Below, piece by piece: positions 1 to 64,000 of a stretch of 64,000 bases of DNA. The notes beneath the pieces are model-generated. The model did no database searches, was not told where the DNA came from, and saw nothing but the letters and a program-made list of their open reading frames with translations. The stretch covers positions 1,110,845 through 1,174,844 of the forward strand of contig CACVBU010000185.1 in NCBI GenBank assembly GCA_902728285.1. Reading direction: 5' to 3'. Each line of letters opens with the position of its first letter. The first letter of the stretch is position 1. The stretch is from Clytia hemisphaerica (Eukaryota > Cnidaria > Hydrozoa > Leptothecata > Clytiidae). The translations under genes and the position numbers were made by a program.

Positions 1-531
1 CTGGAAAGCGGGCAGGAAAGCAGGGAAAATAATAAAAGAAATAATCTCAGCCTATGGAGCACAAACAATTCTTTTCCTTTTGTAGAAAAAAACATCACCA
101 GATCACAACATTTGTACCACAATTCTTTCCCTTTTTGCCATACTGCATCACATCTACCACTTCTCTGCCTTTGGTCACCATATTATGCCGAATGGCGGGA
201 AGCCATTTCGCACGCATGGGTTTCGTGCAGTTTTGCGCATGCAATCTATATATTGAAACTTGAAATTGTATAATATACATATCGTAATATATAATTCACT
301 CGATATTATATATAAGGTCTTGATAATATATATAGAAAGTGTAACATTTCTATATATTTTTTCAACTGAGGATTGTTTGTAAAAACATGAAACTGCCAGT
401 ATTGAAAAAATAATTTCCATTACTTTAACTACGATATAAAGTGTAACATATAATTTATTACAAATGGGTATTATATTTCTTAAGATAATATAGTCCAATA
501 TGGCGGGGCATATATCCAGACTTATCTCATT
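1..531. other. AT-rich non-coding stretch
   Basis: I see no gene here. The stretch is rich in TATA and ATAT runs at about 245-500, and the reading frames are short and lack family features. Confidence 0.5.
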
Positions 532-3060
532 TAGATGGAAAAAGAAACAGTTAAGTCAGGAGAAGTTTTCAGCATTTGCAAGCCTGAGCAAGGTGATTTG
601 GATTCAAATAATTGGTTAGCGCATTTAAAGCTTGTAAGAAGAAAAAGTTAGCTCAAGAGGAAAAGCGAAATACAAAGAATGAGACTATCAGGAAACGCAA
701 GGCAGCATGTAACTTTGGATCAAAGAGCTTGATGAGTAAGTTTCTTAATAAAAAACGGAAGGACTCAGTGAAGATAACACTTTAATCCAGAAGGACACAC
801 AAAAAAGTCTTCCTGATATCGAAAAAGACCAGGAAATTGACTTTGAAATAAGAGGAAAAGGAGACAATATTGAAACAAAAAGTGTAAACCTATTCTATCA
901 TTGTTAAACACACTGTTTCTGATTGTTTTGAACAAAACTATACCATTTCGGAAGTTGGTAAACCCCTTGTGTCATTGAAAATGGACGAAACATACATTAC
1001 ACCTACTTTAGCTTACAGCTCTAAAGACAACCAAGCCTATGACTCATGCTGCCAGCATGGCAGTAAAGAGAAGCTAGCATTGGATTCTTTTGAAGACTGT
1101 CTCGGAATTGAAGGAAAGGTAAAAAGTGACGATATTCATATTCCAAAAGAATGTCTAGTAGCAGGTATTGCATCATTGAACGAACCAAAACTAATTCAAC
1201 CACTTCTAATGTGGCCATCCTGTTGTAAGAAAGATGAAGCAGGAACAATAAAAATCATTAATGTCAATGACAGCATGAAACAAAAACACAACTTTCCACT
1301 GATGAATATGTCTACGGATGGGGATGGGACTAGGAGAATCGTTTCAAATAAATTGATGAATACCAAGGTCGATGCTAACTTTCCGTGGTATATGCACATC
1401 CGAGATCTGCCCCTTATTGGTTACGTTGCTGGCCTAGACGGCCTAACAGCAAACTTTGACCCGAAGCACTTATCTAAAAGATGCTGGACAATGCTTTTGA
1501 GGGAAAAAGTTAACATCAAAGGAGTTTTATTAACAAAACCCTTAATGCGTGAACTTTTTAAAGGGAACAGTCAAAACGTCACAAACTTTCACCCTGCAGA
1601 CAAGCAGAACGTCCAATCTGCCACAAGCTTTCCCTTAGCCTTTATAGAGTCAACAAAGAAAGACGAGTTACCGTACACCCTTGTTCCAGTCAGAGAGGAA
1701 CTAAAAATTCTTGGTGAAGTGTTCTACGGGCTGTTATCGTTCTTCGTTTTCACAGAATTTTCAATCACAGACCAAATCAAGCCAATTTCGACTGCAGCAT
1801 ATTTACTATTTTATCTTTTTCAAAATCACTCAACATCAATTATGCCATCCCAACTTTGACCTGTGACCTACAGGCGTCATTTCAAGATGCATTGTTTTGT
1901 TGTGCTAAGGCTAAAGAGTATGCATCTGATCAACCACTCTACCTAATGCTCGACGGTACAGATCTGTTGGAGAGGTTTTTTTGGTGATATGAGGCTGAAT
2001 TTCAAGGGCTCAAACTATAACATATCTTGAAATGATCAATTAAACCCGTGGGATCAAGGCTTGCAACGAAATTATGATGGAGCACCCTGATTGGGGTAAG
2101 AAATCTAGAGCTCAGCGACGATTAGCCCTTGACTACTCGAACCCTTTAATTTTGAAAGAGGGGATTCTTACATTAAGAAATGTCAACATAATAGCAGTCT
2201 GGAAAAGTGGTTTTTATCGTGCAATGTCATTGATACCTTAGGATCTTCTCCATGAAATTGAAAACACGTTACCGACGCTACGCTGCCCTATCAAACAAGG
2301 TATTCTGTTTTTCATTACACTTAGCTTTAGACCTTTCATCAGTTTTCATATCAAAAATGATTGTTTTGTGCTTTTATATGGAAACATTGTTGCTTTACTC
2401 ACAGAACTTTTATAATTCGAATTTAAGTCAGACAGGTCTTCCTTTTCTTTCAAAAATTGAATTGCAGCTGTTTCATTTATTGATCAGGACTGATAAATTC
2501 TTAACTTTTCTAAGTTAGCTATTAAAAAAGTTGTTTAGGGGTTTAATCAGTTTAATCAAGGGGGTAATCAGATGGTTTGAAATTGTATTGTCTTCTTCCT
2601 TCAAATCAAGAACACAACTTGATATGTTGACTTAAGAAAAATAGTTAGGGTAAAATTTTGGATGTTTTGCTCAGCACCGTAGACGGCAACTATAGGTAAC
2701 TTCAAACCATGAGAGTATCTCTTTAACTTTGAAATTCATAGAACCCTATCATTTTCATCTATTCTTTTCAGGAACTGTAGCTGTTGTTCGAAACAACCTC
2801 AACGATTGGAGTATTGATGATGACGAAGATGGTAACCTTGAAATTTCCACAACCTCAGAATCAGCAACAGGATCAGGCACGGAAAATATCAACCTATCCG
2901 AAGTTGTCCAAGATCCATACAAGAGACTGAGCCATTCTTTCTAATGGATGGAAAGAAAGTTTACAAGGCCACCTGCCTGAAAAGCATCTCATCAAATCCA
3001 AAATTATCCAAGGTTTTGAAGATATTACATTTTTATCACTTCTTTTTTGGAATATTGATA
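532..3060 (+). pseudogene. Decayed multi-copy gene, 5' part (DPKHLxKR family)
   Basis: This is a remnant of a repetitive animal gene family that I recognise by pattern but cannot name. The longest open piece is 969-1859 (296 codons). It contains TDGDGTRR, then DANFPWYMHIRDLP, then NFDPKHLSKRCWTMLLRE. In another frame, 1870-1980 reads AKEYASDQPLYLMLDGTDLLERFF, and after one more base GDMRLNFKG. The 5' piece at 532-780 begins with an ATG, breaks after KLVRRKS and resumes in another frame. A later exon-like piece starts after TTTTCAG at about 2770 (GTVAVVRNNLNDWSIDDDED) and shifts frame near 2942. At least four frame breaks make it non-functional. The family's usual C-terminal zinc-finger part is found at 24.64-25.51 kb, beyond the inserted elements. 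It may be a transposase-related family; this is inferred. Confidence 0.6.
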
Positions 3061-3201
3061 GGTATAATCAGAACTGTATTTAAATTTTGGAATTTATAGT
3101 TCATTGTAGTCAACCTCCTTGCCTTGAGAAACATCTTGATGGACAAGAATCGACCTTGTTTTATATGGCTCACTTGGCCCTGGGCTCCTTGCCATTTATT
3201 A

Positions 3202-3219
3202 ATATCCAGCATCTATGGG
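3202..3219 (+). repeat. 18-bp direct repeat, left target-site duplication of the PLE dimer
   Basis: ATATCCAGCATCTATGGG occurs here and again at 24590-24607. The next bases differ on both sides. Everything between belongs to minus-strand PLE units or to an element nested in them, and the interrupted gene resumes after the right copy. The repeat therefore reads as the target-site duplication of one insertion event. Confidence 0.7.
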
Positions 3220-3540
3220 AAAAATCAAAATATATATGTGAAGAATTAAGAATTTCTGTCCAACTATATTCACTCAGGAGATTTGGGTGGCAGAGCAGCA
3301 TATGCATTTCGTCCTTATTAGGACTCGTCAGCACTGCATACTGCACCTTGGCTGGCTAGATCGGTTTAGCCAGCATCTCTAAACCACAAAATCACTTGTG
3401 GTTCAAACTGAGAGAAATAGTGGACAGAAGGGAAATTCCCTACGGAATTCTTTGTTGACTCCTTTGGAGCCAAGCTTTACCGTCTCAAGAGGGAGGAAAG
3501 CCTCAACACTGCATGAGAGGAGATATATATATATTCTTAT
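3220..3540 (-). mobile_element. Hammerhead-bearing 3' tail of the PLE dimer
   Basis: This segment lies between the left 18-bp duplication and the pseudo-LTR at 3541-4085. Read on the minus strand it is the 3' extremity of the PLE dimer. It contains a hammerhead ribozyme, a hairpin ACCACAAAATCACTTGTGGT at about 3383, and a run of ATAT at its junction with the pseudo-LTR. The second pseudo-LTR (6713-7264) has no such tail. The segment probably joined by a template jump at the AT repeat. Confidence 0.5.
3286..3350 (-). ncRNA. Hammerhead ribozyme, type I
   Basis: On the minus strand the core reads CUGACGAG (3331-3324), a 4-bp stem II GUCC/GGAC closed by UAAUAA, then CGAAA (3311-3307). A very short stem III follows, with an AUA cleavage triplet ending at 3301. 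Stem I pairs GCAGUG (3337-3332) with UGCUGC (3300-3295). An outer helix GGUG...CACC lies beyond an internal loop, as needed for loop-loop contacts. All invariant core bases (CUGANGA, GAAA, NUH) are present. Hammerheads with a minimal stem III are known from Penelope-like retroelements, which fits the flanking elements. Self-cleavage is inferred. Confidence 0.8.
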
Positions 3541-4085
3541 ATATATATAGTCTAGAAGTATAAAACCTTCAACTACTCAAAATGGAAACAATAAAGACAA
3601 AAACCCACAAAACAAAAAGACAATACAAATACAACAAAAATCTAGAATGAACATTCACAGAAAATCAATCAGGTTGGAGTAGAAAAGGAAAATATGATGA
3701 CATAGAAATCCATCAATGTAAAACTAGTGATCTAAAATGACTTTAAGGAAGAAAGTAACTCAATATGAGTTAAGATGGAATGAAGTAACTCAATATGAGT
3801 CAAAAAATATATTTCAAGAAAACACATTATCTGTTCCTCAGTTTTCGACCTACACAGGATTTCGGCCTTTTACGAAAATATCCTCCTATATGATGGAAAT
3901 AGGGTTGTGTAGGTAGGCCAAGCAGTGTTAATTAAACACCACCACAGACAAAAGATAGTAAAAAGATGTGTTTATTGAAAGTATAAAACGCGCGCAATAA
4001 TATAAAACAAACTAAAACGCAAAAACCACGGAACCAGCCGAAGAAACTAAAATTACAATGAGAAAAGAAGTATACTTTCTACTAG
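3541..4085 (-). repeat. Pseudo-LTR copy A of the PLE
   Basis: About 545 bp, nearly identical in direct orientation to 6713-7264, flanking the full PLE ORF. Such pseudo-LTRs arise from the tandem arrangement of Penelope-like elements. The right end, TTTCTACTA followed by GACAAAGTTGCC, is the uninterrupted version of the site that the 15.4-kb element occupies at 7264 and 22669. It contains an imperfect inverted repeat (CCTACACA near 3850, TGTGTAGG near 3907). Confidence 0.8.
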
Positions 4086-4297
4086 ACAAAGTTGCCACAC
4101 CTTTGACACGTTTCTGCCACAACGTTGAAGAAAGCATACTAGAAGAGAAGGAACTGGGATTGGATTGCCACTATCCAACCCTGTGGCTCTCACACACATT
4201 TTACAGTTCAAAGAATAAGATGGAAAGAGCGGGGAAAGAATGAGAATTTAAAAAATCGGACTATAACCCGGTTCGAAGCCCCGTACACCGTGACCGC

Positions 4298-6697
4298 TCA
4301 CCGCAAGAGCTGGCGAACGAGTGAATCTTGAGAGAGTTGAAATCTTGAAAATTCTGAAAAATGACGAACTATAACCCGTCGAAGGCTGCAATCTAACTTT
4401 GCGTTTTCAGCACCTTGACATCGCATTCTTTGTATAAAAACTTTGGCTTTAACTTTCAAGTCCTCGAAAAGTAACGTAGAACGAGCAATCCTGAGAAGTT
4501 CACCAACAAAAGAAGAATAAAAAATCGATTCTGGCAAGTTGCTATCTTTATGTGGCATTCGGACTATGGAAAAAGGAAATGCATCCCGTTTATCAAACAA
4601 CTTATAAATAAATATCCCGTCTTTGATGGTAATATCCAGGTTTAAAAAAGAAGCATGATTACCCGAGTGCTCAATTTTGAGTTCAAGCTCATCTGGATAG
4701 ATATCTCTATACACAGACTGAAACAAGTTACCGTCATTGATAGCACACAAATCATCAATGAATCTTTTAGTCGAATGAAAATGGCGAGCCTTAACCTTAC
4801 TTTCCTCAATGACCCTGCTCATATACCTTTGTTCGTATTGGTAGAGGAAAAGATTAGCCCAAAATGGCGCCGGATCGATTCCCATGGGAATCCCGATCAC
4901 TTGACACATAACAATATCACCTGCATTGAAAAAACAATTTTTTATCAGATGTTTCATAGCAGTTTTCAAAGAATTCTGTGTAAAAGACACAGAAGATTTG
5001 GGTTTTGTTTTTGACCAATACGCTTTATCATTTTTAGAAATAGCGATAAACTTGCAGTTACCTGCATCAAATACAAAATCAATGACCTCTGATAGTTCTT
5101 TAATCAGTTTGTCATGAGGAATCTTTGTGTACAATGTACTAAAGTCAAAGGTGGAAATAGATTTGGCGTTTTTCTTTTTATTGATTCGGTTGAGTGAATC
5201 TAGTACTGGATCACAATTTTGAAGTACCCAAAATTTATTATAATTGCTCAAAAACTTTGCTTTTGTATGGAAATTTTCAACTTGTCTGTAAACAAGCTTA
5301 AAAACTAGACTGACAGATCTAGAAATCAGTTTGGTGGAACAATGTTTTGAAGCGATAATGAAACGTTTACCAGTAGGAGTCTTGTGTTTCTTTGGAGTCC
5401 AATAGATACATGGAAGATCCAAGTCCTTCTCAGAAACAGCAAGACCAAAACGTTTAGAAAAACGAACATTTTCATTCACCATTTCTGCTTTATTCTGATT
5501 AACTCTAATGTATGTTTCATTTCCTGCACCCAAAATCCCAATCTCCTTCAAAATTACTTCAACATAGAAACGTTTACAAATAAATGCAACGTTATTAGCA
5601 GCTTTATCAATGGGGACAATAACAAAATTAGTGTGTAAAACATTCAAATAATCAGTAACATCTTGTCTTTTGAGCACAGAGCTCACTTTATTGTACCTGA
5701 TCTTCTTTTTCAAAAACTTTATCTTTTTATCCACCTGTTTTAACACTTCAACTTTCCATTGAAGAAAGTTTTCGTCAGTCTCATTAATTTTGGCTGAAGT
5801 TTTATTCACAAAACTATCCAGACCACTAGAAATAACATCTCTGCATTTATTCCAATTGATATTTCGAGGTTCACGATAATTTGGTCCCTTGGATATCAAT
5901 TTTCGCAAATGGTTATTTTTAATGAAACTTAAATCTCCGGTCATGACATGACCATGGTCTAGATCAATAAAAGGAGAATCGTGACACTCACAAGATGGAA
6001 GGTTGGTGCCAAAAGTTTCTAAATCTGCTGTATTGATGGAATTTACAGTTTCTTTATAATTAAAGATTTTGTTTCTAATCGTAGGAGTTAAAGAGTAAAC
6101 AATCGATGGTGGATCTTTTTGAAGTATTTCAGGAAGTTTGGAATTCACACAAGGCTTGCGAAGAATATTTTTGAGCTGAATAAACTCAAGACCTTTATTG
6201 TGGAAATAAATAGGAAGGATGTGGGAAGGAGATTTTTTAACATTAGCTTTATCAATTTTCATAGTCTTCGTGAGAAAAGTATCGATCAATAATTCATACC
6301 ATCTTTTCAGATGACTTTCGCAAGAAAAAAGTGAAGTGCTAGCTTGTTCTGCAAGTTTTCGTAAATTTGACTGTCGAAGCCTATCAAACAAAATGCGACA
6401 TTTCTTGGAACGTTCTTCCGGAGAAAAAGAAAAAATGGAATGAACAAGAGAATCTAGATCAGAGATCCTAGCCTTAACTTTGGAGCGGTAACGGTGCTCA
6501 ACAAACTTAGTGCCATGTCTGGGAAGAGGTGGAAATAATTTCCCAGCCGGAATGTCCTTGTTCATAGATTTTACTCGCTCATTCAAACCATATGGATAAA
6601 TAGATCGTAAAGTTTTTATCCAATGATCTTCTCTTTCTAGTCGAAGTTTTAACATTGCAGGATCAATTTTCCCATTTAAATAACCATCACCAGGCAA
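4298..6697 (-). CDS. Penelope-like retroelement reverse transcriptase, unit 1
   Basis: An open frame of 799 codons without a stop. Reverse-transcriptase motifs appear in order: a DKAANN box near residue 362, motif A FDFSTLYTKIPHDKL near 516, motif B GIPMGIDPAPFWANLF near 606 and motif C FIDD near 647. N-terminal marks are HWIKTLRSIYPYGLNER near residue 25 and HVMTGDL near 250. In related PLEs the first of these, from memory, follows an N-terminal GIY-YIG domain, so a 5' endonuclease part may be missing. No C-terminal GIY-YIG is present. The frame opens at a TTG and continues upstream into the pseudo-LTR without an ATG; the first in-frame ATG is about residue 15, so the true start is unclear. 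The element would copy its RNA into DNA during insertion. Unit 2 lies at 22.7-24.5 kb. Confidence 0.85.
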   Translation of the reverse strand: MPGDGYLNGKIDPAMLKLRLEREDHWIKTLRSIYPYGLNERVKSMNKDIPAGKLFPPLPRHGTKFVEHRYRSKVKARISDLDSLVHSIFSFSPEERSKKCRILFDRLRQSNLRKLAEQASTSLFSCESHLKRWYELLIDTFLTKTMKIDKANVKKSPSHILPIYFHNKGLEFIQLKNILRKPCVNSKLPEILQKDPPSIVYSLTPTIRNKIFNYKETVNSINTADLETFGTNLPSCECHDSPFIDLDHGHVMTGDLSFIKNNHLRKLISKGPNYREPRNINWNKCRDVISSGLDSFVNKTSAKINETDENFLQWKVEVLKQVDKKIKFLKKKIRYNKVSSVLKRQDVTDYLNVLHTNFVIVPIDKAANNVAFICKRFYVEVILKEIGILGAGNETYIRVNQNKAEMVNENVRFSKRFGLAVSEKDLDLPCIYWTPKKHKTPTGKRFIIASKHCSTKLISRSVSLVFKLVYRQVENFHTKAKFLSNYNKFWVLQNCDPVLDSLNRINKKKNAKSISTFDFSTLYTKIPHDKLIKELSEVIDFVFDAGNCKFIAISKNDKAYWSKTKPKSSVSFTQNSLKTAMKHLIKNCFFNAGDIVMCQVIGIPMGIDPAPFWANLFLYQYEQRYMSRVIEESKVKARHFHSTKRFIDDLCAINDGNLFQSVYRDIYPDELELKIEHSGNHASFLNLDITIKDGIFIYKLFDKRDAFPFSIVRMPHKDSNLPESIFYSSFVGELLRIARSTLLFEDLKVKAKVFIQRMRCQGAENAKLDCSLRRVIVRHFSEFSRFQLSQDSLVRQLLR

Positions 6698-6712
6698 AAG
6701 TTCAAGAATCTT

Positions 6713-7264
6713 AGAATATATATAGTCTAGAAGTATAAAACCTTCAACTACTCAAAATGGAAACAATAAATACAAAAACCCACAAAACAAAAAGACAATA
6801 CAAATACAACAAAAATCTAGAATGAACATTCACAGAAAATCAATCAGGTTGGAGTAGAAAAGGAAAATATGATGACATAGAAATCCGTCAATGTAAAACT
6901 AGTGATCTCAAATGACTTTAAGGAAGAAAGTAACTCAATATGAGTTAAGATGGAATGAAGTAACTCAATATGAGTCAAAAAATATTTCAAGAAAACACAT
7001 TATCTGTTCCTCAGTTTTCGACCTACACAGGATTTCGGCCATTTGTGAAAATATCTTCCTATATGATGGAAATAGGGTTGTGTAGGTAGGCCAAGCAGTG
7101 TTAATTAGACACCACCACAGATAAAAGATAGTAAAAAGATAGTAAAAAGATGTGTTTATTGAAAGTATAAAACGCGCGCAATAATATAAAATAAACTAAA
7201 ACGTAACACGGAACCAGCCGAAGAAACTAAAATTACAATGAGAAAAGAAGTATACTTTCTACTA
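6713..7264 (-). repeat. Pseudo-LTR copy B of the PLE
   Basis: Direct repeat of 3541-4085 with few changes, for example an extra AGTAAAAAGAT unit near 7135. It sits between the two PLE ORF copies of the dimer. Its right end is cut by the 15.4-kb TIR element after TTTCTACTA. Confidence 0.8.
7263..7264 (+). repeat. TA target-site duplication, left copy
   Basis: The uninterrupted sister site at 4082-4090 reads ...CTACTAGACAAAG. Here the flank ends ...CTACTA, and at the other end of the element (22669) the flank begins TAGACAAAG. Removing the element and one TA restores the empty site exactly. Confidence 0.75.
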
Positions 7265-7281
7265 CTCGACGTGTTGAAGGT
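7265..7281 (+). repeat. Left terminal inverted repeat of the 15.4-kb element
   Basis: CTCGACGTGTTGAAGGT, matching the reverse complement of 22652-22668 at 16 of 17 positions. Similarity stops immediately inside the repeat. Confidence 0.75.
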
Positions 7282-8976
7282 AAAGATTTTTGGCTACGGG
7301 GGAGTGTGTTTCAAAAAATTACAGTAGAAGCCGTACGATGGAGAGTTTCCCGGTTCTTGGTCAGTCTTACTAAAGTTTCCGTCTTAAAAGTTCGACTTTC
7401 GCCAGTAATATTTTTCTTAGTGCGTGTGGGTAAGTAAGTGGGTCAGCAATTTTTATTTTCATGGCTATAGCCGTAATATGTAAAGTACCATGAATTACAT
7501 GCCACTTTTTGAACGAAAATCACATTGGTTCTGGAATTGATGGAGAAAGCCCAAGGAAGGAACCAGAAAATGTTTCTTTGGTTTTGCTCCCAAGCTCCGA
7601 AGAGATCTCGAATCGTAAGTATTTCTATTCTACCCCCTATTTATTTCTTTGAGAAAAACTGCATTCTTGCTTGTGTATTCTAACTAGAAATTTATCCCTG
7701 GGGAAATTTAATGGGATTGATATTTTGTAAAAAAGCAAGGACTGGATGGAGCTTCACTGTCACCATTTAAATGTATGTCCTGTCCTGTTTGAGGAAGAAA
7801 TCTTGTTAAAACATGAACAAAACATCATTGCTAATCCCCCAAAAGTGTAAATACTCCTTTGAGAGTCTATGAACCCAATTTTTCAAAAGGTTTAGCTAGC
7901 TTAAAAAATAGTCCCTGTCACTTTTAAAAACTTTTGTCCTGCTATCATCAGTTGCCTGTCAACTATCATTTTCAGTTTTATTTTTTCTTATCTCATTTCA
8001 AATTGAAATTGCTTTTTCTCTTATTCGAGTAATTCATCTTAGCATAAAGTTGTTTGGCATAACCCAATGGGTCTTGAGGGTGGTAGTGCCAAAACGGTGA
8101 AAACAATCATCCAACAGGCAGTAGGAACAGCAGGCGAGTTAGTTGCCATGCTAGTTACGTCACCAACTCCAGTGCAAAACAAACATTGTTTCATTGAATA
8201 TCAGTTATAAGAATATCCTATGTATATACTTAACTTCATTCAGTAGACTTTGGGTGCTTCATTGAAAGTTCTTTCTACTGTCGCAGAAAGTTTAACAGTT
8301 GTTTACGAGAACACAACGATCTATTGAATAACAAATTACTCCACATTACTTTTCCTCTGCCAGTAAAAGCGTGATAAATTTTCTTGTCTCTAGGTAACTA
8401 ACTGCTGTGGAGTAATTAGTTTTTCAAAAGACTATTGCATTCTCCAAAACCACTATTAAAGGCACAGTCTGCTTATACTTACTATGTCTTGCTATATGAT
8501 CAATAAGCAAAGAAAAATATCAACCTTTCTACCAATTTCAGCTGATAAAAAGGGTGTCGGATTTAGATGAGGGATGTCGACATTAGATCAAGTTACGGTA
8601 GTCTTGTTTTGCTATTATGGTCTAACCAAAAAAAAAACATTTAAAAAAAGATACAAACATAATTTTATATGAGTTCTGTTATTTTTTTATTGCAGCTGTG
8701 TACAGAAATTGCCAGTACAAACAGAATAAATTATCTTGTTCAATTGATTATTGAAACAATATGATATTGATAAACAAAATACATAGTTTATCATATTTTA
8801 ATAAATAGAAGAAATTGCATAGGTAAAATATTGATATACAATACAATTCAAAAAGTTCTAGGAAGGTATATATATCCTTAAAATTTGGACGAAAATATTA
8901 CAAATACAAATATTATTTCTATTTGATTATAACTCGTTAATGTATGAAAAAAGGAAATATTTCAGCATAACAATTA
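7282..8976. other. Left non-coding arm of the 15.4-kb element
   Basis: I see no gene. No frame shows family motifs. It probably contains sequence downstream of the minus-strand gene. Confidence 0.4.
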
Positions 8977-9185
8977 CAGGCTGCATCATTTGAAAATTTC
9001 AGGCGTGTGGTCAATCACACTCCTAAAACCTTAATTTTAGTAATTTAGGCGTGTGATAAGGAGTGCTATGCACAACTTTCAGTTGTGAAACTTACTTTAT
9101 GGGGTGTGATTGATCGCACTCCTCAGACATTTTATGTGTGTGGAGGTGTGCGCGTGCTATCGCTCGCCTCAAATGATGCAGCCTG
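8977..9185. mobile_element. MITE with 17-bp TIRs and CAATTA duplication
   Basis: The ends are CAGGCTGCATCATTTGA and its reverse complement TCAAATGATGCAGCCTG. CAATTA is duplicated on both sides (8971-8976 and 9186-9191). Inside, GTGTGGTCAATCACACTCC (about 9005) and the GTGTGATTGATCGCACTCC region (about 9105) add further pairing. It is 209 bp, non-coding, and younger than the element it sits in. Confidence 0.75.
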
Positions 9186-9815
9186 CAATTAATTAAAATC
9201 TTACGAAATAATTGAATAAATGACATTCCCTGATTTTTATATATTCACTGAAACTCCTTTTTTTTCACTATAACTCAATTTGTTTTTTTACGAAGAATCT
9301 TGATTTTTCAAAACAGTTTAACCGTCAACCAAATCTAATATCAAAGATTCTTAGTAAAAACTAAAGTTAAAGATTCTTAGCATAACAAAAACCAAGATTC
9401 TTTGTAAAAAAAGAGTCCTTGACCCTTGTGGGCCACAGTATATTTAAAGTCTTTCAAAATTTTGATATTGCTATATGAAGTCTTTGTCTGAAGATACTGA
9501 AATGTCTATTGCATAAAGAAACTAAATTTGGAATAAATAAAAATACTAGAAAATATATATTATGAATTATTATTGTTACTGTTATAATTTTGTTTTTTGG
9601 GCAAAAACGCTGAGTTATTTTTCAAACATTTAGACACCGCTGCTTGGCTATGGATTAGATGCAAACGTAACCCCTTTTTAAAACGTTATATAAATTTTCC
9701 CTTTCCTAAAATGCTCAGAAAGTATCATGATGAACCACTGAAAAGAAATCCCAATAAAGATTTTTTAGCCATTCATCATGTCATTGAAATTGAAATTTAG
9801 AAAAATATAGTAATT

Positions 9816-12800
9816 TTAATACCCCTTGCTTGGGTCTTCAAGACAAAAGGTTTTTTGAAGTTTTTTGCAAAGAGCAAGTTCTCTCTTAGCTTTCGTGTAT
9901 AAAGACATGGAATCTTCATTCACAACATTTACAATCTCTGAACTTGCCAAAGCTGTTTTTTCAAGCTCATTTAGCATTTTCCATGACTCGTCAAATTTCA
10001 CTTGAAGTGGCACACCAATTTTTGCTACCAACAGTTTCATTTCCTTTGAGTAGAAAGACTCGTTCAATTGAAATTTAGCTTTCATATTTTGATATTCAAT
10101 GTCAAAATTTGAATCAGGTAATAGTGATTTCAAAACAACAGCTGTGTTGCTTTTTGCAACTTGAAGTTGGGCGGACTCTGAAGATCTTCTACTCTGCTTT
10201 TTATCTCCTACCCACTGAAAATCGATTGGAGCCACTTGTTTCTTTCTCCTTTGGAGTGGTGTTTTTGGTTGACTTGTGTCATGTTTTGATGTTGCTGGGG
10301 TTGATTGTAGAAATGGAGATGTAGGGACAGGTGAAGTGATTGATAATTTTTGCAAAAAAGGTGTTGTTGATGTTGAATCCTTAGTGCTAAAATAAAAAGA
10401 TTTCATTACTCAAAGAATTGCTTTTTACAATTTTAGCCGATTAAAGTTGATCCCTAAGAAATCAAGTAGTATTTTTTGAAGCTATTAATATATACATATC
10501 AAGTCTTACTTTTGTACAGGGGTTGAAAGTAGTTCATTGATTTCCAAAACTGAAGAATTGATTGAGGGAAGTGCAATTGAGCTAAAATTCAAAATAAATA
10601 TGATAATTGAAAATTAAAGAACTTATTACAATCTTTCAATAAAATTCAACTTTATTTTGTCTAATATAGAAACTTGAGTATAAAATACAACATGGCACAA
10701 ATCAAGTATCTTAATATGATAAACATAAGGACAAAGCAATTACCTTGATTCTAAAGAAATGCTTGAACTATTCTGACTGTTCGTCTGACTGTCCATAATA
10801 TCCACATCCATCTGTGCCACTTTCTCTGTTGAGCTAAACATATTTAAATGTTTAAAACAATATGTTGCTAATCATAAAAAAAGCAAATACAATGCAAGGT
10901 GCAATGCAAGGTGCAAGATTATTTTAAAAGAAAACGTTGGTATTACCAAAATGGTCTTTTCAGATTCATAAGGGATAAGAAAAGTTACCTTGATTCTAAA
11001 GCAATTATTGATTCATTCTGATTGTCTTGCTGCCCATTCAATTTGCCATCCATATAGATATCCTCTTGTGTTGAGCTAAATAGATTTTGTTTAAAAAAAT
11101 TTTTATCCTGTTTGACTTGCTGGTGTTTGAAAAAAGTTTCAATACGTTATATAAAAAACATTTTGTCATTTCGAAAAGTTTGTTGGGAAAGGAAAAAAGA
11201 ATTTTAAAGAATTATTACCTGGATGCCAAATTCAGGAATGATTCATTTTGACTGTCTGCCTTTGGTGTGTCATTCAGGCTAAAATTATTTTGTTTTTTTA
11301 TTGTTATTGTTACCTTAATCATGATTTAAATCAAACTGAGATTTCTATAAAACAGACAATGTTAACAGAGTGTACTACGAAGCGATAAACATGGCTTCTG
11401 AAAACAACATAAAAGAAATATTATACCTCAGTTCCAAAGCATCAATTGATTCGTTTTGGTCTTCCACTGTGAGATTTATTGGTGTGACATCTTGAATTGA
11501 GCTAAAATAATTACAGTAGAATAAATCAATTATACCACAATGTCTTTAAATTCAAATAGTTGAGCTGTGTAAAATCTGTCAACTAGAAATAATTATTGTG
11601 ATATATCCATTCTATGATTTATGTATGATTTCTCGCAGTAATAGATTGACTTAAAAAAATACTTCAATCAGTAACATCCAATATTGCCTGACTTAGAGCT
11701 AGGAAACAATTCGCCCTTACTTGACTTTCTGGATTAAAGGAATAGGGCGATTGTTATTTGTGGAAAACTTCTGAAGCGTGCCAATGGTTGTTCGTTTCCC
11801 CTCACTATCAATAATAGTATTGGCTGGTATCAACTTCGGACTGGTTAGGCACTTGGTCCAGCATTTGGAAACGTATGCCAGTTCTTCTTCAAGCGTGAAG
11901 TTTCGAAAATGATGTCTCTGCTTCATCCAGTCTCCAGAAACATCATAAAACTTGACACCAGTTTCCACCTCCTTCCACACTTTTGACTCCAATAGGTAGT
12001 CTCCAATTCTTTCCAGGCAAGCTTGGTACTCTCGTGGATAATTTTTGATCGTTTGGTAAGGAATAATGGTATCCTCACTTTCAAAATAGCTTGCCAACTT
12101 TGAGATCTTTGATTCTACTTGTGGAACCGTCATCAATTCTTGAAACTCTGATCTGAATTCTGTTGTTGCCTAAAGAGAAAATAAGTCCAATCTGTCATCT
12201 TTCGTTTTATTTAAGATAAAGTACTTTCATATTATTTCAGGGTATCCCAATGGTCGTTTATATCTTTAATAGAGAGGCATAAAGCTTAAATATCAGAAAC
12301 TTCCCTTACTTGTAATCGGATTATACAGTTGACAAGAACATTCTCAGGATGGTGGTTCGATGTTAGGGAACTTGCAGTTTTCATGAAATTGAATTGTCGC
12401 TCTTCATTTTCAACATTTGTTGACGAGAGAGACACAATCCTTAGTTGCTGCGGTGCATGTATGATTAGAGCATGATGATATTGGCCAAACATCTTCCTTA
12501 CTGTTAATTTCTTCGTTTTCAGGAACAGACGTTTAAACTCCAATGCATGGACAAACGTGAGGATGTGCAACCTTAATATTGCTTTTGATGTACGGTGTTC
12601 TTCATTTGAGTAGACAATACCTTGTATCTCAACCAGAGTTGTGAAAAGAAGATGATAACTGGGTAGAAAGTTTTTTGTCAACATGAAGATTGTCATCTCT
12701 AAAAGTGATAATCTGTAATCACAGCCTCTTTTTGCCTCTTTTGAAGAGAATGTAGCTTTCATTACCCGTTGAAACCTAAGTTTTGCCTCATCCTTAAGGT

Positions 12801-15800
12801 GGTATTGTATTTCATTATAAATGTTTTTAATATGGCCAGCCATCGTATGTAGACCTTCAAGAGGTAGCACTTCATATCTTGGAACAGCAGTTTTACATTC
12901 TTTAAGATTTCCGTGAAGCAAAGCTGGGAAACATTGTTTGCCTTTGACCGTTTCGGCGAAAATCTTGTCAATTTGTTTTTTGGTTTTGTTCGTGAGTTGG
13001 TCTTTGTTCTGAAATATTAAAATGGTTTGTATTTTCCACACATCTTTTTCTTTTTAGGAACAATTCAAATAATACTTTCTATATGCTATTTAGAAGTATT
13101 TTCTTATTGGTCTTTGTAACTTTCCAAATTTACAAGGGTCTTAAATTTCCGAGGACTCTTCTAGGAATGGCTTTATCGTATTTTTCTGCTCCAAATGTAT
13201 CATTCCCTCTAGCTTTTGACCTACCTTTCTTTGATGGAGCTCTGAAATCATGCCTTCTCTATCAAGATCAGCGTAAAAGTTTGTTCTGCCATTCTCAGCA
13301 CCTATTCGACCTGCTGTTGTTTGTAACATATCAGTGATTCTCGAATTGAGAGAGACATGTTTAGTATTGAGTGAATGTGCAAGGTCGTATGTTCTTTCCC
13401 CATCCACTTCGCACGCCCAACAAAAATACCTTCCTCCTTTCTGGTGTCCGGACTCAAGCTGACAAGCAGGGCCGTCTCCTATAAGATAATAATTAATTTA
13501 AATCTTGAGAGCCTTTCTGTTTGCTGTAACTTGTATTATCATAAAAACAGCTTTCTATAATTTTTTTATTTCTTTTTTAGGATGAAATCGTCGTTTACCT
13601 TTGAAAAATCGCACTTGGTCATGTATTGGAACTTTGTTTATCTGGATTGGGGATGCCTCACATTTTTTAATGTCATCCAATCGAATCTCGCTGTACAGTA
13701 ATTGGTTCTTATCTGCCGTGCATCGCGCCAACATGTACGTCTCTGGTCGCTCCACTGTTTCTTGGACATCGACCTTTAATCCTATGATTATGAAATAATA
13801 ATTTCACAAACGAGACCTTACGACAATTTTATAACGCATGTTTATCGTACAGTGTTAATGTTTTGTTTGTTTGATTGCATCCACAAAAAGTCTAGTATCA
13901 CATGTTATTACCTGTCCTTTGGAAATATTCCTCATCCGTCAAGAAAATGGCTGGGTCGTACAGCGTGTTGAATGTTACGAGGAAGTGAGACGCGCTCGAG
14001 ACGGATGACGAGTCGTGCCAACATACAAGTGTTCTGACCCTCTGGTACTTCTTTAAACGCACTGCCTCGTTCGGTGATTTTGGGTCGTAATTTTCGAGGA
14101 GCCGATCAAATTCATCACTTAACTCCTGCTCGCCAATCGTTTCGTAATATTCATCGGATTTAATCCTGAGGAAATCTTCCTGTTTATTGAACATTGTCTG
14201 GCGGACTTCTTGTAGTGTAAACATTCTTCCTGTAAAATTTGTGTTTTTTTTAATTAACCTTTATTATATAAATATAACTATAAGACAATTTCATTAGAAC
14301 TAGAAGCGGGAACAATTCAGTTCATCAATTTTACCTGACCTTACATATTCGACTAATATTTGGCTTTTAGGTCAGCATGAATATACCCCTGACAAGGCAA
14401 ATTTTGTAGGTTTTTCACTACCCGCCCGGACACTATATACTCCATCCCCCCATGTGCGGACATTTTCTGGAAGAGTCCATTCTCATACTGAGAGTTTAGA
14501 TTAGGTTTTACCCTCAGTGGTATACTGTGTGATCGTTGGTTCTCCTTTGTCATCCATTACCAGTTTTTCATAAGTCTGTGGAACAATAGGCTTTCCCAAT
14601 GAATACTTTCCCTGATAAAAAAAATAGAATTCGTAAATTAAGTATTTTTGTTTAAAGATGTTTTTAATCAATAAGTTTCGTGGATATAATTGATTTTGCA
14701 CTTGCTTAATCACGAAATTCAATCTCTCATGAAACTTAATAACTCTCTAATTGTCAATAAACAATTTTTGCTAAACAATTAAGATTAAAGCTTGTCCCTT
14801 GGTCACTTTCTCTGAATTGTTCTAAAAATATATATAACGACTTTAATCGGAGGCCTAAACAAAACTTTGAAATACTTCTTTGACTTCTTCTGCTAACTGT
14901 TTTTTTAATTCAAACGTTGATATTTCCATCGGCACAGATATGTTTGTTTTGAGAATCCTGAAAAAAAATAGAACAAGTTTTCTCCACCAACTTTAAAAAT
15001 ATTTAGATTCCATAGTTACCTTAGTTTAAGGTTTCTCAGTTGAAACTCGAGAATGATATTGATTTAAAAAAAGGCCAAAAATACGCACCTTCTTTTTTTC
15101 TTCCGAATCCGCAATCTTTTCCGTTCAGTTTGGCCACCGAACCGATCAAGATCAACTTTGGAAACTTGAAGGAAGTTGGAAATGATTTGTCCCCCGTTTT
15201 CGGGGACATTGCCGTTTTTGTGTTTTATTTTGAAATTAATTGCGATCTGCCTCATTATTGGTGGCTTGTCATTGGGAAGGCTTTCTACGAACTTTATAAC
15301 GCCGTCTCTATCGAATACGTAGTTGTCCAAATTACCAACATGATTTGATGGCTTCGCTAAGCCCTGTGCTTCTTTTTCTTTCCTCTGTATTGTTCGCAAT
15401 TTTGCTTCCTATGAAATGTTAAATTTAATTTTAAAATATAAATTATTTTTATAATTCTAGCCACCGCTTTTTTGAAAATTGCATGGTTACCTTAAAAGGC
15501 TCAAGTGCTTGTACTTTTCTCTTCCGATTTCTTGATGTTGTTGACTCCATTGTTCCATAGGCCCTTTAGAAAAAATTGTATTAAATTTCAATTTCTAACT
15601 AAAGCAAATTCATTTTTCAAGTCTTCTGTTGTGGTAGATCAGCCCTACGAAACAGAGGCGACTCTCTTAGTCTTTTAGTTTTTTACTGAAAACCTGATAG
15701 AAATCTAACTTAATAATAACCTAATAATAATCTAACCGTTCTTCTTAAGGATTTTAATACCTGACAACAGCGGTTTCTTTCCACTGTTCCTGAATGTTCT

Positions 15801-16356
15801 CTTTGACCTCTTGAGCAACTGTTGACCATCTTTTCTGCACAGTGGATTTGTCCGCCATCTTCAAAGCATTTTCAAAAGTTACTGAAAACTGTTCTTTGTA
15901 TTTACCGTTCAATACATTAATATCACGCTTTGTCTCGTCAATGATGTTATGCCTTGCTGGTCGAAACAGTCCATTCTCTGTTGCTATTTTGTGCCATTCT
16001 GCCGAATTGATTGGAACATACGATAAGGGTAACCGGTATTTGTCATTGTTTAAACACCCTTTACAAAGACTCAAATTTCCGTGCTTTTTCTTTGCACCCT
16101 CTAACAATGAAGCCCATTTTTCTTGGCAAAAGGTTTCTATGAATAGCGACTTTTTGGCACAATCAGCCTTATTTAGTTTTGAAATATTTTCTCTCACTTT
16201 ACCAGCCCGATTTTTATAGCTAGATTCACTGATTGTCAAATGAGGGAATACCCTCTTCAACTGCTTGTATTGTGCAGAGAGAGTTTCCGAACCTGTCAGC
16301 TGCTCATATATCATACATTTTATGAATCCACAGCAAAGTGGATGATTTACTGACAT
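9816..16356 (-). CDS. 16-exon gene of the TIR element, candidate novel transposase (1,342 aa)
   Basis: Exons (minus strand): 16356-15761, 15563-15491, 15408-15089, 14957-14876, 14611-14512, 14229-13912, 13781-13599, 13478-13225, 13008-12310, 12169-11721, 11501-11427, 11278-11219, 11075-10989, 10833-10744, 10581-10510, 10386-9816. Every junction is GT-AG, all phases agree, and there is no internal stop. Total coding length is 4,029 nt. The start is a true ATG just after an acceptor-like TTTTTTAG, so a 5' UTR exon is likely. Conserved-looking blocks are WHDSS (D463), GDGPACQLE (D559) followed by a CxxC at 577/580, LHTMAGH (695-701), RGCDYRLS (about 736), HAPQQLR (826-832) and NVENEERQFN (E842-E845). 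D463, D559 and an acid at 842-845 could form a DDE triad with a large insertion, as in RNase H-fold transposases. That is inference. Residues about 1025-1152 come from five short tandem exons. The tail is basic and Ser/Thr-rich. Confidence 0.8.
10510..11501 (-). repeat. Series of five short phase-2 symmetric exons
   Basis: The exons are 75, 60, 87, 90 and 72 bp (11501-11427, 11278-11219, 11075-10989, 10833-10744, 10581-10510). All start in phase 2 after TTTTAG, mostly with CTCAA. The first four end with a similar block, for example QNESIDALELS, QNESFLNLASS, QNESIIALESS and QNSSSISLESS. The shared ends and phase show that one exon was duplicated several times. The encoded stretch is low-complexity, acidic and Ser-rich, like a flexible linker between the core and the C-terminal domain. 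Confidence 0.7.
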
Positions 16357-19300
16357 TTTTTTCTAAAAAATACAAAAATAATGTATTACACAACTAAGCA
16401 GAGTTCATACGCCCATTCATAAAGCCCTTTCTTTTTCGACCTACCTTATTACATTCAGACAACTACTAAGTCAGTTAACGCCAATAGTCAATACACCTTT
16501 TTGACCGTAGCCACCAATTGCTGCACTGGCATTTTTTGTCCGCCTCGCGCATCCCGCACTAAAACTGTCCCATTCCTTTTTTCGCACCAATAGACATTAA
16601 TAGAAAAATGCGTCAAAAAGGATTGGGACGGTTTTAAGTGGGATAAAGCGGACAAAAAATACCCGCACGAACTACGGTTATTTGGCACCCAACCAAGATG
16701 GTGAAATTTTCATCCAACACGCTAGAGCTCTGAAAGTCGGGAAAATTTTCAACATTTGGAAAGTTTACTATTTACGTATTTTAGCGAGACCGCGTCAAGA
16801 ATTTTGCAGCGGGAGGTCTGGTAACCCAGCAGTTACAATGACCCGTTTCTTTAGAGCTTTAGCGTGGGCGGCCGCCAATCTGCCATCGGAATATCAGATA
16901 AGTGTATCGGTTACAACAAAAATCGCGTCGAATTAGATGTTCACGTATATTATTTATCCTACCTTGATTACTGGCCCCCGGGGGAGGGCTGCAAGGTGAC
17001 GCAGGTAAGTCGGAGTCGAAGTTTGAAAATCGATCCTTTGAGAGACTATTCTCTATTTAATAATTTTGGGACCCTTTCAGAGACTCAATTGCTAATTTAT
17101 CGCGTTAAAGAAAACCTCGGTTTATAATTTCATCCACTCTTAATTTATATAATATATGGAAATGACCAAGAAACGTACCGTTAGCTACAGTATGTTAAAC
17201 CATTAAAAAGTCCGCTCAGCAATATCAAATCACTTTTACGAGCACTGCATAGTTTTGAGATTTAACTAACCGGGTCGATTTGATACTTGAGTGAACTTTT
17301 TATAGTTGACCGTAACTGCGGTTTGTTTCATACTTGAATCAGACTCAGGCTAATTAGATAATGTAAGAAATTTAAAACGGTGATACAAATGCCGCCTCTA
17401 GTCTTAAAGAATTCAGCGTCTGAAATGAAAATCTTTGGGCGTAGAGGAAAGCTTAAATGTAAAAGCTAATTTCTACGCCCAATAAGAACAAAAAGTGCAA
17501 AATTTCATCCATATATAGGAGTGACAGTCAAAGTGTGAAGTTGAAAGAAGTATCGAGTTGAAACACAACCACAATTATCTTTTATTTATAATGGAAAGAA
17601 AAAGTTCTAAGATTATCTTTGAGGTTGTTTGGGATTTTTAGAAAATGACTCGCTTAGCCAGAACAATTTCATTTAAAAATAATAAAGCGGGAGTTTGTCT
17701 AAAAGCAATTTGATCTTCAGATTTAGACCTTGGTATTAATTTTTGAAAATTACCGTACTTGCATTTAACAATCCAAAAGTTCATCTGAATACATTTCCGT
17801 CAAGAGTCAAAATTTCCCAATAACTCAAGACATGAACCGAGCTAACCAGCTAAAAAAGACGAGAGCCACACGAATTCTTTCTCGGATAAAGCGCCAGCAT
17901 GGTTTTGCCTTTTTTTAAAAGTGGCTGTACGCAAAATTATCTGAATTTCTTAGTTAGTGTTATAGGTAAGTACGGTATAAGGCGGCTAAAAAAATATTTT
18001 TTTAATAAGAGTGACTAGTTAATCGATTTTAATTTACAAGCTTTTTGATAATGAATTGACACGGATGAGAAGCAAGATAGGTCAGAAAGAATAAAAGGAA
18101 AACACTTTTTGCTTATATCAGCACAATACAACAATAGGCAGACACTGTCCTGAGATAGAACATGTGTCCGATATGAAACGGGAACACTTGTGTAACATGT
18201 AAAAGTAAAAACTTTTAAAATTTTTTGAAATTAGCGGGATAACTTTCAAAACAAATTGAATACATTTCATTTTGATCCATTTTTTAATACATTTTTAATA
18301 AATACTAGAGCTATAAATTACGCTATAGTGGTCTATAAATGTTACAAAAAATTACTAGTACGGATAGTGAGGCCTAACAACAAGTTTTTTATTGCAAGAG
18401 TATAAAATTCTTCAACATTTAGCTAATTTTTACGGGATTAAATTTTACGAGCCTGAAATAAACTTTACTTGGTTAACGATTTAACTCACGATAATCTATG
18501 CGAAAAAAAAACTATATTAGGCAAAAACACTACATTCCGGAAACACTACATTTTTTCTTTTTCGCCTTATCAGCATATAAAAGATGTCCGATGTGCTATT
18601 CAAGATTTCGTTAAACATTTTTAAAAGCATAAGAACCACTTGTGACAGGTTTGACGAATAAAATACTTTAAAAGTTAAAACAAAAATATTCTCCGATTTG
18701 TCCGATAAAATTAAACCCTATTTTGACCATCCAACAGAAGGTAGACCATACAATTCCGATGCAATTCAAAATTTCGTAGCAAATGTCTAAAATGGTGATA
18801 TCCAGGTTTCAGACGGAACAACGATGCGAAAATATTTTCCACTACACTATATCATCCACTACAGTTTTCGACCACGTACCATTTATCCGTATTCGAATGC
18901 AAATTCGAACTGTTCTTGAGAAAAAAATTCATTATACACCCCACGACTGCGATTTGAATTCTTCTTTGTCGGATTCCATCATTCGTTTTACGATACTAGA
19001 AAATATAGAATAAATTACATTATAACACGATATTAATAGGATAAAAATACCAACCCAGGGAAAAAAGGACGCTGAAAAATAAGGACAATTTTCACTGGAC
19101 AAAAAGAAGAAAAACTTTGCTAATCTTCGCTTAACAAAGCTTTAAAATCGTCCACTCAATTTTTTCTTTCCAAAGAGGTAAAAATTTCACTTTACGGAAT
19201 GAAAGGTATATTAGAGCAATTTCGAAATCCCAAGAAAAGATGTAGCAGCCTTCAATAAGAAAGAGTCAACTAACAGTAAATAACTTTCTGTGCTGAATAT

Positions 19301-19779
19301 ATGAATGAAGTCCCACTGGAAGTTACACTATATAAGAAAATTACCTTTGCTTTTGGAAGTTACACTAAAGAAAATTACCTTTGCTTTTCATGTCAATTTT
19401 GCATAAAACTAGCTATAACATCCCTAATTTCTATCAGTTTTAGACACATTAAAAAAAGGTAAAAATTTATACTTTCCCTTACTGTATTATGTATTCTTAC
19501 TCTACATGACTACTACTAGTACTAGTCCTACCATTATTGATAGCATTGGGAACTACATCATACTGCTTTTTTATCTAATTTAATTTTAAAACAAAAAACA
19601 TTGAAGGAAATCATTATTTGAAAACACCGGCAAGTAAAGTTTCAAATTTTAAAATTGCCTAAAAAGAGGAAATTCTAGCCTGAACAGCCTGAAACAGCCC
19701 AAAATTAATTTTGCAAGGTTTTGTGATTGTGTAAAAGATAATAGATGGCTACTACCAAATCATTTTTTGTCAAAATCTC
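16357..19779. other. Upstream non-coding arm of the 15.4-kb element
   Basis: No gene is supported. It should hold the promoter and 5' UTR of the minus-strand gene. About 16.5-17.0 kb is richer in GC and CpG than its surroundings (GGGCGGCCGCC at about 16866), which would fit a promoter. A strong plus-strand donor-like site (GCAG/GTAAGT) occurs at about 17006, but I see no gene around it. An 11-bp inverted repeat (TTGGGCGTAGA/TCTACGCCCAA) lies at about 17433-17483. Confidence 0.35.
16529..16661. repeat. Hairpin element, MITE-like
   Basis: ATTTTTTGTCCGC at the left is mirrored by GCGGACAAAAAAT at the right. Inside, ACTGTCCCATTCCTTTTT pairs with AAAAAGGATTGGGACGGT. The whole 133 bp can fold as one imperfect hairpin. 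I could not define a clear target duplication. Confidence 0.5.
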
Positions 19780-21010
19780 TAAATTAGGTAAAGCTAGCCA
19801 TTTAAGACCATTGCTTTTCTTTTCTGTGACCAAGAACCATTAGAATATTAATTAATTTGATCAAATCTTTTAACAAATTGTAATGAATGTATCAAAAAAA
19901 TTCAAAATTATGGAAGACCAGCCATTAAAAAGTAATCATTTTGCAAAATCTTCAAAAAAAAGCTAAAATAGACATCAAATAAAATTGGTAGTGCCATCAC
20001 TTAAAGGACGATCCTAGTAACCTGTGTGAACAAGAACCACCATGTTATTTGAACAAAATTCTCCAAAAAATTTGAAATTACGTAAAGCTAGCCATCGAAA
20101 TGACCATGCCTATTCTAGCCACCTTAGTGACCATGAACCACTACGTTATTTGAAAAAAAAAACATTTGAGCAAAACTCTATGAAAAATTGTAACAAAATT
20201 CTCCAAAAAAATTGAAATTACGTAAAGCTAGCCATCGAAGTGACCATGCCTATTCTAGCCACCTTAGTGACCATGAACCACTACGTTATTTGAAAAAAAA
20301 AAACAGTAACAAAATTCTCCAAAAAAATTGAAATTACGTAAAGCTAGCCATCGAAATGACCATGCCTATTCTAGCCACCTTAGTGACCATGAACCACTAC
20401 CTTATTTGAAGAAAAAAAACATTTGAGCAAAACTCTATGAAAAATTGTAACAAAATTATCCAAAAAAATTGAAATTACGTAAAGCTAGCCATCGAAATGA
20501 CCATGCCTATTCCAGCCACCTTAGTGACCATGAACCACTACGTTATTTGAAAAAAAAACATTTGAGCAAAACTCTATGAAAAATTGTAACAAAATTCTCC
20601 AAAAAAAATTGAAATTACGTAAAGCTAGCCGTCGAAATGACCATGTCTATTCTAGCCACCTTAGTGACCATGAAGCACTACGTTATTTGAAAAAAAAAAC
20701 ATTTGAGCAAATCTATTCTCTGTGAAAAATTGTAACAAAATTTAAAAAAAAAAGTGAAATTATGTACTCTCTGATACCTAATAAGCGCCCCAGCTAATTA
20801 ATTTTTTCACCCAGGATATACTTATTTCAACCCCTCTGCTCATTAATTTTTGGAAAAATGTTTTTGAAAGTTCCCTCTTTTGCCCTAATTCTGCTGTATA
20901 AGCCTTCTTTTTACAAATTTTACATTTAGGAATTCCCACTTATTCCAACCCCCAGCGATTTGGTAGTACACGAGAGAGTACGCTAGCCATCGTTATGACC
21001 ATACCTTTTC
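19780..21010. repeat. Minisatellite, unit about 115-145 bp
   Basis: The unit begins AAAGCTAGCCATCGAAATG and contains CCATGCCTATTCTAGCC, TTAGTGACCATGAACC, ACTACGTTATTTG and an A-rich tract. Well-conserved copies start near 20083, 20223, 20338, 20482 and 20623. Older, diverged copies precede them from about 19780, and one follows at about 20980. One unit lacks the ACATTTGAGCAAAACTC segment. It is interrupted at about 20764-20972. Confidence 0.8.
20764..20972. mobile_element. Small insertion in the minisatellite
   Basis: The unit breaks at GAAATTATGTAC and resumes at GTACGCTAGCC. The intruding 200 bp begins GTACTCTCT and ends AGAGAGTAC, a short TIR. It contains no reading frame of note. It is MITE-like; the superfamily is unknown. 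Confidence 0.5.
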
Positions 21011-22651
21011 TAGCCAACTGTAACCAATATTATCATATCATTGAAAATAATGAAACACTCCAGCCACTAACTTCAACATCAATATAATGACAAAAAATAA
21101 CAACCCTATCAGATGTGCACTGGATTGGAAACAGAAAAAGTCACGTGCAAAACTAAATTATACACTTTCAGACTTTGGCGTCATCCATATAGCATTCACA
21201 ATAAAAGTTTTTTGCCATGATATTATCATAAATAGATATCCCCCTTTTGTTGAACGCAAGAAACAATAGAAATGTTGTCATTTAAACAAATGAATGTACT
21301 TTTGCTTAACCCCCCTCTACCCCTCAGTATGTAGTACTAAATGGATGGCCCCTTGGTCAGTGTTAAGACTAATATTTTACCGTGATGTACCATTTTTACA
21401 CGCACTCGCTCTGTATGTTGTATCCAGTGCATTTTGGGGATACCTGGCCTGCCTCTTTGGCACAACAGCACAAGACTGTCAAGTACAGATGTCTAGACAG
21501 AGTTGTAGTATGAATATCATATCACTACTATACTTGAAAAAGAAGCAAAAATATATAAAAATTTGTCTCAAAATTTCCCACTACAAAAATACTCTAAATA
21601 AATATATAGGCACTTGTTGTGCCTGTATGTCTACTTTCATTTTGTTTGAAGACTAACTTTGGTATATTTTATCAAAAAGTCTAGGCTTGTTAAAACTATA
21701 TACAATATCTTAGAGTCTTCTCTAATGACTTTGTCAGATAAGAGCTGATGAAAATATAATTTGTTTAGCTAGATTAGAACAACCAAAAAAGTTAAAATTT
21801 TTACCCCTTTTATCCACAATTAAAGTACTTTTGTTTCCAAAATAGGAGCCATTCATACTATCAATCAACTTATCTTAACATTTCCATTAAAAATCATCAG
21901 TCAGCTGATTGGCAAAGCAACTACAAGAAAAGATAGGAAAATACTAACTTCTTGTTGCTTCTTTCTGCCGCCTCCAAAAAGTAAAATGAAAAATTTTGCA
22001 TATAGCGACGGCGCGAAAAATAGAATTTCAGATTTCAGCCAATCAGATTGCGCGGTTTCGTTCTTATTCGGCTGGAATTAACGGTCTGTAAAATTAACGA
22101 AAACGACGAATTTCTTTGAATGAATGGGTGGCCTATCTTATAAAGCGATTGCTAATGAAGGCAGTTACCTAGAATTTTTTTTCTTTCTTTCTTCTGAAAA
22201 AGGGATAAATTCCTGACCGGAATGACCCCCGTGATAGTATGCGGAAATAAGCGGAAACTGTTTAAAAAGTCGGAAATAGCTAGGAGACGGGGGTAAAAAC
22301 AATTAAAATCTTATTTTAAATCAAAAATAAAATGAGATAGATAACCGTAACGGGGGTGATTCTGATGTCTAATCGATATACCTATTTGGTAAAACAATAA
22401 AAAACAATCTTTTTCGCTGCCTTAACTAGCAATCTCAAAAACTTTGATTTAATCCGGTAACACCTCCTATGCGGTTTTTACGGCTGCGAGGATTATTCTC
22501 TGGTTTAAGAGAAGTTGAAATAGCCTCAAATGGTATCTGAGTTTCAGATTATAACTGAACTTCAAAAGGAAAATACTGTAACGTTGCAATTTAAGAGATT
22601 TGCATGGCTTCTTGCAAAGGATCGCTAAAAAGCCCTATTTTAATGACCATC
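21011..22651. other. Right non-coding arm of the 15.4-kb element
   Basis: I see nothing coding. The longest frame (21294-21656) has no family features and ends in low-complexity Lys-rich sequence. Confidence 0.4.
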
Positions 22652-22668
22652 ACCTTCAACCCGTCGAG
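22652..22668 (-). repeat. Right terminal inverted repeat of the 15.4-kb element
   Basis: ACCTTCAACCCGTCGAG on the plus strand, inverted match to 7265-7281. It is followed by TA (22669-22670) and then directly by PLE sequence GACAAAGTTGCC. Confidence 0.75.
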
Positions 22669-22670
22669 TA

Positions 22671-24524
22671 GACAAAGTTGCCACACCTTTGACACGTTTC
22701 TGCCACAACGTTGAAGAAAGCATACTAGAAGAGAAGGAACTGGGATTGGATTGCCACTATCCAACCCTGTGGCTCTCACACACATTTTACAGTTCAAAGA
22801 ATAAGATGGAAAGAGTGGGGAAAGAATGAGAATTTAAAAAATCGGACTATAACCCGGTTCGAAGCCCCGTACACCGTGACCGCTCACCGCAAGAGCTGGC
22901 GAACGAGTGAATCTTGAGAGAGTTGAAATCTTGAAAATTCTGAAAAATGACGAACTATAACCCGTCGAAGACTGCAATCTAACTTTGCGTTTTCAGCTCC
23001 TTGACATCGCATTCTTTGTATAAAAACTTTGGCTTTAACTTTCAAGTCCTCGAAAAGTAACGTAGAACGAGCAATCCTGAGAAGTTCACCAACAAAAGAA
23101 GAATAAAAAATCGATTCTGGCAAGTTGCTATCTTTATGTGGCATTCGGACTATGGAAAAAGGAAATGCATCCCGTTTATCAAACAACTTATAAATAAATA
23201 TCCCGTCTTTGATGGTAATATCCAGGTTTAAAAAAGAAGCATGATTACCAGAGTGCTCAATTTTGAGTTCAAGCTCATCTGGATAGATATCTCTATACAC
23301 GCTGAACAAGTTACCGTCATTGATCGCACACAAATCATCAATGAATCTTTTAGTCGAATGAAAATGGCGAGCCTTAACCTTATTTTCCTCAATGATCCTG
23401 CTCATATACCTTGTTCGTATTGGTAGAGGAAAAGATTAGCCCAAAATGGCGCCGGATCGATGATTCCATGGGAATCCCGATCACTTGACACATAACAATA
23501 TCACCTGCATTGAAAAAACAATTTTTTTATCAGATGTTTCATAGCAGTTTTCAAAGAATTCTGTGTAAAAGACACAGAAGATTTGGGTTTTGTTTTTGAC
23601 CAATACGCTTTATCATTTTTAGAAATAGCGATAAACTTGCAGTTACCTGCATCAAATACAAAATCAATGACCTCTGATAGTTCTTTATCAGTTTGTCATG
23701 AGGAATCTTTGTGTACAATGTACTAAAGTCAAAGGTGGAAATAGATTTGGCGTTTTTCTTTTTATTGATTCGGTTGAGTGAATCTAGTACTGGATCACAA
23801 TTTGAAGTACCCAAAATTTATTATAATTGCTCAAAAACTTTGCTTTCGTATGGAAATTTTCAACTTGTCTGTAAACAAGCTTAAAAACTAGACTGACAGA
23901 TCTAGAAATCAGTTTGGTGGAACAAGTTTTGAAGCGATAATGAACGTTTACCAGTAGGAGTCTTGTGTTTCTTTGGAGTCCAATAGATACATGGAAGATC
24001 CAAGTCCTTCTCAGAAACAGCAAGACCAAAACGTTTAGAAAAACGAACATTTTCATTCACCATTCCTGCTTTATTCTGATTAACTCTAATGTATGTTTCA
24101 TTTCCTGCACCCAAAATCCCAATCTCCTTCAAAATTACTTCAACATAGAAACGTTTACAAATAAATGCAACGTTATTAGCAGCTTTATCAATGGGGACAA
24201 TAACAAAATTAGTGTGTAAAACATTCAAATAATCAATAACATCTTGTCTTTTGAGCACAGAGCTCACTTTATTGTACCTGATCTTCTTTTTCAAAAATTT
24301 TATCTTTTTATCCACCTGTTTTAACACTTCAACTTTCCATTGAAGAAAGTTTTCGTCAGTCTCATTAATTTTGGCTGAAGTTTTATTCACAAAACTATCC
24401 AGACCACTAGAAATAACATCTCTGCATTTATTCCAATTGATATTTCGAGGTTCACGATAATTTGGTCCCTTGGATATCAATTTTCGCAAATGATTATTTT
24501 TAATGAAACTTAAATCTCCGGTCA
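22671..24524 (-). mobile_element. PLE unit 2: 3' UTR and 5'-truncated reverse transcriptase
   Basis: 22671-22883 matches the 3' UTR of unit 1 (4086-4297), and 22884-24524 matches its ORF from residue about 250 (HVMTGDL) to the end. Compared with unit 1 it has several single-base indels (near 23305, 23420, 23690, 23805 and 23930) that split the frame, so it is not functional. It is truncated at HVMTGDL, then enters an AT repeat (24525-24580) and the right 18-bp duplication. With pseudo-LTR B and unit 1 it forms a head-to-tail dimer once the 15.4-kb element is removed. Confidence 0.8.
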
Positions 24525-24589
24525 TGATATGATATATATATAGTATGAAAATAAAATGTTTATATATATATTCTTTTTCACCGTCCAAC

Positions 24590-24607
24590 ATATCCAGCAT
24601 CTATGGG
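24590..24607 (+). repeat. 18-bp direct repeat, right target-site duplication of the PLE dimer
   Basis: Identical to 3202-3219. The interrupted pseudogene resumes just downstream. Confidence 0.7.
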
Positions 24608-24639
24608 TATATCATTCAGAATTATTTCCTATTATTTAT

Positions 24640-25510
24640 TTTTGTTATTAAGATCGACTACACAGAGTTCGTGGGATGTCAAAGAATCCCGATCAAATTA
24701 ATACCTGCAGATGACATAGATCTCAACCTTCTTCTTGGTGATTCAGTTTAAATTGCAAATGATGACCAGCCAACTATCGCCAGCATAGTTGAAATGAAAA
24801 AGGCCAACGTTTCATAAAACATAAGCAAGGAACTGAAAAAATGAAGGATGTTGAATACACTCTTCAAAAAATTGATGTCCTCCAATTGATTGATGGTAAA
24901 CTCTTCTGGGAAGGAACAACATCAGGTGAAACATTCAAATGTGTTGGTGAAAGCTGTCTTTCTCTGAAGCCTTCAATTGAGTCAAATCCAGGTGTAACAA
25001 GGTTCTAATTTTGATTTCAATTTAATGAACGACCTTGGTGTTCATCTAAATCTTCAAGTGTCTGAAAATCCATCAGAAACTTTTCAAAATGGAGTCGTCA
25101 AGAAAAAGTGTTTCAAAGGTCGCAAGATGATCGAATTAAGTGAAATGAGAATGCACATCGGAATACACATTCTAAAAAATGAGCTAATTGGTCCAACTGT
25201 TTTTGTGGGCAAAATTCATGTCTTACGACCACGAAGATGACATCAAAGAAGGGCTCTGATATTGTCCATGGCATTGATGAGTGTGACTGTCCCCTTTTTT
25301 TACAATTATTCCAGATCAAGGAAATTTAGTAAAAAAACGAATCCTTGCAACAACAGAGTGGACAGGTGCCCAATAGCTGGCTGTTTAAACAATATCTGGA
25401 AATACAACTACGATATTCACTTTCACGAAAAACACCCAGGAAAGGAATTTCCAGTTAAAATGATGATTGAAGAGAATGAAATAGCTTTCCTTAAAGCAAA
25501 AAACACTTGA
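24640..25510 (+). pseudogene. Decayed multi-copy gene, 3' part with C2H2-like finger
   Basis: Likely the continuation of the pseudogene at 0.53-3.06 kb. Pieces in different frames read IDYTEFVGCQRIPIKLIPAD (from about 24651), then SEMRMHIGIHILKNEL (about 25140), and finally CNNRVDRCPIAGCLNNIWKY with HFHEKH (25345-25436). The last is a C-x4-C...H-x3-H zinc-finger-like motif followed by a short acidic tail and a stop. Stops and frame breaks between the pieces make it non-functional. The link to the 5' part rests on remembered family order and on the shared 18-bp junction, not on an alignment. Confidence 0.5.
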
Positions 25511-26175
25511 AACTTATAAAATTTTGACCGTTGAGTTACTGAGTTTCTGTTTTTAAGAGCATTCTAATTTTGCAGTTTTACACGTTAAGTTCTCTGTGCA
25601 TTAAGTTTGTTTTAGGTATTTTAAACTGAGCAACAGTTTAGGGTTCTGAATGATGTTTTTATGAGCTTTTTTGAGTTTTTGGTAATATGACCATGAGTTG
25701 ACCAGTTTTTAGGTTGGTGTTGATATTATTTTGTTTTGTTTAGATTTTTTAACAGTTTGAATTTGCTATTTTCGTACTTTTCAAGACTTTTCATAATCTA
25801 AATCTCAGCTGTAATCGTTCAAATTTTTCGTTCAGCTGTAGTTAAGATTGTTTATTTTAACTGTTTTTACTTTCTATTTTGTTTTTTACAGTTTGTCAGG
25901 AATTATTTACCATACTTAGTGATTTTTTCAAGTAGCAGAGAGTTAGTAACTAATTAGTTTTGTTTTCTTTTAGGCAGTGCGTTTTACAGTTTTCGGTTTT
26001 ATTCTGTTTTATTAAAACGTATTTTCAATCTTATTATTACATTTTCTGTGCTGAAAAATTTCAAGCTGTTAGAATATTTAATTTTATCGAAACAAGACTA
26101 AACTCTACTGAACTATGTTTTCTGTATCAAGCTTCTATTGAAATTGTTACTAGTTAATATTGAACTGGTTTCCTG
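25511..26175. other. T-rich non-coding stretch
   Basis: I see no gene. Long T-rich runs with repeated TTTTAGG and CAGTTT words. Confidence 0.4.
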
Positions 26176-26552
26176 TCCCGTGGGGGGGGGGCACTCGATC
26201 TGAAAACGACCATACGTTCGGCCCAAAATTTGGCTTCTAAAATCGGACCCTTACAGTGCAGTGAATTTCCATGAAAAATCATACCCTTACAGTGCACTTT
26301 TTCAAAATTTCTTGCCCGTAAGGGCGAAATATTTTGCAATTTTCCAAGAAAATGTGGAATTTTTCCTCCAAATTTGACCAATTTTGTGCCAATTTTACCA
26401 AAAAATTTGCCTATCACAATTTCCTACCCTTACAGTGCAGTCCAGTGCAGTTTTGTAATTGCCTACCCTTTCAGTGCACTAGCTGAACTATGAAAAACCT
26501 ACCCTTAAGGGCCGAACGTCTGGTAGGTCATTTACCTTGAGTGCCCCCCCTG
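26176..26552. mobile_element. hAT-like MITE with G-tract ends
   Basis: The left end has GGGGGGGGGGCACTCGAT, the right end in reverse complement GGGGGGGCACTCAAGG; both arms then share ACGTTCGGCCC. GGTTTCCTG is repeated on both sides (26167-26175 and 26553-26561), giving an 8-9 bp duplication typical of hAT elements. Inside, CCCTTACAGTGCA recurs about five times in various forms, possibly binding sites. A partial copy is at 58.91-59.06 kb. Confidence 0.7.
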
Positions 26553-26561
26553 GGTTTCCTG

Positions 26562-28304
26562 TTTATTGTCCTAGAGTAGCCCCAAAGATTTCGCATTGTA
26601 CTTGCTCACTAAGTAGGCACTTTAAGCCGATTTTCAAACTTCCAAACCCCCCTGTCAAACTTGGTTTTTTGGAAATCTCTAATCTTTCCTCGTTTCAACG
26701 GTCGTTGACTTCCCTAGCATTTATAGAAAAAAAGTTATGGGATTTTTTGTGAAGCTAATTGGAGCAAAAATTAGCCAACTTTTACTGCAGAGGGCCTTCC
26801 AAAAAGTGGCCCAAAAAGGGGCATTTTTTAATAGAAAAAAAAACTCTATTTTGGGCATGTTTTGGCTATAATTCAAATTTGGGTTTAAAATTTTCTGATA
26901 TTTTTTCTTCTAGATGATCTTTGATCATTACACTATGATTTGACAAAAATCAGTTTTGTCCAAGAATTATTACTCCTTTTGTAGGGGCACCTATCGAATA
27001 AATGAAGAAGTCCGGGGGTAAAAAGTACTAAAAATCACGATTAAAAGTTTCATTTTGATTAATTTCTGTGCAAAAAATGGTAACTCGTAGTATGAATAAA
27101 GAATTTCAACTTTTCGGCCCAAAATTAAGAAATTTCGATTTCGGGCCACCTGATGACGTCATAAAACCGTTTTTTGCAATAACTTTTGCATATGCTTTGA
27201 TTATAAAGCTAACATTTTGCACACTGATAGATATTAAGGCAAAGAAAATTTTCAAAAAAAAGTTTTGGAAAAAAATGATGACTTTTATTGCAAAAATTCT
27301 AATTTTGCAAATTCTTGCTGACGTCAGCAAAAAAAAAAAAGAAGTTGATTTCACTAGTTTACAAATGCTCCACTAAATTCAAGTGCAAAATTTTATCACC
27401 AAAAGTGGCTCAAGCTGGAAGATATTTAAGTTTTTTGATTAAATGACGTCACATACTAAAATGAAATTCTATATTGAATACGTCGATTGAAAACCTAGAA
27501 TCGGTACTTAAAAAGCAAAGAAAGACGGGAATTCTTAATATTTAATATCACACTTTGGCCGAAATTCCTCTTGTTTGAGCATACCAACTCGTTTATTTTT
27601 GGCAGAACGAAAAGAATTCGATTCATATCTAAGCTATCATCTTGTCGTCCAAATCTGTTTGTGCCTAAATTTGCTCAAACGAATGCTACTAAAAGAAATC
27701 AAATCAAATGCATTTTGTTTTATCGAAATGGTGCAATTATCATTTACTATTAATATAACTTGGAACTATTTTGAGCAAAAAATAAATAAGAATCTTTAAT
27801 TTGCTATGAATATAGTAGAAATTCTGGAAAAATAAATTAAATTTTTTTTAAATATAATTTCTATGTTCATTTTGTCGTTTTTAGGTACGTTTTGTATATT
27901 TTATCTAAAATATTTACTTCAATGAAGTGAATAAGCCAAAAGTCTAAAAATCATAATACCCTAAAGATAGGTAGGGATCATTGCAACTTTTGAACAAGCC
28001 TCAGAAATAAAAAAAACTTAAGTTGCAGAGCTTTGGACACAGCCAGAAATGGATTTAGGATTAACCAAGATAAAATCAGTAATTACCAACTTGTTTAATA
28101 GACGCATAAAGTAAATTTGTTGAAATAAAAGCATTAAATTTGCATCAAAATGGGAATAGAAAATGCTTTTACAATGTAAAAATATACATCTAATAATAAG
28201 CTAGTTAAATCAATAGAAAAATAAATTCTTAAACTATATGAGAGACAAGAAACAACACTTCGCACATACTTATTTCAGTAAAAATGAGCCAAACAAAATC
28301 AACT
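26562..28304. other. Non-coding stretch
   Basis: No gene supported. Low-complexity AT-rich sequence; the open frames are Lys/Phe-rich and lack true starts. Confidence 0.4.
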
Positions 28305-28530
28305 GCAGCAGGAGATCAGAATTCTCTAGCCCAATTGACGCCATCTGGAGAAAATTGGAGGATCTCTTGGTATAAAATATCATTAGGAGATCAGAATTAT
28401 CTAGGCCAATTGACGCCATCTTGAGAAAATTGAATAAATTCTGGAAATCTGGAGGATCTCTAGTATAAAATACCATCAGGAGATCAGAATTCTTTAGGCT
28501 AAGTAATGCCATCTGGAGAAAATTGAATGT
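28305..28530. repeat. Three-unit tandem repeat
   Basis: GGAGATCAGAATTCT, CAATTGACGCCATCT and GGAGAAAATTG recur three times, with GGAGGATCTC and TATAAAAT linkers. Unit spacing is roughly 80-115 bp. Non-coding. Confidence 0.75.
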
Positions 28531-28757
28531 CTTAAAATCTGAATATATTTTTTGATTTTTGTAGTGGTCCTCCCTTCCTCCCTACAAACCACTTGAATTA
28601 ATCACCTTCTCCTTTAAATTTTTAAATGATCAATTTTGATCGTTCCATCGATTTTATTTCAGTTAATATTTAGTTTATTAATATTTGAGTTGCTTTTTTG
28701 TGTGTTTTTGCATTATTTGATTTTTTTTGTTTTCATCTTTTTTTATATAAATTTCAA

Positions 28758-29812
28758 CTATTTCAACTTTTCAAATAAACAGAACATCTTTTGATGAGAG
28801 AGAACAGGTAAATCATAAATTTCAATTTGAAAGAGAATTTTCTTGGGAATCTTATGGGGTTTAGCGAGTTTTTTTTTTATTTCAGCTAGACTCCTATGTA
28901 CTCGATCATCTTCTTCTTTGACACGGTACCTAACTTTTCTTCCAACAATGCATTCAGGATTTGCTAGAAATGTTGGCATAAGGGTCTTTATTTGGTTGTT
29001 AGCAAATTCCTTCATTCTTGAATCATTTAAGTTTTCGAACAGGTCTTTTTTGAGGCTGTTTAAAATCTCCCCTCTCTCTTGAGCCGACTTAAGTTTCTTA
29101 GGCTTAACAACTTGATCAGGTTTTATTCTACTAAATTTCATGATAACTTTCAAATTATCAAGAAGCTCTGACCAGGGGCAAGTTTCTATCATATTTTGCT
29201 TTGATTTTAGGAGCTAACTTTCGGGCCTTATCTAATATTCCATTACGTTCCTCAATAGTTTTACCTTCAAGCCAATCACTTGTGTCATTTCTTGACCACA
29301 TTGTAAACGCTTGTATGGTTTGTATACATTAGGTTTTGTACGAACAAGCAGGTCAAGAATAGCAAAATCACTTTCTGAGGCCTTATTTGTTGTTGGTACA
29401 TTGTATGACATATTTTGTATATTTGAATTTACGCTCCAGTATTTGCCTCCTGGTAATTGATCAGGGCACTGTCTTCCCAAAATAATCAACATTGCATAGA
29501 TAATTATTTCAAGAGATTGCCGGGTCAATGTGTCAAACTCCTCATCAGTTTCTTTGAGGCATTTGAAAACTTCATCCTTATCATGAATTTCAATATCATT
29601 TAGTGTAAAAATTATTTTGTACTGGAAAACTCTGGAAGCATCTTTAGCAAGTTCTGATAACTGTATTTTTAGATTCAAAAGATATTTGTTTAATTCAAGA
29701 ATTGACTTATTTTCTTCAATGATGCGCCACAGAGGACCAGTTAACAATTTGTCTATAATACCTAGACCTCTTACCTCTGCAAGGAAAAGTTTGTTCGAGA
29801 TATCTTCCTAAA
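28758..29812 (-). pseudogene. Frameshifted member of an LPGGKYW repeat-gene family
   Basis: From 29812 downward: EDISNKLFLAEVRGLGIIDK, then LLTGPLWRIIEENKSILELN and DQLPGGKYW. A block TTNKASESDFAILDLLVRTK follows. After PNVYKPYK the frame shifts and continues as AFTMWSRNDTSDWLEGKTIE, then AKYDRNLPLVRAS, and shifts again into the frame of 28758-29192, which is Lys/Arg-rich. I recognise the motif order as that of a multi-copy animal gene family of unknown function, from memory and without a name. Two frame breaks suggest a dead copy. It lies head to head with the truncated paralogue at 30.5 kb. Confidence 0.6.
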
Positions 29813-30552
29813 CTGCCTTCAAAAGATTTATTTATGTTTTTGATGATTTTCAAAAGTTATAACAGGGGGTGCTTTTTCATTATTTCACTATATAACTTTC
29901 ATTATTTCCTCTTTTAGAATATATGACATAAATTCAATGGTTTCACGTTGTTCTATCAGCATATTTGTGTAATGTTTTTTATATTTCTCTTTAGCAAAAT
30001 TCTAATGTTTTTTCAGGGTTGGTCTAAAAAGCAGGGTAGCCAATGGGGTAGCCAATTGGGCTAGGTTATGGGGTACCTCTTTTTGCCTAAACTTTTAAAA
30101 TCTGAAACCTGTTTTCATGTGGAAATAACTATACAACATCTTGTTAATGATTCCATGTAATAAAATTTAAGATTCCTTTCGAACTTCAGCCACAATAGCC
30201 GTTTTTCCAAAGGTACTGAACTTTGTTACTTCTCAAAAGACCTGGCGCCATTTTGTCTTCCTTCTTGGCTTCGTTTGAAAATTTACAGACCCGAATAAAA
30301 AATATATACAAAACAGTTTTTAATATTTTAGATTTAGATTTTATTTATGTTTTTAATTGTTATTTCCGTGAAGCTTTAATTCGATGATAATAGCTTTGGA
30401 ATCGCCTTTGGGCCATATGATCTCTAATCTTGTCATATCTTGACAATCCTTTGTTATTGAATCTATTGTTTAATTTATATCATGTTTAGATGTTTCAAAC
30501 AATTAATTCCTTTCAAAACTTTCTCCTCAAAATGTTTACACAAAGTATTAAG
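29813..30552. other. Intergenic stretch
   Basis: I see no gene. Contains a tandem GGGTAGCCAA(T) repeat at about 30035-30055. Confidence 0.4.
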
Positions 30553-33500
30553 AACTTAGGAAGAAATTGCCAAACGAAATAAAAAGGTCGCACGACAAAC
30601 ACGTTTTCCATAAAGAAGATACGTAAGTCTTGTACGTTCCATCCTCTAAAATTCGTGGCTCAAAACCTGGTTTCGGCTTTGTTCAAAATTCTTAAATATG
30701 ATTTTAAGGCCAAATATTTTCATCTTTGTCTTTTCATACCACATGTTAGCCCCTCCGAGCCGTTACATGACATAAAAGGACATGTAAGGAACGTTTGGGA
30801 CCTTCTTCCTGACCATCTCCCAGAAGAAATAAGATCTAATTTTAAGGAAGGATTGGAGCTGGCACTTGGTGACAAAGACCAATACCGGGGCTCAAATTAT
30901 CGCCTCTCGTGCATCTTGATTTACGAGATGATGAAAGATCGTGTTTCTCGTGAGTTTAAAGATCTGATGCACACCTTGATTGAGATCACTCGCCTCGCCT
31001 ACCAGAAAGCGATTTCAAGATCGACGAAATCAGTTTTAAGGATGTTCAATATCACCTTCAAACACGCTATTCTTTGTCTACAGATTTTCGGTGAAAATCC
31101 TACGAAAAGTTTTACTTTGTGTTTTCTTCACTCGATCGTGACTCCCATGCCGGAAACTAATCGCTTGATTGCCCTTTCATCCCTTTATACCGAGAGCGAA
31201 GAACGGATTTTTGGTAACTGTCGAGCGATTGGAAAGCAGTGTTCACAACGAACACCTGATTCCGTCAGAGATGTCAGCATTGTTAGGTAAAATGCCTTTT
31301 GCTTTCTGATTAAGTCGAATTCACTCATTTCTTTCCAGAAAATTACATATTGCGTTACCCGGTCCACCCATTTTAGTTTTAATTTAAATTTGAGGTGAAA
31401 TTGCTAACTGTATATTATATCAATTTTCTTTGCCAGTGATTGCAACGAAATTAATTCTGATATTTTTTTATTCTATACTTAAGATATCAAGCTGAATGGG
31501 AGTTTAAGATCAAGAATCGAATGCTGTCAAACATAACATCGATTGAGAGTGAAATTTCAAAAGCTGCCAAAACCTTGCGTAAGTTGTGTGAATTATGAAT
31601 TTATAAATGATAACAGTCCTATACCTGTATAACAGTTTACTGGATGAAAATAGGCAGACAACATCCTGGCTATAAAGTGAAACAGGAATTTCTTCTATAG
31701 AAATCTTCAGGGGTCTAAAAGAAGTACCAAAATTATATTTCTTAAACGAAATTTATAAATTCTTGAAATCAAAAAGAGCGAAGTATGGTCTTCTGTCATT
31801 CACGCTAGTGGCATTTGACGCTGACTTGCCAGCTAGTTTTTACGATCAAGGTTAAGGTTTTAAGTTTTCAAGTTTTTTTTGGCCAAGAATGAGAACACGA
31901 CTATCACTGTAGGAGAAGTCAGCAGCAAAGTGTTTAAGGGCTCATCTAAAACGAATTGCTGACTTCATCAACTGTGGGGAGGAGGTATGGTGGCATATGG
32001 AAAATAACAAAATAGTTTTCCACGATGGCGATGATGAGCCCAACGAGCGGCCAGAAGGACCACTTCTGAAAGATTATACCGAAATACAGTTGCACGAAGT
32101 ATGTTACTTTTTCTTTCATTTGTTTCTGTTTAAATTATAAACCACCCATACCCGTAGAAATTTTTCTATGAAGATTACAGGGCTAAGGGTTGCTAAGCAA
32201 ATTGCTATTTTGTTTGCTATTTGAGGGCTGAAACCTTAACTAGCAACTCAGTTGCTTATAAAAAATGTGTTATTTATCTGTAACTCTTTTATTTTATTTT
32301 AACAGATTTATGAACCGTTGGAAGCTTGTTGGAAAGAGTGTGTTGATAAGGGATTTGCAACAAAGTTATTGCAAGAAGAATGTAATAATAAGTTTATATT
32401 ATGCTTTTTGATATTATCCTTTTCTTTTTTAACATAGATTTCGATAAAAAGTGTATTTTTGTGGGATTTCATTAGAATTATATATGCCACGCTATTTCTT
32501 TTATAAGAATATCTTCTATAAGAATTTAATTCAAGATTTAAGATTTAGAATGGATTTATTGCATAAGAGAAAAGAAAAACAGTATATGAGCAATGCCTAT
32601 CCTCGACGAATAGATTATAAAGCTTGTAATGTAAATCAATTTACATCAATTTTAGGGAATGAAGATGATATTGAAAGTGGTGGAAGTGATGATCAATTGG
32701 GACTTATCGAAACCGAGGGTAATAATTATTCATTCAAATTTTCTAAAAACTTATTAAGATTAAAGCTGTTATTTGCAACATAACGATTTTTCAGAGTTTT
32801 ATACCTCCTTAAGGATTCTTTAAAGATTCTTTATAATTTGTAAGATCTGCAGGTCCCTTTAGAGTTATAATAAAGAATCCTATATAAAAGATCGCCAGGG
32901 ATTTTTTAGAAGGATTTAAGGATCTTAAGGATTCTTTAAATATTCTTTAAACTTTGTTAAGATTTTTAAGGGGTTCTTTAACGATATCTTCATATTTCTG
33001 TAAATATTTGATTCACTAAGAAAATCTCTACCGTTATTTAAAAAAGGCTCTAATTTAATCTTAAAAGTTTTTTTTAAGATTCCAAAACGTTAAAGATCTA
33101 AAAAAAAACACACCTGTATCACTGACCCGGTGGCAATTTTATAGCCAGTAGGGATAAAAAAATCCCTTCAATTTAGGATATTTATTTCCATTGTTTGCAA
33201 TCCAAAAAATCTAGTGGGGACGGAAAATACAGATCAAAATTTTACACTGGGAAAAATTTGAGGAGTTTTCCTCCACCGGAAACAAATTTTTGGCTTATTT
33301 TTCCAATGGGGCGGGGGTCTCACCGGGTCTGTGACACAGGGGTGTAAGAAGCTTTGAAAGATTTGAAAAAGACCTGAAAAATATTTTCAGGGAAAATCTT
33401 TAAAAATGGGTTATAATCTTTAAAATAATCTGTAAATTTTCTTTGAAGATCTTCATTTTAAAAGATCTTTCAAGAAACTTTAAAGATCTTTTTCAAGATT

Positions 33501-35823
33501 TTTGACCAGGGAAGAAAATGAAATTATTTTCACTTTCAATTTTTATCACAATAGACCCAGAGGATGGAATAGAAATTGAAATGGTTGAACATTATGAAAA
33601 AGAAGAACAACCACAAGTACGTCAACAACCGAATGCCTCAAGTAAGTATTTGTTAAAGGGGCCCCTCGCTTGTTTGTGATCTTTATGAAATCAAATTATA
33701 TTGGTGGGGGTGGTCCTCTAACAGCATATTCAAAGAACATAAAACTTACTGCTAGTTCCTGTAGAGATATCGAAAAATTCCTCTGAAAACAGTATGGCGT
33801 CTCCGTCTGACTGAAAGCAACACAACCAGGGCTCATTGGGAGTTCTGAAGCCGATATCGATTCTCCATAAACCCGCAACTCGACTCCAAGCAAAGGGTTT
33901 TTCTTAGGAGAAGAGCGCGGATTCTAGACTGTTCGAACCAGAGCTGGCCTCTACACTCGTCCTCTAATTTTCCGGTACATTTGTGTCGACAACTTGGTGT
34001 GACAAGAGCGCGAGAATATACGAAGGCCTTCAGAAGCCATTTGAAATTTCTGGAAGTTGAGTGAACATCAAAATTTATAATTTGTAATTATGGAGCGAAG
34101 AAAGAGTTTTGCGTGCTAATACTTTGGGAAGTTGCTTTTCATATGATTATGAAGTGAGTGTCTTGTTATCATTTTTAAGCGAGGGGTCCCTTTAACCGAT
34201 CACTTGCGCTGTCCAAGAGGCTATGCAATAGTTTTTTTTCGAAGGAATGCTTGGTCTTTTTTTCCTCGTTATTTCACGATAAAACCAACTATTATCGGTC
34301 TTTCTATGGAGTTGGGTTAACAAAAGTAATACTAAGTAACAAGTTTTCTCAGTAAAGCACTCACTGATCAGTTAGTATTGTTTTATTTCAAAGTGTTAAA
34401 GAGATGCAAATATTACTTTTTCTACAATCTGACTTCGTTATCCACAACAAGCTTCGAAATTTTGAATTAGTTTTTAGGGCTACATTACACCCCTGCCTCT
34501 GTAACCCAGTGGGTATCAGAAAGCTAACTTAAATTCAAAAATTTCAAACCAGCTAGGTTACGTCAAACGATTAGGTTTTGGGCGAAAAAATTTGTTGTGT
34601 TTGTGACTGCAATTGGAACGGGTCCCAGTGGGTCGTCACACCCTCATTAGAAAAGTAAAGCATAGAATGATGAATTTATTTTAGGTGAACCAGATCTTCC
34701 TTATCAGCTGACGTCAAAGGTTGGTAAATGCTTTTATCGTGTGATGGGGATGAGTGAGCAAGTCCGGCAGTTCGACAAGCACCACATGTTGTTTAAGCAA
34801 TACAGGTACGAGACTATCTACAATCAGTGCCATAACATATTGGCACTTTTGGCTAATTTACCATTTTTCGAAAATTGAAGTTCGAGCGAGAATGTCAATT
34901 TCGGGCCTTCAACTTTGATTTCAACGATTATTTCGATCCAAGAGGGATTTATTGATTTCTAGGCTATATTTCAACCCCTACTGGACCACTTTTGAACTTT
35001 TGGATCCTCAGATCCTAAAGGTTCTTAAGTCTAGCGTTAATACTCTACCCTTTCGAACCTACTTTAGAGCACTTGCAAAACGATTGTGGTTTCAAAACAC
35101 CCCGGTGGATTTCCTTTTTGTGCCAAGTATTTCGTCACCAATTGTAGGTGGAAATTTCGCGAACCACCAAAAAGGAGTTTGCGCTTACCTATGAGAATCC
35201 GATTTTTTGCCGCCGCTGTTTTAAATAATCAATGTTCGCGTTATCTATCCCAGTGCTTAGCTATTCGAATCCGACAGAAATGCACAACTTTGAAATATTG
35301 ATTTTCTTGCCCTTCTTTTTCCAATGCCTAACTTTAGTCTGTTTCTTGAGAATTCTCAGGCTTGGCATATATGAAATTTGCAAGTTTTTCGATGAAATTT
35401 ATATCACGGGCTCTTCTAAAAACATACGACATGTCATACAAACCTGGTTCCGAAAATATTTTTAAAGAAATAAGCTATACAATTTATGTTGCGTTTTTTT
35501 TGGCCCACTCGGTAATTCAAAATGCTGGTCGGTCAAATATGATATTCCGGCCCTTAAATTCTGTTACAATTATAAGGAAGTCTTACTTTTCTTACAGGTA
35601 AGATTCTTCAAAGAACATTTGCAGCAATATTATCAATTCTGTCAGCAGTCAAATAATCCAAATTTACAAAGATTCTACAAGCACCTTGGAGCAATGGGAG
35701 AAAGAATTCTTTTCCATCAATGCCCGTGAACCTGATTTTTCAGATATGCCTGTTGACATCAAAGACACCATGACGAGAAGGAATAATGCAAAATCACTGA
35801 TAAACCAGTGGAATATTAACTAA
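30553..35823 (+). CDS. 5'-truncated paralogue of the 16-exon gene
   Basis: Exons (plus): 30553-30622 (tentative), 30750-31286, 31484-31578, 31926-32098, 32306-32381, 32536-32718, 33555-33641, 34685-34805. A last piece ends at 35821-35823. Phases agree for all but the last junction, where a TAA follows the acceptor. The 30750 exon has PLHDIKGHVRNVW, RGSNYRLS, TESEERIFGN and DSVRDVS, matching LHTMAGHIKNIY, RGCDYRLS, NVENEERQFN and PENVLVN of the gene at 9.8-16.4 kb. The next exons parallel its VWKEV and SKCWTKCL segments. The part holding the first two acidic motifs (WHDSS, GDGPACQ) is absent upstream, so this copy cannot have the full putative active site. I found no CTCGACG-type ends around it. 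Confidence 0.65.
32790..33500. repeat. Degenerate AAGATTCTTT-type repeats in an intron
   Basis: Many variants of AAGGATTCTTTAAAGATT and its reverse complement cluster here in the intron 32719-33554 of the paralogue. They can pair with one another. No gene. Confidence 0.55.
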
Positions 35824-36204
35824 TCGTTTTTACTGTACTGTAGCGCATTTCAATTCAATCAATGTCAGTATGTTAGTTCTATTTTTCCCAGCGTTTTCAG
35901 TAATTTTATCCAATTCTTAACACAAAAGTCTATTATTTTTTACAGGCATTTCCATCATACTGAATTCTTTTGGTGTGCAATTATACCTGACTGTTATCGG
36001 TGACAAGAAAATTTGCGCGCACAGTGTTTTCCAGGCAAAGACCCCTCTTAAAATATTTTAAAATGTCAATACAGAAGGGGACGTTTCAAAATAAACCCCC
36101 GGATTAATGAAGGATTTCCTCTGATAATTTATCTTGCATAAATTAGCTCTCAACAAATAAATCTATTTTTCTCATTGCCAGATACAAAATGACCATTGTC
36201 TCAG

Positions 36205-36816
36205 AGGAAATCCCTTGACTATTTAAGATCACCACGCCCAATATTCACTCTATATACTATACGGCTAAGTCATGGAGAACAAGAATTTTACGCTTTTCCA
36301 TCGAGATTCAAATGGCCTTCGCAAGGAATTCAATTTGCGAAAATGCCATGCTACGAAGTCAAGGCTGGCAATGATTTTCAAAGTAAGCATATCCTTCTTT
36401 TTAATGTGTTAACTAAGACTATAAATATGGTTTTTGCGAAATGGAGCCAAAAGTATGCGATAATAAAAACTATACTGATTTTGGGATTCACTATTTTGTT
36501 ACATATTGCCAAAACTTTAAAATGTTTGTTTCCAAAAGGGTTGCTGGCTTTAAACATGCATGCTAAAAAGACACTATAATTGTCCAAATATGTTCTCTCG
36601 TTTTCAGCTCGAGCCAATCATCGTATTTCTTACTGAGGAATTTCATGGTCCAGCAGAATTTCCCGAGAATGATGGAACGTTCAACGTTCTAAACGATGCG
36701 ATGGATGAAACATCCTTCCGGGTTCACGACGTTGAGTTAGGCCGAAATTCAAGTAACAGAGAACCTGTAGAAGAAGCTCCCAAGCCTGGTGCTTTTCGTC
36801 GCTTTCAATTGAATGG
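36205..36816 (+). pseudogene. First exons of a RING-finger gene, with a frame break
   Basis: Exon 36205-36382 (acceptor TTGTCTCAG, donor GTAAGC) reads RKSLDYLRSPRP, GEQEFYAFPSRFKWPSQGIQ and MPCYEVKAGNDFQ. Exon 36608-36816 reads LEPIIVFLTEEFHGPAEFPE, then NVLNDAMDETSFRVHDVELG, and ends in phase 2 at GTGAGT. The two exons do not join in frame. The alternative frame after the acceptor gives RANHRI before a stop, so about one base has been lost near 36620. The phase-2 end matches the next exon at 42422 beyond the inserted transposon, so the pieces belong to one gene. Confidence 0.5.
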
Positions 36817-37781
36817 GTGAGTGATAATTTTCTTTTTGTAAGGTTTGGCGAGGATGCACGTAAATCCCATGTGTTTCCTGAATAAAGCGGCAATCCCCCC
36901 ATGGGGGTACTAGGTTTGCGATCGAGGGGAGGGGTATCATAGTGTGCACCCCCCCCCCACTCTGCAGGGGGGGTTTGGATTTTTGGGTCCAAAACAGCCA
37001 GGTGGGAGTCTGAAATTTTGGACTTTCAGGTGGGGGAAATAGGTTGAGGTGGGACTAGAAATCTTTAGGTGGGACTCTTATGGAAATCTTGAAAGAAAAA
37101 TTATTTTAAATTTTAGATTTTTACATATTTGTCTTTGAATCCTGTAATCTGTTTTTCATTGAAAATTCCCCTAACTTTTTATTGGAATTTTCATTCCAAA
37201 CTGCCCGAAGTGCCAACTGTTTGCCAATCAAATATGCAAAAAAGTTGGCCTTCATAAGGCAAAAATTATGCTTTAAACGAGTCATTCGAAAGTTCGAAAG
37301 AGTCTGCAAAGCCAATTAAAATCATTCTATTCTTCATACACGTTAGTTGTATGATAATTAGAATTCATTGCATATTTGTTTTGATGTGGTATCATTTCAA
37401 TCTTTACTATTACTTTTTGCTCTCTTCATTGATAAACTGGAGAAACCAAACCAAGCCAGCGTCTGTCTGTGTGTGGTTTAACTTCAAAAGAACCATTTTT
37501 TCCATTTCGTAACTTCTCTACCATCTTTGTTTTTATTTTGGAAATCCGAATCGTTTCCCGATTTTAGTTCGATTCATTTCCCGATTATAATTCGAATCTT
37601 TCGCGCCAAAAAAGGGGTACATATAGACAAAATAGAATGCTGTAGTTTTGCTTCTTTCTGAAATTACTGTTTAGTCTTTCTGAGCTTTCTTATAGAAAAA
37701 GGCTTGTGAAGAAAAAAGGTGAGAGCAATAAAATGAAGTATTGTTGAGTTTATCTTTTGTTTTTTCTAGAAAGAAAGAAAA

Positions 37782-40526
37782 ATGTCAAGTGATAAAAAGA
37801 CAGTAAAAAAAAGAGCATCTTGCTTCGGTTTTAACCGTGAAAACATGGTAGAATCACTAGCCAAAATTGAAAAACGTCGAATAATGTGGCGTAAAGTTGA
37901 GTCAAGAACTTTGGTTATGACAATCTTGATGCAAAAATTCAGTCACACGAGTGGCGTTGAAACGATTATCAAGCACCTTTGTCCTTGGGGAATGAAAGAG
38001 GCAATGACCTCACTGTTTACAGAGCCGCGTTGTCTCAACAAACAGGCTTTGCCGAACAAACTAAAAGAAGAACACCCCTTGCTAACATCAGACACGTATG
38101 ATAAAACAGATTGGGGGATAACTGTTTCAAATGCAGGCCCCTTAAAACCAGAGAAATACTATCGACTTTATTGTAATCACTGCGAAAAGGAATTGTTGCC
38201 CGGATTATTGAATGAAAATGCTAAAGGACTTGGGGAAACGAAGAATCTAAATGGCTTAATTAACAATTGGGACATACTCAAAATCCCCAAGAAAAAGATT
38301 GATTATGTTGGATGTTTTCTCCCATGGAAGGAGGATATTCAAGCAGGACCAAACTCACGCAAATTCATACGGGACCCTTCAGAACATCCCAAAACAAGTC
38401 ACATTTACACTTTTGATGAAAATTCCAGCAATACCAAGCTTAAGAGACAAGCAACTCTACCACAGATGACTAACAAACCACCACCTACAAAAGTCATTGT
38501 CCTTGATAAGGAAGAAGGTCCGTCCAAGCAATCAACAATTTCTGCTAAGACATCAAAAAAGCACTTGAAGCAAGGAACATTGGACAAAACCCTTGGTGTC
38601 ATTCCTTTGAAGGGAAAAACCGAAAATTTGGCACATCTAAGGGCCAAAAGTTACTGTTTATCAATCGTTCACAAAGGAGTTGGCAAAGCAATATCTGAGA
38701 AGACTATTATTGATATGTATCAATCAGGTTATGAGGGACAACGTCTTTTTCGCTCCGAAGTTGAAAAGGAAATCTTAACAAAATACCCAGCTGCCGCTAA
38801 AGCCATCCCCTCAGTTGTCAAAGTCCAGCTCAATTCTCACAACATTGAGTCCGCAGAAAAAGCCATTCTTGAATCCTATAAACATGCTGATGAGAAATCT
38901 GTGTATCGTACACTTGAAACTTCTCCCTATTTTTCGCTGATGCATGACAGAATATCAAAATTTTCAGTGGAATATAACGGTGTGTATCTCAGAGGATTGG
39001 ACGGAAATCACCACCCAATCAATGTCCCATATTGTCTGTCTAAAATGAAGGTACTTTATGTTTTCTTTGCACTATTTACAAATTTACTCTTTCTCAATAA
39101 AACACGTAAGTACATGCTTTGGTGTTTCTTTACAACCTTCCAAATTGTATTTTGACAGTCCATTCAAAATTTATGATATACATTGAATACATTGCATTGA
39201 TACATGGTGAAATAGAGTAATCTTCTATCTTTGTTACTTTCAGGTTGGTGTGACTGGCTTTGATACAGCCGAAGAAATTATTTCGAACGTGGCAAAGATA
39301 TCTGGAGAATCGAAAAATGCTCATGGAGAAATACTGAAAGCCTTTGAAGAAGAGAACAAGGGAAATCCAAACTACATTGCCCCTACCCCGCCACACTACT
39401 TCAAGATGGGCACCCTTTCGAGCTGTGAGTTCCAAACGAAATCAATCAATATTCAAGTTCACGACCGATTTCCTATTGGTAACATTGGTGATGGAGTGGC
39501 AGTTAACAACAAGGCAGCAAGGGTCTTGCGTCAACTCTATGGTTTCATGTCACCTGATTTTCGATGTACAGCCCATACTGCATCTGGCTCAATCAAAAGA
39601 TTGGCCAATTCTAAAACAATGAATGTAAGTGAAGTAACCACCTGCTATGAGACACTTCGAACTGTTATCAAACATTTCGAAAGTAGTGTGAAGAATAAAG
39701 AATTGTTGGACGATGCAATGGCAATTCTTGAAATGACACCTCTCCACCTAATATCTTGGTGCCCCCTTGGTGCCAAACCCGAATGGCACACTTCCTGAAA
39801 TCTTGTAATGTGTTCAATGACATGATTGCAGCAGTTTATGATACAATGTACACGAAAGGTATTAGAGTGGATGAAAGGGACTTACTATTCAGCCCTACGA
39901 ATGTCTACATAGTCAAGCTTATGGCTGATCTTCAACCTATTTCCGACATAAACTTTCTTCGTGAAGCAGAAGCAGTTTCTGAGGTAGCTATTATGTAATT
40001 TTCATTGAAAGTTTTTCTTCATGTTTTTGCTTGTGGGAATATTCACGTCTAATCAACAGTCTGCACCTTTTGATAGAAATTCTGTTTTTTTATTCAATGG
40101 AGAAAAAAGTAATTTTAAAAATCATTGCTTTCTCTCTTTATAGGTCTACAACCTCTCGAACTCCTTTGCTGACAAGCTTGATGAACAGTTTTTGACACCT
40201 AAGGCTGACGATTTTCACAAAGGGCTGAAGTTTGCTAAGCCAATGGGAACTTGATCGGATCAACAAATTGTGGTGAAAACAAGCACACAATGATTTTAAA
40301 TCACCCCCACAAGCGTTCTCGGGGCCTCACTGAGGATGAAAGGTTGGTAAAATTGAAAAATGATTTACTTAATGTCAAAGAGAGGATCAGAACCAACATT
40401 GTAGAAAATGTAAGATCATCACAGTGCGATAAAGAAACTTTCTACTATTCTTGGTCAGGCCTTGATCTTAAATTGAAATTGTCTACTGCACAAAGGAGAG
40501 AGCGATTGAATGATCTGGTCTCATGA
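37782..40526 (+). pseudogene. hAT-like transposase gene, three exons, two frame lesions
   Basis: Exons are 37782-39050 (423 codons, ATG after TTTTTTCTAG), 39244-39983 and 40144-40526. The N-terminal half has YCNHCEKELLPG (a zinc-binding-like pair), a Lys-rich linker and SPYFSLMHDRISKF followed by VEYNGVYLRGLDG. Exon 2 gives IGDGVAVNNKAARVL, FRCTAHTASGSIKRL and a TRMAHFLKSC block resembling the hAT C..H and RW-type motifs. Frames break twice. An 11-nt tandem duplication (TTGGTGCCCCC at about 39757-39775) disrupts exon 2; without it the exon is exactly 243 codons. One base is missing at about 40254 in exon 3. The intact protein would be about 793 residues. The last motif of the catalytic triad is not evident. 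Confidence 0.6.
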
Positions 40527-41568
40527 AAAACGAGATTATTTTACATAGGTATCATATTTCTTCTGGCTCCATTTCAAAAAGATATAATGTATTATATTTT
40601 AGACACCTTTCTTCTAACAGTTCTTTGGTTTTGTTTCTAGTTTTTAGTCTTTTTTAGACTAATGAATCTTACTAAATAGTCCTTTCTTTGACCAAAATTA
40701 ATTCAAAGAAATTGATAACAAAGCCCCTTTTTGGTTTCCACTCTGTAAATAGATAGTCTGGTGACCTTTATGTGTTTATGCAGTGTTTTTAAAAAGATGT
40801 TGATATTTGTTTATATTTATTATCACATAGTATATATATTCTTCTTCATCAGGTTATACCTGTCCTAATTTAGTATGAAAATAAATTTTGTTTTGCTTTA
40901 GATTTCTAATCGATCATGTTCTTAGTTAAGGTTCCCAGATGAAAATCTATTATTAAAAATGAAATACTTTACTTGGTAGGAAAAGATATTCTAATTTTTC
41001 TTTTAATTTCTGAATCATGACTGATATCAAGATTTCACTCCGAGCTCGTGACCCATGTACTACAAGTTCTAGATGACTAGAGCTAGATAACTCTAAGAAA
41101 CTAGTTTAAACTGTAAGGTAGCTGGCACGTATGATCAATCTCTTTCATCAGTCTGAAACTAATAAATTACTAAACTTTGTTTTTGTTTCATTTTTTTTCT
41201 ATAAAGTTTACCTTTATGATTTTAAGAATTCTTTAAAAATATTCCAAAGCATATATAGGTTTTAATATTTTTGTTGAGTTTTTGATTCTTGTTAACCTTA
41301 GGTTACAAGACTTGAAGGATTGATAAAGAACTCTGCATTAAAAACTTAAATTCATATCACAGTTTGTTGTTGTTGAATTGAATTGCTTTACATTTCCTAT
41401 CCGTGAACAAGTAAAAATTGAAGGGGAGGTCAGCACATCGAAATTTGGTAATTAAAAAATTTTTATTAAATAAAATCCCTATTTTAGATGGGACTTGGAA
41501 AGTAAACTATCAGGTGGGAGTTTCTCAAGTAATGGGACCTGAAATTTTAGGTGGGACCTTGACCCCCC
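40527..41568. other. 3' non-coding part of the hAT-like element
   Basis: I see nothing coding. AT-rich, with subterminal AGGTGGGA words at the end. Confidence 0.4.
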
Positions 41569-41584
41569 TGCACACTATGGGTAT

Positions 41585-42421
41585 GTGCTAAATAGAGGGG
41601 GTTGTACTTTTACGGTGTGACAGGATTGGCCCTTTTTAGTACGGTATTACGGGATTTGACGAAAAAATAGACTGGAAAACGGTATTTTAAAATCAGACGG
41701 TGACGGTATTTGGCCTTATTTTTTGTTATCATGCCGGCATTTGAACCTGCACAAACTTACAAACCGGTGTTATTATTTTTTTTAATTTTTGGGATTCCGG
41801 GATTTAGCAGAGATTTTGACGGGAAAACGGTATTTCGAACCCCTTCAAACCCCCCTCTCTTAATATTCAAAATTAACCCTTAGAGAAAAAATTAGATATT
41901 TTTGTGACCCTTTGAGAGATTTTTGCCAAAATTCTGGGCGAATTTCGCTAAATCTTGAAGGATTTTATCCAAATTTCGGTCAAAATTTCCAAAACTCGTG
42001 ACCTTTTGAGAAGGTTTGGAAAAGTTAGGGTAGTTTTATGTTATATTATATTAGATCAAAGAATGATTTTTTAAAATTATAGTTTATACCATCTTGGAGT
42101 ATTTATCCTTTTTCGACAAACCCCTTCAATTTTGAATAATTTGAGAAACGCGAAAGCAAAGGAGGAAACTTTCCCAGGTAGACACTTCTATGTAATGTTG
42201 CTAATTCAAGTTACGAAATTTTGTTGTAAGAACTTTCACGGTGATTCTTTAAAATTTATAAAGTTATTGCTAAATCAGCAGCAAATCCAAGCAAAAAATT
42301 GTTTGAGAAAACTTGGAGTTTTAATTTCTTACCTGGCAAAAAGATTCGTGAGAAAGGATCAAAGTTTCTGCCTTTAATTTAGTTTAGGGCACAACTAATT
42401 ACTAACTACTATTTTTTTCAG
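41585..42421. other. Intron remainder of the RING gene
   Basis: No gene. Contains repeated ACGGTATT words (41639-41840) that suggest an old repeat. Ends in a good acceptor ATTTTTTTCAG. Confidence 0.4.
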
Positions 42422-44285
42422 CGCATCACGTTCAGGTCCAACAGCAAAAAGAGTTGTCCATTTTTTGAAAATTACATTGGCGACGTATCGACACGGAAAA
42501 ATTGGTAAGAGTGCTGCAAATTGAGATGTTTTATATTAATTTACAACAGTATTTATTTATTTTCCCTTTACCTTTCTTCTTTGAAAGAAAATTTAGCTTT
42601 TCTTAAAATTAAAGCAAACGAAAAAGGTTGGCTACTGCTTATAATATAATTTCAGCCTGCTAACCGTACTGGGAAGTTGTTCAGGGGGCGTGAACCTTGA
42701 TTTTCTTGTTGTCCAGTCCACTTGTTCAATAAATTTCGCATTCCAAAGATAAAGATGTCTACCCTGTCATAATATGAGATGATAATGGTATTCAAATTTT
42801 AATGATGAATTTGCATTGCTCCAAGTTATGTTAACATTCAGCCTAACTTTTGCAGAATTTAACTTATATCGATTTCGAAATGTTTTTTCATAGATTTGCA
42901 CTTGCGACAAAAAGTCCTGACAATAACAGAACAAAATGCAAATGTAGATGCTTTGACCATCAAAGTCCGTGAGGCATTCGGAGATGAGAACTTGATTCTC
43001 GTGCAGGCCAATGGATTGCGCTTCGAGCCATCCGAAGCGACTAGTGGTAAGAAGTTAAAAATAAAATATGTTGTAACATTACAGAACTTGAATCTAAATA
43101 CTATTTTGAGTTTATGGAAAATATATTTACTAGTGGAATACAATCTTTCAAAGGAAATTCACTGACAAATTTGGTTGAAATATACAATAACTCCTAACAC
43201 TTTCAAAAAGCATGCAAAATTACATCAATTGTTGGGGAACATTCGAACATTGAATTTAAGCTACAAAATCTCCCAGAATCAAGCTCCAAAATGATGATTA
43301 TTCTTTAAGTGAAGTTTCTTATAGGAAGCATAGGCCTGTGAATCAGACTGGTTGATATTGCGGGTCACAATATGGGTTAATAGATTCAGAAATTTATTTT
43401 CTTGTCCGACGAATTAGACGTTCATTAAAAAAGCGTTTTTAGCCGACGAAGTTTAGAATTAATCATATTTTGCTGTTGTTCTAAACAATGGTAGAGGGTC
43501 ATCGATTTCAAGTGAAATATTTATTTTTCAGAGTTGTAATATTGGAAAATAAGTTCTCGCAAAGTATTTGCCATTCCAGAAAGAGAATTCCACCAAAACA
43601 TGCCGTCTTCTTCAAGCAGACCGACAACATCGAAAAAAAGAAGATCCAACATAGATACAGGTGAATTGGCTGGTAAGTTGAGTTTATTACTCTTATTGTT
43701 AGGAATACTCCAATTATTTTTATTTAATCGCATCAACTACAATGTAAACACCGTAAAATTTCCTGCGAATTTCTTTGATAATTTGAACAATCTACTTCTT
43801 CTACTGGCATATGATGATAACTTTTCTGACAGTTTCTGACAGTTTATGAATGATATCTGATCTATTGTCTATATGAGTTTATTAACAGTTTTACAAGGGT
43901 GTACAAGGATGCGCGTAATGAACAATACAACATCGTTTTACATCTTATTACAGATCTATTTGGAGAAAGATTGGCGAAGTTAGAATCTTTAAACGTTTCA
44001 CCAAGTACAACATCAACATCGAATTCAGCTGCAGCTATCAATGCTTTCAATGATGCAGTCAATGACGCTTTCCACTGCGTTATTTGTGCAGATCTGTCCA
44101 AGCCACCAGTATCGTTATCTTCGTGTTGTATGAGAATTGTCGGGTGTGCGGCGTGTGTGGAACGTTGGCATGTGAATCATGCAAACTGCCCACACTGTGG
44201 TGTCAACGATTGCACCATTACAAGTCTACATTGCTTCGCCACTATGTTGGAAAAACTCGTGAACTTTAAATTTAAACGACATTGA
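42422..44285 (+). CDS. RING-finger protein, 3' exons
   Basis: Exons are 42422-42504, 42894-43046, 43580-43660 (or to 43672, where GCTG/GTAAGT is the stronger donor) and 43954-44285. All are GT-AG with agreeing phases and end at a TGA. The last exon has a RING-like domain: HCVICADLSKPPVSLSSCC, then CAACVERWH and NCPHCG. This matches C-x2-C ... C ... C-x2-C ... C-x2-C. It would be a small E3 ubiquitin-ligase-like protein of cytoplasm or nucleus, inferred from the domain only. The preceding exons carry ATYRHGKIDLHLRQ and VREAFGDENLILVQANGLRF, and a Ser/Lys-rich PSSSSRPTTSKKRRSN. Upstream exons at 36.2-36.8 kb are separated by the 4.6-kb transposon. Confidence 0.6.
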
Positions 44286-45020
44286 ACTTGACACATTTGG
44301 GACAATGCCTGATTTTGCTTTCCTCTTGTATTTTTATTTTGTTATTTTTCTACATGAAAAACTATAACCAAGAAAGTTTCTTGCTATATAATCTACTCTT
44401 CTTATAATAATAATTTGTTTGTTATTTTCACTTTTCAAGCTATCAGAGAAAATCCCATAACAAAGTCAAGGGAAACCCATTTTGAAAAACAAACGCCGGA
44501 CCACAATTATTTACTATAGAGATTAAGTTAATTCAAGGAATCTTTCGAGAAGTACGGTCCTGCTTTTTATTAGATTTCGATGTTGGTACTTTATTACACT
44601 TTCAGTTTGTCGGTTTGTCATGAGTAAAATGAAATTATGATATTAGTTGGAAAATAGTATTTTTACAACATCAGAATACTATAAAATATTTCATATTGCT
44701 TGATCATACATTGATTTCTGAATTTTATCATAGCTTTCACTTCGACTGTAGGTATCAATATAGGATCAACTTTCCAATCGGTTTTTTGGTGCTTCAAGAA
44801 AACTTCAATCAGCGCTGAGTCAGCAGAAACTGATTGGAAAGTTGAGCATATTTTTAAAAAGTCGCTGCTAAGTATAGTCCAGGAGCTGGAGCTCAACTAC
44901 TTTTTGCCTTTACTAATTCTGATGGGGGGAAAGTAGATTACATTCAAATCAGAAAGCAAAGGTAGTATACGGCAGATTTTCTGACTAGCAGAACTAGGCT
45001 AAGTATGGCAATATTTTGGA
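44286..45020. other. Intergenic stretch with a hairpin
   Basis: I see no gene. CAACTTTCCAATCGGTTTTTT (about 44768) is mirrored by AAACTGATTGGAAAGTTG (about 44828-44845), a roughly 78-bp hairpin-like unit. Confidence 0.45.
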
Positions 45021-45028
45021 CCTATTTC

Positions 45029-46884
45029 ATGGCGTTCTAAATTCAAGGCCTAGCAAGCGTGCTTTGACGTCAAAATCCTGCGGACCTAATTAATGATGTC
45101 ATTGCAGTGTTGACGTCAAAAGAAAGAAAGAAACTCGAGGTTTTATGATGAAACTTCAAATCTTTCAGAGAGATAGCTACGGAAAATGTTTATCTAGACA
45201 ATATGATTTAGGGATAAGTTAGTTTATCATTTCTCTCATTTTCACTACGATATCCTAAGTACAATGAAATCTGAACACTTTATTTAAAAAAATAAACTAT
45301 AGAAAATTGAAAGAACTGGATGCACTCAGAGATAGAAAAAAATGTTTCATTTTTCTTTTAGCTTTAGAACTTTCTGGCGAGGCGTCTGCGATTTGCAGAA
45401 ATTGTTCAGAAAGATGTTCGATAATATCTTATGGGCCTATGAGTGATTTATAAATACAGATTCCCAACGGTTCGAACATTTAAGATCTTCCACATAGTGG
45501 TGACTTTTTCGATGAATTTGACAGTGCCGGTGACATTCATGTTTTGCATCTGTGGGTGAACTTTAAGTGCTGCTACCGTCTCTTCACATAAAACACGGAG
45601 ACATGTCGATACACGTTGCCGTTCGACCGGTTTGGGGCGTACGGCGACTTCGGTCAACTTTGATAAGCCACAAACTCCGCAGAAGTTTGACATGTTTTCA
45701 ACTTCGTGTAATCGGATAAGGTCAGACCACTTGGCAATGAATGTATCATCATCTTCTTTAAATGTGAGTTGGCCAGTCTTCTCTGTTAACCAATTATTTC
45801 GAATACTTTTAATCAGGTGAACAAAATCGAACATAAGGAAAATACCATCAGTTGTCAACCAGGGTCTGTGACCGTATCAAACTGCTTGAAGAAATTCTGG
45901 TTCGTTCGATTTCCATCGACGATTATTGATTTGATATCGGCACCAGCGCCACGCAACAGAGCAATAGTTTCCTGAATTTGATCGAACAAAAAAGCAGCAG
46001 TCATAGCTTTCACAGGAATCGTAGCCGAATGCTCGCATCAGTCCTTGTGGATAATAGAGTTTTTTTCCGACTTGAGGTGGTTTCATAGATTCTATTTGTT
46101 CTTGTAAAATGGTTTGATGCCGAGTGAATTCACTATTTTTCAAAAAGCAAAGTGCTTCCTCAAGACACGACCATGAATCGAGATGAGTGATACGATTTTT
46201 CGATTTTATGGTACATTGAACACCCATTTTGTACGCAATGAATCTCAAATCTTTCGATATTTTCAGCGAAAATGATGGTATTCCTGATATATATTCACCA
46301 TATTGAATCCACTGTTCACCATTGACTTGAAATGCGACGATAGGCAAACCGAGCAATGTCAATCGATCGGGGTTAAATATGTTAATAGATAAGCTATGAA
46401 CAGAGAAAAACTTATCCGAAGACTTTAGCTTGTTCAAATATACGAAAGCAATAAGGTTACATACCTGTTTCAAAAGTAGCGTTTACGGCAAACCGCTGGT
46501 GTATTGTTATTATTGACGATCTCTTCGGTAAGGTAAGGAATGGATTTGATCCAGCGCTGCCTTTCATAGAGTCTTTTCTTCTTGCTTGGGAAACCATACA
46601 TTGGAATTTTACGAAAATCGGCTAATTTTTCTTCATTCCTGATTCGTATATTTTCATTTTGCGACGCTTTACTTTTGTTATAATTAGATTTGCAGCCACG
46701 CACAATGCATTTTCTACCCATTTTTTCGGTGTTGTTTTTCTTGCACAACGTCAAAAATGGGTGTGAACGTTAGATTTTTTTCTTTCTTTTGACGTCAACA
46801 CTGCAATTATGACATCATTAATTAGGTCCACAGGATTTTTACGTCAAAGCACGCTTGGTAGGCCTTGAATTTAGAACGCCATAA
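45029..46884 (-). mobile_element. P-like (THAP) DNA transposon, 1.86 kb, degraded
   Basis: Long TIRs: 45029-45132 and 46776-46882 match in inverted orientation over about 105 bp, beginning ATGGCGTTCTAAATTCAAGG and including TTGACGTCAAAAGAAAGAAA. CCTATTTC is duplicated at 45021-45028 and 46885-46892, the 8 bp expected for P elements. The interior on the minus strand codes for THAP and P-transposase pieces. It is shorter than an autonomous P element and broken. Confidence 0.85.
45448..46721 (-). pseudogene. THAP-domain P-type transposase remnant
   Basis: ATG at 46721 starts MGRKCIVRGCKSNYNK and runs to AVCRKRYF. This is a THAP C2CH domain whose final His is Arg (CGC for CAC), followed at once by TGA; a donor-like AACAG/GTATGT is next to it. 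The 46440-45960 frame includes LLGLPIVAFQVNGEQW and later QEQIESMKPPQVGKKLYYPQ. A frame change then gives TAAFLFDQIQETIALLRGAG and DGNRTNQNFF. Another base change leads into LTTDGIFLMFDFVHLIKSIR, AKWSDLIRLHEVE and RPKPVERQRVSTCLRV. These match the RNase H core and GTP-binding-insert region of P-element/THAP9 transposases. It ends early at 45448. The gene is dead. Confidence 0.8.
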
Positions 46885-46892
46885 CCTATTTC

Positions 46893-48166
46893 TATCTTCT
46901 ATGTTTTATATAATATTCAATTTACGTTTTTTTATAGAGCAGAGCTGACTGTCTTCTGTCCGTAAAGCTACTTAGCTAAAGGGATAACCAACTATTTTAT
47001 ATAGAATTAAGTTTTTTAAGGAGGTTGGCCCCTCTACCCAACTGGGTCATTGCTGTTATTTTAAAATGAAGAAAAAAATGTGGAAGTTCCAATTACCTAT
47101 TCAAAAAATCCAGTTAATTTCAGAGTATATTTTTAATTTCCGAGGCTTTATTTTTTACAAAAACAGTGTCGTCTGCAGGGGGTTATGGAAAATTTCTGGA
47201 TTGGCACTTTGCTAGTTTTGCATATAAATGATGTCATTTTCAAAATGGCCAGGTCTCATGGGTTGCCATTGATCAAAACCTAACAGTCTCTCGCGGTTTT
47301 TGCAGCTTTTCTGCCAATCATAAATCACCAATCTCTTTTAAAGAGGCTACATTGAAATTTTCTGATTTTGTAAACCCTTTAGAAAGACATTGGAAGGTGA
47401 AAAAACTGACCCTTCCCTTCCGGGATTAATTTTGAGGGTTATTCCAGGGTGAATACATATACACTGTGACTGTTTTTCTATCATAGTATAACTTTAAATA
47501 AATTGTGGACAGCATTTTGAAATTATTATGTAAGCAGGACTTTGTTCTTATAAAAATAAGCCACTCCATAACATATTTACAAGGCTTAAAATACTACCTG
47601 GCAACCAAAGAAAAAGTTTGGACAATTTTGACCTCAAATATTCCAAAGTTCTTAGAAGTTCAGTAGAAAGTAAAGATACCTAGCTTCGAATTTGACCTAC
47701 GAGTTCCCTACTTAAGAGCTTCTATGAATTCAAATTTTTTTCTTTTTGATGGATCTAAATCCACATAGAAAAAGGATACTATTTTTAATTAGGCATTTTT
47801 AGATGTTTTTCATAAAGGGGTTGGTATACATGTTTTTGAAAATGCGGCGGCCACTTAGTGTACAGAGGGGTCTCTACCTTTATGTCTATCCCCAAGAAAA
47901 CCGATATATTTTAGAACCTAAGCCAGGATAAATTTTGATTATAATGACCGAAGTTATCCCCTAATTTCATCAAAATAAAAAAAAATTGAAGTTAAAAACA
48001 TGTTTTAGCAATGTTGACTGGTATAAAATTTAAAACTTTTGAAAAATTACAAATTTGCCTATAATAATCCTTGCCCTCCCTTTATAAGGCATTTTTCCCT
48101 ACCCTTCTTTATAAGGGGGTCTATCTAAAGTTTATTTTCAAGGATTGCTTATCATACCCGTTAAAC
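46893..48166. other. Non-coding stretch
   Basis: I see no gene. No long frame, and no repeat structure stands out. Confidence 0.4.
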
Positions 48167-48178
48167 ACGAGTCTCAAA
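48167..48178 (+). repeat. 12-bp direct repeat, left TSD of the inverted PLE pair
   Basis: ACGAGTCTCAAA, repeated at 51107-51118 just outside the right arm. Confidence 0.65.
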
Positions 48179-48449
48179 AACCATTACCAGCTGATAACTT
48201 CAAATAAAAGAGTACGAAAGAGATTTCGAATAGTGAATTCATTATCATAATCTTGATCAGAAAATTGACAACGAATTGATGTTTGATAAAATATCTATAT
48301 TTCGAGCATAACTTCACTCATCTTTCAGGATTGTAAAATGTAAAATTACAAAGTTGCTACTAATGTGAAAAATTGGGAAAAAAAATGCGCTAATTGAAGG
48401 CTATTAAAATTGTAAAATGGTTAAAAGACAAGGTCGTAATAAAAAGTAG

Positions 48450-49628
48450 TTAAAAAAGGTATAATTCTCTAGAGGCTTTTAGGCCGTTGTTTAAAATAGG
48501 TTTCAGTCTTTTGATATGTAAAGCTTCTTTGTATAGAAGTGATGACCAATTATCACTGGAATCAATTACTGACGTATTATCATTTACGAGATTTATGTAG
48601 ATGGAGCGAAAATTAGGCTTTTCAATACCAAGCGTCAGGAGGGTAGTTATAAACTTGACTTCAGAGCACTCCTTCAAATGTTCGAGAACTGCACTCTCCT
48701 TCTTTGTAGCATGTTCTGAGCATCGCGTGAATAAATTCCTCTCCGTTTTGCCGACATAAGAGGCACGACAACCAGGGCAGATAAATCGATAAACAATGTT
48801 CGACTTGAACTTTAAGGGTGTTGGGTCTTTCATGTTGGTGTAGAAGCCAATTTTGTGTGTTGAATAGATTACTCGAAACTTGACATTAGTGTCTTTCTTG
48901 AGACAAAACTTTAATTTTCTTTTTAATGCAGAAACAAGTTGTTCTCCTGTCGGGCCAGCGTAAGGGATACGTAACCAGAGTGTTGTCGGTATGGTATTAT
49001 CAGCGTTGTCATTTTCAGAGTGTCGGGGACTGGTTGCAGTTTTAATGATTTTGTTGACGACAAAGCGAGGAAAACCATTCCAAGAAGCAAACTTTTTGAT
49101 CAGGTTAATTTCATTTTTCAATTTAGCAGGATGACAAAGTTTGGTGGCACGGTTGGCAAGGCTAGAAATCCATGCTTTTCGGTAAGACCAAGGAGCGTAG
49201 CTATCAAAATTTGTATATAAGCCAGTGTTTGTATCTTTTCTAAATATAGATAGACCATTTGGTGAAATCTCAAGATCTAAGAAGTGCGGTGTTTCATCTT
49301 CAAATTTGTCAACTGTAAATTGAAGATTTTTATCAAATTTGTTAAGGGAGCAATGAACTTTATCGATATCTACTGGACGAATGACAAGGAGTGTATCATC
49401 AACGTATCTTGAGTAAAACTTTACGATACCAGAATCAATATAAGGTTTAATGACAGATTGTTCGAGTTCTGTCATTATGATATTTGCTAGTACTGGGCCA
49501 AGTGAACTTCCCATACTAACACCATTTAACTGTTCATAGAGAATGTTGTTTGCTGAAAATACGGTTTTTTTACAGGTGTCTTGAATTAATTTTCTGAGTG
49601 TGTTTTTTGAGATTTTAGTTTGTAACAA
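48450..49628 (-). CDS. Penelope-like RT/GIY-YIG protein, 5'-truncated (left arm)
   Basis: 392 codons from a TTG, so the true start is lost. Starts inside the reverse transcriptase: motif B LNGVSMGSSLGPVLANIIM (residue about 35) and motif C YVDD (about 70), followed by the thumb. The C-terminal endonuclease begins at about 285: FICPGCRASYVGKTERNLF, RCSEH and LEHLKEC, with the CPGC pair and the Y-VG...R...EH core of the GIY-YIG fold. Motif A and everything before it are missing, so it cannot be an active reverse transcriptase, although the endonuclease part looks complete. Confidence 0.85.
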   Translation of the reverse strand: MLQTKISKNTLRKLIQDTCKKTVFSANNILYEQLNGVSMGSSLGPVLANIIMTELEQSVIKPYIDSGIVKFYSRYVDDTLLVIRPVDIDKVHCSLNKFDKNLQFTVDKFEDETPHFLDLEISPNGLSIFRKDTNTGLYTNFDSYAPWSYRKAWISSLANRATKLCHPAKLKNEINLIKKFASWNGFPRFVVNKIIKTATSPRHSENDNADNTIPTTLWLRIPYAGPTGEQLVSALKRKLKFCLKKDTNVKFRVIYSTHKIGFYTNMKDPTPLKFKSNIVYRFICPGCRASYVGKTERNLFTRCSEHATKKESAVLEHLKECSEVKFITTLLTLGIEKPNFRSIYINLVNDNTSVIDSSDNWSSLLYKEALHIKRLKPILNNGLKASRELYLF

Positions 49629-49651
49629 GTTCTTGTTATAAATTCGATCGA

Positions 49652-49697
49652 TAATGATGTTTATTGTTTAGATATCGATAATGATGTTTATTGTTTT
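49652..49697. repeat. Short tandem duplication at the head-to-head junction
   Basis: TCGATAATGATGTTTATTGTTT occurs twice in a row (one with an extra T) exactly between the two PLE heads. It probably records repair or template slippage at the junction. Confidence 0.7.
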
Positions 49698-49699
49698 AG

Positions 49700-50860
49700 A
49701 TGTCGGCAAAAACGGAGAGGAATTTATCCAAGACCTGTAAAAAAACCGTATTTTCAGCAAACAACATTCTCTATGAACAGTTAGATGGTGTTAGTATGGG
49801 AAGTTCACTTGGCCCAGTACTAGCAAATATCATAATGACAGAACTCGAACAATCTGTCATTAAACCTTATATTGATTCTGGTATCGTAAAGTTTTACACA
49901 AGATACGTTGATGATACACTCCTTGTCATTCGTCCAGTAGATATCGATAAAGTTCATTGCTCCCTTAACAAATTTGATAAAAATCTTCAATTTACAGTTG
50001 ACAAATTTGAAGATGAAACACCGCACTTCTTAGATCTGGAGATTTCACCAAATGGTCTATCTATATTTAAAAAAGATACAAACACTGGCTTATATACAAA
50101 TTTTGATAGCTACGCTCCTTGGTCTTACCGAAAAGTATGGATTTCTAGCCTTGCCAACCGTGCCACCAAACTTTGTCATCCTGCTAAATTGAAAAATGAA
50201 ATTAACCTGATCAAAAAGTTCGCTTCTTGGAATGGTTTTCCTCGCTTTGTCGTCAACAAAATCATTAAAACCGCAACCAGTCCCCGACACTCTGAAAATG
50301 ACAACGCTGATAATACCATACCGATAACACTCTGGTTACGTATCCCTTACGCTGGCCCGACAGGAGAACAACTTGTTTCTGCATTAAAAAGAAAATTAAA
50401 GTTTTGTCTCAAGAAAGACACTAATGTCAAGTTTCGAGTAATCAATTCAACACACAAAATTGGCTTCTACACCAACATGAAAGACCCAACACCCTTAAAG
50501 TTCAAGTCGAACATTGTTTATCGATTTATCTGCCCTGGTTGTCGTGCCTCTTATGTCGGCAAAACGGAGAGGAATTTATTCACGCGATGCTCAGAACATG
50601 CTACAAAGAAGGAGAGTGCAGTTCTCGAACATTTGAAGGAGTGCTCTGAAGTCAAGTTTATAACTACCCTCCTGACGCTTGGTATTGAAAAGCCTAATTT
50701 TCGCTCCATCTACATAAATCTCGTAAATGATAATACGTCAGTAATTGATTCCAGTGATAATTGGTCATCACTTCTATACAAAGAAGCTTTACATATCAAA
50801 AGACTGAAACCTATTTTAAACAACGGCCTAAAAGCCTCTAGAGAATTATACCTTTTTTAA
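49700..50860 (+). CDS. Penelope-like RT/GIY-YIG protein, 5'-truncated (right arm)
   Basis: 386 codons. It begins with a genuine ATG, but residues 1-10 (MSAKTERNLS) do not belong there. The DNA at 49700-49730 copies the GIY-YIG stretch found in the same element at about 50552 (TATGTCGGCAAAACGGAGAG), with one added A, fused to CKKTVFSANN of the reverse transcriptase. This is a template-switch scar. The rest matches the left arm with a handful of substitutions (LDGVSMGS for LNGVSMGS, KFYTRYVDD for KFYSRYVDD, RVINSTHK for RVIYSTHK). Motif B, YVDD, thumb and GIY-YIG endonuclease are present; motif A is not. Confidence 0.85.
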   Translation: MSAKTERNLSKTCKKTVFSANNILYEQLDGVSMGSSLGPVLANIIMTELEQSVIKPYIDSGIVKFYTRYVDDTLLVIRPVDIDKVHCSLNKFDKNLQFTVDKFEDETPHFLDLEISPNGLSIFKKDTNTGLYTNFDSYAPWSYRKVWISSLANRATKLCHPAKLKNEINLIKKFASWNGFPRFVVNKIIKTATSPRHSENDNADNTIPITLWLRIPYAGPTGEQLVSALKRKLKFCLKKDTNVKFRVINSTHKIGFYTNMKDPTPLKFKSNIVYRFICPGCRASYVGKTERNLFTRCSEHATKKESAVLEHLKECSEVKFITTLLTLGIEKPNFRSIYINLVNDNTSVIDSSDNWSSLLYKEALHIKRLKPILNNGLKASRELYLF

Positions 50861-51106
50861 CTACTTTTTATTACGACCTTGTCTTTTAACCATTTTACAA
50901 TTTTAATAGCCTTCAATTAGCGCATTTTTTTTCTTCCAATTTTTCACATTAGTAGCAACTTTGTAATTTTACATTTTACAATCCTGAAAGATGAGTGAAG
51001 TTATGCTCGAAATATAGATATTTTATCAAACATCAATTCGTTGTCAATTTTCTGATCAAGATTATGATAATGAATTCACTAATCGGAATCTCTTTCGTAC
51101 TCTTTT

Positions 51107-51118
51107 ACGAGTCTCAAA
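51107..51118 (+). repeat. 12-bp direct repeat, right TSD of the inverted PLE pair
   Basis: ACGAGTCTCAAA, identical to 48167-48178. Confidence 0.65.
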
Positions 51119-51305
51119 GACGTCTTTTTGTTCCCAGTTGGGACGTCTCAAACACGTCTCTCACTTGTTCCATTATGAAACATTGAAAGACGTCTTTTAA
51201 GAGCCGAGATTAGTACGTCTTGATAAAGACGTCTTTAAGACGTGTTTGAGACGTCTTTACGTCCTTAGAAATCGTCTTTGACACATCTTTAAAACGTGTC
51301 CTATT
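51117..51305. repeat. Clustered AGACGTCTT palindromes
   Basis: AGACGTCTT and near variants (ACGTCTC, ACGTGTTTGAGACG) recur about a dozen times, many as self-complementary words such as AAAGACGTCTTT. Non-coding. Confidence 0.7.
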
Positions 51306-52467
51306 GACCAATTTTTTAGACGAAGGGGTCAAGGAAATGCTGGCTTTTAAAACTTTAACATTTAATAAATCAAAATTACTCTAAAACTAAACAATCCCGG
51401 ATACAATAGTAAGGTCTAAGCAGTTTTTTTACTTGAACGATTATTTCGGAAAATAGATATTTTATTGTAAATAAATTTAAATTTGTACAATTTCATTAAA
51501 TATATTCTACAGAGATACCATAAATTCAAACTGAATATTATCTACAAATGATACATGAAATAATTATATATATTTTTTATATATTAATAACTATATTAAC
51601 TATAATAACTATAAAACTATATTAATAACTGAAATCTTTTAAAAATAGAATTAATTATCCGTTTAGAACCGAAATTAATTATTAATGGTTAGTTAAAGTT
51701 TTCATTGGGAGGTTTTAAATTGCTTACATTAATAAGACAATTTATTCAGAGACTTATATTTGATCTAAAATTAAAACCAAGGAAATACCTCTTTCAGACC
51801 TGGATTGAAAAACTTAATGATGAAAAATTGACCTTACACCATTTTCATACAATATAATATCAATGTTCTTGGTAATGGAAAGTTAACAAGTGATACTTTT
51901 ATGGACCTACCTAGTTATGCATTTAACACATATATAATTGATATGCACGTGAGCGTGGTCGTGACGATCAATTAAAATTAGTCGTTTGTTTCTTATAAAA
52001 GAAACGTTTGAAAACCAAAATTTCAAGCAGGCAAGGAAAATGTGACTGACGGATAGGTACATCCATTAATATGCTTAGCAAAATCTCATGTTGTTACACC
52101 TTACTTTATATTGGAGAGTCTTCGATATTGCCGACGTTTTCCAAGCTCGTTGAACATTTTTCCAGTTCTGACCCCCTTTTGGGTCTGTTCTGCTTCCGTA
52201 ACTTCCTGAATTATGAAAAAAATTATTTATATTATGATACTATTATATATAATTATATTATTTGTTCAAATTTAAAGAAAATTAACAGAATTTTTGCTAT
52301 CTTGATTGACATAAATTAGAAGGAAAAAAGGTGAATTTAAAAAACATATACCTGTGTCGTCTGTAAATTATTTTGTATTGATATCTAATGCCACTTCTCC
52401 CTTTCTTTTTGACATGTTTTCGCGTTTTTCTTCATCATTGCAGTGGCGACCTTAGCAAGTATGGTTC
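51306..52467. other. AT-rich non-coding stretch
   Basis: No gene supported. TATATAATTATA-rich at about 51.55-51.65 kb. Confidence 0.4.
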
Positions 52468-52731
52468 TTATACATTTGGTTGTTTTTTCGCATCGATAAG
52501 TTCCAGACCGTAAACATCTAAAAACTCCACAACAGTTGATTTTGCCTCTTCAAATACCATAGCATGGAAATGTTTCAACTTAGCGCCATTAATTTTTAGT
52601 TTAAATTCTTCCTCGGGGGAGAGGGGTGGAATAAGTATAAGTTCAGCCATCAAAAATCTAATTCTCTTCCCTCTCCGCTCGTAACTTAAAATGTTCAATT
52701 CGTCCGATTCACCCTTTTGATGTTGCAACAT
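52468..52731 (-). CDS. Hypothetical short ORF
   Basis: 87 codons from an ATG. Hydrophilic with a proline patch (LILIPPLSPEEEF) and an acidic C-terminal half. I do not recognise it, and no splice structure is clear. It may be an exon or chance. Confidence 0.2.
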   Translation of the reverse strand: MLQHQKGESDELNILSYERRGKRIRFLMAELILIPPLSPEEEFKLKINGAKLKHFHAMVFEEAKSTVVEFLDVYGLELIDAKKQPNV

Positions 52732-54653
52732 TTTTGCAACATTTCGATTGCGAAAACTCGAAAATAATTCCTGCGTCCAAAATGGGCGTGGTCAGAAGTA
52801 GAGAGTTAAGTTTCTAGGCTTCAAGGAGGGGGTGGGGTAGTAAGAAAAATTTTGAAGTTGTTTTTAGTGTGAATTTCGGAAATCAAGCTTACTAAAACAA
52901 GGGTAGGCTACACCTTATTGGGGGAAAGTAACGAAAATTTTCCCCGTTCAAAACTTCTACCCGATTTTTTAAACCCCAACTAAAATTAAAATCTAAATTC
53001 TTTAAACCTTTATTAACCGAAATTAGTGCTTAAAACTTCGAATTACAAGATCTTTTTTCGAGCTAGTGAAGGAAACCATTTCATTTAGACAATTTAGTTG
53101 AGTAAAAGTGACTAAACTGTAAATTTCGTCCTGTAAATTTCGTCGGGGAAATGTGACGAATTTGAAATTTTGGCCGGGGAAAATGACGAAAATGCGTCTA
53201 GGTAACGAATTTTTTTCCTGACTAAATAAACCTCTGACTTTTTTTTCCCCGATAAGGTATGTAATAGGCTTAAATATGTTGCGAAACGGGGTATAAAATA
53301 GAATGAAGAAGTTGTTCTTTCAAACTTCAATGTTAATCTTTCAATTCGTTCATAAAATACAATACTTTTTGTGACTCCCCAAGCAATTTTAAGTACCTGG
53401 AAAGCCGATCGGCCTAAGTACTGCACTTTCTTTTACCGGTCCCGCACCGGTTTTCTACCCGCTTAGGCCGTTCGGTCAATATCAAAGGCCACTAAAGGCC
53501 GCTAAAAGGCCAGTTCTGAAATACTGGGTCCCTTTCTTTTGTTGGCTGCCTTTAATCTTTTTCCCGTTGCCGGTATAGCCTCGCTTTCAAAAATTGTAAA
53601 CACAAGCAAGACCGAAAAGAAAGGAAAAAAACAGAAAAGCAAGTGCCAGGTTGGAGACATTTCCCTTTAAATGTTTTGGATTGGTTTTCTACAAATATCA
53701 AAGTGCTTTATTTTTTGTGAATCAAGAGTCTTAAAACTTTTGTTTATATTGTGATGCTTTTGAATCCTCAAAAATTATATATTTTTGTGTTGATTAGGAA
53801 TCTTTTAAACTTTTTTTCTGCCTTATAAAGAATGAAAATGATAAGTGGCTATAAAATTAGAAGGATTTTTTTCTCTGTCCTTTTATTTTACACAGTTGTG
53901 TAGTTCGTATACATGTTTTTTTTATAAGCATAACGCTTATAAGCATACGAAGGCTCAGATTTGCAGATTTCCTAAGCATAACATAAGCATATACGCTAGC
54001 CTGAAATATTTTTCAAGTAGTCTCTTTTTATTCAAAAAGGTTTGCAAGTGGTCAAGTAAAAAAAGACATTCCACAGCTAGCCACATTCCACTGCTCAAAA
54101 ATCTAAATGCTTTTTTAATCGAATATTAACAAAATTTTAAAGATTTTACTAAAAAATTTGGTTGAGTGAATCAAAAGCATAATAATTCTTAAGCATATAA
54201 TAAGCATTTTCTATGTCTGGATGCTTTGAAAGCTTAAGCTTACTCGAGCCTGACCAAGGGGCATACACTTGCTTATAAAAAAAACATGTAGCTATCAAAT
54301 ATTCTATCCATTTGAGTTGGGAGAAAATGTTTTGTATTGAGAGGTAAATGTTGTTAATAACTTGACGTATGCTTTGCATTATTTCCAGACTAGCTCATAT
54401 CGGTTGTAAAATATTCTTATCAGTACACCGTCCACACTGACAAATATTTTGATATATCCTTTTTACAGTAATGATATTTTTCTTTTAGACTCAAAACAAA
54501 GAACACTAAATAAACCTTACAATATTACTAATCAAAATTATATGAAGACAACAAATTCCATCATACTTCTTTTTTTACTGGTTCAATCAATGCTGCAGTA
54601 AAGAGGACGCAATCAGTGAAAAGTTTAAATGGCTAGAAATTGTTGTAATTGAT
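52732..54653. other. Non-coding stretch with inverted and short repeats
   Basis: I see no gene. AAATTTCGTC/GACGAAATT words cluster at 53120-53210. ACATGTTTTTTTTATAAGCA (about 53910) is mirrored near 54270-54290 (TGCTTATAAAAAAAACATGT), with several AAGCATA words between, so 53.91-54.29 kb resembles a foldback unit. Confidence 0.4.
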
Positions 54654-55047
54654 TCATAAAATGCAGAATTGACGAATTTCTTTTCGGAGATAATCAGCCC
54701 GTTGTTTGGTAAATCCTTTTTGGTTCAACAATATTTGGTAACACTGGTGTAATGCTAGTTGTACTATTTTTCTTGAAAATGGAGACGGTGGTTGATTCGT
54801 CATCGAGGGATGCATAGCAGTGAAAAATGCCAGGTTCATCCTTTGACATACGAAAGTGGTGGTACGACTGGTCACAGACATCGGCAATCTCATAAATTGA
54901 AGAAACGCGCGTGGAACATAATTTCTTTTTGAAGCTACCAAAGCACCTTGAAATGAAATGATAGATAATGTTATGAAATGAGCGGTTTTCATTTTCAAAT
55001 TTTGTGATTTTTGCCAAATTTAAGTCATAGCTAAAATTTTGAGACAA
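54654..55047 (-). CDS. Unrecognised ORF, possibly an exon
   Basis: An open frame of 117 codons (55047-54694) contains SIYEIADVCDQSYHHFRMSK and a Ser/Thr-rich end. A second overlapping frame runs to 54654. I do not recognise either. Confidence 0.2.
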
Positions 55048-55825
55048 ATGTCAATTCATGGAAATAGTTGTTAAGGAGAATGCGGCAGACTTTTGAATAA
55101 CTGATTACTCCAGCAGAAATCTTTTTAATGATAACGTCATCTTATTGATTTGTCTCTTACAACACAGCTGTTACCTAGAAGTAACTTGGAGTAATTTATT
55201 CAATAGATCGCCGCGTTTTCTTAAACAAATATAATTAAAAGGTATTATTTCCCATAGACTTTGCAAATTACGGTTTTGAATCATAACAGATCTAATGAAA
55301 TGAATTTCAATTTCAATCTTCCCTTCTATTTAACTGAAATTTGTCACTGCATTTGAAACGTCCATATACCTGCAGAACTAGATTTGTGGATTAAGTCCAA
55401 AAAAAATAGCAAAATTAAGGCTCAAAATCTTTCATATTTTTATGAGAATAAGAAAATACCTGTCACAGCTAAATTTTGGTGTGTCCCAGCTATCATAAAG
55501 CTATATTCAAATCATAAAGACATGTTGTTTCCAAAAAAGGTTTTGACTATAAACATATATACATTTAAAAAAAAGAAGAATAGTGAAATGAAATAAAGAA
55601 TACTGGTTTAGAGCGTTTAGAAATTACTTCAACCCATCAATCAAATTTTCCATAAAAAAATCATCGGGAGAATAAGTGACTGTGCCAGCAAAATAAATAA
55701 ATCAATAAAAAATCACATGTGTAAAATATGTTACAGTTAAATGTATATAATAGTTTATTTCATGTTGACGAAAAGGTAGCAACAAAGGCTAATAAAAGTC
55801 AACGCAACTTTACAATTAAAAAAGA
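55048..55825. other. AT-rich non-coding stretch
   Basis: I see nothing coding or repeated here. Confidence 0.4.
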
Positions 55826-56529
55826 CTAATGTTTTGTTGGCAGCTCATCGTCGCTGCTACTGAGGCAAGTAATTGACAGCCTTTGGTTTGCAAAGTTTTT
55901 GTTTGTTTTTATCAAGTGAAGGTTGTCTGTTCTGGGACTCACACGCCAAATGAAATCACCATCACATTCGGAGTTCCATTTTTTAACCTTTTTCGCACAT
56001 CTCTTTGATTTTTCTTCTTTCATCGATGGCGAAATCATCAGTAATGCTTAGATGATATCCAAGCCACTTCAACTTTTTTAAGGCTTTAAGGTTGCTCATG
56101 ATTCTTTCTTTTTCTTCTTCACTTTGCAAGGTCACCTTTATCGGACGATTTTTCCTCAGCCTATTTTCATGTTCGAACCCAATACGATGTTGATGCGTTG
56201 GATTGATATCGCGGATGCCGATATCTTTGAGCAGATCCTCTAATTCCTTTTTTTTCATCTTCTTGATCTTCTTCTTTCGTGTCTTCAACTTGTTCAGGGA
56301 GTCCATGAATCATGATGTTTTTTCTTCTTGATTCGATGTCTCGTTTTTCTCTCCTCTCCTTATCTTTTTGTTCCGCAACAACAGATTTAAGATTTTCCTT
56401 GTGTGCTTTGGTTATATCAGCGTAGGTTTTACGGGATGACTCTTTCATCAAATCTTTTGTCTGTTGTATCTCTTCTTTTATCATTTTCCTTTTTTTGGCT
56501 TCTAAGTCGCTCATCTTTTGTGTTAGCAA
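55826..56529 (-). pseudogene. LINE ORF1-like remnant
   Basis: From 56529 downward: a charged coiled-coil-like N-terminus (KKRKMIKEEIQQTKD ... KDKERREKRDIESRRK), then NIMIHGLPE. After a frame break near 56250: LEDLLKDIGIRDINPTHQHR, RPIKVTLQSEEEKERIMSNL and LSITDDFAIDERRKIKEMCE. After another break it ends in KKWNSECDGDFIWRVSPRTD. This order (coiled coil, HGLPE, HRIG, RPIKV) is typical of ORF1 proteins of CR1/Jockey-type non-LTR retrotransposons, which bind element RNA. Frame breaks make it non-functional. Confidence 0.7.
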
Positions 56530-57400
56530 TGTTTCGATGTCGTTGTTGATGATTTCGTCGTCTTTTTTAGAAATCTGCTCTTATGGTACTTGTTTTCTCC
56601 GATTTTACTTCTTAAGGATCTCGTTATTCGCACACAATTGTGACATACATATTATACGTGTTAGCGAATATTTGCGGTTGGTAAAGTGGTAATTGTGTGC
56701 ACTCGTAATGTACCATACGTTGGTAGCTACAGCATTTGAGTCGATTTTGATCTTCATCATCCATACACGTAACAAGGGTGCATGTTGCAGTTGTGTTTGC
56801 TGCTTCAATTGGTGGGTCTTGGGTGTTTTTGTCGCGATTTTTGTTAATATTTAGCGAATTTTGATGCTTCTTTGAGTTTCAACCATTTTTTTGAAAGCGA
56901 TGCAGAACACGTCTTGACTATTTGACGTCAAATAAAACCATGCATGATATGTCTGTACTATGGTACCATATATTATAATGGTAAAAATATTAACGAAAAA
57001 AGAACTATGCAGAAACCCAGTCTATGCATGTTAACTTCCCCATATACTAAAGTGATTTAAAAGAAAGGCTAAAAAGCTCATCAAATACTTGCGTAAACCT
57101 GTAGAAAAATGTTGTGGAAAAGTCGCTGAAAATATTCAAGTTTCCGTTATAATTAGTCTCACTGCATACACGCCGAAGTCTAGAGTTGCAGTCTAAACTA
57201 AATCTCAAAAAATCTTTACTCCCTCCCCATCTCATCAAAAGACCAATAAGTTTGCCTAGATAAATAACGTAAGAGTTTGTTTCAGTTTTAGATACATAAC
57301 TAAAATACATAAAAAATAATCCGTTTCAACAACGTTTTCAACTATGTCGTTGAACTAAGATTTGTTTGACAGTGTAGTTCAACTGCTGCACGTCAAGAAG
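56530..57400. other. Non-coding stretch
   Basis: I see no gene. Confidence 0.35.
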
Positions 57401-57455
57401 ATGAGTGTGCTGAGTAAATCTGACCTTGAGAAAAGGAAGTTAACAAAATTAAAAA
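57401..57455 (+). CDS. Possible first exon of the tandem-exon gene
   Basis: ATG at 57401 opens MSVLSKSDLEKRKLTKLK and reaches a GTACGT donor in phase 1, the phase of the exons downstream. The intron to 57483 would be only 28 nt, very short for an animal, so this start is doubtful. Confidence 0.3.
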
Positions 57456-57483
57456 GTACGTTGTTTTTTCCTAAAATTTATAG

Positions 57484-58416
57484 AAAAGGAAGACGGAGAC
57501 AATGAAGGGACTCCAGAAACCTCGGAAATTGAAATTGATATCGATCATGATGCTCAGCAGGACATTACAGGTATTTAATTGTATACAAGCAAACTAAAGA
57601 ATAAATTTGAGCTCAAAAATGAGTTTTCAATCAGTCTCAATACAGGGTGTATCTAATATCAGTGACATTGTATTCAGAAGTATGTCATAAATTTTGATAA
57701 TTCGCATATTTTCCCTGTAGAACAATCATCAAAATTTACAGAAAATGAAGATAAAGTCATCGATGACGTTCCAGAAAACTCGGAAATTGAAATTGATATC
57801 GACCATGATGCTCGGCAGGACAGTACAGGTATTTAATTATATATAAGCATACTTTATTACCTCTTATTTAACAGTCCATCAAACTATATTTTACTACCTA
57901 AAACATCAAAAAAACGAAATTACTCCTCAAGTAGTAGTAGTCCTCAATATATGGTGGATCTACACGCTTTTTTTTTTAAGAAACTAGTTTTACCAAGCAG
58001 CCTCGATGTTTCTTAAGAAATCAGCCTTTTGAGCCTTAAATGTTTCTTACATGTTTCTAAACTTTATAACATAATCAGCCTCATGGAAGGCTGGGTTGGA
58101 AGGTTAAAAATGTTATTTTCTCATTCTCAGCCTCAGCATGTTTCTTAGATGTTTCTTAGTTTTTAGGCATTCTGAGCCTCATGTTTCTTAAAAGTGTGTT
58201 TCTTAAAAAAAAAAGACGTGTATTCTCAGTGACATTGTATTGAGAAGCATGTAAAAAAATTTGATAATTAGCACCTTTTTCCTGTACAAGGGACATTTTT
58301 GTAACTTTTTTCTTTAAATCAATTTACAGAAAATGAAGATCAATTCAACGATGACATTCCAGAAATCTCAGACAACGAAATTGAAAATGATCAAGATGCT
58401 CAGCAGGAAATTATAG
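57484..58416 (+). CDS. Three tandem 87-bp phase-1 exons (acidic repeat protein)
   Basis: Exons 57484-57570, 57742-57828 and 58330-58416 are each 87 bp. Each begins AA after an acceptor ending TAG or ACAG and ends G before GTATT. They encode copies of one acidic unit: SEIEIDIDHDAQQDIT, SEIEIDIDHDARQDST and DNEIENDQDAQQEII, preceded by GTPET, DDVPEN and DDIPEI. The donor-side intron starts (GTATTTAATT) and parts of the upstream introns (CAGTGACATTGTATT) are also alike, so whole segments were duplicated. Copies 1 and 2 are the closest. I do not recognise the gene; later exons are not visible. Confidence 0.55.
57960..58220. repeat. GTTTCTTA-type repeats in intron
   Basis: ATGTTTCTTA, TTTCTTAAGAAA and CAGCCTCA words recur between exons 2 and 3 of the tandem-exon gene and account for much of its greater intron length. 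Confidence 0.5.
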
Positions 58417-58443
58417 GTATTGTTTAATAAAAGCATCAAACAA

Positions 58444-60400
58444 ACCGAAGCTTTCCTATTTCATGATATGAGGTCGTTCCTCTGATTTAATGGAATGGTT
58501 CTTTTCAAATAACCATCTAAGCTCCTGCTGCAAGATGTGGAAAATGCAGAATAGTAGAATAGAGCTAGCCACACATGGGAAAACGCATCTCTAAGCTCAG
58601 AGCAGTTATCTGTCATAACAATGTCTGGACCCTTTTTGCCATTTCCACCAAAAGAATGAGATGACAACAAAGAGGTATACAATTCCAGTGCCTGGCATAA
58701 CGCTGGTGATGAAGATTCCAAGAGGTACGGCTCCAATTGGGGTATGTGTTACAAGCAGGAAAACCCGTAAATTTTATTCTTCGGTATTAGAAATCGAGTC
58801 TAAGAAAACCAATTCTTTCGCAGTTGGAACCTTAAAATATAGAGAGTTTAATTTCACCTAACGAAACAACATGTAACTAAATGAGACTGCAGCTTTTGTT
58901 TCAAGGTAAAATTTCAGAAAAGGGCAAAAAAATTAGAAAAATTGCACTGTAAGGGTCGATCTTTAGCCAAATTTTTCCTGCACTGTAAGAGTCCGATTTT
59001 AGAGACCTGATTTTTGGCCGAACGTACGGTCGTTTTCAAAATCGAGTGCCCCCCCCCCAAAAAAAGTCACTCAATATACTATGAAGAACAGCAGCTTGTA
59101 AATTCCAACACCCCCCTGGAACTAGTAGAATTAGGTTAGCATTGAGCTTCGCGCAATAAACCACAGCTAAATCTATGCGACTTGGTTAATGATATGAACA
59201 AATACACATAATTATCTCCCTTTTTTACCTTTTCATGGACGCGTTGCATTAGTGGTGATATTAAACATAATATTAATGGAGTATTGTCTTCTGCATTGAA
59301 CTTTTGAAGCTTGATCAGATAATCTGGATTTTCATTTTCGAAAGATGAAATTTGTTCTGTAAAGGAATAAAAGAATGAAAAGTTTCTTGCAAAAAAAACC
59401 TTTAGTCGAGATTTATATATAACTCAAATTTTATTATCTTAAATTCAAAAATTTACTTGAAATATCCGGTATCGGATAGACATTGATCTTATATGTTTGC
59501 AGCTTGATTCGACAAAATGGTATTATAAAAGCTTATTGTGTGTTTTTAATGAATGGGAATTCGAAACATTGTTTTAACACTCGCAAGAGCCATCGGGGAT
59601 TCTCAAAATTAAATTGTCATTTAATAAGGGAGGGATAAATTTTAAAGAGAATGTACAGACCTCTCTGCCAACTATGATATTCTTCCTTTCATTGTCAAAT
59701 GAAAATTAAAGCATATACCTTCCAAATTTTTTAACATGGCTTCAATGTCCTCAGTACCAAACTTTTCACGGTGAAATTGCGTATACAAATTGTTAAAGTC
59801 ATTTCTCCTTGGCATTTGCGATCTGTCAGCCATATTGGTATGAAACTCTGAATCGTCACGAGATTTAACTTTTATATCCTGTATCAGTTCTCTATAGGGA
59901 AGACCTGGTGTTAGTCCTCTCTCGAATAGTTGTTTCACTCTTTCCGCTGTTTCTTCAGAAATATCTCTAAAAGTCAAGGATTACAGACATGATACACTGT
60001 GGTTATGGTTATGGTTCATTTTGATCTAAACTTTTCAAGAGGCTGACACTCAGGCTGAATGGACAGTTTGTATTTTAACCCTTCTTCCAACTTTCTTCTG
60101 AGAAAGTTCTGAAATATTCATTTTTGATTGGTTGCGCGTTCAGTGTTGACAACGTTGATATAATATCTTTTTATAAGGGCTGCCTTTCCCTGGAGTGCGA
60201 GGAGTAAATGTTCTTAGGGTTTGCTTTGTATCAGTATTGTAAAGCTTGATGAAGTTTGCCACATCTATGTCTATTTCTAGAAAACATTCAATTCTTGCTT
60301 TGAACTTCAAAGGATCTCCTTTCACATCAATGGTTTTGTTCTTTATTTGGATATGTTCATTCACAGCTGCTACAAGTTCCTCCGTATTGGAAGTTACCAA
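58444..60400 (-). pseudogene. MULE transposase remnant
   Basis: Pieces on the minus strand, in order. 60400-60140 ends DVANFIKLYNTD ... GSPYKKILYQRCQH, then TGA and TRNQSKM. 59977-59672 reads VKQLFERGLTPGLPYRELIQ ... NMADRSQMPRRNDFNNLYTQ. 58830-58444 reads KELVFLDSISNTEE, a stop, NLRVFLLVTHTPIGAVPLGI, DIVMTDNCSELRDAF and, after a frame shift caused by a CTATTCTA/CTATTC duplication, LFCIFHILQQELRWLF. The order RCQH, LADRS, first D (FLDS), second D (MTDNC) and CxFHxLQxxxRWL is that of MULE-type transposases of animals. Stops and frameshifts make it inactive. The upstream half is duplicated in inverted orientation at 61.5-62.3 kb. Confidence 0.75.
58910..59058 (-). mobile_element. Fragment of the G-tract MITE
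   Basis: In reverse complement it begins GGGGGGGGGGCACTCGATTT and continues with ACGACCGTACGTTCGGCC and GACTCTTACAGTGCAGG, matching the left half of the MITE at 26176-26552. It is truncated near 58910 and inserted between pieces of the MULE. Confidence 0.7.
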
Positions 60401-60489
60401 CGTATTTCCCTCAGCACATCACTGCATGAAGCCGCCATCTTCGTTTTTTGTTGTTTTCAAGATTTTGCTGATTCTGCAAAATTTCATTA

Positions 60490-60845
60490 TTGATACTTCT
60501 GACCATCGAAAACTAGATTTTCAAAAGTTTAAGATACTTCCGACCGTCGAGATGAGATACTTCCGACCATCGATGAAACTTCCCCCCATGTACGAAAAAA
60601 AATTCCCGCCGCCGCCTGCGGGTTTCCAGATTTCACTGCGGGTAATTTATAAATCTTTAGTTATCGAAACCTCAAATCCCGCCATCGCCTGTTGGTTTCC
60701 AAATTTCACTGCGGGTTCCCTGCGAGTAATTTATAAATCTTTAGTTATCCAAACCTCGAATCCCGCTGCCGCCTGCGGGTTTCCAAATTTCACTGCGGGT
60801 TCCCTGCGGGTAATTTATAAATCTTTAGTTATCGAAACCTCAGAA
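60490..60845. repeat. Tandem repeats in the left palindrome arm
   Basis: First GATACTTCCGACC(A/G)TCGA in about four copies (60497-60578), then three units of roughly 90 bp containing TTTCACTGCGGGT, TAATTTATAAATCTTTAG and TTATCGAAACCTC. They lie within the 667 bp absent from the right arm. Confidence 0.7.
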
Positions 60846-61812
60846 TTTTATGAATTTCAGTAAACTATTTGGACACTCAAAACTTGATGCGTTTGTATTT
60901 TGACTAAGAATCTATATTATTCAAAATCTCTGATGCATAAATCAAACTTCCAGAACAAAAATATAATACTTCCGAAAATATAAATTAATTATTTTCATAA
61001 AATGTAATGTAAATAAAATAATATTCTATGCTAATATCTACAATCACGTATTAACAATAACCGGCTTAAAATGAACTTTTATAGTATTTCAAAGGTTTTG
61101 AGAATTTTATGCTCAATTTTTCATTGAATTCATGGATAAAATGAAAAATTGAGCATAAAATTCTCAAAACCTTTGAAATACTATAAAGTTTGAAAATGTG
61201 GGAGTCTGTAAAAAAAGCAATGAAAATAAAGAATTACTACCAAAATGAATTTATTTTTATTTCGATTTTTGGAATTTTAGGGTCGGTTCGGCCCGTAAAA
61301 CAACTAATCAAATCGGTCTCGCCTTATAATTATATATAGAAGTTATATAAATATGAACGTAGTTTACTGAAAGCCGGTTATTGTTAATACGTGATTGTAG
61401 ATATTATCATAGAATGTTATTTTATTTACATTTTAGGGAATTTTATGAAAAAAATTTAAAGACTGTTACTTTAATTTTATTTATATTTTCGGAAGTATTG
61501 AATGTTTTCTAGAAACAGACGAAGATGTGGCAAATTTCATCAAGCTTTACAATACTGACACAAAGCAAACCCTAAGAACACTTACTCCCCGCACTCCAGG
61601 GAAAGGCAGCCCTTATAAAAAGATATTATATTAACGCTGTCAACACTGAACGCGCAACCAATCAAAAATGAATATTTCAGAACTTTCTCAGAAGAAAGTT
61701 GGAAGAAGGGTTCAAAATACAAACTGTCCATTCAACCTGAGTGTCAGCCTCTTGAAAAGTTTAGATCAAAATTAACCATAACCATAACCACAGTGTATCA
61801 TGTCTGTAATCC

Positions 61813-62148
61813 TTGACTTTTAGAGATATTTCTGAAGAAACAGCGGAAAGAGTGAAACAACTATTCGAGAGAGGACTAACACCAGGTCTTGCCTATAGAG
61901 AACTGATACAGGATATAAAAGTTAAATCTCGTGATGATTTAGAGTTTCATACCAATATGGCTGACAGATCGCAAAAGCCAAGGAGAAATGACTTTAACAA
62001 TTTGTATACGCAATTTCACCGTGAAAAGTTTTGTACTGAGGACATTGAAGCCATGTTAAAAAATTTGGAAGGTATATGCTTTAATTTTCATTTGACAATG
62101 AAAGGAAGAATATCATTGTTTGCAGAGAGGTCTGTACATTCTCTTTAA
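61813..62148 (+). pseudogene. Inverted duplicate of the MULE N-terminal exon
   Basis: Near-identical inverted copy of 59977-59672: VKQLFERGLTPGLAYRELIQ ... NMADRSQKPRRNDFNNLYTQ. It differs at a few residues (LA for LP, QK for QM, FC for FG). No transposase core lies downstream on this side, so it is a duplicated fragment. Confidence 0.7.
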
Positions 62149-62281
62149 AATTTATCCCTCCCTTATTAAATGACAATTTAATTTTGAGAATCCCCGATGG
62201 CTCTTTCGAGTGTTAAAACAATGTTTCGAATTCCCATTCATTAAAAACACACAATAAGCGTTTTAATACCATTTTGTCGGG

Positions 62282-62540
62282 TAGTTTTAAGGGTAATTCT
62301 ACTTTGGTGATTGCCATTAACACTGTATTTTTGGCTTCTTCGTTTGCAAATCGGACTTTATTCTCATCTTCTCTTCCCTTCGATGCGATTCTTTGAGTTT
62401 CTTCAACTTTTACATTCCTTAAACGTAGCATCATAGGCAAGACTTTTTCATGAAGATATTCTTTGTCGTATATTTTGGTTGACTCCTCTGAATCTTTAGT
62501 GGATTCGTCAACACCATGAAGAATTAAATTGCATGCCGTG
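62282..62540 (-). pseudogene. LINE ORF1-like fragment
   Basis: Reads CNLILHGVDESTKDSEESTK ... RLRNVKVEETQRIASKGRED ... VRFANEEAKNTVLMAITKVE, an ORF1-like order (LILHG ... V-RI ... RF-NEE) in a diverged form. It is wedged between the palindrome and the LINE reverse transcriptase and points away from it, so it is either from a second element or from an inverted 5' part. Confidence 0.45.
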
Positions 62541-64000
62541 GATTGAATGGAAACCAAGATTCGAACCAAGGTTTAAATACATACGTAATGAAAAAAACTT
62601 CGATATACATGCGTTTAAAAACGATATCGCACAAGTACCATTCAATCTAGTTTACGCCTTCGACTCCGCCGAGGAACAGCTTGACATATTCAATGAACTG
62701 TTTACTAGCTGTCTTAGCCGACATGCACCACTTGTAAAGCAGAAAATTACACGTCCGCCAGCTCCATGGTTGAAAGATCTCAATATCGGCGAGAAACAAA
62801 GAGAAAGAGATTACCTCCGCGCTAAGTGCCATACCCGATGCCGAAGAGGGAGACTGGAACCTCTACCGTAAAGCTCGTAATGAACTAAAGACTCTCATTC
62901 GTGTAACCAAATCTTCTTTCTTCCGGTGTGGTCTACCATCCATCGTATCCTCAAGCCGAATCCTCAAAAGATCCACGCTGAGCCTGACACCCTCAACCAA
63001 GACTTCAACACAACTGCTGGGAGACATAATAATTCACAACCGAAACCAGAGCAGCTCCTTCACCAACTCATTGACGATCTACCTGAATTTCATGACGCGT
63101 TCACCATTACCCAAGTCTTCTACGCTGATGTTCGTAAAGCCATTAGAAATCTTCGGGGCGATTGCTCAACCGGTCACGACCAAATGCCATCAAAATACAT
63201 AAAACTGTCCACAGATGAAATCTGCAGTCCGATATGTCACATCATTAACACCTCTATTCAACAATCGATCTTCCCAAGTCAATGGAAAATATCAAAAATC
63301 AGCCCAATTCCTAAAATTGAATCATCGAATGAGCCAAGTGATTATCGTCCAATATCGATTTTACCCATTCTATCAAAAATTTACGAAAAACTCATCATGA
63401 TACAAATGACAAACTTTCTTGAACACCAGGAACTCTTGTCACAATACCAATCTGGCTTTCGTAAGGGCCATTGCACTGTAACCACATGTATTAAAATCAA
63501 AAATGACATTCTGAAAGCTATGCACCACGGAGAGATCACACTTGCTGTTTTTGCCGATTTCTCGAAAGCATTTGACACCGTTGACTTTGAAACTCTGATA
63601 AAAAAGCTTCATTCACTCCACTTCTCGAAGAAGTCCTTACGTATTCTTGCAAACTACCTCAGCAGTCAACAACAGTACGTGCAAATTGATGATAAGAGAT
63701 CACCCGTCTTAACTGTCACTAATGGTGTGCTGCAAGGGAGCATATTGGGTCCCGTCCTCTTTAACCTCTTTAACTTCACGACATGGCATCTAAGACCAAC
63801 GCCAAATGTGTTCAGTATGCCGACGACACCAGCATCTATCGTCACACCAAACCTGCCAACCTTGAACTATGTAGTCAAGAAGTTCAGAACGATGTCAATG
63901 TTATCGAGAAGTGGTGACGCGACTCAAACTTAATCTTCAATGCAAAAAAGACAAAATCGATGCTCTTTGCCACCAGTCAAATGGCACGAAGACACGACTT
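62541..64000 (+). mobile_element. Non-LTR retrotransposon (CR1/Jockey-like) reverse transcriptase, 5'-truncated, open at window end
   Basis: 62541-62870 holds the end of the endonuclease-to-RT linker (FNELFTSCLSRHAPLVKQK, APWLKDLNIGEKQRERDYLR). After a frame shift, 62926 onward is reverse transcriptase: GDCSTGHDQMPSKYIKL, PSDYRPISILPILSKIYEKL, QYQSGFRKGHCT, motif A AVFADFSKAFDTVD and motif B GVLQGSILGPVLFNL. A one-base loss near 63776 moves the frame; in the new frame YADD (about 63813) is followed by a stop at about 63917 in place of a Ser codon (W-TGA-RDSNLIFNAKKTK). The apurinic endonuclease domain is missing. A dead copy whose 3' end lies beyond the window. Confidence 0.85.

Follow-up and report, generated by a model that had tools for sequence, protein, structure and literature searches.

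Here we report that a 64,000-nt stretch of Clytia hemisphaerica DNA (contig CACVBU010000185.1; hereafter the window) harbors a 15.4-kb element bounded by terminal inverted repeats (TIRs) and TA duplications, whose 16-exon gene with high probability encodes its own transposase, predicted to have the fold of RAG1 and Transib, and which likely represents a separate TA-targeting lineage of the CMCT clade. Judging from modeled structures of related proteins, the element is probably a branch of the RAG1 enzyme family so far undescribed in animals; the literature searched (titles and openings of abstracts) describes no animal element of such a kind.

The element spans positions 7265 to 22668 (15,404 bp), as delimited by its inverted ends, the flanking TA dinucleotides and comparison with an empty site (Table 1). 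Both the 17-bp inverted ends and the TA duplication proposed in the initial annotation were borne out. The termini read 5'-CT..AG-3' (CTCGACG...GTTGAAGG ends). Exact matches to the pattern CTCGACGNGTTGAAGG occur twice in the window, at the two ends of the element; with up to 3 mismatches there are 4 matches, versus a mean of 0.59 in shuffled sequences, and none of 100 shuffles reached 4. When the window was compared with itself by blastn, window positions 3535-4084, in the sister unit, matched the left flank (6709-7264) at 94.7% and positions 4083-5951 matched the right flank (22669-24532) at 98.7%. Once the flanks of the element are joined, 119 of 122 bases agree with the empty site. This site, in which TA is present once, shows that the element inserted after the two flanking units had split from each other. 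Sub-terminal repeats were also considered and dropped, the signal being too weak: apart from the TIRs, the 300-bp stretches at the two ends have 15 7-mers in common (mean in simple shuffles, 7.4), a number reached in 8 of 200 shuffles.

Table 1. Features of the element and of its target site (window coordinates).
Feature	Position	Strand	Basis or remarks
Left TIR	7265..7281	+	CTCGACGtGTTGAAGGT / CTCGACGTGTTGAAGGT; 16/17 identical to right TIR
Right TIR	22652..22668	-	CTCGACGgGTTGAAGGT (reverse complement) / CTCGACGGGTTGAAGGT; 16/17 identical to left TIR
Left target-site duplication TA	7263..7264	.	single TA at empty site
Right target-site duplication TA	22669..22670	.	blastn of window against itself; joined-flank comparison
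Empty target site TA, sister unit	4083..4084	.	blastn of window against itself; TA present once
Minisatellite	20052..20766	+	rows with periods of 116-257 bp; non-coding part upstream of gene
Predicted transposase gene, 16 exons	9816..16356	-	CDS 4029 nt, 1342 aa; exon-wise alignment to relatives
Exon 1	15761..16356	-	C...KHxL..C..C pattern common to relatives; possibly zinc-binding
Exon 2	15491..15563	-	gene model
Exon 3	15089..15408	-	INFSxLAR..GQVVKEFL-like stretch in relatives; putatively helix-turn-helix-like, by eye
Exon 4	14876..14957	-	GTATTT donor
Exon 5	14512..14611	-	gene model
Exon 6	13912..14229	-	D463 (WHD), codon 14012-14014 (derived from exon table)
Exon 7	13599..13781	-	gene model
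Exon 8	13225..13478	-	D559 (GDGP), codon 13474-13476; C577, C580
Exon 9	12310..13008	-	H696, H821, H826, E842 (codon 12409-12411)
Exon 10	11721..12169	-	gene model and relative alignment
Exon 11	11427..11501	-	first of five short exons
Exon 12	11219..11278	-	gene model
Exon 13	10989..11075	-	gene model
Exon 14	10744..10833	-	gene model
Exon 15	10510..10581	-	gene model
Exon 16	9816..10386	-	C-terminal region, partly common to relatives; stop 9816-9818

The 16-exon structure proposed initially, with its coding length, fits the sequence: all 15 introns (82-282 nt) have GT-AG borders, and the reading frame is open, the last codon being its sole stop. An alternative exon 4 donor, GTTTAG, which gives a CDS of 4044 nt and 1347 residues, was rejected in favor of GTATTT, 15 nt upstream, because the five additional residues are missing from the aligned relatives. 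The Pfam search of the window protein, the conservation counts and the exon-wise alignment used all or part of the 1347-residue version, in which residue numbers run 5 higher after residue 357; part of this version is also the first row of alignment A1. A C...H...C..C pattern at the N-terminus is common to the relatives, and the five short exons from exon 11 onwards have little or no match in the seven relatives compared. The four other open reading frames (ORFs) of at least 110 aa in the element, none of them an exon, gave no Pfam match, a search that a split gene could escape.

We found 45 relatives of the window protein, which their sources name only "uncharacterized" or "hypothetical". The initial annotation described such proteins as common in cnidarian and sponge proteomes; two of the 45 bear an organism name, both cnidarian, and no sponge name was seen. 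No Pfam transposase family was matched, either by the window protein at E-values as high as 10 or by the 45 relatives at up to 0.01. A third profile search (E up to 10) returned only the protein's own family, the weakest match having an E-value of 1.2e-46; this is weak evidence, since scoring was confined to the 7991 candidates with the most words in common, and of the 15 proteins that made up the query alignment 12 did not reappear in the list. By tblastn, none of 38 pattern stretches in viral contigs and none of 27 in GTDB genomes encodes a relative. A second member of the family is present in the window itself (30745-31296 and 31937-32100); we treat it as a relic because its first two catalytic motifs were not found on the + strand between 24.6 and 36.5 kb, and a search restricted to exact 10-mers next to TA recognized no pair of ends around it.

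Conservation within this family points to D463, D559 and E842 as the likely catalytic triad of an RNase H-fold transposase. The corresponding columns hold D in 32 of 32, D in 38 of 40 and E in 40 of 41 family members, respectively. The initial annotation had named the same two aspartates and left the third acid between E842 and E845; all four residues are as stated and conserved (E845 in 39/41), but we prefer E842 since it lies six residues before a conserved F (39/41), as does E962 in RAG1. C577 and C580 form a C(2)C motif (C in 39/39 in both columns; C(1)C in the three relatives P0007, P0012 and P0015), and H821 and H826 an H(4)H motif (40/41 and 41/41). These four residues constitute a probable zinc site. 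H696 (H in 42/43) seems to correspond to the third H in Figure 4 of PMC12730594.

The comparison with RNase H-fold transposases suggested at the outset showed that the predicted cores of two relatives resemble RAG1/Transib. In the fold searches RAG1/Transib ranked first, with the P element and hAT (Hermes) at lower Z, a ranking that does not in itself exclude families unlisted in the structural search, such as Tc1/mariner; the viral structure library gave no match at E<=0.001. At the sequence level no similarity to RAG1 was detectable (one mouse sequence as counterpart; hhalign probabilities of 0.5 and 1.0), and the case for kinship is built on the predicted fold and the order of the residues; in phmmer, mouse RAG1 itself reaches HzTransib at just E 0.007. 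The predicted fold of the relatives, together with the full residue signature in the window protein, argues that the gene is very likely the element's own transposase, as first proposed. Judged by this predicted fold, the protein is not, as had been supposed, of an unnamed kind; it also carries the residues given for the CMCT clade, C(2)C together with H(4)H.

Groups of the CMCT clade have in common the residues C(2)C plus H(3-4)H, target-site duplications of 2-5 bp and mostly, not always, 5'-CA..TG-3' termini (Kojima 2025, PMC12730594). The element combines a D-D-E triad, C(2)C, H(4)H and a duplication within that size range with CT..AG termini in place of CA..TG. It is conceivable, if somewhat doubtful, that it is an animal branch of a lineage already named, be it fungal ESTA, Chapaev, Mirage, EnSpm or Lanisha. 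ESTA has TA duplications and a transposase that is RAG1-like by HHpred (PMC12730594), and so the earlier statement, by which such a protein and a TA duplication occur together in no known group, was too strong; Chapaev is reported from the lancelet and the starlet sea anemone (PMC4411706), and the signature residues are common to all these groups. Against this, ESTA is described from rust fungi, the main text of PMC12730594 does not mention cnidaria, the clade's usual termini are missing from the element, and the third profile search, for what its limited candidate set is worth, returned no other family. Whether the element is the type member of a new superfamily-level lineage of large, multi-exon animal DNA transposons, with a transposase that is a sister of RAG1/Transib by fold but has lost all detectable sequence likeness, a SAP-like insert in the catalytic domain and a 2-bp TA target in place of the 5-bp one of RAG and Transib, is evenly balanced; the insert refers to a weak SAP-like match in one relative, within the C580-H696 span. 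The CTCGACG ends, such a protein and an animal host may, taken jointly, be undescribed.

It is improbable that the element was moved by a foreign transposase, for instance of the Tc1/mariner superfamily, with the gene as cargo or captured. Tc1/mariner elements characteristically duplicate TA, and since one copy with such ends was seen, gene and ends are linked by position alone. However, the relatives have a predicted transposase fold, the gene carries the full residue signature, and the four other ORFs lack Pfam matches. Genes of the Tc1/mariner superfamily are short and have few introns, if any. At the above thresholds, neither the window protein nor its relatives contained a Tc1/mariner Pfam domain. 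That the gene is instead a domesticated RAG-like host gene, with the inverted ends as leftovers, is very unlikely: its length and many exons, conserved N-terminus and short extra exons look gene-like, and domesticated RAG-like genes are reported in sea urchins (PMC9885083), but the empty site marks an insertion that postdates the separation of the flanking units, and the large clusters of some relatives (33 member sequences for P0007) would fit a repeat, or else redundant assemblies.

RAG1 and Transib close flanking DNA into hairpins. For an element that carries its own transposase, we propose that N-terminal parts of the protein would pair both CTCGACG...GTTGAAGG ends, that the RNase H core, with its triad and putative C577/C580/H821/H826 zinc site, would nick each end, and that flanking DNA would be closed into hairpins in the RAG1/Transib manner. 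The freed 3' ends would then be joined to TA with a 2-bp stagger, and repair would yield the TA duplication.

RAG1, the enzyme behind antibody diversity, is transposon-derived, and the CACTA-Mirage-Chapaev-Transib (CMCT) group comprises its wider kin. An animal relative that seems intact and combines this predicted fold with another target size would provide an outgroup for RAG/Transib evolution, helping to trace how the zinc site, the choice of target and the recognition of ends arose. A family of 45 unlabelled relatives without a Pfam transposase model would also gain a role, and the open gene and known empty site make the element amenable to direct testing of transposition.

Among known systems, hAT and P elements generate 8-bp duplications, as opposed to the 2-bp TA of the element, and neither the window protein nor the 45 relatives matched KDZ (Zisupton, Dileera, Kyakuja), compared through Pfam models alone. 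EnSpm/CACTA has CAC..GTG ends and a 3-bp duplication (PMC12730594), whereas the element has CTC..GAG ends. With EnSpm/CACTA, Mirage, Chapaev (which has an N-terminal Chapa zinc domain; PMC4411706), Plavaka and Lanisha it shares the clade signature and duplication range, and differs from them in its termini and in lacking a Pfam transposase match. Transib and RAG-like elements almost always produce 5-bp duplications and have ends resembling the CAC-type RSS heptamer (PMC7204232), in contrast to the TA and CTCGACG found here, although the RAG1 core fold is shared, as predicted from the relatives. The C580-H696 span covers 116 residues versus 65 in Transib/RAG1 (about 50 more), and a partner gene like the RAG2-like gene of RAGL is not apparent by Pfam among the four non-exon ORFs, where a split gene could go unseen. 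ESTA, some copies of which carry a TET/JBP gene (PMC12730594), differs by its fungal host from this cnidarian element, whose ends read CTCGAC and whose gene has 16 exons; compared by description only, the two have in common the TA duplication and a resemblance to RAG1, detected there by HHpred and here through the predicted fold.

The inverted ends, TA duplication and empty site on which the initial annotation had placed the element were all recovered in the window. The terminal inverted repeats, CTCGACGTGTTGAAGGT and CTCGACGGGTTGAAGGT, are identical at 16 of 17 positions, and the 16-base end pattern, searched with zero mismatches, had no further match in the window beyond the element's two ends. 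Self-comparison of the window paired both flanks with the sister copy of the flanking unit, and the empty site agreed with the joined element flanks at 119 of 122 bases, evidence that comes from one insertion in one genome window. The initial annotation identified the flanking unit as a Penelope-like element; the reverse transcriptase domain of its open reading frame (ORF) was recognized by Pfam at a score short of the curated cut-off (E 4.8e-06).

Features of the window, in window coordinates
Feature	Position	Strand	Observation
Empty site	4083-4084		Single TA
Element	7265-22668	
Self-match, first flank	3535-4084 and 6709-7264		94.7% identity
Self-match, second flank	4083-5951 and 22669-24532		98.7% identity; break falls at TA
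ORF of flanking unit	4301-6751		Reverse transcriptase domain
Inverted-repeat unit in 3' part of element	8972-9190		22-nt arms, 95% complementary; looks like a nested MITE
Predicted transposase gene	16356 to 9816	-	16 exons
Exons 11-15	10510-11501	-	60-90 nt each, all entered in phase 2
Divergent second member of transposase family	30745-31296 and 31937-32100, perhaps extending to 35817	+	Apparently a relic
TNP-like GTP-binding insertion domain (Pfam)	45451-45876	-	E 1.6e-07
Inverted 1.4-kb copies of one ORF	48205-49591 and 49721-51107		98.8% identity
0.79-kb inverted repeat	59510-60296 and 61493-62279		97.1% identity
Reverse transcriptase ORF near 0.79-kb repeat	62884-63930		

The proposed reading frame of 4029 nt likewise held: it encodes 1342 residues with a single, terminal stop, and its 15 introns (82-282 nt) are all bounded by GT-AG. 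Because an acceptor-like ttttag lies directly upstream of exon 1, an additional 5' untranslated exon is possible. In the alignment of the window protein with its 45 relatives, the relative P0017 showed 18-43% identity per exon across exons 1-10 and 20% identity over 157 residues of the exon 16 product, and the short exons 11-15 were matched barely or not at all by P0017 and the six other relatives compared exon by exon. By BLASTP, P0017 aligned with residues 1-999 (33% identity) and P0031, from Hydractinia symbiolongicarpus, with residues 1-885 (34%). By eye, the products of exons 11-15 partly repeat a Q-N-x-S...L-E-S-type pattern, and these exons look like duplications.

A set of 5.8 billion proteins, searched three times, yielded 7, 14 and 33 matches and 45 distinct proteins in all. 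Two of these carry an organism name: P0031 and P0002, the latter from Clytia hemisphaerica. The public gene model of P0002 joins the transposase to a reverse transcriptase (PF00078), probably through an annotation merger; the window also holds a stretch of reverse transcriptase sequence 42% identical to one in the Clytia protein record. This stretch and the two named relatives point to a likely cnidarian host. With E up to 10 for the window protein and up to 0.01 for the relatives, no Pfam transposase model gave a match; SAP and the T4 endonuclease VII dimerisation domain were the only families to recur among the relatives (2/45 each). In the relative P0011 both matches are weak (E 0.047 and 0.081) and lie after C(2)C, ahead of the conserved H that follows it. 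The weakest match of the third search, run with E up to 10, stood at 1.2e-46, and the profile therefore met no other transposase family among the 7991 candidates scored, namely those sharing most words, in a search that did not relist 12 of the 15 query-alignment proteins. For this limited candidate set, the result is consistent with the Repbase criterion for a separate superfamily, that transposases fail to converge in iterated searches, as set out in part of PMC4455052.

RAG1 residues D600, D708, C727, C730, H795, H937, H942 and E962 have likely counterparts in D463, D559, C577, C580, H696, H821, H826 and E842 of the window protein, a pairing based on order and context rather than on a printed structural alignment. 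For RAG1 numbering we used 9jpu, a full-length chain (query 1-408 = 600-1007), with residue letters checked; the roles of the eight residues in RAG1 we take to be as generally understood. In the window protein the successive spacings are 96, 18, 3, 116, 125, 5 and 16; the corresponding series for RAG1 is 108, 19, 3, 65, 142, 5 and 20. All eight residues are kept in 24 of the 26 proteins (among 46) that have a letter at every column, including the window protein; the exceptions are P0031 (first H to R) and the relative P0035 (second H to Y). Sequence similarity to RAG1, represented by a single mouse sequence, was undetectable by hhalign (probabilities 0.5 and 1.0, the second run with 35 of the 46 rows).

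The relatives also conserve an N-terminal C...KHxL..C..C pattern and a stretch resembling a helix-turn-helix, and these parts may bind the element ends. By analogy with RAG1 and Transib, the predicted RNase H core would then nick the DNA, form hairpins on the flanks and finally join the element to a TA target. Extra DNA contacts may come from the C580-H696 insert, which in a few relatives is weakly SAP-like.

Elsewhere in the window, the second family member shows 25-36% identity in its main stretch, with best E values to the relatives P0015 and P0012; its first two catalytic motifs were looked for on the + strand between 24.6 and 36.5 kb and were not found. The TNP-like domain suggests a fragment of a P element/THAP9-like transposase, and the duplicated ORF, by eye, looks like the reverse transcriptase of a Penelope-like element and has a tail resembling GIY-YIG.

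As for known groups, the window protein carries the residues that define the CACTA/EnSpm-Mirage-Chapaev-Transib (CMCT) clade in Kojima 2025 (PMC12730594); the element's target duplication also has a fitting length, whereas its termini differ. Transib and RAG-like transposons, whose hosts include cnidarians, duplicate 5 bp of target and carry ends of the CAC type (PMC7204232, PMC9435367), and a Transib or RAG-like identity was therefore rejected. A TA duplication combined with a RAG1-like transposase is also seen in the ESTA group, although PMC12730594 describes that group from fungi. On these grounds we call the element a likely separate, TA-targeting lineage of the RAG1/Transib/CACTA clade, probably with a cnidarian host.
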